Assembly: GCA_938074605.1 (NCBI GenBank)
Contig: CALJEI010000009.1
Coordinates: 1-39,670, forward strand
Length of the DNA stretch: 39,670 nucleotides
DNA from: an uncultured Ignisphaera sp.
GTDB taxonomy: Archaea > Thermoproteota > Thermoprotei_A > Sulfolobales > Ignisphaeraceae
Direction: 5' to 3'
Positions 1 to 39,670 of the stretch are shown piece after piece (within the stretch, counting starts at the first letter, position 1; every line of letters starts with the position of its first letter). Made by a program: the position numbers and the translations under genes. The notes beneath the pieces are model-generated. The model was given only the letters and a program-made list of their open reading frames with translations. It had not been told where the DNA came from and ran no database searches.

Positions 1-470
1 TCTATCTGTACTGGTCCAAGGCTGTAGTAAACCTCTATATCGCTTTTATCGTCTCCATTTAAGTCGAGCTCTTCAGATGTTGGAAATTTACCAAAGCCTG
101 TATCTACTCGTCTATATGCTCCTTTAACAGGTATTGTTCCAGTGTTTTTGACATTGACATCAGAAACTTTGCAGTAGTAGCTCGGATAAGCATTTTCCAC
201 TTCTATGATTAGATCTTTATCGTTGTCACCACTTGGATTTCCATTATCCTCATCTTTAAGGTCATCGAAATATGCAGTACAGCTAGCTACCCAAGGCTTA
301 CCATACTCATCGCCCTCAAATGTTCTCGGTTTACCTGTGAACTTTACATCTACGTCTCCTGTTTTTACTGTTGCATGTATTTTTAGTGTATCATACCACA
401 TAGCTACAGCTGAAAACACTAGAGCTAGCACGATGATAGGAACAAAAAGCATTATTATCCCTCTACCCAC
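1..470 (-). CDS. TasA/bundling-pilin-like surface protein, copy 1 (3' end outside window)
   Basis: Partial gene; about 156 codons are visible and the C-terminus lies beyond base 1. I place the start at a GTG (468-470) because GAGGTG lies 7 nt upstream; an internal ATG follows seven codons later. The product begins with a short basic stretch and one hydrophobic segment, then W-Y-D-T-L-K-I-H and T-V-K-T-G-D-V-D-V. That is the layout of TasA/camelysin-type fibre subunits and of archaeal bundling pilins (AbpA): a signal segment followed by a secreted beta-sandwich. Two cysteines about 40 residues apart could form a disulfide. An Asp/Asn-rich loop (D-D-L-K-D-E-D-N-G-N) could bind calcium. It lies 66 bp downstream of its paralogue and is probably co-transcribed with it. 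The family call is by motif only; a generic secreted beta protein is the alternative. Confidence 0.6.
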   Translation of the reverse strand, partial: MGRGIIMLFVPIIVLALVFSAVAMWYDTLKIHATVKTGDVDVKFTGKPRTFEGDEYGKPWVASCTAYFDDLKDEDNGNPSGDNDKDLIIEVENAYPSYYCKVSDVNVKNTGTIPVKGAYRRVDTGFGKFPTSEELDLNGDDKSDIEVYYSLGPVQI

Positions 471-536
471 TTTACCACACCTCTAATAGAGCTATCCTTT
501 TTATTTTATCTATGCTGCTACTTTATTTTATCTATG

Positions 537-1127
537 CTACTCTGCTGGTGCTTCGTTCCACTGTATGAAGTAGAGATGTAGCTGAAGCACCAAGGTAGTG
601 TCTTCTGGCGAGTCTTGCAATACCTTTATTGTTATAGAGAATTCCTTGCTGTCATCAGGCTCTATCTGTACTGGTCCAAGGCTGTAGTAAACCTCTATAT
701 CGTTTTTCTCGTCTCCATCTAAGTCGAGCTCTTCAAATGCTGGAAATTTACCAAAGTCTGTATCTACTCGTCTATATGCTCCTTTAACAGGTATTGTTCC
801 AGTGTTTATTACCTTAAAGTATATAGTGCATGAATAGCCAGGATAAGCATTATCAATTTCTATGATTAGATCTCTATCGTCGTCACCACTTGGATTACTA
901 TTATCCTCATCTTCATGTTTATCGAGCTTTGCAGTACAGCTAGCTACCCAAGGCTTACCATACTCATCGCCTTCTTCAAACCGAATCTTATCAAACACTA
1001 CATCTACTTCTCCTGTCTTTATTTCTGCATGTATTTTTAGTGTATCATACCACATAGCTATAGCTGAAGCTAGTACTGCTAATGCTATAACTAGTGCGAG
1101 TATGGGTATTAGTATTCGGGTTTGCAT
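537..1127 (-). CDS. TasA/bundling-pilin-like surface protein, copy 2 (complete)
   Basis: 196-residue protein starting at ATG with GGGTGA 6 nt upstream. Residues 3-25 form one hydrophobic helix followed by M-W-Y-D-T-L-K-I-H and E-I-K-T-G-E-V-D-V. The rest is beta-rich and strongly acidic, with a D/N/E loop near residues 70-85 and two cysteines (V-A-S-C, Y-S-C-T). The segment T-G-T-I-P-V-K-G-A-Y resembles the strand typical of TasA-like folds, whose subunits polymerise by donor-strand exchange. Likely role, by inference: a secreted structural subunit of a cell-surface fibre or biofilm matrix. It is the upstream member of a tandem pair; the two share nearly identical 3' halves. No SipW-like signal peptidase or assembly factor is visible here. 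A TATA-like element lies near 1194-1204. Confidence 0.6.
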   Translation of the reverse strand: MQTRILIPILALVIALAVLASAIAMWYDTLKIHAEIKTGEVDVVFDKIRFEEGDEYGKPWVASCTAKLDKHEDEDNSNPSGDDDRDLIIEIDNAYPGYSCTIYFKVINTGTIPVKGAYRRVDTDFGKFPAFEELDLDGDEKNDIEVYYSLGPVQIEPDDSKEFSITIKVLQDSPEDTTLVLQLHLYFIQWNEAPAE

Positions 1128-1905
1128 TTAATTCACCCTGCCTCTACACATGGGCTATATTGGTAATACGCTTTTGCTGTAACTGCTTCAGTTGTTTATA
1201 TTTAGTTGTTGCAAATGTTTCTTTAGCGGCTATAGATGCTTACCCCATGGATTTATAGATTCTATTTCTATTCACTAAATGGCATCTATGTTAAGGCGTC
1301 TGTATTAAACTTGTGGATAGAAGTTTTATTGCTACTTTATGGATTTAATTAGGAGGAGGGGGCTGGTGTTAGATGTAAGGAGGTTCTAGATAGAATGCTG
1401 TGAAAAAGGTTCTAGGTCTAGTGTTGGAAAGACTTTAAACTCTTTATCTACATCTAAGCAATTAACCTATGAATATGGGTTGTAGAGAATGCTATAGAGC
1501 TAAATACTTCTAATATTAAAAGACATGGTAAAGAGGGGGCTATATAGATGGAATCTATAGCAAGCTTTTCTAATTTAAGAACTATTGGAAGATCTCTAAA
1601 GTATGGCAATCAATCTATGAATTATTGGGTTTAGCTAATCATAGGAGATGGTAAAGAGTATAAAATATCTCTATTAAGAGTTGAAGTAATGTGTAAAAAT
1701 TTAGCATCTATTTAAAACTCTACTTAAAATTAGCTATACTACTCTATAAATAAGAGAAAATAGCTATAGGGAGGCTTCTCCATAAATCTTTCCTCCATCC
1801 TAATTCTTGTATTGGTTTTAGACGATATATTCTATTTAGCTATAACACTCATTGGATTAGAAAACAATGTTTAGACTCTTTAATACAATATCTATTTTAG
1901 TTTAT
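1128..1905. other. Long non-coding stretch with gene decay
   Basis: About 780 bp without an intact gene. The right part of the pilin promoter lies at its left end (A+T-rich block near 1190-1206, read on the minus strand). A purine-rich run (AGGAGGAGGGGG, 1351-1362) precedes nothing that can be translated. A protein-like frame broken by in-frame stops occupies 1473-1715 and is listed separately. The remainder (1716-1905) shows nothing I can assign. Confidence 0.5.
1473..1715 (+). pseudogene. Decayed ORF, possibly LAGLIDADG-like
   Basis: One reading frame stays protein-like across this stretch but is interrupted by a TAG near 1546 and another near 1635, and ends at TAA 1713-1715. Readable pieces include N-T-S-N-I-K-R-H-G, then L-R-T-I-G-R-S-L-K-Y-G-N, then L-I-I-G-D-G-K-E-Y-K-I-S-L-L-R-V-E-V. 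A G-D-G followed by a hydrophobic beta strand and a helix is reminiscent of LAGLIDADG endonuclease cores, but no second motif is visible. The continuity of the frame across the stops argues for a recently inactivated gene rather than chance. No function is claimed. Confidence 0.3.
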
Positions 1906-2928
1906 TTATTGAAATACTGCCATAGGTTTTACGTAGCTTTTTCTACTTACACCACATATAATCTCTAGTGCTTCGTTAAGATTAATTCTATCGATAATTG
2001 TGTTAAGCTCATTTAATTTTTTAAGAAACTCTATAGCTTTTTGCATTGTGTATGGATTTATGTATGAGCCTATAATTTTAATCTCCTTTCTATATATTGT
2101 ATGAGGTTCTATTTCAACAGATTTACCTGGGGGTGCAACACCAAATAGAAGTATTTTTGCTTGTGGCGCTACTATATCAAATTTCAATATTTTTGATATT
2201 GCATCTATATTTCCAGTTGCATCAATAACTATATCAAAGCCTCTACCATTTGTTAACATTCTCGAGGCTTTCACCACATCATCCTTAGCTGGATCTACAA
2301 CTATATCAGCTCTAAGCTCAAGTGCTTTTTTAGCTCTCTGTGGCTGAATTTCAAATACAGCTATATCTGCTACTAAAATTCTTTTTAGAGTAGCTAGAAA
2401 GATTAGCCCTATTGGCCCAGCTCCAAATATAGCTATCTTTTCATCGCCTCTCAAAGGCTTTATAAGATCTATGCCATGTAGTATACAGGATAGTGGTTCT
2501 GCTAAAGCAGCTCTTTCAAACGGTATATCGCTAGATATTCTATATATTGCTTCAGCAGGAACTACAACTCTTTCAGCAAAGCCGCCAGGTCTAGTAACGC
2601 CTACACCCTCCCAATTTTCACAAAAATGTCTAGCACCAATTCTACAATAGTAGCACTTCCCACACGCAATATTAGGATCAACAACAACTTTATCGCCAAT
2701 AGCAACACCATCAACATTTCTACCAACATCGATAATAGTGCCAGAGAATTCATGGCCTGGTATAATAGGGTATCTAACTCTAGTCTCCCCACCCCTAAAA
2801 ATATGGATATCAGTACCACAAACACCACAAGCCTTAACACTAACAACAACCTCACCAACACCAGCCCTAGGCTCTTCAAACTCAGCTATAACAGCATCAT
2901 ATGGCTTACGAATAACAATAGCCTTCAT
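1906..2928 (-). CDS. Zinc-dependent medium-chain alcohol/polyol dehydrogenase
   Basis: About 340 residues of the MDR superfamily (threonine/sorbitol dehydrogenase-like), expected to oxidise a secondary alcohol or polyol with NAD(P)+. The catalytic zinc ligands are in C-G-V-C-G-T-D-I-H (first Cys) and G-H-E near residue 60. The structural zinc site is C-G-K-C-Y-Y-C followed by C seven residues later, near residues 90-105. The Rossmann motif F-G-A-G-P-I-G-L lies about halfway. I prefer the second ATG (M-K-A-I-V-I-R); an ATG three codons upstream (2937) is possible. A TTTAAA TATA box at about 2968-2976 gives a very short leader. Its neighbours act on amino sugars, so a sugar-alcohol or sugar-acid substrate is likely, but the true substrate cannot be read from the sequence. 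Confidence 0.88.
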   Translation of the reverse strand: MKAIVIRKPYDAVIAEFEEPRAGVGEVVVSVKACGVCGTDIHIFRGGETRVRYPIIPGHEFSGTIIDVGRNVDGVAIGDKVVVDPNIACGKCYYCRIGARHFCENWEGVGVTRPGGFAERVVVPAEAIYRISSDIPFERAALAEPLSCILHGIDLIKPLRGDEKIAIFGAGPIGLIFLATLKRILVADIAVFEIQPQRAKKALELRADIVVDPAKDDVVKASRMLTNGRGFDIVIDATGNIDAISKILKFDIVAPQAKILLFGVAPPGKSVEIEPHTIYRKEIKIIGSYINPYTMQKAIEFLKKLNELNTIIDRINLNEALEIICGVSRKSYVKPMAVFQ

Positions 2929-3319
2929 TTCACACAACCAGCCACAAACTATAGATCTATAGATTTTAAATCTTCTCCTCCTTAAAGCTAGGGCAAATAC
3001 ATTTCAAATTAAGCTACATCCCCTAAACCTCCAATTAGAGGACTAAAAACATATCTAAAATATTATTAAAGCATATTTGGGGGAAGGGGAGGCTATATAA
3101 ATCAGCTAAACAGCTTTCTAAAGACAGAAGGCTTAAGGTTGAATCCAAGTTAATCCTAAAAATACTTGCCTGGAGAACAAGCTTAAGGTGACAGTAGCCA
3201 ATGGAGGTAAGAAGCTTGAGTTTAGCAAGCTTTCTACACATATTGCATCAAGAATTTTTTATTTTATAAAAATTTATAAAAATAATTTTTGGATGAGCTA
3301 AATACTTATATCAATGTAG
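2929..3319. other. Intergenic region with promoter and a decayed fragment
   Basis: About 390 bp between two minus-strand genes. The left part carries the dehydrogenase promoter (TTTAAA near 2970). The centre, 3090-3260, holds protein-like plus-strand frames broken by a frameshift, listed separately. The right part (3255-3290) is a very A+T-rich tract that may act in termination of the SIS/TIM-barrel operon, which reads leftward. No intact gene is visible. Confidence 0.45.
3090..3260 (+). pseudogene. Small decayed coding fragment
   Basis: The plus-strand frame from 3090 reads R-L-Y-K-S-A-K-Q-L-S-K-D-R-R-L-K-V-E-S and ends at a TGA near 3197. An overlapping frame then reads V-T-V-A-N-G-G-K-K-L-E-F-S-K-L-S-T-H-I-A-S without an obvious start. 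The two halves look like one former gene split by a frameshift. I do not recognise the family. A minus-strand ORF over the same bases lacks a ribosome-binding site and has an unnatural composition, so I treat it as a shadow. Confidence 0.25.
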
Positions 3320-4225
3320 TTATAGACCATACTGTTTTATTTTGTTCTCTATAAAGCTTTTTGCCTGAATAACTTCCTCATCTAGCCTATCCCTTATATC
3401 CTGACCGCCAACATCTATTGCTATACATCCTCTAAAGCCATGTCTCTTTAATCCTATGAATATAGAGTCCCAGTCAATAGTTCCTTTTCCTGGTGCCCAA
3501 TGGAAATTGTCTCTACCATCATTATCAGATATATGTACGTAGAGAATTCTATCTCCTAGTTTCTCTATCGATAAAGGTATTAGTTCTTTAGCGGCATGGA
3601 GGTGTCCTGTATCTAGAACTGCTCCAAAGTTATCCTCACCCACTTCATCTATTAGTCTCAGCATTGCATCGCTATTACTTATAGTTTCACCTATTCTAGG
3701 TTCTATAACAAACTTTAGATTATATTCAGCTGCAATTCTACTACATCTCTTCATAGTATTGACAAGGGTATTCCAAAAGTTTCTCCAAGAGAAATCTCTT
3801 GGTATCTCAACACTATATCTTTCACCAAAGACTATAGCTCTACTATATGGCGATACACCAACAAATTTTATTGGTGGTGTAAATGTGTCTGTTTGTATAA
3901 GATTTGAGTTGAATTGAATGGCAAGTTCACATGCCCTTCTAAAATACTCTAAAGCTTTTTCACGAATACTACTATCCATAGAGACAAGATCTCTAAATAT
4001 TGCAGCAACATTAACTACCTTTACACCTCTATCAGCTATATACCTCTTTAGAGAATTTCTATGTTCTTCAAATTCCTTCAAATTCTCATAGCCTACAAAC
4101 TCAAGCTCTATATTGCTAAAACCAAGCCTAATAGCATCATCAACAACTCTATAGACATACTCCATAGGTGGTGGATAGCCATACTTTGTTATAGCATAGA
4201 GCCATGCTAAATTAACGGCAACCAT
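3320..4225 (-). CDS. Sugar-phosphate isomerase/epimerase (AP endonuclease family 2 TIM barrel)
   Basis: 301 residues with the xylose-isomerase-like TIM-barrel pattern. The metal ligands expected for this family are visible in order: Glu in F-V-I-E-P-R (near residue 168), Asp-Thr-Gly-His in V-L-D-T-G-H (near 202), His-x-x-Asp in V-H-I-S-D-N-D (near 233), and an acidic residue in A-I-D-V-G-G (near 270). Members isomerise or epimerise keto- and aldo-sugars or related acids using Mn2+ or Mg2+. The gene starts 10 bp after the stop of the SIS-domain gene and is surely in the same operon. With the divergent nagA and the dehydrogenase downstream, it suggests a sugar or amino-sugar degradation route. 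The precise substrate is unknown. Confidence 0.82.
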   Translation of the reverse strand: MVAVNLAWLYAITKYGYPPPMEYVYRVVDDAIRLGFSNIELEFVGYENLKEFEEHRNSLKRYIADRGVKVVNVAAIFRDLVSMDSSIREKALEYFRRACELAIQFNSNLIQTDTFTPPIKFVGVSPYSRAIVFGERYSVEIPRDFSWRNFWNTLVNTMKRCSRIAAEYNLKFVIEPRIGETISNSDAMLRLIDEVGEDNFGAVLDTGHLHAAKELIPLSIEKLGDRILYVHISDNDGRDNFHWAPGKGTIDWDSIFIGLKRHGFRGCIAIDVGGQDIRDRLDEEVIQAKSFIENKIKQYGL

Positions 4226-4235
4226 GGTTTTTACC

Positions 4236-4991
4236 CTATAGACTCTTTATTCTATATTTATACTTTTGAATCCACCGCCTATTATATTCATCGCCACCAG
4301 GGATATTTGCACTCATCCATACAGGTGGCTCTACACCCTCCTTTACGAGCTTTTCAATAGTTTTAGCAATAAGCATATTTAGTGTAAATGCCACTAGTAT
4401 TGTTGAGCTTGGAGCTACCTTTTGTGGAAAGCCCTCTATCTCAACAATGGCATCGCCAAACGGCATCTTACAGTCTATAACTATATCAGCAACCTCAAAT
4501 AGGTTCTTTTTACTTGGATGTCTAGCTGGGTGATCTAGTGGTATAGATTTTGAGAATTCAGGTGATGTAACTGCTATAACTATTGCTCCTCTTTTCTTAG
4601 CCTCTAGAGCAGCATCAATGGTACAGGAATTTATTCCATATGCTGTAGCAATTATAATTGGATCACCTTCCTTTACATCATAGTAGTCTAGTATGCGTGA
4701 ACAGTATTCAGGAATTCTTTCAATAATTGTTGATTTTATAGCGCCATGGTGAAGCATTATTCCAGGTTCAAATATGGGGTTTATAGGCACTAAACCTCCA
4801 GCTCTATAGAATAGCTCCTCCATAGCCATATGAGAATGGCCGCCAGAACCAAAAACATGTATAATCCTATCCTCCTTTATAGCCTTAGCTAGTATATCAG
4901 CTGCACGTTCTATGCTGCTTCTCTCCTCCTCATAAATCCTTCTTAGAAGAACTACAATATTCTCATAGTATCTATCTATACTATCCTTCAT
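4236..4991 (-). CDS. SIS-domain sugar isomerase family protein (UPF0309-like)
   Basis: 251 residues with a single SIS (sugar isomerase) domain. Residues 45-60 hold the phospho-sugar loop V-F-G-S-G-G-H-S-H-M-A, and a second Ser/Thr-rich turn occurs at A-V-T-S-P-E-F near residue 145. The C-terminal G-F-P-Q-K-V-A-P-S-S-T motif is typical of the UPF0309 family. The ATG has GGGTGA 4 nt upstream, and a TTTTAAAG TATA-like box sits near 5030-5040. Members bind phosphorylated amino sugars and often neighbour nagA, which is the divergent gene here. It could supply the glucosamine-6-phosphate deaminase/isomerase step, since no NagB is visible, but binding without catalysis is also possible. Confidence 0.8.
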   Translation of the reverse strand: MKDSIDRYYENIVVLLRRIYEEERSSIERAADILAKAIKEDRIIHVFGSGGHSHMAMEELFYRAGGLVPINPIFEPGIMLHHGAIKSTIIERIPEYCSRILDYYDVKEGDPIIIATAYGINSCTIDAALEAKKRGAIVIAVTSPEFSKSIPLDHPARHPSKKNLFEVADIVIDCKMPFGDAIVEIEGFPQKVAPSSTILVAFTLNMLIAKTIEKLVKEGVEPPVWMSANIPGGDEYNRRWIQKYKYRIKSL

Positions 4992-5176
4992 TTTTCACCC
5001 AAGTTATTCCAGCCAATATACTACTTTAAAACTTTATTACTTTAAAACACATTAGAAGTACCTCCAATTATGATCTAGTATTGTAATTAATGCTAATTCT
5101 ATTTAGTATTGATGTATTGATAAAAATTTATCTACTGGCTGTTGATACTTATGGTTAAAGCTTGGTGTTGTAAGAG
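4992..5176. promoter_or_regulatory. Divergent promoter region between SIS gene and nagA
   Basis: The 185-bp divergent spacer holds TATA-like boxes for both directions. On the minus strand TTTTAAAG near 5030-5040 serves the SIS/TIM-barrel operon. On the plus strand AAAAATTTAT near 5130-5141 lies about 40 bp before the nagA ATG. Shared placement suggests joint control of the two arms of the amino-sugar locus. I see no clear operator palindrome. Confidence 0.4.
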
Positions 5177-6367
5177 ATGGTGTGTATAGCTTTAGTTAAT
5201 TCTTTTGTTGTTACACCATATAGGGTGGTGAGAAATGGTGTGGTTGTTATAGATAGTGGGAAGGTAGTAGCTGTTGGTTCAGTTGATAATATAGCTATAC
5301 CTAGCCATTGTGAGAGAATTGATGTTGGTGGCAATATTGTGGCCCCAGGTTTTATAGATATTCATCTCCATGGTGGTGGAGGAGCTGATACAATGGATGG
5401 TATTTACGATGCTCTTAACACAATCTCTTCAACTCATGCTTCAGGGGGTTCTACAGCCATTTTACCATCAACTGTATCAGCTCCTCTAGAGGATATCGTT
5501 AGAGCTATTAATGCTGTTCGCAATGCTATGGCTAAAGGTGTTAGCGGTGCTAGGATTCTGGGCATTCATATAGAGGGGCCATATATTTCACTAGAGCAGA
5601 AGGGTGCTCACGACGAGAGATTCATAAGAGAGCCATCTAATGAAGAAATAGAGATGCTCCTCAAAAATATAGATGTTGTAAAGAGGGTGACAGCAGCTCC
5701 AGAGGTTAGAGGTTGTTTAAAGCTTGGAGAGCTGTTGAGCTCACAAGGCGTTTTAATGTCAATAGGACACTCAAATGCTGTTATGGATGAAGTTCTACAG
5801 GCTATTGAATTTGGATATAGGCATGTAACACACATATATTCCGCAACATCAATGACTAGAAGGATTAGAGCATATAGATATCCAGGTGTTGTAGAGGCCT
5901 CCTATCTAATAGATGATCTAACGGTAGAGGTTATTGCTGATGGAAAGCATTTGCCGCCCGCCCTAATAAGGCTTGTGTTAAAGAATAAAGGTTTAGATAA
6001 AGTTTGTATTGTTACAGATGCTATGAGAGCCGCAGGACTGCCGCCAGGAAGATATAGACTTGGTCCAATAGAGGCCATAGTTGATGAAGGAGTGGCATGG
6101 CTACCTGATAGAACAGCCTTTGCAGGTAGTGTTGCAAAAATGAACACCATGGTGAAATTTCTAGTAGATGAGGTAGGTTTAACAATACAAGATGCAATAA
6201 AGCTAGCCACAATAAATCCAGCTAAAATAATAGGAATAGACAGATATAAGGGCTCACTAACACCAGGAAAAGATGCAGATATAGTTATTATGGATAGAAA
6301 CCTTGAAGTTCTTCTAACAATAGTTGAGGGAAGAACTGTGTACAAATCAAAGGAATGGCAATACTAA
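5177..6367 (+). CDS. nagA: N-acetylglucosamine-6-phosphate deacetylase
   Basis: 396 residues of the amidohydrolase superfamily. NagA removes acetate from GlcNAc-6-phosphate to give glucosamine-6-phosphate. Visible landmarks: an N-terminal beta domain (1-55), the metal motif D-I-H-L-H-G-G-G-G near residues 61-69, H-I-E-G-P-Y-I-S near 130 (metal Glu), S-I-G-H-S-N-A near 195, H-I-Y-S-A-T-S near 218, and the catalytic Asp in C-I-V-T-D-A-M near 277. The C-terminal P-G-K-D-A-D-I-V-I-M-D is typical of the superfamily. Length fits the family (about 380-400). The ATG is preceded by GGTG about 11 nt upstream. It is transcribed away from the SIS isomerase, giving a compact GlcNAc utilisation locus. Confidence is high. 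Confidence 0.93.
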   Translation: MVCIALVNSFVVTPYRVVRNGVVVIDSGKVVAVGSVDNIAIPSHCERIDVGGNIVAPGFIDIHLHGGGGADTMDGIYDALNTISSTHASGGSTAILPSTVSAPLEDIVRAINAVRNAMAKGVSGARILGIHIEGPYISLEQKGAHDERFIREPSNEEIEMLLKNIDVVKRVTAAPEVRGCLKLGELLSSQGVLMSIGHSNAVMDEVLQAIEFGYRHVTHIYSATSMTRRIRAYRYPGVVEASYLIDDLTVEVIADGKHLPPALIRLVLKNKGLDKVCIVTDAMRAAGLPPGRYRLGPIEAIVDEGVAWLPDRTAFAGSVAKMNTMVKFLVDEVGLTIQDAIKLATINPAKIIGIDRYKGSLTPGKDADIVIMDRNLEVLLTIVEGRTVYKSKEWQY

Positions 6368-6460
6368 TACCCCTGTATTACATCAATACAAACTCAATTA
6401 TGGTATTTACATTAAATTAAATTATAACTATATTTAAACTGGAAAACTACAATGCCTCTA

Positions 6461-6515
6461 GAATGATGTGTTCGCTCCGTGCTGAACACCATGATGACGT
6501 CGGCCTGTTCTGATA
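6461..6515 (+). ncRNA. C/D box guide sRNA (2'-O-methylation guide) no. 1
   Basis: The full archaeal C/D architecture is present. C box ATGATGT is at 6463-6469 (one base off consensus), with a 12-nt guide, D' box CTGA at 6482-6485, a 5-nt spacer, a perfect C' box ATGATGA at 6491-6497, a second 12-nt guide and D box CTGA at 6510-6513. Twin 12-nt guides and a short D'-C' spacer match what L7Ae/Nop5/fibrillarin particles require. The D guide is complementary to AACAGGC plus further wobble pairs, a sequence conserved in 23S rRNA domain V near the peptidyl-transferase centre, so methylation there is inferred. The D' target was not recognised. It lies about 95 bp after nagA. Confidence 0.8.
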
Positions 6516-6586
6516 AATATGAAAGTATGGTTTGCTATGAATTAATTGAAATAGGCAAAAATTTGTTGTTAAATAACTAAGGTTGG

Positions 6587-7063
6587 CTAAGACTTTTTAT
6601 ATGTTGTAGAGAATTGTACAGATACTGGAATAGTGTCAAATAAGATTTTAGCTTTGATAACCCCCTCAATGGTTATAGTAAACTTACCTGCCCTAATTGC
6701 TGAAACTACTCCCCCTCCAACTTTTTCATATTCAAGAGTAATCTTCGTTGATTTATATATAGTTGAGTTTGCAGGAACCTTAGTGGGAGGTAGGGTTCCA
6801 GCCCCTACGTAATTATTATTTATGTAGATGGAGTATGAATCAATCCAGAATACTGGTGTATCATATTCTGTTGGATTAGTAAATTTAAGTTTGTAGGATA
6901 TGTCACAACTTGTTAGCCCAATCCTATCAATTGAAACATCTACTAATTCAATCTTAAGATTTTCAACAGCTCTTCTCTCTCTAATTATAGTATATCCTAA
7001 GAGGCCTAGAACTCCTACAATGACGACTATGATTATAGCTAAGAAAATCTTTCGCCTACTCAT
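6587..7063 (-). CDS. Membrane-anchored LEA-2/WHy-domain protein
   Basis: 158 residues. Residues 5-27 are one hydrophobic helix after a basic start (M-S-R-R-K), so the protein is probably anchored with its body outside the membrane. The rest is a beta-rich domain with the WHy/LEA-2 signature: conserved N-P-T-E-Y-D near residue 64, followed by an aromatic/hydrophobic strand (S-Y-S-I-Y-I-N) and a G-A-G-T-L-P-P turn. LEA-2 domains are linked to desiccation and stress tolerance in plants and occur widely in archaea, where their role is unclear. ATG preceded by GAGGTG. It stands alone, with no operon partner. Confidence 0.7.
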   Translation of the reverse strand: MSRRKIFLAIIIVVIVGVLGLLGYTIIRERRAVENLKIELVDVSIDRIGLTSCDISYKLKFTNPTEYDTPVFWIDSYSIYINNNYVGAGTLPPTKVPANSTIYKSTKITLEYEKVGGGVVSAIRAGKFTITIEGVIKAKILFDTIPVSVQFSTTYKKS

Positions 7064-7863
7064 ACCCTGTTACACCTCTAATCCTATTTTCTCCTTCCAG
7101 TTTTTTAAATTTTAAATCCAATTACACACTATATTGTTAGCTAAATTGATGTTTATTTGTAATGTATAGAAAGCTGTTGAATTTAATTATTTTATAACCA
7201 AAAATCTTAGACCTTATTATGAACTTAAATAAGGTAGACGCTAAGGAGAAGAACATTATAAAAGAATTGCTGAGTGAATAGCTAAGAGCTCATTGGATAA
7301 ACTTCTTAAAAATGTTGCAGTAAAGATTGTGGAGAAGCCAAACAAAGGATAAGAACGATACAATATGATTCCTCAGAAAGTAGCCTTAATATGAAAATTC
7401 CCCTCTCCATTCTTGGCTTGCAATCACTTCATAGAAAATCTTATTTTAGTTAATAGGCCGACGAAAATAGTAGACAAAAATAGAAGAATCTTTAACGCTA
7501 ATGGTGCTTTCTCGTTAAACTGCATATGGCCATAGGGCTTCTAAAAATTATCGTGAAAATAAGTCAAATAAAAAATCTATAACCAAATCCTTTAATTATA
7601 ACAATTTCTTCTTCAAAATAAGCTTTATTATAACATATAGGCAGTTTTTCTACTATGAAAATATCTTCCTCTATTAGATGGACGATGTATTTGCATTTGT
7701 GTGGCCATCCCTATTCCACTCATATTACAATTAGTCTTCTTTCTAACCTTAAGGAATGAGAAATTTGATTTACCACTATTTACATAGAAATATATCATCT
7801 ACAGTAATTATTGTTAATACTTTAAAGTAGTTATATTAATTAAAGCTTTGTATAGGGACTAAG
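7064..7863. other. Long intergenic stretch with possible gene relics
   Basis: About 800 bp without an intact gene. A short plus-strand piece near 7270-7350 reads S-L-D-K-L-L-K-N-V-A-V-K-I-V-E-K and ends at a stop; it faintly resembles the helical segment of TnpB-type transposases, but is too short to call. A 48-codon minus-strand frame (7564-7710) is listed separately. The remaining A+T-rich sequence shows nothing identifiable. Confidence 0.4.
7564..7710 (-). pseudogene. Short start-less protein-like frame, function unknown
   Basis: A 48-codon open frame with natural-looking composition and no ATG: readable parts are K-C-K-Y-I-V-H-L-I-E-E-D-I-F-I-V-E-K and F-E-E-E-I-V-I-I-K-G-F-G-Y-R-F. It is closed upstream by a TAG and ends in TGA. 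It could be the 3' remnant of a lost gene or a tiny gene with a non-standard start. No family is recognised. Confidence 0.22.
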
Positions 7864-8655
7864 CTAGAGAATGGCTGGTGTAATGAATGTTGCTACTATG
7901 GCTGCAAGATGTAGTGCTGTAATTACTGTTATGAAGAGTATATCGATTTTTCTAAACTTAATTGATTTGTAGAATGTTCTTTTTTTGCTATATCCAAAGC
8001 CTCTAAGCTCCATAGCCTCAATTAAATCTTTGGCTCTAATTATAGAACAGACAATTGTTGGTATTATAATGGCGGCTAGCCTTCTAATTCTATCTGTTAC
8101 TCTACCCTTTTCAAACTCTAGACCTCTAGCCCTTTGAGCATCATAGATATTTTTCATTTCATTAAATACTATAGGTATGAATCTTAGTGCTATTATAAAT
8201 GGATATACATAGGTATATGTAATACCAATTTTTGTAAATGCCTGTACTATCTGCCATGGAGTTGTTGTAGATAGTAGAATTAGTAGAGCTATTGCTAGGC
8301 AGAGAATTCTAGCTATAGACCTTATCTGCACCATGGTAGCTTCAGCTATAGATATATCGGTAAAGACAAGCGATACTATAATGTTAAACACCACTATAAT
8401 GGCGATAAATGGTGCTAACCCCCTTAAGAGAAAAATAAATTTTATAACAAGGTTTCTATATAGTGTTAGAAGAAGAGTATTTGCTATAAATAGTAGAAGA
8501 AGTATATCAAGTCTAGCTACAATCATTGATATAGCAATGGTTAGTACCACATATAGTAGTTTAGCCCTAGGGTCAACTGCATGTAATATGCTATTAGATT
8601 CTTCATATAGTAGGGCATAGCTTATAGAATCAAAAAAGCCTCGCTTCATCTTCAC
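7864..8655 (-). CDS. ecfT: ECF transporter transmembrane component (EcfT/CbiQ family)
   Basis: 263 residues with at least five hydrophobic helices. EcfT couples the two ATPase domains to the substrate-binding S protein in energy-coupling-factor importers of vitamins and metals. The family's cytoplasmic coupling helices are seen as two Ala-Arg-Gly/Ala-Met-Glu signatures: A-Q-R-A-R-G-L-E near residue 178 and E-A-M-E-L-R-G-F-G near residue 222. Both match the A-R-G and R-G-F motifs expected. Its start codon overlaps the ecfA stop (ATGA), so the two are translationally coupled. Third gene of the S-AA'-T operon. Confidence 0.9.
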   Translation of the reverse strand: MKMKRGFFDSISYALLYEESNSILHAVDPRAKLLYVVLTIAISMIVARLDILLLLFIANTLLLTLYRNLVIKFIFLLRGLAPFIAIIVVFNIIVSLVFTDISIAEATMVQIRSIARILCLAIALLILLSTTTPWQIVQAFTKIGITYTYVYPFIIALRFIPIVFNEMKNIYDAQRARGLEFEKGRVTDRIRRLAAIIIPTIVCSIIRAKDLIEAMELRGFGYSKKRTFYKSIKFRKIDILFITVITALHLAAIVATFITPAIL

Positions 8656-10361
8656 ATCCTTGAAAGCATTGTGTATAGCTCTATTTCATTCAATGGCTTT
8701 ATATATCTATCTAAATCAACTAGCTTAATAAGCATAGGTATCTGTGGAGGAGCTACTCTTGCTCTAGCAAGCAACATATCGTTATACAGTATTTCATTTG
8801 GAGGTCCTTGAGCTAAAATTCTACCATCGCTTAACACAATGATTCTATCTAGGGGGGCATATGATAGAAACTCAATGTCATGTGTATTTAAAATAATTGT
8901 CTTTCCCCTCTTTATAAGATCTATAAGTATTTCTAGAAGCTCCATTTTAAGTGAGAAGTCTATACCAGCTGTAGCTTCATCTAATACAACAACCTCTGGA
9001 TCATAGACTAGAATAGATGCTATAGCTAATCTCCTTTGCTCACCAACAGAAATTTCATAGGGTGATCTATTAACTAAATGAGATAGGTTAAAGTATTTTA
9101 GTATAGCTAGAGCTTTCTCTTCAGCATTACTAACACCCATATTTTTTGCTGAAAACATAACCTCTTCTAAAACAGTCTCTTTAAAGAATTGATGAAGTGG
9201 GTTTTGGAAAACAATACCTACATATCTAGCTAGTTCCGCTACAGAAGAGCTTAGAGTATCTCTACCAAATACCTTTACCCTACCTCTAGAAGGCTTAAGA
9301 ATACCATTAAGATGTTTTACAAGTGTTGTTTTTCCTGAGCCATTAGCACCAACTATAGCTATAAATTCACCTCTATATACATCCATATTTATACCTTTTA
9401 ATGCAATTCTCCCACTATCTGGATACACATACCATAAATCATTAATAGAGATTATTGGCTCTTTACCACTTTGCTTTACTCTACTAACTCTATCTATTAA
9501 TGCATTACTATACCAACCATTATTGTTAGACAAAAGCTTTCTAAATATATCTATAGATTCATTTATGCTTAGCGGCATGGATTCTACACCAAGCATTTTA
9601 AAGAGTCTTGATATTGAGGGAATTTCTATACCTCTACTAAACTTTCTATCTGCAATTATAGCTAGAACATCCCTAGGCTTTCCATCTGCAATAATGTGTT
9701 TATCTAATACAATGAGTCTAGATATATATTTTATGAGTTCTGATAGTCTATGTTCTATTACAACTATGGTTATACCATATGTTTTATTAAGGTTATGGAG
9801 AATCTCTAGAAGCTCTTTTACACTATATGGATCTAAATGTGCCAATGGCTCATCTAAGATGAGTATCCTTGGCCTATATGCAAGAATACTAGCTAGTACT
9901 ACTTTTTGAATTTCTCCACCAGATAAACTATTTGTAGCTCTATTCCTTAGATGTTCTATCTTTAGACTACTCAATACCTCTTCAATTCTTTTTAGAATTG
10001 TTTGTACATCAAATAAAAGGTTTTCAAGAGGGAATGTAATCTCCTCCTCAACAACTAAATTAACTATTTGGTTTTCAGGTATCTGAAGCACAATACCAAC
10101 TCTACCAATAATACTCCGGATATCCTTTTCAACAACATTAATTCCATCAACACATACCTCTCCATTAAGTGTACCTCCATAGATATGTGGTATAAGTCCT
10201 GTTACTATTCTAGCAAATGTTGACTTCCCCCCTCCAGATGCACCAGCAATTGCTACAAATTCTCCATAGTCTATAGATAGATTGATATTCTCTAGTGCTG
10301 GAGAGGTAGAATTTGGATAAAAATAAGTTATGTTTTTTAACTCAATAGCTTTATTACACAT
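8652..10361 (-). CDS. ecfA: ECF transporter fused ATPase (EcfA-EcfA' tandem ABC domains)
   Basis: 569 residues with two complete ABC ATPase domains, equivalent to EcfA1 and EcfA2 fused. Domain 1: Walker A G-A-S-G-G-G-K-S-T (40-48), Q-loop Q-I-P-E-N-Q (near 93), signature L-S-G-G-E (146-150), Walker B I-L-I-L-D-E-P (167-172), His in V-I-E-H-R (near 204). Domain 2: Walker A G-A-N-G-S-G-K-T-T (338-346), Q-loop F-Q-N-P (near 386), signature degenerate as I-S-V-G-E-Q (437-442), Walker B V-V-V-L-D-E-A (near 460), His in N-T-H-D. The second signature lacks the usual L-S-G-G, so the two ATP sites may be unequal. It powers the T/S complex encoded on both sides. Confidence 0.93.
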   Translation of the reverse strand: MCNKAIELKNITYFYPNSTSPALENINLSIDYGEFVAIAGASGGGKSTFARIVTGLIPHIYGGTLNGEVCVDGINVVEKDIRSIIGRVGIVLQIPENQIVNLVVEEEITFPLENLLFDVQTILKRIEEVLSSLKIEHLRNRATNSLSGGEIQKVVLASILAYRPRILILDEPLAHLDPYSVKELLEILHNLNKTYGITIVVIEHRLSELIKYISRLIVLDKHIIADGKPRDVLAIIADRKFSRGIEIPSISRLFKMLGVESMPLSINESIDIFRKLLSNNNGWYSNALIDRVSRVKQSGKEPIISINDLWYVYPDSGRIALKGINMDVYRGEFIAIVGANGSGKTTLVKHLNGILKPSRGRVKVFGRDTLSSSVAELARYVGIVFQNPLHQFFKETVLEEVMFSAKNMGVSNAEEKALAILKYFNLSHLVNRSPYEISVGEQRRLAIASILVYDPEVVVLDEATAGIDFSLKMELLEILIDLIKRGKTIILNTHDIEFLSYAPLDRIIVLSDGRILAQGPPNEILYNDMLLARARVAPPQIPMLIKLVDLDRYIKPLNEIELYTMLSRM

Positions 10362-10375
10362 CTATTACATCCTTA

Positions 10376-11140
10376 CTATTTAAAACTCTTAAGATTTTTA
10401 ACAAAAAGCATTTCGCTAATGCCTGGAGCTCTAAGTAATGCTTTTATAGCTGGTATCGCTATTGCAAATCCTATTATAGCTTCAAACATATATTGAACTA
10501 CATAAAATAGTGGACTAACTGTAAATAATCCTCTTACTACTGTAATTTTTGTTATTCCAAATACTCCACTGTATACAGGTGGTAATGAGAAGATAAAGCA
10601 CCCAAGTGCTTTATCAAACTCTCTAGCTATAAAGAAGATAAGATAGAGTGCTATATACTGAACACCTTTTCTACTATTAAGCATTCTAATAGTAACTGGA
10701 ATGAGTATAGCGGCTATTATTTTATCAAAATATGCAGCCATATATACATACCAGTACTCAGTTACTGGGTAGAACGGTGGTGTAAACATAGATGATATAA
10801 GTATTGCAAGCATAATTCCTATAGCTATCTTCCATCTTTTTGTAGCAAGCATACCAGCAGCTAATGCTGAAAGAGGTGCACAAGGTATAAATGGAACACC
10901 ATATGGATTTGGTGGTGTTAAAGTCTTAATAATATTGCCAACGAGTACTGCTGCAGCACCTATGTAGGGTCCTAGGATAAGACCTAGTAAAGGTGCTAAT
11001 GAAGCTCCTAGATCCATTTTTATTTGTGGCAATCCTATGACAGGTACTGCAGGGAGAAATAGAAATATATAGTATATAGCAGCTCCAATTCCTGCAAAAC
11101 CTGCTATATAGCTTGGACTAACCTTTCTACTTCCACTCAT
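10376..11140 (-). CDS. ECF transporter substrate-binding S component, substrate unknown
   Basis: 254 residues, six or so hydrophobic segments, and an N-terminal basic stretch followed by a small-residue helix (A-G-F-A-G-I-G-A-A-I-Y-Y), the Ala-rich TM1 that docks onto EcfT in S components. Later segments L-G-L-I-L-G-P-Y-I-G-A and G-I-A-L-A-G-type repeats support the fold. I chose the ATG at 11138-11140: the longer frame would begin at 11227 inside the divergent regulator and translate through the promoter. TATA TTTAAATA lies about 35 bp upstream of this ATG. First gene of the operon. The ligand (a vitamin, cobalt/nickel or other cofactor) cannot be read from the sequence; a cobamide precursor is attractive given the corrinoid genes 8 kb away, but that is speculation. 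Confidence 0.75.
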   Translation of the reverse strand: MSGSRKVSPSYIAGFAGIGAAIYYIFLFLPAVPVIGLPQIKMDLGASLAPLLGLILGPYIGAAAVLVGNIIKTLTPPNPYGVPFIPCAPLSALAAGMLATKRWKIAIGIMLAILISSMFTPPFYPVTEYWYVYMAAYFDKIIAAILIPVTIRMLNSRKGVQYIALYLIFFIAREFDKALGCFIFSLPPVYSGVFGITKITVVRGLFTVSPLFYVVQYMFEAIIGFAIAIPAIKALLRAPGISEMLFVKNLKSFK

Positions 11141-11170
11141 TACATCTTCCTGTGCTGAGTTTAACACAGG

Positions 11171-11204
11171 GAAATATTTAAATGTTTCTGTGTAAATATA
11201 AAAC
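11171..11204. promoter_or_regulatory. Palindromic divergent promoter/operator of ECF operon and regulator
   Basis: The sequence is centred on ATTTAAAT (11177-11184), which can serve as a TATA box in both directions. Around it is an imperfect inverted repeat: ACACAG-GGAAAT on the left and GTTTC-TGTGT on the right, matching with a 2-nt offset. Predicted start sites lie near 11150 (minus) and 11207 (plus), just before the two start codons. A dimeric winged-helix protein encoded 15 bp to the right is the obvious candidate binder. Confidence 0.5.
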
Positions 11205-11218
11205 AGTGTGGGGTAATA

Positions 11219-11731
11219 ATGAAGCATAGTATTGAATCAAATGATTACTGGCCATATATAGTTATAATGCCTATAGATCCTAGTAAAAGGGCAAGCTATA
11301 CACTGACACTATTCTCAACACCAACATCATTAGAAATACTAAACCTCTTTAAATGGGATGAAGAGTTATGTCAAAAGAATATTATATTGAGTCTCCGCCA
11401 CCACTCAAACAAAACCATAATAGCTACTCTTAGAAAACTTGTTGAACTTAAGTTGCTTAATGAGGAGATAAAGACTATTAAATATAACAATAGAGTTGCT
11501 AGAGTAAAATGCTATAGACTTACAGATATTGGTAAATGGTATAATCTTTTATTTAAAGACCCTAAAACATTTGATAGAGAGATATTGAGGGAGAATTTAG
11601 TTGAGCTAATCACATGGCTTATAAGTAGATTTAAAATATATGGTAAGGAGCTTGGTATTGATATAATGAGAGTTATTTGTAGCGCCATAGCCGATATAGG
11701 AGATGGGGGTAACAGCTCTGAACAGAAATAA
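11219..11731 (+). CDS. Winged-helix transcriptional regulator, probable ECF-operon repressor
   Basis: 170 residues. The segment around residues 33-95 has the helix-turn-helix-wing pattern of ArsR/MarR-like regulators: S-L-E-I-L-N-L-F (helix 1), N-K-T-I-I-A-T-L-R-K-L-V-E-L-K-L-L (helices 2-3), then a wing with K-Y-N-N-R-V-A-R-V-K-C-Y-R-L-T-D-I-G. The C-terminal helices (residues 120-155) probably dimerise. No metal-binding cysteine pair typical of ArsR sensors is visible. It is divergent from the ECF transporter genes with a palindrome between, so autoregulation and control of the transporter are likely. The effector is unknown. Confidence 0.7.
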   Translation: MKHSIESNDYWPYIVIMPIDPSKRASYTLTLFSTPTSLEILNLFKWDEELCQKNIILSLRHHSNKTIIATLRKLVELKLLNEEIKTIKYNNRVARVKCYRLTDIGKWYNLLFKDPKTFDREILRENLVELITWLISRFKIYGKELGIDIMRVICSAIADIGDGGNSSEQK

Positions 11732-11807
11732 ATATAGTAGTGTAGGTGATGGTAGGTAGATGAGTGGGTGGGGCAGGATGTTTAGATCCTATATAGAGAT
11801 GGTTTAT

Positions 11808-12713
11808 CTATTCTAATTTAACGATTTTATCTAAATTCTTCTTCCAGCTAAGCTGCTCTTTATATGATGGATGGGGTTTAAATACAGTCTTTATACTCTC
11901 TATGCTATCACCAACAATACTTATTTTACTAACGTCTATCTCCCCATAGCCCCATTTTGAGAGTAGGTAAAGATAGCCTATATCACTAGGATTAAAGCCC
12001 ATAGCATAGGCTACTATAGAATCAAGGTTTACAGGGTTTGTTGATGCAAATACTACACCCCATCTCTTAGCTGTACCAGATACAGGGCCTCTTCCCTCCA
12101 TAGCCTCAACACCATCAACAACACCTAGATCTGGCATTAGATATGTGGCTAGCTTTGCGATATTGTAGTTTATTGTTAGAAAACCTCTATGCATACTATG
12201 CTTCCAACCCTTTTTTATAGCCCCCATAACAATATTTTTAATTGAGAGTGTTACCACTACAGTGTCATGGGTTTTTGCCCTACATGGCGATATTTTAACA
12301 AAGTTTTTATCGAGAAGAATCCCAGATATATAGACCTCATAAACACCTCCATGCTCATCCTTTAACTCAAATCTTTTTTGACTATATTCATCTAAGTCAA
12401 TAAACTCTACATTGTATCTATCCCTAAGCTTGTAGTAGTCAAAATTTCTAATAGCCTCCCTAAATGAGCCTATAGTTGGTGATTCAGCTATAATCACTTC
12501 AGAAACACTAAACTTCTCATATATGAAGCTAAGTATAGCCTCAATAGTCTCAAGAGGTGTTGCAGCAAGATATGTTATAGCTGAAACAAAATTTGGCTTT
12601 ATTAAAAACTTTCTACGGCTTCCAACAACAGCTTTAATCTCATTTTCTATAAGCTCTAACACCCTTTTAGTACCCTCAGCATGGCTAAAGCTTCTAGCAA
12701 TAGCAACAGACAT
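11808..12713 (-). CDS. DUF362 domain protein
   Basis: About 301 residues of the DUF362 family, proteins often annotated as iron-sulfur proteins of unknown function. Landmarks: F-L-I-K-P-N-F-V near residue 39, I-A-E-S-P-T near 79, K-I-S-P-C-R-A-K-T-H near 155, a conserved L-S-I-K-N-I-V-M-G near 168, and V-V-D-G-V-E-A-M-E-G-R-G-P near 210. No CxxCxxC ferredoxin cluster is present, so this is a DUF362-only form. I take the ATG at 12713 (GGTG 8 nt upstream) rather than the longer frame to 12779, because a TATA box (TATATATAAAAA, about 12753-12764) lies inside that extension. Stands alone. Confidence 0.75.
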   Translation of the reverse strand: MSVAIARSFSHAEGTKRVLELIENEIKAVVGSRRKFLIKPNFVSAITYLAATPLETIEAILSFIYEKFSVSEVIIAESPTIGSFREAIRNFDYYKLRDRYNVEFIDLDEYSQKRFELKDEHGGVYEVYISGILLDKNFVKISPCRAKTHDTVVVTLSIKNIVMGAIKKGWKHSMHRGFLTINYNIAKLATYLMPDLGVVDGVEAMEGRGPVSGTAKRWGVVFASTNPVNLDSIVAYAMGFNPSDIGYLYLLSKWGYGEIDVSKISIVGDSIESIKTVFKPHPSYKEQLSWKKNLDKIVKLE

Positions 12714-12752
12714 TAACACCAACCACATGGAATAACTATAGGGTTTCTCCTT

Positions 12753-12764
12753 TTTATATATAAC
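12753..12764 (-). promoter_or_regulatory. TATA box of the DUF362 gene
   Basis: TATATATAAAAA on the minus strand, about 40-50 bp before the chosen ATG. The predicted start site is near 12735. The box decides the start codon because the longer frame would read through it. Confidence 0.45.
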
Positions 12765-12984
12765 CACTATAACACTCAACAGAGACGCTCATATAATTAA
12801 ACAATTATTAAGACACAGATTTTATATAGCATCTTCGGTTGAATTGAAATAGTGTGCCACTAGCCTACTTCTAGTACTATTAGCTTGGAGTTCTATAGAT
12901 GGAACATACCTTTCTAATGTACTAATATGTTTTAGGATGCAGAATAGCCACTATAAAAGTTGGTCATGATACTAATTATTTCGC

Positions 12985-13675
12985 TGAAGAAAGCCTATAG
13001 GAGAATTATAACTACTGCTTGAAAAGATGTCAAGAGGCTTTATAGCATCATAAAAAGCTGTAGACTACTCAAGGACGATGAAACAGCCTCTTATAGGGAT
13101 GTTATTAGAGCAGCATCAGAGTTAGCTATAGATTAGGATAGAAAGGTATTTGAAAAGCTTCTTGCTACCCAAGGATGTTATAAGGCTATCAATACAAGCT
13201 GGGATGAACCTGGTTTAGCAGTAGTAGAAGCATTGAAAGCTTCCAAGAAATGGTGTAATAGAACCATATATTGTTTACAAGCTCCATTAAGTGTACTAAG
13301 CTTGTAACAATCTATGGGAAGACGGGGGTTATAGAGCTTGCTAGCTTAAGATACTCGTAAAAGATGTTATTGCAACACCTGTGCTACCATGCAAAAGGCT
13401 ATTATAGCTTTCTTGACATCCTTTGCACAAGGGGTTTAAGATATCTTGTTATGTAAAGCCTAGGGTAATGTAGTGCTAAAATTGAGGGATACAAATCAGT
13501 AAGAGATATACCATAGATTTAACAATAAAATTCATTGTATGCCGTAAATATATTGCCCTAGTTATCAGAGGGTAACCACACGTTCATCGATATCCTCAAG
13601 CTCCCCGAAAAACTCATCATCAATAAATTAGATGGCAACACCTCTTTTTTAAGATTATTGCTACATTAAATTATT
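12985..13675 (+). pseudogene. Decayed protein gene of unknown family
   Basis: A plus-strand frame from about 12985 reads protein-like sequence through in-frame stops: K-D-V-K-R-L-Y-S-I-I-K-S-C-R-L-L, then S-Y-R-D-V-I-R-A-A-S-E-L-A-I-D, a TAG, then D-R-K-V-F-E-K-L-L-A-T and W-D-E-P-G-L-A-V-V-E-A-L-K, ending near 13307. Further right, another frame (13560-13673) reads L-S-E-G-N-H-T-F-I-D-I-L-K-L-P-E-K-L-I-I. Multiple stops and frame changes show a dead gene. The helical, repetitive character recalls crenarchaeal repeat-family proteins (PaREP types), but I cannot assign it. Confidence 0.4.
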
Positions 13676-13734
13676 AAACTTAGTTAATACTGTGATAAGC
13701 TAATAGTGGAGTAGCGGCTATTAGTGCAAGTGAT

Positions 13735-14835
13735 TTATTCGTATTCTATTGTTGCTGGGGGCTTTGGTGTTATATCAAATGTTACTACTCTTATTTTTGG
13801 TAGAGATGCTACTTCTTTAGCTAAAAGTTTAAGCTCATTAATATCTATTCTTGGCACTTCTGCCATCATATAATTTTCTGTCTTAACGATTCTTATTGCA
13901 GCTACATATTCCCCTCTATTATTATCTGTAAGCTCTATAAGTATATGTGGATTGCTTCTACCATCAAAGTAGCTATAGATTTTCAATACATCTAATCCTG
14001 CCGGATATCTCTTTATCAGCACAGGATGTCCATATACACGAACGTTATCAACCACTCCTGTTGTTTTAATGTTAAAGACTATATATTCAATTCCATCTAT
14101 ACTTCCCTCACCAGCTACGTCATACTCCCATATAGCTGGAAAATATTGACTATAGCCACTACCATTAAGTCTTTTCTCAACAATCTTTGTAGCCTCCCTA
14201 ACTAATTCTAGCTTCTCCCTATACATCTTTCCAACAGTTCTAATGAGAAGTCCTGGTCCTGGGAACGGCTGTCTCTCAATAATACATCTCGGCAAGCCTA
14301 GCTGTCTAGCTATTTCCCTAACCTCATGTTTATAGAGTTCTATTAGAGGCTCTATAACCCTTAAATTAAAGCGCTTAAGAAGCTCATCGCTTAAAACATT
14401 ATGTTGCGTCTTTATTTTGCCAACAGTTTCAACAACATCAGCCTTTATAGTGCCTTGGACAATCCAGCCACACTTCTTCTCTTCAGCAATTCTCTTAACA
14501 GCTCTATAGAAGCTCTCCCTAAACGCTATCCTCTTCTCCTCAGCATCGGACAACCCCTCAATACTAGAAATTATATTATTGGCAAAGTCGTAGATCTCCA
14601 AATCAAGTAATCCTTTTAGAGCCTCTTTAATACTCCTAGCTTCATCAAATCTCATAAAACCAGTATCTATAAAAACTGGATAGACTTTTTCACCTAGCGC
14701 AAGCTTAGCTATAATAGCAGAAACAGTACTATCAACACCACCACTAACACAAGCTACTGCACAATCAATATCTCTATATAGAGACTTAACCATTTCAACA
14801 AGTTTTTCAACAGATAATGGAACAACCAAAACCAT
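13735..14835 (-). CDS. guaA: GMP synthase subunit B (ATP-pyrophosphatase domain)
   Basis: About 366 residues. Archaea split GMP synthase into a glutaminase and this ATP-pyrophosphatase subunit, which adenylylates XMP and aminates it to GMP. Near the N-terminus is the PP-loop C-V-S-G-G-V-D-S-T-V; later come Q-G-T-I-K-A-D-V-V-E, the E-R-Q-P-F-P-G-P-G-L segment, and the C-terminal P-P-A-T-I-E-Y-E that closes the XMP site. All are diagnostic. The glutaminase subunit is not in the window. The frame opens at 14847, but a TATATAAA box overlaps that ATG (14852-14860), so translation probably starts at the ATG of 14835 or slightly further in. Confidence 0.93.
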   Translation of the reverse strand: MVLVVPLSVEKLVEMVKSLYRDIDCAVACVSGGVDSTVSAIIAKLALGEKVYPVFIDTGFMRFDEARSIKEALKGLLDLEIYDFANNIISSIEGLSDAEEKRIAFRESFYRAVKRIAEEKKCGWIVQGTIKADVVETVGKIKTQHNVLSDELLKRFNLRVIEPLIELYKHEVREIARQLGLPRCIIERQPFPGPGLLIRTVGKMYREKLELVREATKIVEKRLNGSGYSQYFPAIWEYDVAGEGSIDGIEYIVFNIKTTGVVDNVRVYGHPVLIKRYPAGLDVLKIYSYFDGRSNPHILIELTDNNRGEYVAAIRIVKTENYMMAEVPRIDINELKLLAKEVASLPKIRVVTFDITPKPPATIEYE

Positions 14836-15005
14836 ACACCCACACATTTATATAGGCTATACAATGAGGTATGAGGAATAAAAGCTTTTCCACAAAATAG
14901 ATATTACATAATTATTTAAATTAAATTATTTAGTTCTACTATAACTATAGATGCTAAAATATAATATGTTGTGTGTCTAATAGATAGCTTTGGTGAGTAG
15001 TTTTG

Positions 15006-15725
15006 ATGCTAAACATCATAAAAGATATTGTGGATAGGTTTACTCTTAAAGAGTTTGCACAACTTATTGACAATACGTTAATAAAGCCTATTGCAACTAT
15101 AGATGAGGTTTTGAAGGGTGTGGAAGAGACTAGAAGATATAGATTTAAATGTCTAGTTCTATCCCCAAGCCATGCAATATATACTCTATCTAAAGGATTA
15201 GCTGATGATATCAATATATGTAGTATTGTTGGTTTTCCAATGGGGTATACATCAACAAAGGTTAAAGCTATGGAGGCAGAGGAGCTTTTATCCCATGGTG
15301 TAAAGGAGATTGATGTTGTTATGAACATACAGCTTTTTAAAAGTGGAATGTATGACGCTGTTTTAAGTGATATAGCTACTGTAGTTGATATTGCTAAAAG
15401 GTATGGTGCTATCACTAAAATTATTATTGAATCTCCACTACTTACATATAGTGAGAAGTTAAAGGCTATAGAAATAGTTATAGAGTCTGGAGCTCAATTT
15501 GTAAAAACATCTACAGGTTTTTTATCAAAAACACCGCTACACGATGTCTATATACTTGTTGAGGCAGCTAGGGGGAGAATTAAGGTTAAAGCAGCAGGAG
15601 GTTTTAGCAATGCTATAGATACACTTATTGCTATAGCTATGGGGGCAGAGAGAATAGGATCTTCATCAGCTATACAAATAGCTAAAGAATTCCAAGAGCT
15701 TAAGAATCTTAAAAATATAATGTAG
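15006..15725 (+). CDS. deoC: Deoxyribose-phosphate aldolase
   Basis: About 239 residues. DeoC splits 2-deoxyribose-5-phosphate to acetaldehyde and glyceraldehyde-3-phosphate in deoxynucleoside salvage. Visible: L-I-D-N-T-L-I-K-P near residue 20, C-S-I-V-G-F-P-M-G near 74, E-I-D-V-V-M-N near 104, the Schiff-base lysine in F-V-K-T-S-T-G-F near 168, and the second lysine in V-K-A-A-G-G-F near 200. The ATG at 15006 has GGTGAG 8 nt upstream; a TATA-like AAAATATAAT sits near 14955-14965. It heads an operon with a small unknown protein and an HD-domain hydrolase, all spaced 25-40 bp. Confidence 0.94.
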   Translation: MLNIIKDIVDRFTLKEFAQLIDNTLIKPIATIDEVLKGVEETRRYRFKCLVLSPSHAIYTLSKGLADDINICSIVGFPMGYTSTKVKAMEAEELLSHGVKEIDVVMNIQLFKSGMYDAVLSDIATVVDIAKRYGAITKIIIESPLLTYSEKLKAIEIVIESGAQFVKTSTGFLSKTPLHDVYILVEAARGRIKVKAAGGFSNAIDTLIAIAMGAERIGSSSAIQIAKEFQELKNLKNIM

Positions 15726-15763
15726 ATAGTGATTCAATAGATACCCTATTGAAGAGTGAGTCT

Positions 15764-16036
15764 ATGTCTAGCTATGAAGTACCTGGTATAGGTAGGATAT
15801 ATAGTGAGAAAATTGGCCAAAGATCTGTAAGAGTATGTGCAGAAATAGCTGACTATGTCAAGATATGTCTAACAATGGATATGGAGCCCCTTAAACAAGA
15901 GGCTGAAAATGAGATTGAGAAGCTATTTACAAAATATGAAGCTATTCTAGTTGAAGGTTTTATTAAAGGACTAACATATGTAGGGACATTGATAGAGATT
16001 GAGAAAAAGAGTCGCACCTCAATAATATATATGTAG
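15764..16036 (+). CDS. Small conserved-looking protein of unknown function
   Basis: 90 residues, starting at an ATG; a TTG five codons upstream is the alternative. Acidic and alpha/beta in character: an N-terminal strand region (Y-E-V-P-G-I-G-R-I-Y, R-S-V-R-V-C-A-E-I) followed by a helix rich in Glu/Lys (E-P-L-K-Q-E-A-E-N-E-I-E-K-L-F) and a C-terminal strand. No known domain recognised, no membrane segment. It sits between deoC and the HD-domain gene with short spacers, so it is co-transcribed with them. Confidence 0.6.
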   Translation: MSSYEVPGIGRIYSEKIGQRSVRVCAEIADYVKICLTMDMEPLKQEAENEIEKLFTKYEAILVEGFIKGLTYVGTLIEIEKKSRTSIIYM

Positions 16037-16061
16037 TAATATAGAATATGGTTGAAAATAC

Positions 16062-16796
16062 ATGTCGTTAACTACAGTAGATCTACTTATTAAACTAGCT
16101 AATGAGATTAGAGATGAGAATTTAAGATCTTTAGTGATAAACATAATTAATAATCCAAGGCTTAGCTTTACATCTATAGAACCTTTAATTAGTATAGCTG
16201 ATTCTCCAGCTGCTCCACGAAAACACCATATGTTTTCAGGAGGACTTATACTACACACTATTAGTGTTACCAAAATTGCACTAGCTATACAAAAGATTTT
16301 TGAAGAGGTATATGGGGTTAAAGCTAATTGCGATTTAGTTTTAGCAGCAGCAATTCTACATGATATATACAAGTATTATCAATATGATAGAGATATTACC
16401 AATGGCGGTTATAGGCCTAGAGATGATTGGTATCTTAGCCACGACTATGCAATAGTTGCTGAAATAGCGAGAAGAGGTGGTGGGGATGATCTTATAAGAG
16501 TTGTTTCAGAAGTTCATGGTGTTGCACCAATAACTACACTTGAAGGCTTAATAGTTCATTTAGCTGATTCCATAGATGCAAGATTTGGTGAATATATACA
16601 AACTGAAATTCTTTCAGCTATAAAAAACTTTGGACTTGAAGAAAAGGGATGTAAACCTGTATCACTACTAGATACAGCTATAAGAAAACTTGGGGCATCA
16701 ACAATATTTCAAAATATTAAGGATAGAGTAAAACTTTATGAACTGTTTAATACAGTATGTACCCAACCTCACCAAACACTAGATACACCTCCCTAA
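16062..16796 (+). CDS. HD-domain metal-dependent phosphohydrolase (YhaM-like)
   Basis: 244 residues with a full HD motif. The order is P-A-A-P-R-K-H-H-M-F-S-G-G-L near residue 47, with the first His of the site in L-I-L-H-T near 64, A-I-L-H-D-I-Y-K-Y near 101 (HD pair), a downstream H in V-S-E-V-H-G near 150, and D in L-A-D-S-I-D-A near 166. The P-A-A-x-R-x-H-H-x-x-x-G-G-L arrangement is that of the YhaM 3'-5' exoribonuclease HD domain, here without its N-terminal OB fold. Likely substrate is a nucleotide or short RNA/DNA, which fits the deoC operon. The exact substrate is unknown. Confidence 0.8.
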   Translation: MSLTTVDLLIKLANEIRDENLRSLVINIINNPRLSFTSIEPLISIADSPAAPRKHHMFSGGLILHTISVTKIALAIQKIFEEVYGVKANCDLVLAAAILHDIYKYYQYDRDITNGGYRPRDDWYLSHDYAIVAEIARRGGGDDLIRVVSEVHGVAPITTLEGLIVHLADSIDARFGEYIQTEILSAIKNFGLEEKGCKPVSLLDTAIRKLGASTIFQNIKDRVKLYELFNTVCTQPHQTLDTPP

Positions 16797-16933
16797 AATA
16801 ATTCATAGAGCTAAGAGGATATTCATTAATGATAGGCAATAGCCGTACTAAGGAATTTAGTTGTCTATCACATTAAACTTTATACTATATTTTGAAGTAG
16901 CTATAAAAAATGTTTTAACTTAAACAAATTTGG

Positions 16934-17227
16934 CTATTGTTTTTGTGCAAGTTCTTCTTCAGTCTTTCTTCTCTTTATAGCTCTATCAAATACTATCCAA
17001 TTTCTATACCATTCCTCATTTTCCTTCTTAAGTAGTTCTAGAATTGCGCGTGTAAGATCTCGAGCTGAAATCTCATTTACATTTTGCTCAAGTAGTCTTC
17101 CCTCAATTATTTTAGCTATCTTTCTTGCAACTTCAGGTGTTGCTCCAGCTTTAAGACAGCTAACAACTATCTTCTCTGGTATGAATTCTTCTTTAGAACC
17201 ATCCCTCTTGACTATAGTTATGGGCAT
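16934..17227 (-). CDS. Stand-alone ATP-cone domain protein
   Basis: About 97 residues consisting almost only of an ATP-cone: P-I-T-I-V-K-R-D-G-S-K-E-E-F at the start (the classical V-x-K-R-D-G signature), K-I-V-V-S-C-L-K-A-G-A, and I-S-A-R-D-L-T-R-A-I-L-E-L. ATP-cones bind ATP/dATP and regulate ribonucleotide reductases or, with a zinc ribbon, form NrdR. Neither a zinc ribbon nor a reductase domain is present, so this is a lone nucleotide-sensing domain. The ATG has GGAGGT 4 nt upstream, which decides the start; an upstream ATG six codons earlier is less likely. The A+T-rich promoter (near 17268-17280) faces the divergent P-loop gene. Confidence 0.82.
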   Translation of the reverse strand: MPITIVKRDGSKEEFIPEKIVVSCLKAGATPEVARKIAKIIEGRLLEQNVNEISARDLTRAILELLKKENEEWYRNWIVFDRAIKRRKTEEELAQKQ

Positions 17228-17348
17228 GTTACCTCCACCTAACATACTCTAGCTAGGAAGAAGTGTTATAAAATTTTATGAAGTATAGTAGTATATCCAA
17301 TATATGCTTATAATACTTGAATAGAGTTTTTATTGATGTGGAGATAGT

Positions 17349-18215
17349 ATGGTTAGGGTATTGATATCAGGGCTCCTTACATATGACTCTGGTAAAACAT
17401 GGCTAGGGATCACACTTGCTAAAAGACTTTTATCACATGGGGTTAGTGTTGGAGTCTATAAACCTATTGCTGGACATAATGCATGGAGCCAGTATTCAAC
17501 TGTTGTAGAGAGCTTTAAAAGAGGGGTTTTGGTTGGTGAGGATGTGCTTAAATACACCAGCATACTTAAGGATGTTGATATAGAGCTTATGAATCCTATT
17601 GACATATTGTTAGCACCCCCTGATCCACTGATCTATCCTGGTATCAATATCTATAGTTATCTCTATGATATAGAGAATCAATTTGGGCAAATTGTTTTAG
17701 CTAGAATAAGCCTTTGTTTAAAGAGAGTAACACAACATCTTATGTTTAAAAATAACGTTAGAAGAGTAGCTCCACCACTGAGAGACGAACTTGAACAGCT
17801 ATCAGCAAAGCTAAATGCTATTGAAGATAGTCTCGATAGTTTTATTCAGAGGTTGAGGAGTAGCGATATAGAGAATGAGCTAATGGGATGTCTTGAAAGA
17901 ATAGAGCTGGGAAGAGATGTTATACTTATTGAGTCGTTCAACAATGCTATAGCACCCTTTAGAAGGATACTTGATGATATTGACGTACTGCTTGTAGTTG
18001 CTCCAAGTATCGTAGCAATCTATAGAGATGATAGAGCTATTATAAAAGCTGTTAACGAAGCTGTTAATAGATATGGTGAAAAAGGCTTTGAGGCAGTACA
18101 CCTCCTATCTAGGGTAAGGCCCAGCACAACATTCTATATTAGACCACGGAAAAATATAGATGAATACGATGAAGCTATAGAGCAGCTAGCTAAAGCCATA
18201 ATATCAACACAATAA
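17349..18215 (+). CDS. Predicted P-loop ATPase/GTPase, dethiobiotin-synthase-like fold
   Basis: 288 residues. The N-terminus has the start strand V-R-V-L-I-S-G followed by L-L-T-Y-D-S-G-K-T-W, a deviant Walker A with the S-G-K-T core, as in BioD/CobQ-type P-loop NTPases. Later, V-I-L-I-E-S-F-N-N (near residue 195) and V-L-L-V-V-A-P-S (near 217) are the hydrophobic strands of the Walker B and next strand. A coiled-coil-like helix (D-E-L-E-Q-L-S-A-K-L-N-A-I-E) is inserted at residues 142-165. This matches archaeal predicted P-loop ATPases of unknown role. It is not biotin synthesis by context; it diverges from a lone ATP-cone protein. Confidence 0.65.
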   Translation: MVRVLISGLLTYDSGKTWLGITLAKRLLSHGVSVGVYKPIAGHNAWSQYSTVVESFKRGVLVGEDVLKYTSILKDVDIELMNPIDILLAPPDPLIYPGINIYSYLYDIENQFGQIVLARISLCLKRVTQHLMFKNNVRRVAPPLRDELEQLSAKLNAIEDSLDSFIQRLRSSDIENELMGCLERIELGRDVILIESFNNAIAPFRRILDDIDVLLVVAPSIVAIYRDDRAIIKAVNEAVNRYGEKGFEAVHLLSRVRPSTTFYIRPRKNIDEYDEAIEQLAKAIISTQ

Positions 18216-18300
18216 TTAACATTTATACAACAGCTATAATGTGGATACCGTGATCACTAGCATAAGTAAAAACTCTATTCGGTCTAAACACAAGCTACGC

Positions 18301-18331
18301 TATAGCTAAATCTTCAATGGATTTAGCTATA
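18301..18331. repeat. Perfect 12-bp inverted repeat, 7-nt loop
   Basis: TATAGCTAAATC (18301-18312) is repeated in inverse complement at 18320-18331 around TTCAATG. It lies about 85 bp after the stop of the P-loop gene and 570 bp before the corrinoid gene. It could be a transcript-end hairpin or a dimeric-protein site. No T-run follows, so the terminator reading is weak. Confidence 0.55.
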
Positions 18332-18858
18332 ATTAAGCCTCAATCATATTTCTATTCATGGAGATAGCACTACGATTCTTTAGTATAAACGTTAAGCAAA
18401 GTCTTTTTAAGAAGCAGCTACTATAGGTCTTTCACTTTCTAGCTCAACATATGGTAGACATTCAATACTCTTAATAAATATTATTAATAGGAGGGAAGGA
18501 TTAAGCCTGATGCCAATAAATATTTAAGGCTAGTGCTACAGGATTGTAAACATGGATGACAGTACTTTATACTTGGCTTAATTTGAATTCTATATAGTTG
18601 CCGAAAAACCTTTGTTCACTTGAAGACGATATTTCTTATCAATGATATTACTATCTATATTCATCTCAATTAGATTGTTAGTTTAAGCCTACCCTTAATC
18701 ATAGATGCTATAGAATTGAGTTGAGTAGTGCCAAGTTTAGTAGCATCAAAGTTCTACACAATCTAGTTTATTAGCAGTCATCTAAATTAAAACAATGCCA
18801 ACTCAACACCATGTACTATTTCACTATGTAGCTGATCAACCTCATGACAACACGAAGA

Positions 18859-18868
18859 TTTATATATT
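18859..18868 (+). promoter_or_regulatory. TATA box of the corrinoid-methyltransferase operon
   Basis: TTTATATATT, placing the transcription start near 18888. That leaves about 15 nt to the GTG at 18903, with AGGTG at 18892-18896 as ribosome-binding site. This spacing is the reason I prefer 18903 over the upstream GTG at 18894. Confidence 0.5.
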
Positions 18869-18902
18869 ATACCACCTCTAACACCTGCTACAGGTGTATG
18901 TG

Positions 18903-19562
18903 GTGAATCTTAATAAAGAGGATTTACTCAATAGATTGAAGGAAGCAACAATCAATGGTGATTCTGATGAGGTTGCTAGACTATCTAAAAAGGTTATTGA
19001 GTTAGGTATTGATCCTCTTGAGGCTGTTGAAAAGGCGTTGGTTAAAGGAGTTATTGAGTTAGGGGATAAGTGGATTAGTGGTGAAGTCTTCATATCTGAC
19101 ATTATTGCTGCTGCTGATGCTATGAAGGCAGGTCTATCTATTCTTAAGAGTGAAATAATTAAGAGAGGCAAATCTATTAAGTATTTAGGAAGGATAGTTA
19201 TCGGTACTGTTGAGGGCGATATTCATGATATTGGTAAAAGTATTGTTGCAGCATTGTTAGAGGCTTCAGGTTTTGAGGTAATTGATCTAGGTATTGATGT
19301 ACCTCCACAGAAGTTTATAGAGGCAATAAGACAGTACAATCCAGATGTAATTGGTATGAGTGCTCTAATGACTACTACGATGCTTAAGCAAAGGGAGACT
19401 ATAGAGGCGATAAAACAAGCTGGTTTGAGGGATAGAGTTAAAATTGTTGTAGGTGGTGCTCCAACAACTGAAGAGTGGGCTGGGGAGATAGGCGCCGATG
19501 GATGGGCACCTGATGCAATTAGTGCTGTTGAATTAGTTAAAAGGCTACTAAATATTGTATAA
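18903..19562 (+). CDS. Corrinoid (cobalamin-binding methyl-carrier) protein, MtbC/MttC/MtgC type
   Basis: About 219 residues, two domains. Residues 1-85 are the helical cap (L-L-N-R-L-K-E-A, A-L-V-K-G-V-I-E-L-G-D-K-W). Residues 95-219 form the Rossmann-like B12-binding domain with G-D-I-H-D-I-G-K (His as lower cobalt ligand, near residue 108), D-L-G-I-D-V-P-P near 130, G-M-S-A-L-M-T-T-T-M near 151, and V-G-G-A-P-T-T near 180. It accepts a methyl group on Co(I) from the partner methyltransferase encoded next. GTG start. It lies a few bases from the methyltransferase gene, one operon with the permease behind. Organism context: such proteins are known in methylotrophic methanogens and in acetogens; no methanogenesis gene is seen here. 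Confidence 0.93.
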   Translation: MNLNKEDLLNRLKEATINGDSDEVARLSKKVIELGIDPLEAVEKALVKGVIELGDKWISGEVFISDIIAAADAMKAGLSILKSEIIKRGKSIKYLGRIVIGTVEGDIHDIGKSIVAALLEASGFEVIDLGIDVPPQKFIEAIRQYNPDVIGMSALMTTTMLKQRETIEAIKQAGLRDRVKIVVGGAPTTEEWAGEIGADGWAPDAISAVELVKRLLNIV

Positions 19563-19572
19563 GGTGATCCCC

Positions 19573-21021
19573 TTGGCTAAACCCAGGATAGAGGTTCTTG
19601 ACAAGGAGGAGGTTCTTGAAATACATGAGCGATCACTTAATATTATCAGTAGAGTAGGTGTAAAGATAGAGCATGAAGAAGCTCTTAAACTACTATACAG
19701 TATTGGTGCTAATGTAGATTTTAGCAAGAGAATTGCCAAAATACCTGAGTATATTGTTAGAGAAGCTCTAAAGAGAACACCAAGCTGTGTAAGGCTCTAT
19801 CATAGAGATGGTAAGCAATACATCGAACTATATGGATGGAACACCTACTTCGTTGTAGGTTCTGCAGCCTACTACTACATGGATTTAAGAAATGAAGTTA
19901 GAAGACCGCTATCAAAAGATTTAGCTGATGTAGCAAAGGTTACAGACTATCTACCAAATACACATTTAATGTCAACAGCACTAGTTCCAGCTGATATATC
20001 TGAGGTTCTTGCTGATCGTTGGAGAATGTATGTTGTTATGAAGAACTGTTCTAAGCCTATAGATACAGGTGCCTTTACAATGGAGGGAGTACCGGATGCT
20101 GCAAAGCTTATGGCTGCCGTAGTTGGTGAGGAGAATATCAGTAAAAAACCCTTTATGATATTTGCTGTGTGTTCCTCACCACCACTTAAATGGAGTGCCC
20201 TAACAACACAGAATCTAATGGACTGTGCAAGATATGGTATACCAGCACATATTATACCAATGCCGCAGACTGGAGGTACGGCTCCAGCAACGCTAGCAGG
20301 CGCTATTGTACAAGCAAATACTGAGTTTCTAGCAGGCCTTGTAATAGCTCAATTTACAAAGCCAGGGGCGCCTATAGTCTATAGCGGATCTCCGACGGTA
20401 TTTGATCAAAGGTTTGCAACATCCTGTACAGGCTATATAGAGGTTAGCCTTATATCAGCAGCAACCTCACAGCTTGCAAAATTCTACGGTATTCCAAGTG
20501 GATGTTATACAATGGTGAGTGATGCTAAAATTGTTGATACACAATCCTCTTTAGAAACAGCTTTTGGTGCAATGATATCAGTGTTAGCTGGTATAAATAT
20601 GGCTATAGGTTCTGGTATGCTGCTGGAGGAAAACTGTATAAGTTTAATTAAGCTTGCTATAGATGATGATATTGCTGGCTCAGCCTTGAGGTTTGCTAAA
20701 GGCATACATGTTGATATAGAGACTGTCGCTGAGAGGGTAATAGAGGAGATAGGCCCAGGTGGACTATTTCTAAAACATAGACATACACGTGATTGGTGGA
20801 GAAAAGAACATTTTATACCAAGGCTTTTCGATAAGAGAACTACAGATATGTGGAGAAAGGGTGGATCTAAAGATCTAAATACTGCTGCTAGAGAATATAT
20901 TGAAAAGATATTGAAGGAACATACACCAGAGCCCCTACCACCAGATATTGAAAAGACCCTAAGTGAGGTTATAAAGGGGATAGCGAAGAAGTATGGTATT
21001 GAGAAACTACCCGAGGTGTAG
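19573..21021 (+). CDS. MttB-family methyltransferase without pyrrolysine (glycine-betaine-type)
   Basis: About 482 residues of the trimethylamine methyltransferase (MttB/COG5598) superfamily. Characteristic blocks: N-terminal I-H-E-R-S-L-N-I-I-S-R-V-G-V-K, the F-V-V-G-S-A-A-Y-Y-Y region, P-M-P-Q-T-G-G-T-A-P-A-T-L-A-G-A near residue 240, I-V-Y-S-G-S-P near 268, and E-T-A-F-G-A-M-I-S near 330. The pyrrolysine-containing TMA enzymes have an in-frame amber codon; none occurs inside this frame (its normal stop is TAG). Non-Pyl members demethylate quaternary amines such as glycine betaine, carnitine or proline betaine, so a methylated amine is the likely substrate. The TTG start follows AAGGTGATC by 3 nt; the frame opens 6 codons upstream (TTG 19555, GTG 19564). 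Next to its corrinoid protein. Confidence 0.88.
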   Translation: MAKPRIEVLDKEEVLEIHERSLNIISRVGVKIEHEEALKLLYSIGANVDFSKRIAKIPEYIVREALKRTPSCVRLYHRDGKQYIELYGWNTYFVVGSAAYYYMDLRNEVRRPLSKDLADVAKVTDYLPNTHLMSTALVPADISEVLADRWRMYVVMKNCSKPIDTGAFTMEGVPDAAKLMAAVVGEENISKKPFMIFAVCSSPPLKWSALTTQNLMDCARYGIPAHIIPMPQTGGTAPATLAGAIVQANTEFLAGLVIAQFTKPGAPIVYSGSPTVFDQRFATSCTGYIEVSLISAATSQLAKFYGIPSGCYTMVSDAKIVDTQSSLETAFGAMISVLAGINMAIGSGMLLEENCISLIKLAIDDDIAGSALRFAKGIHVDIETVAERVIEEIGPGGLFLKHRHTRDWWRKEHFIPRLFDKRTTDMWRKGGSKDLNTAAREYIEKILKEHTPEPLPPDIEKTLSEVIKGIAKKYGIEKLPEV

Positions 21022-21028
21022 ATAGGCC

Positions 21029-22546
21029 ATGGCGAGCTCATTAAGAAAAGAACTTGGTATAGTTCTACTCACAGGTATAGGTATTGGTGCAGTTATAGGC
21101 TCTGGTATATATACCCTTCCAGGACTTATAGCATCTGTTTCTGGACCCCTCTCAATTACAGCCATAGTACTAATGGGTGTAATAACCTTTATACTAATGT
21201 ATATACTTGCAAAGCTTGGTAGAATGTATCCTAGGGCTGGTGGTCTGTATTATTTTGCTAGAGAGGTTCTAGGGGATCTTGCAGGGTTTATAACAGGTCT
21301 TAGCTATTATTTCTGTTGTTTCATAGGTACTGCAGCCATAATCTATGCATTCCTTCTATATCTCTCATACTATATACCTAATATTGTTATAGGTTTAACC
21401 CTCACGCCGCTGGGTACAGCTATAGCCATAGTGATATTAGCTATAGTAACAGCAATTAATATTATTGGTGTAAAGTATGGTGCTGGACTAAACTTTATAT
21501 TAACAATTGCTAGAATAGCACCTCTATTAGCATTTATAGCAATAGCGTTTACAAGAATTAATATAGGTAATTTTGAGCCATTTGCACCATATGGACTTGG
21601 AAGTATAGGGCTTGCAGTAGCATTTGGCTTCTGGATGTTTGTTGGTTTTGAGAGCGTTGTACTGGTTGGTGAGGAGGTTAAGGAGCCTGAGAAGATAATA
21701 GTAAGAGCAGCCATGGCAACGGTAGCTATAGTTACTACAATCTACATACTGCTTATAGTGTCATTTACAGGGGCTATAGACTGGGAAGGTCTAGGGATAG
21801 CTAGAGGGGACTGGGGAGCGTTAGGAGAACTCTCATCACCTTTAGCTGATGTCTCTAGAGCTCTTGGGGTAGTAGGGTTAGCTGAGCTAATGGTTATAGG
21901 AGCTGTTATTGCATCAGCTGGCTGTTTTAGTGATTGGGTATTGCTCCAAGGACGTGTAGCCTATGCTCTTGCTCGTGAGGATAGATTTTGGAAGCCTATA
22001 GCATATGTAAATCCGCGCTTTGGAACGCCATCAAGAGCATTAATACTATCATCACTACTAACAGCAATAATTATGATATTGATTCCAAGCTTCCCCAACG
22101 TTATACTAATTGCAATGATAACAGAGTTTATACCCTACGGCATCTCAGCGCTAAGCCTCTCATCAATAGCGGGACACAGCCGAAAGATGATGGCTATAGG
22201 GGCTATAGGCTTTCTTCTAGCTTCCCTATATATATACTGGGCTTGTTGGCCATGGACGCTTACAGGCACCATACTAGCTATATTGAGCCTTATACTCTAT
22301 CCAATTATAGTAAAGAGCTCCTCACTATTCTTAAAAGAGCTAAAGAGAAATACCTGGTACATTGTATACTTAATTGGACTAACACTAATTTCACTACTAG
22401 GCGATGCAATGTTTGAATACAACAACTTTCTACCAATATCACCCCTAAACATATTTACTACACCAATAGATGTGGTTGTCATTATAATATTTGGAATTGC
22501 AATATTTACATGGGCTATAAAGACGCAGAAGTCAAAAATGTCTTAG
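21029..22546 (+). CDS. APC-superfamily amino acid/amine permease
   Basis: 505 residues with about 12 hydrophobic helices. The first contains G-I-G-I-G-A-V-I-G-S-G-I-Y, the G-x-G-x-x-x-G signature of TM1 in the APC (amino acid-polyamine-organocation) family, and a second characteristic block is G-F-W-M-F-V-G-F-E-S-V-V-L-V-G-E-E near residue 205. Acidic residues in cytoplasmic loops (E-E-V-K-E-P-E-K) fit the inner face. It starts 7 bp after the methyltransferase stop, so it is co-transcribed and probably imports the substrate of the methyltransferase. A T-run (22561-22566) follows the stop. Confidence 0.88.
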   Translation: MASSLRKELGIVLLTGIGIGAVIGSGIYTLPGLIASVSGPLSITAIVLMGVITFILMYILAKLGRMYPRAGGLYYFAREVLGDLAGFITGLSYYFCCFIGTAAIIYAFLLYLSYYIPNIVIGLTLTPLGTAIAIVILAIVTAINIIGVKYGAGLNFILTIARIAPLLAFIAIAFTRINIGNFEPFAPYGLGSIGLAVAFGFWMFVGFESVVLVGEEVKEPEKIIVRAAMATVAIVTTIYILLIVSFTGAIDWEGLGIARGDWGALGELSSPLADVSRALGVVGLAELMVIGAVIASAGCFSDWVLLQGRVAYALAREDRFWKPIAYVNPRFGTPSRALILSSLLTAIIMILIPSFPNVILIAMITEFIPYGISALSLSSIAGHSRKMMAIGAIGFLLASLYIYWACWPWTLTGTILAILSLILYPIIVKSSSLFLKELKRNTWYIVYLIGLTLISLLGDAMFEYNNFLPISPLNIFTTPIDVVVIIIFGIAIFTWAIKTQKSKMS

Positions 22547-22814
22547 TTCCAAAATCAATATTTTTTAACCTCAATTTTCTATCTAATTCCATAAGATGCA
22601 ATTTCGACTCAGCAAAACCTTACTACAAGTTTTATAGGGAGATTATGTTCATAGAATTTTGAAACTCTTATAATAAAATTTAGATCTATTAGAGGCCAAA
22701 AACCTAACGTTGATAGGTACATAAAGGTATTTTAGTTTAGTATGGTTTATAGAGTTGAGATGGAACAACATGATGATGAGGAAGAGCCGAAGTGATTTAA
22801 TGAGCGGATTATCC
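22547..22814. other. Spacer with terminator and C/D RNA
   Basis: Between the permease and the convergent MFS gene. It holds the T-tract terminator and, at its right end, the C/D box RNA. The middle (22580-22760) is A+T-rich and shows no protein-like frame. Confidence 0.4.
22561..22577 (+). terminator. Probable T-tract terminator of the corrinoid-methyltransferase-permease operon
   Basis: TTTTTT at 22561-22566 followed closely by further T-rich sequence, 15 bp after the permease stop. Archaeal RNA polymerase terminates at such tracts without a hairpin. No competing gene is present on the plus strand. Confidence 0.4.
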
Positions 22815-22824
22815 TCAGCTGAAA
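22771..22824 (+). ncRNA. C/D box guide sRNA (2'-O-methylation guide) no. 2
   Basis: C box ATGATGA is at 22773-22779, then a 12-nt guide, a D'-like GTGA at 22792-22795, a 4-nt spacer, a C'-like ATGAGCG at 22800-22806, a 12-nt guide and a D box CTGA at 22819-22822. Outer boxes are perfect and inner ones degenerate, as is common in archaea; both guides are exactly 12 nt. ATGG just upstream and CCAT just downstream could pair as a terminal stem. The D' guide is complementary to TCGGCTCTTCC, a sequence conserved in 23S rRNA domain V. The 3' end overlaps the last codon of the convergent MFS gene by a few bases. The D target was not recognised. Confidence 0.65.
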
Positions 22825-24011
22825 CCATATTTTCTATATAATCTATCGACTATAGAGTAGAGTAGTATTGATGTTAATAGCAATGCTGAGGATAGAAATA
22901 TGCCGTATTCCATAGAATTTGTGGCTGCAACTATATAGCCATTTACAATAGATGAGAATATGCCTGAGAAGGGCCCTGCTAAAGTATATATAGCACTAAA
23001 TCTACCGATAATATCCATGGGTATAACTTCATTTACTATAGACCAAAATGATGGTGTTGAAATTCTGTACATTATAACGGATAGCAATATAGATGCCATT
23101 CTAATTGTAGGTGGGCTGAAGAGTACTGAAGATAGTAGCAGAATAGTGGATGGTATTAGCCCTATATATAGAATTGTTATCTTTCCCTTTAAACCACCTA
23201 CATTATCTGAATAATATCCTGCTGCAACCTCTAATACACTAGATACCATAGCTACTAGCACCATATAAATTGCAATATAGTTATAGCTATATCCAAGCTC
23301 CTTTACTAAAAATGTTGAGAGCCAGTTAACTATAAAGCTCCATGTATATAACGCAAAGAGAAAAGCTAGAAATAGAAGTATTCCTAATTTGATAATTCTA
23401 CTTCTATCTAAAATTTTGGTTCTAGAACTCTCTCTAGCTCGATTACTACTCCATATACTATCGATAGAAAATCTCCATGCAGTAACTGTAATAGGTATGT
23501 AGATAAAGCCTATAGTGCTTGCTAAAATCATTGAGTTTCTCCAATTGCTACCTATTAATGCAATAATTACATATGTGAGTGCAAGACCAATTATAGCGCC
23601 AGTATTATATAGGGCAGTTAGATAACCATATCTACGACCACTTGAATATAGTGATGTAATTTTTGCACAAACTGGCCATACGAATGGCATTGAAAAGCTT
23701 AAGAGTATTCTAGCAATAGTTAGAATAGCTAGGTTTATAGAGAATGCAGTTAGTATTGAAGATATTGAGAGTATTGTTAGAATGGCTATTAGAACTTGAA
23801 GGGGGTTAGCTCTATCTATATATCTCCCAATAGTTGGAGCTGCTATAACAGATACTAGAATCCATAGTGCCATCAAAACACCCATCAAATCATAGCCTAT
23901 ACCAAGCTCTTCTACAACAAGGGGGAGGACTGTTCCAAATAAACTAAACTGTATAAATGATACTGTTGTAAATCCTAGGCAGATTAGCGAAACTACATGC
24001 ATAACTTTCAT
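22815..24011 (-). CDS. MFS transporter (1)
   Basis: About 398 residues with 12 predicted membrane helices. The loop between helices 2 and 3 carries the MFS motif A form G-R-Y-I-D-R-A-N, and a second copy before helix 9 reads G-Y-Y-S-D-N-V-G-G-L-K-G-K, confirming two six-helix halves. The C-terminal half ends in R-L-Y-R-K-Y. The ATG is at 24011, preceded by a GTG; TATA TTTAAATTT is at about 24043-24053. Substrate is not inferable; the gene lies beside the amine module but is convergent with it and separately promoted. Confidence 0.8.
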   Translation of the reverse strand: MKVMHVVSLICLGFTTVSFIQFSLFGTVLPLVVEELGIGYDLMGVLMALWILVSVIAAPTIGRYIDRANPLQVLIAILTILSISSILTAFSINLAILTIARILLSFSMPFVWPVCAKITSLYSSGRRYGYLTALYNTGAIIGLALTYVIIALIGSNWRNSMILASTIGFIYIPITVTAWRFSIDSIWSSNRARESSRTKILDRSRIIKLGILLFLAFLFALYTWSFIVNWLSTFLVKELGYSYNYIAIYMVLVAMVSSVLEVAAGYYSDNVGGLKGKITILYIGLIPSTILLLSSVLFSPPTIRMASILLSVIMYRISTPSFWSIVNEVIPMDIIGRFSAIYTLAGPFSGIFSSIVNGYIVAATNSMEYGIFLSSALLLTSILLYSIVDRLYRKYGFS

Positions 24012-24378
24012 CACTATAGTAGCAGGGTAGATACAAATTCCAGAAATTTAAAGTTAGCCCTCCATATCTCTACTAAAGATATAATAGAAAAGTTCTACAA
24101 CACTAGATATGCTACTCTAATAAGTGATGTGCATTAGAGGTAATACTACTAGTTCTCAATAGAGAATCTCTATCCCTCCATACACACCTACTTTCTAAAA
24201 TCCACTATAAAAATATAGTGGAAGTGGTATACAATTAGCTATAACAGTATCTCATTATTTTATTGCTCAATTCCTTTTCTTTAATACATCTAAGTATTTC
24301 GTGCTAGAGGTATTTAAACGCCAAACTCCTTTAGATTATGTAGATAATTTCATTTCTTCTTCTACACATTAGATAATC
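24012..24378. other. Intergenic region, only a promoter recognised
   Basis: About 370 bp between two minus-strand transporter genes. The left end holds the promoter of the first transporter (TTTAAATTT near 24043-24053). The rest is A+T-rich with no convincing ORF or RNA. A GTGATGT near 24124 lacks any D box. Confidence 0.4.
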
Positions 24379-25539
24379 CTATATTAGTGTAAGAACTGCT
24401 ATAAATCCTATAGCACCTGCTATCATTAAAAAGACGTTTCCCCCAAATCCTACTATAATTCCACCTATTAGTGAGCCTATAATCGACCCTATTTCTCTAG
24501 ACATAAAGTAGTGTGCTGTTGAGAAGCCTGCAGAACCCTCTATAAACATATTGTAGAGTGTTATATCTATTAGCATGTATAATAGGGATGATAGTAATAT
24601 GTATATGGCTAAGGTTGTTAGATCTTTTACTGCATTAAGCCCTAGTATAAGTATAGAGGTTCTTAACACCATTATAGATAGTGTAAAGCTACGTCTACTT
24701 ATTGAAAGATTTCTAAATACCACTATCATAATGGCTGAAAGAAGTGCTGCTATACCGTAGGCCATCCACATACTATATAGAGATATATAGTTTCTTAGGA
24801 GAAGTGGTAATACTGTAAAAATATAATCTCCTAAAGCAGTAGCTATAGCAATGGATATAAGTATTCTATAGAGTGGTAGTACAGCTCTGCTATTCCATGT
24901 AGCTATATATATGTAGCGGGCTATATCTGGCTTATCTAGAAATAGAATAGATGAAGATGCCTTAATATACATTCCAATACCACCTATACCTCTATCTAGC
25001 TTATAGAATCTTCTTTCAAAGGATAGTAATATGGGTGGTAGAAGTATAATAGATATTGTGGTAAGAGAAAATAAAAGCCAGAACAGAATAGAAGGTGTTA
25101 ATATACCTATAAGTGATATTAAGAGAAGAGCGGCTCCACGTGATAAACTGCTTATAGATCTCTGTACTACTGAAGCTGTAGACCACATACCACTATCTAT
25201 ATTTTCAAGCATTGTTACTGAGATTGCTAAATTCATTGAAGCTGTTGAAACTGCGTGCATAGCATATAGTAGGATAGCTGTTAGATGATTTATTGCTATA
25301 AAGCCTATGTAGGAAATAGTTAAACAAGTTAGCGATATGAGCATAAGTAGCTTGTTGTATCCCTCATCAGCAAATCTATTCAGTAGTTTGTTTGCTACTA
25401 CATACACTATACTCCATATAGCTCCTAGCAACCCTAGATAGATCCCTGAAACATTTTGTGTATATCCAATAAATATAAATAGTATTGGGTCTAAAGCTAC
25501 TAGCACACCATATGCTATAGATACTACCACTAGCCACAT
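24379..25539 (-). CDS. MFS transporter (2)
   Basis: 386 residues, 10-12 hydrophobic helices of MFS type. The helix 2-3 loop contains N-R-F-A-D-E-G-Y-N-K, a degenerate motif A. The sequence between helices 6 and 7 is long and basic (F-E-R-R-F-Y-K-L-D-R), as usual. The ATG follows GAGG by 8 nt, and TTTATATG near 25560-25570 is its own TATA. No substrate can be inferred. It belongs to a cluster of three transporter genes but differs in sequence from both. Confidence 0.72.
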   Translation of the reverse strand: MWLVVVSIAYGVLVALDPILFIFIGYTQNVSGIYLGLLGAIWSIVYVVANKLLNRFADEGYNKLLMLISLTCLTISYIGFIAINHLTAILLYAMHAVSTASMNLAISVTMLENIDSGMWSTASVVQRSISSLSRGAALLLISLIGILTPSILFWLLFSLTTISIILLPPILLSFERRFYKLDRGIGGIGMYIKASSSILFLDKPDIARYIYIATWNSRAVLPLYRILISIAIATALGDYIFTVLPLLLRNYISLYSMWMAYGIAALLSAIMIVVFRNLSISRRSFTLSIMVLRTSILILGLNAVKDLTTLAIYILLSSLLYMLIDITLYNMFIEGSAGFSTAHYFMSREIGSIIGSLIGGIIVGFGGNVFLMIAGAIGFIAVLTLI

Positions 25540-25610
25540 TAATAATCCTCATAACAGTCATATAAACATGTACAGTATTAATAAGATGTTATATATATAG
25601 GCGGTGGAAG

Positions 25611-26816
25611 TTAGATGTTTGGCAACCGCTTTTTACCATATACATACATTAGTACTCTTCCAATAAAAGATGCTATAAAGATGCTTTGCATTGCTAAAAG
25701 GTTTATAGATGCTATAAAAGATCCTAGTTTTGAGGATATAGCTGCTGCTAAATTAGATGCTACTCCAAGTATTGATAGCATATATATCCTTTCATTTACA
25801 TTAGCTATGTAGAGATTGTATATACCTACAATTAAATTGAATGCCGCCCAGCCAAATCCTGAAAACATATTTAGAAGAGCTTGATATTCCATTGTATATG
25901 ATATGAGGAAGAGGAGGGGAAATAAGGATATTGGTATTATGGATATTATAAGAACTGTTTTTGGCTCTATTCTATGGTAGACTCTACTAAGGATATAGTT
26001 TCCAATTGATAGAGCTAGAGTTGCAGCTATAGTGTTCATTGATATCCATGTTTCAGAACCATTAAATATATTTATTATATAGTAATTCCATAATGCAGCT
26101 GGCAGATTCACAAAGAATGTAAACATGATCATAAAAACTATATAGTTTTTGATCTTGCCATTATTCATTATATTTTGATAGCCTCTAAGTACATCGCTAA
26201 CACCTAATTTGATTGGGCTTCTCCTTGTAAGATCTTTCATCATAGATAGTAGAGTAGATGAGGCTAGTGCTGTTATAAGGGAGGCTGTATAGCATATTCT
26301 GTAGCTTAGTAGATGTGGCCCCATAATACTAAATAGTGTTATAGATGATGTTAAGGCGATTAGCGCTGATGATGTGTTTAGTGTACTGACTCTACTAAAT
26401 ACCTTTACAGACTCCTCCCTTGGAATCATGTCAGCTATAGTATCTGAGTATGCTAGATTTGCTATAGCTCCAGATAGCTGTGCCATAGCTACAAATATGT
26501 ATAGTGCGTATCTACCTGGTACTAAATCAGAGAATCCTGTTAAAGCCCATGAAACAATATTGAGTGATGCAAATATTTTCCATAGGCTAACACGTCTATC
26601 CCTATATCTATGTAGAAGGGTAGGTGAGAGTAGATTTCCTGCGGCAAGAAATGCTAGATTTATAAATGTTAGTGTACCAAGTTCATCAACACTATAGTTT
26701 AGCACCCTAATTGCATATGCCTGGTTAAACACCATTGATATGTTTGCAGAGAAGCTGTAAAAAATTGAGTGATAGATCCATATCCTATAGTACCTGCTCC
26801 ACTGTTGCGAATTCAT
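25611..26816 (-). CDS. MFS transporter (3)
   Basis: 401 residues with 12 hydrophobic helices. The cytoplasmic loop near residue 70 has L-L-H-R-Y-R-D-R-R-V, a charged variant of motif A. It starts M-N-S-Q-Q-W-S-R-Y-Y and ends K-K-R-L-P-N-I. No signal for a particular substrate. It is 71 bp upstream of the second transporter, which has its own TATA box, so transcription is probably separate. A tripled transporter array may reflect duplication or recruitment. Confidence 0.72.
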   Translation of the reverse strand: MNSQQWSRYYRIWIYHSIFYSFSANISMVFNQAYAIRVLNYSVDELGTLTFINLAFLAAGNLLSPTLLHRYRDRRVSLWKIFASLNIVSWALTGFSDLVPGRYALYIFVAMAQLSGAIANLAYSDTIADMIPREESVKVFSRVSTLNTSSALIALTSSITLFSIMGPHLLSYRICYTASLITALASSTLLSMMKDLTRRSPIKLGVSDVLRGYQNIMNNGKIKNYIVFMIMFTFFVNLPAALWNYYIINIFNGSETWISMNTIAATLALSIGNYILSRVYHRIEPKTVLIISIIPISLFPLLFLISYTMEYQALLNMFSGFGWAAFNLIVGIYNLYIANVNERIYMLSILGVASNLAAAISSKLGSFIASINLLAMQSIFIASFIGRVLMYVYGKKRLPNI

Positions 26817-26848
26817 TGAATTTAAACACCAGTTGGAAAATGCTATTT

Positions 26849-27601
26849 CTATGTTTTGACTATAGCCTCAGGAATTCTCTCCTTAACACCTTTCTCTATG
26901 GCTGAGATTATTCTGCCCAGCTTTCTATAGTTTATTATGTGGAATTCTAGTACAAATTCCATAAACCCACCCTTTGACCCAATATATGTTACATCAGGTT
27001 CTGTTGCAAGATCTTGTTCAACAGTTTTTGCAGCATCTATAATTGTATTTCTAGCATCATCCATAGGGTAGCTCTGTGGGATGCTTATAAATATCCTTGT
27101 TACTAGTCCAAGTGGTGAAGATCTATTTATAATGAGACTATTAACCACCTTTGAATATGGTATAAAAACTTTTTCAAGTTTAGATGTTTCACCAATAACA
27201 CCAAATGCATCTAGATCAACAATCCTTATGCTAATTCCATTAATTTCTATCCAGTCTCCTCTCTTTACAATATTTTTTGTTCTAACATAGAATTCTGAGC
27301 CCATATTTCTTAGAGCGTCAAAAAACATAGCTATAAGTACAAGCCCTATTAAAAGCACTAGAATTGATAATACCTGTATCTCAGGGGCTATAACTGTAGC
27401 AACTATTAGTGCTACAATCACATATATGCCTATCCTAAGTCCTTCAACCACTCTAGCTATATACTCCCTCTCAACTCTTCTAAAAAGTAGTGATACAAGG
27501 CTTTCAAGACCTCTTACAATAATATATGAAACTACAACTATTATGGCAGCAGCTATTAGTCTGTATAGAAGTGGTGAAAGTGTTTCCCATATGTTGTTCA
27601 T
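26849..27601 (-). CDS. MscS-family mechanosensitive channel
   Basis: 250 residues. Three hydrophobic helices lie in residues 12-35, 52-67 and 76-92, followed by the beta-domain signature of MscS: I-V-K-R-G-D-W-I-E-I-N-G and V-D-L-D-A-F-G-V-I-G. Then comes V-F-I-P-Y-S-K-V-V-N-S-L-I-I-N-R-S near residue 145, a classical stretch. It gates in response to membrane tension and vents solutes on hypo-osmotic shock. It sits 8 bp downstream of an RCK-domain gene and is co-transcribed with it. The channel is of the small three-helix type. Confidence 0.88.
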   Translation of the reverse strand: MNNIWETLSPLLYRLIAAAIIVVVSYIIVRGLESLVSLLFRRVEREYIARVVEGLRIGIYVIVALIVATVIAPEIQVLSILVLLIGLVLIAMFFDALRNMGSEFYVRTKNIVKRGDWIEINGISIRIVDLDAFGVIGETSKLEKVFIPYSKVVNSLIINRSSPLGLVTRIFISIPQSYPMDDARNTIIDAAKTVEQDLATEPDVTYIGSKGGFMEFVLEFHIINYRKLGRIISAIEKGVKERIPEAIVKT

Positions 27602-27609
27602 ATACTATC

Positions 27610-28335
27610 CTAACCTCTTGTAGCTATTCTAAAAGTTTCTGCATATCTTCTAGCAAAAATCTCTTCATGCTTTCTAAAAATCCTTTCAATACTATCCATG
27701 GCTTTCCTCACATCATCCTCAATACCAGTTACCACAATTATATCGCCTGTCTCAATAGTTTTAGAGGCATCTGTTACTACTCTACCACCCTTCTCTAGTA
27801 GCATAAATTTAACATTTTCTTCCCTAATAACCTCCTCTATCTCCGCTAATGTAATTCCAAGTATACCTCTTCTTACAATTCTATGGAGTGCCACCACTAG
27901 ATTTACAATACCTGAAAGTTTTATAGCTACCCATGTATCTGATATAAATATTGTCTTTATGGTGTTTACAGTAAATTCATTTACATCAACTATATAGTGT
28001 ACACCCTCTCTAATTAGTAGATCCCTATTTGCTGTATTGTTAAGTATTGAAATAATTATAGGTATATTCATAGATTTTGCAACTCTTGCTAAAACTATAT
28101 TATCCTGATCATCATCCATGGCTATTATCGCTAAATCGTATTCCTCTAGCTCTTCACTTGTATAGAGTCTCTCTATTGTTAGATCAGATCTATATTCTAT
28201 ACCGAGATTCTTTGCAAGAATAGCTACTTCTTCATCAAGGCTTAATATAATTATCTTGGGCTTTGGTCTAACATCCCCTATAGCATCTAGTAGAAGTCTA
28301 GCATACCTCTTACTAGTTGCTAAAAGAATTTTCAT
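27610..28335 (-). CDS. RCK-domain (TrkA-N plus TrkA-C) protein
   Basis: 241 residues. The N-terminal Rossmann-like half (1-120) has the alternating strand pattern of TrkA-N, including D-L-A-I-I-A-M-D-D-D-Q-D-N near residue 70, but the usual G-x-G-x-x-G nucleotide loop is replaced by A-T-S-K-R-Y. The C-terminal half has the TrkA-C pattern I-T-L-A-E-I-E-E-V-I, G-D-I-I-V-V-T-G-I near residues 155-210. RCK proteins gate potassium transporters and channels in response to nucleotides or ions. Here no Trk/Kdp partner is present; instead an MscS channel follows by 8 bp. The missing glycine loop suggests a changed ligand. Confidence 0.8.
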   Translation of the reverse strand: MKILLATSKRYARLLLDAIGDVRPKPKIIILSLDEEVAILAKNLGIEYRSDLTIERLYTSEELEEYDLAIIAMDDDQDNIVLARVAKSMNIPIIISILNNTANRDLLIREGVHYIVDVNEFTVNTIKTIFISDTWVAIKLSGIVNLVVALHRIVRRGILGITLAEIEEVIREENVKFMLLEKGGRVVTDASKTIETGDIIVVTGIEDDVRKAMDSIERIFRKHEEIFARRYAETFRIATRG

Positions 28336-28372
28336 GATGTTTTACACCTTTCTCCACATAACTTATACAGCT

Positions 28373-29068
28373 CTATTTACTTTGTTTTAACATTCCTCTA
28401 GAGGCTAGTTTTAAGGTAAGTTTTTTAGCTAATATATCCATAAATATTTTTCCAAAACCTCTAACCTCTTCTGGTATAGCATCTATACAAGTGTCATTTC
28501 TAATTCTAACTAACTCCATAGGAGTGTCTAGGGCTATTAGAGGTTCAATACTCCATGGTGTATAGTCAGCTGTTAGAAAGAGCTTACGCTTTCCTATAGC
28601 AATAGTGTATGAGGGATATTGAAGGTTTTCAAGAGGTTTAAATTCTTTTATCATTCCATAAACTGAAGCTCTATAGGCCTCTAGAAACTCTGGGGTAGAA
28701 AGTGGTACTGTAAAGTATAGCTGGAAGTGACCATCTATAATACCCTCTACAGCATCTATTAATAAATCCTCCTTTAAACAATTAGAGTCTAAATTTATGT
28801 AGAGAATAACAGGATTTTGAACCAGTTTAGCGCCTACCACAAATAACTTTCCCCTACTATAGGGTGGGTCTAGAAGATATAGTGGTATAGGTGGAGAAAC
28901 TTTTGGCCTTGGGTATCCGTAGAAGATAATATAACTTTCACTAACATCAAAATACCTATGGATTACCCTATAGACATATTTAGTCTTAGAGAGCCCTCTA
29001 TGCGAAAGAGTATACATAACTGTACTAACATTTGTATAGAATCTTCTTTCAGCCTCTATACCGGCCAT
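28373..29068 (-). CDS. Protein of unknown function upstream of the RCK/MscS genes
   Basis: 231 residues, no family recognised. Rich in Tyr/Phe and Pro (F-Y-G-Y-P-R-P-K-V-S-P-P-I-P-L-Y, L-D-P-P-Y-S-R-G-K), with alternating strands; no membrane segment, no Cys cluster. The segment V-Y-R-V-I-H-R-Y-F-D-V-S near residue 30 and F-K-P-L-E-N-L near 143 are the most distinctive. It is first in a minus-strand run with the RCK and MscS genes (37 and 8 bp apart), which suggests a regulatory or structural link to that channel system. Predicted alpha/beta; function unknown. Confidence 0.55.
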   Translation of the reverse strand: MAGIEAERRFYTNVSTVMYTLSHRGLSKTKYVYRVIHRYFDVSESYIIFYGYPRPKVSPPIPLYLLDPPYSRGKLFVVGAKLVQNPVILYINLDSNCLKEDLLIDAVEGIIDGHFQLYFTVPLSTPEFLEAYRASVYGMIKEFKPLENLQYPSYTIAIGKRKLFLTADYTPWSIEPLIALDTPMELVRIRNDTCIDAIPEEVRGFGKIFMDILAKKLTLKLASRGMLKQSK

Positions 29069-29410
29069 GGATTACCACATCTAAAATTGTCCTACCCTAT
29101 ATTATAGTGTGTTAAATACTATTAAGTTTTTCTCATACATTACTTTAAATTAGTGTATTGGTAGAATATAGGGTCTACGTCACGTGAAATAAAAATGGTC
29201 TTGTCTCAACAAAATCTAAAAGAATATATTGATTTAAACTGGTGTATGGATATCGACAATATTTCTAGAAGGATTTAATAGCTGTATTGGAGCTTGATAG
29301 GGTGTGTTGGTCTATAGGGGATTGTGTAGTAAGAATAGTGCCACTAAGCCTTATTTAGCTAATTCAATTAAAATTTCTATGGCTACTATACTCTTTATGG
29401 TGTTAAGCTA
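29069..29410. other. Divergent spacer before the RNA methyltransferase gene
   Basis: About 340 bp. A TATA-like TTAAAATTT near 29366-29374 serves the right gene. A 27-codon frame (29195-29278) reads M-V-L-S-Q-Q-N-L-K-E-Y-I-D-L-N-W-C and could be a relic or a micro-ORF; no ribosome-binding site supports it. Nothing else is identifiable. Confidence 0.35.
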
Positions 29411-30787
29411 TTGAGCTATTTCCCAATATCTGCTAGAGATATTGAGGCTCTTGTTAAAGCTGTTAGACTTGGTGAGGAGGTTAAGCCTAGTCAGCAGGCT
29501 AAGAGAGATGTCTTTAGAGACTATGGTATTCTGGGTACTGAAAAGGATAGAATACTTACTGCAATATATTATGATATATGGAGGAGAATGGGTATTATAG
29601 ATAGAATTGCTTCTGAAGTAGTAGGGGTTAAGGATGTTGCTATTCTTGATCCATGGCTTAGAGCCGCTATTCGAGTTGCTATTGAGCTTCTAGTTTTTGA
29701 AAGATTTGTTAGAGATTCTAGGTATAGAGATTTTAGAGAGATTTTAATTAAATATCTTAAGGGTAGGATTGCCAAGCTTCTTTCAAGTGAGACCCATCCT
29801 TATGTTGGTGTCTACTTTTGGAATATCGTAGATTTAATTGCTCGATATAAATGGGAGCCAAAGGATTTATATGAAGATTGGGAGTATAGATACATGATTT
29901 CTAGAACAGTTATAGAAAGGATAGTTAGTCTTATAGGCTTTAATGAAGCTAAGAAACTTCTCACAGAATTCAATAGAGTTTACCCAATATGTGTAAGGGT
30001 AAATTTGCTTAAGTCATCTGTTGAAGAGGTGCTTAAAGCTCTTCGCAGTGAGGGGATAGATACTGTTGTGGGTAGCTATGTAGATACAGTTGTAAAATTT
30101 AAAGGTCCCTACAACTTCGATAAGTCAAAACTCTTTAAGGAGGGAAAAATAGTTATACAGGATGAAGCAGCAGCACTAGCATCAATACTTCTAAATCCTA
30201 AACCAGGGGAGGTTGTTGTTGATATGTGTGCTGCACCTGGTGGTAAAACTGAACATATGGGTGAGCTTATGAGGAATCAGGGGGTGATATATGCTTTTGA
30301 TATTGATGAAGCAAGGATTAAAAGAATGAAGGAGTTGCTTACTAGAGCTGGAATAACTATTGTAAAGATTTATAGAGAGGATGCAAGAAGTGCTGTAGAT
30401 ATTCTAGGTGGGGGTGTAGTAGATAAAGTTTTAGTTGATGCTCCATGCTCCTCTAGTGGTACACTAATGAAGAATCAAGAGCTTAGATGGAGAATTACAG
30501 AGGATAGCATTAGAGAGGCGTATACAATTCAATATGAGTTGCTTAAAACAGCTATAAAATTGGTAAAACCTGGTGGAAGAATACTATATACTACATGCTC
30601 TATATTTAGGGAGGAGAATGAAGATATAGTTGATAGAATACTTAGGGAGTTTAGTGATAGCATTAAGCTTATTCCACTAAATAGCCCTTTTGACCAAGGA
30701 TTTATACCAGGGACTATGAGAGCATGGCCGCATAGACATAAAACACTTGGATTTTTCTATGCACTATTTGAAAAAGTTGGGGTATAG
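29411..30787 (+). CDS. RsmB/NOP2 (NSUN)-family RNA 5-methylcytosine methyltransferase
   Basis: 458 residues. Residues 1-150 are helical and NusB-like; residues 170-458 are the methyltransferase with V-V-D-M-C-A-A-P-G-G-K-T near 276 (SAM site), V-D-A-P-C-S-S-S-G-T near 348 (motif IV, Cys) and I-L-Y-T-T-C-S-I near 395 (motif VI, nucleophile Cys). It forms m5C in rRNA or tRNA. The TTG start has GGTG 8 nt upstream. The fused N-terminal NusB-like region makes it closest to bacterial RsmB rather than to the shorter archaeal NSUN enzymes, which is notable. Convergent with the SDR gene. Confidence 0.88.
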   Translation: MSYFPISARDIEALVKAVRLGEEVKPSQQAKRDVFRDYGILGTEKDRILTAIYYDIWRRMGIIDRIASEVVGVKDVAILDPWLRAAIRVAIELLVFERFVRDSRYRDFREILIKYLKGRIAKLLSSETHPYVGVYFWNIVDLIARYKWEPKDLYEDWEYRYMISRTVIERIVSLIGFNEAKKLLTEFNRVYPICVRVNLLKSSVEEVLKALRSEGIDTVVGSYVDTVVKFKGPYNFDKSKLFKEGKIVIQDEAAALASILLNPKPGEVVVDMCAAPGGKTEHMGELMRNQGVIYAFDIDEARIKRMKELLTRAGITIVKIYREDARSAVDILGGGVVDKVLVDAPCSSSGTLMKNQELRWRITEDSIREAYTIQYELLKTAIKLVKPGGRILYTTCSIFREENEDIVDRILREFSDSIKLIPLNSPFDQGFIPGTMRAWPHRHKTLGFFYALFEKVGV

Positions 30788-30807
30788 ACAATACACTATT
30801 TAACATT

Positions 30808-31719
30808 TCAACCGCTGTTTACAGCAATTCTCAATCTATCCTTTACAGATCTATCTATTTTAGACTTTTCCACAATTGCTCTAATTAGATCTACAAGTTC
30901 TTTATCTTGAAGCAGTATCTCAAGAGAATTAAATATTATGTTTTCATCCATATATACCATCTTTGATGATACCCCACCATCTACAACTATATTGATACCT
31001 GTTATCCACTCAGCCTCATTAGAAGCTAAAAAGGCTACTATAGCCGCTATATCCTCTGGTCTACCAACCCTTCCAGTAGGGTGCCACAAATTGTCTAGAG
31101 GGGTTAGAGTTGATTTTTTTGACGGTATCTGCCATTCACTTGTATCAATCCATCCAGGAGAGATTGCTACTACTCTAATTCTATACTTTGCTAAACTAAT
31201 GGCTAGTGCATGGGTTAAAGCAACTATACCACCCTTAGAAGCTGAATAGGGCTCTGTATTAGGTTCTGACTGTAGTGCTCTTGTGGATGCAATATTTATT
31301 ATGACACCACCTAATTTCTTCATATACTTTACAGCATGCTTAGAACATAGCCAAACACCAGTAAGATTTACATCTATAACCCTCCTCCACTCATCATAGC
31401 TTTGATACTCTAACTCTTTTCCACTAAAACCAATACCTGCATTATTTACAAGAACATCTATAGAGCCATATCCACTGTATATAGCCTCCATAGCTCTAGC
31501 AATCTCTTCCTCTATAGATACATCAGCCTTAATATACATAGCCTCAATACCCTCCCCCCTAAAGCTCTCAGCTCTATATCTAGCTGCTTCACCATCTACA
31601 TCAATTATAGCAATTCTACAGCCTTCTAAACCAAGTCTATAGGCTATAGCAGCACCTATTCCTCTAGCTCCTCCAGTAATAATACATACTCTATCTTTAA
31701 ACCTCTTACAGCATACCAT
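30808..31719 (-). CDS. Short-chain dehydrogenase/reductase
   Basis: 303 residues, classical SDR in the first 245. Cofactor motif T-G-G-A-R-G-I-G near residue 15, D-V near 65, N-N-A-G near 91, catalytic Ser near 145, and Y-S-A-S-K near 158. Asp at I-I-D-V after the second strand suggests NAD+ preference. A 45-residue C-terminal tail (S-S-K-M-V-Y-M-D-E onward) exceeds the usual length. The last residues before the tail are G-I-N-I-V-V-D-G-G, typical of the sugar/secondary-alcohol and 3-oxoacyl subfamilies. Substrate unknown. Stands alone. Confidence 0.85.
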   Translation of the reverse strand: MVCCKRFKDRVCIITGGARGIGAAIAYRLGLEGCRIAIIDVDGEAARYRAESFRGEGIEAMYIKADVSIEEEIARAMEAIYSGYGSIDVLVNNAGIGFSGKELEYQSYDEWRRVIDVNLTGVWLCSKHAVKYMKKLGGVIINIASTRALQSEPNTEPYSASKGGIVALTHALAISLAKYRIRVVAISPGWIDTSEWQIPSKKSTLTPLDNLWHPTGRVGRPEDIAAIVAFLASNEAEWITGINIVVDGGVSSKMVYMDENIIFNSLEILLQDKELVDLIRAIVEKSKIDRSVKDRLRIAVNSG

Positions 31720-32004
31720 AATCCCACATCATATTGGTGTATACATCTACACTAGAATTTTTATATTTTGCTCTAAAGAGATACACCCTATACGTATTTC
31801 AACAATTTAATTTTAGCTACATCTAAATAAACTAAAATAATCAAGTTTAGCTGTATAAAACTGTTAAACTCTTTTGGAATCTATTCCAAGTAACATTCTT
31901 AGCATCTATCTCCTTAACAACACATGACTGTAAAAGCTGATGATATATAGAGGGGTGGTTTTGATTTAAGGTAGAGGCTAAAGATGTTTTTAAGAATATA
32001 TAGC
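31720..32004. other. Intergenic spacer with the SDR promoter
   Basis: About 285 bp. A+T-rich TATA-like elements near 31755-31770 (minus strand) precede the SDR ATG. A CTGATGA near 31940 is not accompanied by D boxes, so no guide RNA is called. Nothing else is seen. Confidence 0.35.
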
Positions 32005-33468
32005 TTATTTTCTGTATATCTGTAGTATTTTCTTGGCTACTTTAAGTGTTTGTTGAGCTAATTCAGATATCTTTACATTGTTATAGCCTATAATATAGCT
32101 TTCAACATTATCATTTAGTTGAGCGACCCACTTTCTAGGCAAATTATTTGCACCAGCCATAACCCCTGCTATAGAGCCTACTGTAGCGCCATTGCAATCA
32201 GTATCAAAGCCACTTAAAACAGCTAGTGTTATCGCTTTCTCGAAATCTCCCCCACTGTGTAGAAGAGCTGCTACAACTATAGCTGCATTAACTATTGTGT
32301 GTATAGGGCTGTAGTGACCATATTTATTAACTATCTTCTTAAATGTCTCCCAATAGTCTCTAGACTCTCTACTCCAGCTAATTACATCTCTAATAGCTTC
32401 AGCAAGCCTAGATCTCTGTGGTATTACAGAGAGCCCCACATTGACAACATCATATATATTGTTGGTGGTAAATGCTGTACTTATCATAGCACTAACAAAC
32501 ATTTCTCCATAGACACCATTCTTTATATGGGATAGAGATGCATCTCTATATGCAAATTCAGCAGCAATTTTAGGTAGTCCTGGGGCTATATACCCCCATA
32601 GATCAGCTCTTATCTGTGCACCTATCCACTCCCTAAATGGATTCATATATGTAGCTGTCCTTGGAGGCAGTATACCATTTACTAGATTTCTATATGCTAT
32701 TCTTTCAGCTGTATAGACTTGACAGTAGGGTAGCATATAAAGCCATGTTTTAGCAACATCAATTGTTGTAAAGCTGTGGCTATATGTTTTAGCAATATGT
32801 AAATTCAATATAGTATAGTCTATATCGTCATCACGAACAACTCTATTTATCTGCCCCCGAAGAACACCACTACCCTTCTCACGATAGTAGCTATGAAGAC
32901 TCTCTAACCTCATTAATAACCACTGTGGAATTTTAGAGGAATCGAGCTCTACATTAGGAAAGTAGTCATTGAGGATGTATTCACCAGCTAACTTAAGCCA
33001 TACATCAATCATTTCATGTGTAAAACCTTCAACAGGCTTACCCAACATACAGCCAATACATCTCCCAAGCCAACCCCCATAAATTTTACCATATAGTTCG
33101 TCGCTAGATAGCTTTACATCAAAGGCTATATCTATGTTAGAACTTTCAGAAACAATACTGCTATACTCTATAGGTTCATTGTATGGAAATTCTCTCCTCA
33201 TAGGATAGCTATCGAGAGAATTATAGAACTTTAAAATCTCACTATAGTTCTGCCTCCTTACAATATCTCCAAGGATCTCCCTAGCCTCATTTACATCATA
33301 GCCCTCCTCCTCCCTCTGAATAACTTCAAATTTAGCCAACTCTATTAGCTGGTCATTAGGATCTACAAAAGGTGAATGTATTACAGATAGTGATCTCCAG
33401 AATTCCTCAAAATCAATTCTACTATTTTTTTCCCCAAAATTTAAACTTATAGACATAGTATAACACAC
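32005..33468 (-). CDS. ADP-ribosylglycohydrolase-family protein with N-terminal extension
   Basis: 487 residues. The family core begins near residue 122: L-Y-G-K-I-Y-G-G-W-L-G-R-C-I-G-C-M-L-G-K-P (a strong signature). The metal site includes V-R-D-D-D-I-D-Y near residue 214, and the C-terminal D-x-D-x-x-x-A motif appears as G-F-D-T-D-C-N-G-A-T-V-G near 425, which coordinates Mg2+ in DraG/ARH enzymes. Residues 1-115 are a separate N-terminal region rich in Glu, Arg and Tyr of unknown role. The enzyme would release ADP-ribose or a related ribosyl/glycosyl group. Start at ATG, possibly four codons inward; the TATA at about 33495-33503 gives an almost leaderless transcript. Substrate unknown. Confidence 0.87.
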   Translation of the reverse strand: MCYTMSISLNFGEKNSRIDFEEFWRSLSVIHSPFVDPNDQLIELAKFEVIQREEEGYDVNEAREILGDIVRRQNYSEILKFYNSLDSYPMRREFPYNEPIEYSSIVSESSNIDIAFDVKLSSDELYGKIYGGWLGRCIGCMLGKPVEGFTHEMIDVWLKLAGEYILNDYFPNVELDSSKIPQWLLMRLESLHSYYREKGSGVLRGQINRVVRDDDIDYTILNLHIAKTYSHSFTTIDVAKTWLYMLPYCQVYTAERIAYRNLVNGILPPRTATYMNPFREWIGAQIRADLWGYIAPGLPKIAAEFAYRDASLSHIKNGVYGEMFVSAMISTAFTTNNIYDVVNVGLSVIPQRSRLAEAIRDVISWSRESRDYWETFKKIVNKYGHYSPIHTIVNAAIVVAALLHSGGDFEKAITLAVLSGFDTDCNGATVGSIAGVMAGANNLPRKWVAQLNDNVESYIIGYNNVKISELAQQTLKVAKKILQIYRK

Positions 33469-33790
33469 AGCATAGAAATACCAAGTAAATACACTTTAAA
33501 TACTTACATTTCACTATAGCATTGTAGAAATAAGCTATTTACACATTATTAGATTAAGGTGAAGATATTCACCACCTGAAAAAGTGGTGTGTTTATATAT
33601 CCTTTTTTAGAAAAAACAATGTGTAGAGTAGTTAGTGTGATTCTAAGGCCATCCTAGCTGTAAGTTAGCTAAAGTTGATATCGGCAAATAATTGTATAGG
33701 GGTTGATTTCTGTGGCGATTTATTTTAAAAGTTATTTGCCTTTCTACACAACAGTAGCTCTATCAAGTCTATTTTTGCTGGTGCTACACT
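33469..33790. other. Divergent promoter region with alternative hairpins
   Basis: About 320 bp between the glycohydrolase gene and the next plus-strand gene. It contains the glycohydrolase TATA box, overlapping hairpins at 33558-33589 (listed separately), TTTATATAT at 33592-33600, a T-run at 33602-33608, and a TATA-like TTTATTTTAAAAG near 33719-33731 for the right gene. No protein frame stands out. Confidence 0.4.
33558..33589. repeat. Overlapping, mutually exclusive hairpins
   Basis: GGTGAA (33558-33563) can pair with TTCACC (33568-33573), or CACCAC (33570-33575) can pair with GTGGTG (33584-33589). The middle arm is shared, so only one can form. A TATA-like TTTATATAT and a T-run follow. Either a transcript switch or stacked protein sites could explain this; the stems are only 6 bp each. 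Confidence 0.35.
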
Positions 33791-35095
33791 ATGTCCTGTG
33801 ATGTAGAAGAGCTTTTTGATATTGTTAGAAGGAGTTTTGCTGCTTCTGGAGGCCATCTAGGGGTAGAGGATGTTAGACTTCTTGATGAGGCTAAGAAAAA
33901 ACTTGTTTTATGTCTTGTTGGAGATAGTGTTAATGGAATTACTAAATGGCTTGAGCATGTTAGAGAGGTTTTAGGGTGTGTACAGAGAATGTTTGGTGTT
34001 AAAGGTTTTACTCTACCAAAGGAACTTGCATCATTTATGGCTAGCCCTATAGATCATCTAAAGAAGAAGCTCTTTAACTATGTCAATGACTATCTAAGTG
34101 GTAGGCTTGGATATGAAGATCTCTTAAAGAAGTCTCTATCAGCTCTTACAACCTCTCTTAGAACAAATGCTAGAAGTTGTTATCAGCTATGGGGCTTTAC
34201 AGCAATTCTTCTCCATCTAGGTGATATGGGGTATCACCTAGTCTACCCGGAACATAGATTTATAAATTTTGATAGAAGTGGGAAGCAGAGGCTGGGTGTT
34301 ATACCACCAAATATGGTGTTTTTAAATCTTGAGAGTGGTTTTCTTAGTTTTTTCTACGAAGCTCCAAGGCCATTAAGCTGGGAGGATACATCAGATCTAC
34401 AGAGGGTGTGGAGCCTCTATACAGCTTTAAGACCTGATCTAATGATCTATGGTGGGAAGGTTTTAGATGTAATTGACCTAGGGCTTTCTCCACCTATAAA
34501 GAGGCCTAATGTAATAGTTGAGTTTAAAGAGCTTGAGGATTGGTATATAAGGGTAAGAGATTTGAGGGGATATTTTAGAAGGCCTCTAACGGCAGAGGAG
34601 TGGAGGTTTAGGTGGTGGCAGAGGTTGAGAGAGGAGCTAGTTAAGATAGCAGATCTACAACATGTTGTAGAGGCTGTTGAGAGTAGGGTGGAGAGGGATA
34701 GAACTCCATCAATGAGATTAAAAGAGTATCAGCTTCTAGCACTATATAGGGCAACATATAGGCCAGACAAAATGATACTTATATCAAGAGCAAAAACTCC
34801 AGATGAAGTTAAGAAGTATCTAGAGGATAATGGGATTGAAGTTTACGATGGTATAGGTTTTAGCATTGAAGAACTTAAAGGAATTGCAGAAAGTATTGGG
34901 GGTTTTGCAAGCTATGGAGATGAAGATAGCATTGCAGTAGAAATTCCAAGGACGTTAGCACAACTTTTAAGCAGAATATCAAAAGAGCTAAATCTAGGCT
35001 ATATAGATACAATACACTATGCATTAAAGTTGTTACTAAATAGCATTAACGAAAAGAAACACTCCACCCAACCACAGACCCTCAAACAACACTAG
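33791..35095 (+). CDS. Unknown protein, possible PD-(D/E)XK nuclease fold
   Basis: 434 residues, no family recognised by name. A candidate PD-(D/E)xK active site is visible: Glu in F-F-Y-E-A-P near 190, Pro-Asp at 215-216 in R-P-D-L-M-I-Y, and E-x-K at 244-246 in V-I-V-E-F-K-E, the order of restriction-endonuclease-like folds. The first 130 residues are helical and lysine-rich; the C-terminal 80 (residues 330-410) look like an alpha/beta plus helix-turn-helix module (L-G-Y-I-D-T-I-H-Y-A-L). ATG with GGTG 8 nt upstream. The neighbours share no theme. A nuclease or DNA-repair role is inference from the pattern alone. Confidence 0.55.
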   Translation: MSCDVEELFDIVRRSFAASGGHLGVEDVRLLDEAKKKLVLCLVGDSVNGITKWLEHVREVLGCVQRMFGVKGFTLPKELASFMASPIDHLKKKLFNYVNDYLSGRLGYEDLLKKSLSALTTSLRTNARSCYQLWGFTAILLHLGDMGYHLVYPEHRFINFDRSGKQRLGVIPPNMVFLNLESGFLSFFYEAPRPLSWEDTSDLQRVWSLYTALRPDLMIYGGKVLDVIDLGLSPPIKRPNVIVEFKELEDWYIRVRDLRGYFRRPLTAEEWRFRWWQRLREELVKIADLQHVVEAVESRVERDRTPSMRLKEYQLLALYRATYRPDKMILISRAKTPDEVKKYLEDNGIEVYDGIGFSIEELKGIAESIGGFASYGDEDSIAVEIPRTLAQLLSRISKELNLGYIDTIHYALKLLLNSINEKKHSTQPQTLKQH

Positions 35096-35426
35096 AAGCT
35101 ATACTATTTCCACAATAAATATATATTTAAAGCTGGAGGTAGTGTGGCTAACAATAGAGGGGGGTTATAGCTGTAATAACCACTATAGCTAGCGGCTAAT
35201 TAAAAGCTATGTAAACCGTAATATAGATCTTCCAGCACCCTCTAACCATCATAAGAACTACAACCCATACAGCTTATAAATCACAATGCTCTTACAACAA
35301 TCTATATAGCTAATATAAACAAATTATTATTGCTTTAGGGTTCATATAGATTTTTAAAGTAGAAGGTGAGTATAATCATCTTGTGCAAACCATGTAGTAT
35401 AATATAGCTTGAAGGGCTTTAGATGT
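35096..35426. other. Intergenic region, weak hairpin only
   Basis: About 330 bp. A short inverted repeat (GGTTAT ... ATAACC with a 7-nt loop, near 35164-35182) follows the previous gene by about 70 bp. A TATA-like TTTTTAAAG near 35352-35361 precedes the small gene to the right. Nothing else is seen. Confidence 0.35.
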
Positions 35427-35777
35427 ATGTCTGTTAAACAGATAGTTGTCAATTGTGATGATGTAGAAGGTGTTACTAATGCTTTGAATTTACTGTGTAA
35501 AGAAACAGGATACTTCTGCTATAATCCTACTAATTTAGTTGAGGTCTTAACCTCTTTGTCGTGGGCAGAAACACTACAGTTTATAGTAGATGTTGAGTGT
35601 GTTAATGACGATAAGTGTGCCTTTAATATTTTGAATAGCTTTACAGAAACTTTAGATCTTGCTACAAAACATAGCTATATATTTGTTATAAATATCGATA
35701 GTATTAGGGATAGTCTAAATAAGTTAAAGGTTCTATCAAGCTATTCTTTAACGATAGGTCATCATCTATCCCCATAG
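35427..35777 (+). CDS. Small protein of unknown function
   Basis: 116 residues from the ATG at 35427; the frame opens six codons earlier at a TTG. Alternating strands and helices (V-K-Q-I-V-V-N-C-D-D-V-E at the start, Y-I-F-V-I-N-I-D-S-I-R near residue 90) suggest a soluble alpha/beta protein. It contains five cysteines, four of which could pair (V-N-C-D, L-L-C-K, Y-F-C-Y, V-E-C-V). No family recognised. Both flanking spacers are longer than 120 bp, so it is transcribed alone. Confidence 0.5.
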   Translation: MSVKQIVVNCDDVEGVTNALNLLCKETGYFCYNPTNLVEVLTSLSWAETLQFIVDVECVNDDKCAFNILNSFTETLDLATKHSYIFVINIDSIRDSLNKLKVLSSYSLTIGHHLSP

Positions 35778-35917
35778 ATCTTATAGCAATTGTCTATTAA
35801 AAATAATTAATATTTTTGTAAACCTCTAAAGTTATGCAAAATTTTTATGGAGGTATGTATTGCTGATTCTAATCTTTTTATCTTCTGTAGGTATGGTATC
35901 TATTGGTGTGTTTAGTT

Positions 35918-36628
35918 ATGTCTATAGTTTCTATGCCTATTAAAAGAGTGTTTAGTGGTGGTAGGGTGGAGGATGTTATTGATATTATTGCAATTGAATT
36001 TAGTGTAGAGATTTATCTTAATGGTGTTAAAAAAATTGTTTTAGAGACATCACCAAATATGTTAGAGGAGCTTGGAGTAGGGTATGCAAGTGTCTGTGGA
36101 TATAATGTCGATAGTGTTGGGGTTGCTGGTAGTAGAATTAATGTTTATGGTCTAGGGCCTATTAAGCCTAGGGAGCTCTCTAGCAATATTAGAGTTTCTA
36201 TTGGTAGTATTTTTAGAGCTATACATAATGTCTTCTCTATGGCTAAACTATTTAGAGAAACTGGATGCTTCCATGTAGCAGCACTAGCAACTAGAGATGG
36301 AAGTGTTGTAGAGCTTGTAGAGGATATCTCTAGACACTGTGCACTATATAAACTAATTGGGAAGCTTATTAAGAGAAGTAGTAATACAGATGATAAAATT
36401 GTTGTAATGTCATCTAGAGCAACATCGCATTTAATAGAGTCTATAGCAGTACTCAAAACTCCAATAGCAGTATTTAGAGGAGCGCCAACAGATAAAGCTA
36501 TTGAGAGAGCAAAGGAGTTGAGTATAACTCTAGTTGCACATACGAGAGGAGATAGATTTAACATTTATACACATAGCCACAGAATAGTAGTAGAGCCACA
36601 TGATATTAGCCATATCAATACATCTTAA
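35918..36628 (+). CDS. fdhD: FdhD-family formate dehydrogenase accessory sulfurtransferase
   Basis: About 236 residues. FdhD transfers sulfur from IscS-type desulfurases to the molybdenum/tungsten cofactor of formate dehydrogenases. The diagnostic block is T-G-C-F-H-V-A-A-L-A-T-R-D-G then V-V-E-L-V-E-D-I-S-R-H-C-A-L-Y-K-L-I-G, matching the family's E-D-x-x-R-H-N-A-x-D-K-x-I-G with N and D changed to C and Y. The second half has S-S-R-A-T-S-H-L-I-E and R-G-A-P-T-D-K-A-I-E-R-A. A cysteine in T-G-C-F stands where the sulfur-carrying residue lies. ATG with GGTG 9 nt upstream. No dehydrogenase gene is in the window. Confidence 0.85.
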   Translation: MSIVSMPIKRVFSGGRVEDVIDIIAIEFSVEIYLNGVKKIVLETSPNMLEELGVGYASVCGYNVDSVGVAGSRINVYGLGPIKPRELSSNIRVSIGSIFRAIHNVFSMAKLFRETGCFHVAALATRDGSVVELVEDISRHCALYKLIGKLIKRSSNTDDKIVVMSSRATSHLIESIAVLKTPIAVFRGAPTDKAIERAKELSITLVAHTRGDRFNIYTHSHRIVVEPHDISHINTS

Positions 36629-36845
36629 ACACAATTTATTTTTAATACTACTAGCCACAAGCATTATAATAGCTATACATTAAAGTGATGGCATAGCTAA
36701 CAAATATATTCTCTTTAGATAGAGATTTGGTATGTCCTGAAGAATTCAAATTGTTGAAAAAGCTATTTAAAATTCTTATAATTGTAAAAGATTTCTCTAA
36801 ATAATATTTTTAAGGCTAGTAGCTATCCCATGTTTGGGTATTTCT

Positions 36846-37169
36846 ATGGTTAGGGATAGTATGTATGAGAGTATTAGGGAGAGAATTACAAGATTTTTAG
36901 AGGATATAAAAAATCCTATTTGTGCTGAAGATATAGCAAGAGTTTTTGAAGTTGATGTGTTTGAGGTATATCTCCATCTAGAGCATATAGCTAAAAGTAT
37001 TAGAAGAGAGAGTAGTGGCAAAAAGGCTCTTTTAATGGTGCCACCATGGTGTAGAAAATGTGGTTATGTATTTAAAGATCTTGAGAAGCCTAAAAAACCA
37101 TCCAAATGTCCAAAATGTAAGAGTGAGTGGATAGAGCCTCCAAAATTTATTATAAAATCGCTGGAGTAG
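36846..37169 (+). CDS. HTH plus zinc-ribbon transcriptional regulator
   Basis: 107 residues. Residues 1-65 form a winged-helix-like region (I-R-E-R-I-T-R-F-L-E, I-C-A-E-D-I-A-R-V-F-E-V); residues 70-107 a zinc ribbon with four cysteines, C-R-K-C near residue 69 and C-P-K-C near 89. This is the arrangement of the archaeal predicted regulators of the COG3357 type. ATG preferred over a TTG four codons upstream. It stands alone 200 bp downstream of fdhD. Its targets cannot be told. Confidence 0.8.
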   Translation: MVRDSMYESIRERITRFLEDIKNPICAEDIARVFEVDVFEVYLHLEHIAKSIRRESSGKKALLMVPPWCRKCGYVFKDLEKPKKPSKCPKCKSEWIEPPKFIIKSLE

Positions 37170-37414
37170 AAATATAATTGAATTGGATTTAAAGTTTGCT
37201 TGATTAGAGATCTTTTCCATTGATTAATATATGGGTAGCGTTGTTTTTGATATATAAAAAATCTTAACATTAATCTCTAATCGTAAAGAGGTTTAAGCAC
37301 CGTTTGCAATATTCCCCAAATCTCTTCTTAATAGTAGAGTAGTTGTTTTGAAAACTAGTGATTAACAATACATAATAGTAATTCTATATATGGTGTTTAC
37401 TAGAGGTAGTAGAT
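37170..37414. other. Spacer with spaced inverted repeat
   Basis: GATTAGAGAT (37202-37211) recurs in inverse complement at 37273-37282, 61 bp apart, between two convergently read genes. Such a pair could be chance. No gene or RNA is seen. Confidence 0.3.
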
Positions 37415-38506
37415 TTAGGGCTGTGTAGTGTAGCAGTATCTATAACATGCTTCTGCTAGATAATGTATGTTTTCTAAAGGTGTTGGTGGATATACCTCTA
37501 TGTGTAGCATTAGGCCTCCTGATTCCGTATTTAGTTTCTCAATAACGTTTTTAATGTGGCTATATATTTCCTCCCTCGTCCCATATGGTATTAGATGCTG
37601 TCTATCTATATCTAAATCTATACATACTCTTCCCCTAAGCTTTAACGCAATATCGTTAACACCATTTACTACATCCTGTATATTCAATATGTCTACACCA
37701 GCCTCTAAAATTACGTCTACTAATGGTAGAATTTTTCCATCGCTGTGAAAATAGATTAAAGCACCCATATTTCTTACTTCATCAAAGAATCTTCTATAGT
37801 GTGGTAGAAAGTATTTTCTAAGATGTTGTGGTTTAATTAGTGGGCTCTCCTGACCTCCTAAATCCTCTAGAAATGTAACTACATCAATTCCTCTATACCT
37901 TTTAGCTATTTTAAGCAATTCATATTGATACTCTACAATTTTCTCTATCGCCATAACAATTCTTTCATCCCCCCTATAAATAGCATAAATAAGTATATTT
38001 AGTGGAACAACATCCATGAGTTTCTGGAATAGAAAGTGATGAAGGCTAAATATTATTGGTCTACCCAATTCCCGCAATCTATCAAAGCGTTCAAACAACT
38101 CCTCCCATGTAATCATAGGCTTTGGATCAGCATAACCAATAGGATAGCCAGCCTCTGGTTCAGGTAGACTCCACTCCCTTACTTTATCCAAATTATCTAG
38201 TGGATACTGATAGGGTTCACCGCCAAGACCCTTAATCTTAAACCTCCAGACAGTACCATATACATCTCTAGTGAACCTCTCTTCAAAAATAACACCAGGT
38301 TTATCGTCAAATACTATTCTGTTAGGATCATGTTTAATGAATGCTAATGGATACTTCTTCATTAATTCAATAGCCTTCTCTCTATATGTGTTTAGAATAG
38401 GCCACGTCATAATAATTCTACATGGAATGAATTGAGGATAGCGAAATTGTGCAGCCTTTAGAAAAACCTCTCTATATAGACCACCAGTATAGATATTATT
38501 ACCCAA
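37415..38506 (-). CDS. UroD-fold methyltransferase-superfamily protein (MtaA/MtbA-related)
   Basis: 363 residues with the uroporphyrinogen decarboxylase/methylcobamide:CoM methyltransferase fold. Blocks: R-Y-P-Q-F-I-P-C near residue 18, F-L-E-D-L-G-G-Q-E-S-P near 207, F-H-S-D-G-K-I near 255, V-D-I-L-N-I-Q-D-V near 274. Zinc methyltransferases of the family (MtaA, MtbA) have H-x-C-G here; this protein has H-S-D-G, so one zinc ligand is Asp or absent. It lacks the features of true UroD (R-Q-A-G-R near the N-terminus). TTG start with GAGGTG upstream. It stands alone, 15 kb from the corrinoid/MttB genes, and could be the methyl-accepting partner, but that is inference. Confidence 0.78.
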   Translation of the reverse strand: MGNNIYTGGLYREVFLKAAQFRYPQFIPCRIIMTWPILNTYREKAIELMKKYPLAFIKHDPNRIVFDDKPGVIFEERFTRDVYGTVWRFKIKGLGGEPYQYPLDNLDKVREWSLPEPEAGYPIGYADPKPMITWEELFERFDRLRELGRPIIFSLHHFLFQKLMDVVPLNILIYAIYRGDERIVMAIEKIVEYQYELLKIAKRYRGIDVVTFLEDLGGQESPLIKPQHLRKYFLPHYRRFFDEVRNMGALIYFHSDGKILPLVDVILEAGVDILNIQDVVNGVNDIALKLRGRVCIDLDIDRQHLIPYGTREEIYSHIKNVIEKLNTESGGLMLHIEVYPPTPLENIHYLAEACYRYCYTTQP

Positions 38507-38879
38507 GGTAGCTACACCTCAATAATTTCTTAACTTAAAGCCTTGATTTAAATATTATCGAAAGTAGAACATCCATTATCTAGTTAATAATATAACTTAA
38601 TAGATATTAAGATGAAGTAAATTCCGGACCATATATCTATTGAAAGAATATATCAGTAGTTCACATAACTCTCTGTACACACAATCCTGCTTATCTAGAT
38701 TGTTTCCAAGACAAAAATATTGTATAAGCCATTGCTAAGCTTTGTTGAAAGCTAAGAGAAACTCTCAACACCTATGGTAGATATTAACTCTAATAGAATA
38801 CTCTATATGCTAAAGAGAGAAATTGCAATCAATAAATAGCTAAAACACTTATATCTAGCGATAGGCTAATCGTTAAAAG
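38507..38879. other. Intergenic region before tRNA-Arg
   Basis: About 370 bp. The right end has a TATA-like CTTATATC near 38848-38855, spaced correctly for the tRNA. Left of it the sequence is A+T-rich with no protein-like frame and no RNA signature. Confidence 0.4.
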
Positions 38880-38954
38880 GGGCCCGTGGCCTAGCCAGGA
38901 TAAGGCGCCGGCCTCCGGAGCCGGAGACCCCGGGTTCAAATCCCGGCGGGCCCG
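38880..38954 (+). tRNA. tRNA-Arg (anticodon CCG)
   Basis: Full cloverleaf. Acceptor GGGCCCG pairs with CGGGCCC; D arm GCCT/AGGC; anticodon stem CCGGC/GCCGG with loop CTCCGGA, anticodon CCG reading CGG; T arm CCGGG/CCCGG with TTCAAAT. Discriminator G, no encoded CCA, no intron. Very G+C-rich stems fit a hyperthermophile. It marks a change of sequence character: what follows looks recently acquired, and tRNA genes are common integration sites in Thermoproteota. Confidence 0.97.
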
Positions 38955-39143
38955 CTTTACAGTCTTCATAATTATGTTAGAATTGTAAGGGATTTTCTGA
39001 GAGTACTTCTTGAGGTCGTGTAGATGCTTGTAATTCTGCAGTTCTTGAACAGATGAAGAATCTCATAGTTTTCTTCTCTTCGTAAATGAGGGTTTTTGGT
39101 TCGTGATGTCTTACTTTCTAGATTCGTAGGTGGGTGAGGAAAA

Positions 39144-39154
39144 CTTTATATAGG
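39144..39154 (+). promoter_or_regulatory. TATA box of the antitoxin gene
   Basis: CTTTATATAGG about 32-42 bp before the GTG. The predicted start site near 39172 leaves a 14-nt leader. Confidence 0.5.
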
Positions 39155-39185
39155 TTTACAAAAAATGTCTACTTGGGTGTTTTAG

Positions 39186-39413
39186 GTGGGGTATGTTACG
39201 GTGTCTGCTAAGATTCCGAAGAAGTTGAAAGAACTTCTAGATAGATATGGTGTGAAACCTGGTCCGATTATTAGGAGAGCTCTTGAGGAAGAGGTTAAGA
39301 AGAGAGTTCTCGAGGAGCTGGAAGTACTTTCTGGAGAGCTGTCTAGGGAGCTCTCACAGATATCTGATGAGGAAGTAGTTGAGTTAATACTGGAGGATAG
39401 AGAAGGTAGATAA
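39186..39413 (+). CDS. vapB: VapB-type antitoxin (toxin partner absent)
   Basis: 75 residues. The N-terminal strand V-T-V-S-A-K-I-P followed by K-K-L-K-E-L-L-D-R-Y-G and P-I-I-R-R-A-L-E-E-E-V is the ribbon-helix-helix layout of archaeal VapB antitoxins, which bind their own promoter and neutralise a PIN-domain RNase. The C-terminal half is acidic helix (E-E-L-E-V-L-S-G-E-L), the usual toxin-wrapping part. GTG start. A vapC gene should overlap or follow within a few bases; none does: the frame continues straight into a helicase fragment. More G+C-rich than the window average, which fits transferred DNA. Confidence 0.72.
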   Translation: MGYVTVSAKIPKKLKELLDRYGVKPGPIIRRALEEEVKKRVLEELEVLSGELSRELSQISDEEVVELILEDREGR

Positions 39414-39670
39414 TCATGTATCGCTGCGGAGAAAATTTTCAGAGATAAGACGCAAATTATGGTATCTACGGAGGCTGGTGGTGAAGGTATAAACCTGCAG
39501 TTCTGTCATTTAATGATCAATTACGACATACCGTGGAATCCTAATAGGCTTGAGCAGAGGATGGGGAGGATCCATAGGTATGGGCAGCAGAAAGATGTTT
39601 ATATCTTTAACCTTGTAGCAGAGAACACTAGGGAGGGGAAAGTCCTAATAAAGCTTCTCGAGAAGCTTGA
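39414..39670 (+). pseudogene. Headless C-terminal fragment of an SNF2-type helicase (continues past window)
   Basis: An open frame without a start codon follows the vapB stop in the same phase. It reads Q-I-M-V-S-T-E-A-G-G-E-G-I-N-L-Q (motif V) and N-P-N-R-L-E-Q-R-M-G-R-I-H-R-Y-G-Q (motif VI with both arginine fingers), then V-Y-I-F-N-L-V-A-E-N-T-R-E-G. These are the last motifs of the RapA/HepA-like SNF2 helicases found in archaea and in some defence islands. The N-terminal ATPase half is missing, so it is a truncated relic or a fusion product of a rearrangement that also removed vapC. It extends beyond the window's right end. Confidence 0.8.

Follow-up and report, generated by a model that had tools for sequence, protein, structure and literature searches.

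A conserved corrinoid methyltransferase operon in Ignisphaera and a predicted non-methanogenic route for its methyl groups

Which compound is demethylated, and where does the methyl group go, when a corrinoid protein, an MttB-superfamily methyltransferase and a permease are encoded side by side in a crenarchaeon? The three genes lie in a 39,670 nucleotide stretch of DNA (hereafter, the window), which is one entire contig of the genome (1.63 Mb, 97.8% complete) of an Ignisphaera from a hot spring. On the plus strand, a predicted methyl carrier of the MttC/MtgC/MtbC type (18903-19562; GTG start at 18903, with the frame open already from a GTG at 18894, and TAA stop at 19562) is followed by a non-pyrrolysine MttB-superfamily (COG5598) corrinoid methyltransferase (19573-21021; TTG start at 19573 with GGTGAT immediately 5', TAG stop at 21019-21021) and by an APC-superfamily amino acid/polyamine/amine permease (21029-22546; ATG start at 21029, stop at 22546). 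The adjacency of the trio on one strand, already reported in a preliminary description of this DNA, is confirmed by the reading frames and family profiles. Given the intergenic gaps of only 10 nt (corrinoid/MttB-like) and 7 nt (MttB-like/permease), and the Shine-Dalgarno-like strings 5' of the MttB-like and permease genes, the trio can be considered a single operon. The MttB-like gene is one unbroken frame with zero internal amber codons and TAG as its ordinary stop, in agreement with the earlier statement that it lacks an in-frame amber codon. The TATA box and the T-tract said to bound the trio are both present by direct reading (tttatatatta at about 18860-18870 and a T-run, possibly an archaeal terminator, at about 22560-22565, both on the plus strand), but they are weak evidence because the local DNA is only 35% G+C; a similar TATA-like string occurs upstream of only two of the four other Ignisphaera copies, and the upstream regions of the operon copies, compared as a check for promoter conservation, aligned poorly.

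The family assignments come from several comparisons. The corrinoid protein matches PF02310 (8e-34) and PF02607 (9e-18) in profile searches, exceeds the cut-off of TIGR02370 pyl_corrinoid (217.9 against 215.3 bits) and matches MttC (7xcn_M) at 1.6e-58; its top score is to MtgC (228.8 bits, under the cut-off of 310). The cobamide motif DIHDIG (DxHxxG) is intact at residue 106 and CobS is encoded in the genome, so that the lack of cobamide binding or supply, which had been named as grounds for abandoning the proposed function, does not apply. Three further corrinoid proteins are encoded in the genome, four in all. The MttB-like protein scores 294.5 bits against PF06253 (cut-off 25), covering profile positions 29-493 of 500, and 408 bits against TIGR02369, under the equivalog cut-off of 525 for the trimethylamine (TMA) methyltransferase. 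The permease matches PF13520 (6.6e-40), PF00324 (4e-36) and, in the PDB, AdiC (5e-23), with amino acid/polyamine transporters as its nearest relatives; an AdiC-like APC permease could carry ordinary amino acids. Amine permeases occur in methanogens too.

Four other Ignisphaera MAGs (L092, L074/L093, L094 and L075; ~60-84% identity) have the three genes in identical order, the permease being part of the operon in all five when the MAG of the window is included. In comparisons with the window copies, dN/dS (Nei-Gojobori) is 0.08-0.13 for the MttB-like gene, 0.11-0.26 for the corrinoid gene and 0.11-0.18 for the permease gene, figures that are rough given that synonymous sites are almost saturated against the more distant copies. 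The conservation of the trio is far beyond chance and, with dN/dS of about 0.1, it is under purifying selection: this is a genuine, conserved corrinoid methyltransferase operon. No MttB was found in two other Ignisphaera genomes (G161 and G179), and a search of the phylum produced a match in 39 of 300 genomes (E <= 1e-20). The genome is assigned to Ignisphaera through its named relatives, SKYB63 (83%) and RSNS13 and S33 (both 77%). The corrinoid and MttB proteins of Candidatus Culexarchaeum, a member of another class, are 81% and 78% identical to those of Ignisphaera, compared with 60% for CdhC and 40.5% for MtrH in the same pair of lineages, so that horizontal sharing of the corrinoid and MttB genes between Ignisphaera and Culexarchaeum is well supported. 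In the tree, the Culexarchaeum rows are nested inside the Ignisphaera set in a seven-row clade with 100/100 support; given that the AU test (p 0.079) does not reject the alternative topology with Ignisphaera as a single clade, we claim only sharing, with no direction of transfer. The functionally known MtgB and MttB fall outside the whole group, to which Bathyarchaeota, Asgard and Chloroflexota sequences also belong.

The AlphaFold model of the MttB-like protein (pLDDT 86.7) has the MttB-type TIM barrel with a C-terminal dimerisation region and superimposes on MttB (7xcl) with TM 0.94 and on MtgB (9yce) with TM 0.93 over about 480 columns; the adjoining corrinoid gene encodes a cognate cobamide-binding partner. 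An active-site comparison with these two enzymes had been recommended at the outset. The glycine betaine pocket of MtgB was proposed from docking (PMC6855144, where the numbering is one less than in 9yce). None of its five residues (Y94, N199, R309, H345 and F/Y353, F353 in MtgB) is kept, their places being taken by S97, C200, G310, I345 and E353, respectively. Two adjacent acidic residues, E352 and E353, occupy the positions of MtgB Y352 and F353, a pair compatible with a cationic substrate. With respect to MttB, the position of Pyl334 is Val315 in an uninterrupted frame with no amber codon there, Tyr364 is replaced by Ile and Gly110-Thr111 is not retained, whereas Met249 is retained as Met230. 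With the pocket replaced and Val at the pyrrolysine position, there is no support for glycine betaine or for trimethylamine as the substrate. The assignment to quaternary amines in the preliminary description finds no backing in these residues and is a family-level guess derived only from the characterised members. The Ignisphaera/Culexarchaeum subclade further differs from its own wider clade at V315, I345, E352 and N354, which suggests a distinct substrate. A Bathyarchaeia O-demethylase considered as a substrate lead was discarded, being an 'MtgB' by a clash of names, about 300 aa long and not homologous to any known MT1 enzyme (PMC10989822).

The genes that such a system would need for activation and methyl transfer lie outside the operon. 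MtrH is encoded at C4:123658-124509 (PF02007, 279.5 bits; NF002142, 349 bits, cut-off 287; 204 bits against MtgA, cut-off 550) and adjoins the divergently oriented methylene-H4MPT reductase Mer (TIGR03555, 437 bits, cut-off 348.7), with about 115 nt between them; HypF and AIRS-type genes are neighbours, and downstream are the genes of a membrane complex whose subunits include Mrp-like antiporter components and one that resembles NuoC/D. Mch is on contig C4, with a second, split match on C3. A CODH/ACS cluster at C4:139-148 kb contains cdhA, cdhB, cdhC, cdhD and the gamma subunit gene, all over their cut-offs except the weak cdhB (35.5 of 101). Directly 3' of the cdh genes come a RamA/AcsV-like gene and one for a CbiA/ParA-type ATPase, and C2 carries another RamA/AcsV-like gene; neither of the two RamA/AcsV-like genes reaches the curated cut-offs of AcsV or RamA. 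PF00809 (Pterin_bind, the MtgA/AcsE/MetH-type acceptor) gives only weak matches, in frames of 520-550 aa (29.8 bits in the window genome). The absence of mcr holds genome-wide: McrA has no PF02249 match in eight genomes including that of the window, with positive controls.

These observations support the earlier prediction that a crenarchaeon lacking methanogenesis carries a corrinoid-dependent, non-pyrrolysine demethylation module together with a dedicated permease. On balance we favour, with moderate confidence, uptake and demethylation of a methylated nitrogen compound, probably a cationic amine, with passage of the methyl group to H4MPT and the Wood-Ljungdahl pathway (WLP) and without methane formation. 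The APC permease would import the compound; the MttB-like TIM-barrel enzyme would use it to methylate the cob(I)amide carried by the corrinoid protein; the RamA/AcsV-type ATPase would re-reduce oxidised cobamide; and MtrH would pass the methyl group to tetrahydromethanopterin. Methyl-H4MPT could then take either of two paths: oxidation via Mer and Mch, or condensation with CO by CODH/ACS, which would yield acetyl-CoA. The host, an Ignisphaera, would be an anaerobe, probably a hyperthermophile, and would form no methane. The substrate would be a methylated amine, most likely cationic and probably neither glycine betaine nor trimethylamine. Given that the partner enzymes needed are encoded in the genome, the methyl group probably enters central carbon metabolism rather than methane.

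A more specific form of this scheme is salvage of betaines or methylated amino acids released when proteins or compatible solutes are broken down, with the permease as an amino acid importer and the product passed to an aminotransferase. We regard it as possible but doubtful. In Ignisphaera G214, the permease gene runs at its end into an overlapping class-III aminotransferase gene, and in Desulfurococcaceae S21, where MttB belongs to another subclade, an aminotransferase 52% identical to that of G214 follows the permease; this association in two relatives hints at an amino-acid-derived methylated amine, as would the affinity of the permease to amino acid/polyamine transporters. However, the top aminotransferase match in the window genome is only 36% identical and is on a different contig, and the residues proposed to hold the carboxylate in MtgB are lost. 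A Pfam scan of the flanking genes found no catabolic enzyme in the window.

As for the methyl acceptor, H4MPT or a UroD-fold partner had been put forward. MtrH, Mer, Mch and CODH/ACS point to H4MPT, which, because the later enzymes are present, appears to be the best supported route in the window genome, even though eight UroD-fold proteins are also encoded. Gene linkage in relatives favours MtrH as the acceptor of the corrinoid-bound methyl: MtrH adjoins the corrinoid-MttB pair in Culexarchaeum G133, Desulfurococcaceae S21 (whose MtrH is 62% identical to that of the window genome), Baldrarchaeota and Bathyarchaeota, and RamA does so in Culexarchaeum G062. The genomes G161 and G179, without MttB, still encode both MtrH and RamA, which accordingly would serve other donors too. 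Conversely, four genomes that carry MttB and RamA (Culexarchaeum G062 and three from family f30) gave no match to MtrH, so MtrH cannot be a universal acceptor; in G062 and in two of the three f30 genomes, UroD and PF00809 are missing as well. Transfer to a thiol (coenzyme M or another) by a UroD-fold MtaA/CmuA-like methyltransferase, instead of H4MPT, appears unlikely. A UroD gene lies directly 3' of the corrinoid-MttB pair in Bathyarchaeota and related loci, but the best UroD gene of the window genome (C13) scores 164 bits against TIGR01463 mtaA_cmuA, under the cut-off of 235, and is surrounded by ABC transporter genes rather than methyl-transfer genes; use of methyl-CoM is further opposed by the absence of McrA, and Culexarchaeum G062, whose MttB is 78% identical, has zero UroD matches. 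Less likely still is transfer to methionine, with a core methionine synthase (MesB/MesC-like) taking the methyl group from the corrinoid protein. Core synthases have been predicted to use corrinoid proteins (PMC7857596), a PF01717 core-MetE-like gene directly adjoins the corrinoid-MttB pair in Jordarchaeia (L100), and the MttB carriers that lack both MtrH and UroD (G062 and two f30 genomes) require another acceptor, for which core-MetE is one candidate; however, there is no PF01717 core synthase gene in the vicinity of the Ignisphaera operon.

Glycine betaine or trimethylamine, the substrates of the characterised MtgB and MttB, respectively, seems highly improbable here: the superfamily and fold are common to all three enzymes and MtgC is the best-scoring family for the corrinoid protein, but the MtgC and TMA methyltransferase cut-offs are missed, the five MtgB pocket residues, the Pyl position and Tyr364 are all changed, and the protein falls outside both groups in the tree. 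The MtgBC/MtgA systems of Desulfitobacterium and Methanolobus (PMC6855144) share with Ignisphaera a non-Pyl MttB-superfamily enzyme with its cognate corrinoid protein and, in Desulfitobacterium, a pterin-type methyl acceptor; they differ in having OpuD in place of an APC permease and an unaltered glycine betaine pocket. Methanosarcina MttBC (PMC9842639) shares the fold and the corrinoid partner, whereas Ignisphaera has neither pyrrolysine nor Mcr and does not keep Tyr364 or Gly110-Thr111. The closest counterparts are the mtrH-mttB-mttC clusters described in Culexarchaeia, for which quaternary amines were proposed (PMC9723716): like Ignisphaera, these lack pyrrolysine and Mcr, encode the closely similar corrinoid and MttB proteins, and possess the WLP, there in part of the lineage. 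In Culexarchaeum, MtrH or RamA is adjacent and no permease is present, whereas the Ignisphaera operon includes the APC permease, with MtrH and RamA encoded elsewhere. Asgard archaea (PMC11291895) and Brockarchaeota (PMC8065059) share a non-Pyl MttB and a corrinoid protein feeding the folate or H4MPT branch, all predicted; the Asgard relatives differ in their lower identity (40-49%) and in their gene neighbours, such as core-MetE in Jordarchaeia.

Non-methanogenic MttB methylotrophy has been proposed for Asgard archaea (PMC11291895), Brockarchaeota (PMC8065059) and Culexarchaeia (PMC9723716), so that the predicted system is of a known type, with Ignisphaera as a new host lineage. Ignisphaera bins, including S33, were earlier inferred to be fermentative (PMC8579995), and the trio is present on a contig of bin S33; searches confined to an open-access library of published papers found no report of methylotrophy of this kind in Ignisphaera. 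The rebuilt active site of the Ignisphaera/Culexarchaeum subclade makes a new substrate probable. Tentatively, this crown crenarchaeon may combine hyperthermophily with non-methanogenic methylotrophy, perhaps of an acetogenic kind; it would then grow on, or assimilate, a methylated amine new to the characterised MttB superfamily by means of a substrate-specific subclade shared horizontally with Culexarchaeum. Predicted non-methanogenic MttB methylotrophy would thereby extend into Ignisphaera, and with the MttB operon and what looks like a complete H4MPT/CODH-ACS route encoded together in one genome, the fate of the methyl group in this organism becomes directly testable.

Homologues of both MttB and the corrinoid activator RamA are present in the Culexarchaeum genome G062 and in three genomes of the family-level group f30 (G165, G111 and G242), but family searches of these genomes found MtrH in none of the four, and neither UroD nor PF00809 in G062, G165 and G111. 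The genome to which the window belongs encodes eight UroD-fold genes, among them one for a distant member of this fold in the window itself (37415-38506, minus strand; 41.8 bits to TIGR01463), which shows no linkage to the operon. In Jordarchaeia (L100), a core methionine-synthase-like gene (PF01717; 11434-12345, minus strand) adjoins the corrinoid-MttB genes, and genes of similar size occur in L103, L107 and L109. The same genome as the window carries, in addition to the Mch gene on contig C4, a second copy on contig C3 (96008-97000), where the match falls into two separate parts of a single 343 aa frame; the Mch pattern of Culexarchaeum G133 is the same.

Downstream of the operon lie three consecutive MFS-type genes (window 22815-26816, minus strand), and three genes of similar size occupy the matching position in Ignisphaera SKYB63. 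An ECF transporter set (7864-11227, minus strand) comprises a CbiQ-like T component, fused ATPases and a weakly matching S component with riboflavin-type similarity. The window further encodes a stand-alone ATP-cone domain protein of 103 aa (16934-17245, minus strand) and a 288 aa protein (17349-18215, plus strand) with a P-loop-like N-terminus, GLLTYDSGKT, for which family search gave nothing convincing.

Frame breaks near residue 105 split a Culexarchaeum MttB gene (L095, G157:C97), which is either a pseudogene or an assembly error. The permease homologue of Desulfurococcaceae S21 (L081:232-1476, plus strand; 61-62% identical) is likewise split, into three overlapping frames, and represents either a broken gene or assembly errors. 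A class-III aminotransferase gene (1479-2900, plus strand) is joined to this permease gene, as is its counterpart in Ignisphaera G214 (L075:6235-7599, minus strand); the two aminotransferases are 52% identical. The joining of aminotransferase and permease is found in two lineages, with MttB of different subclades.
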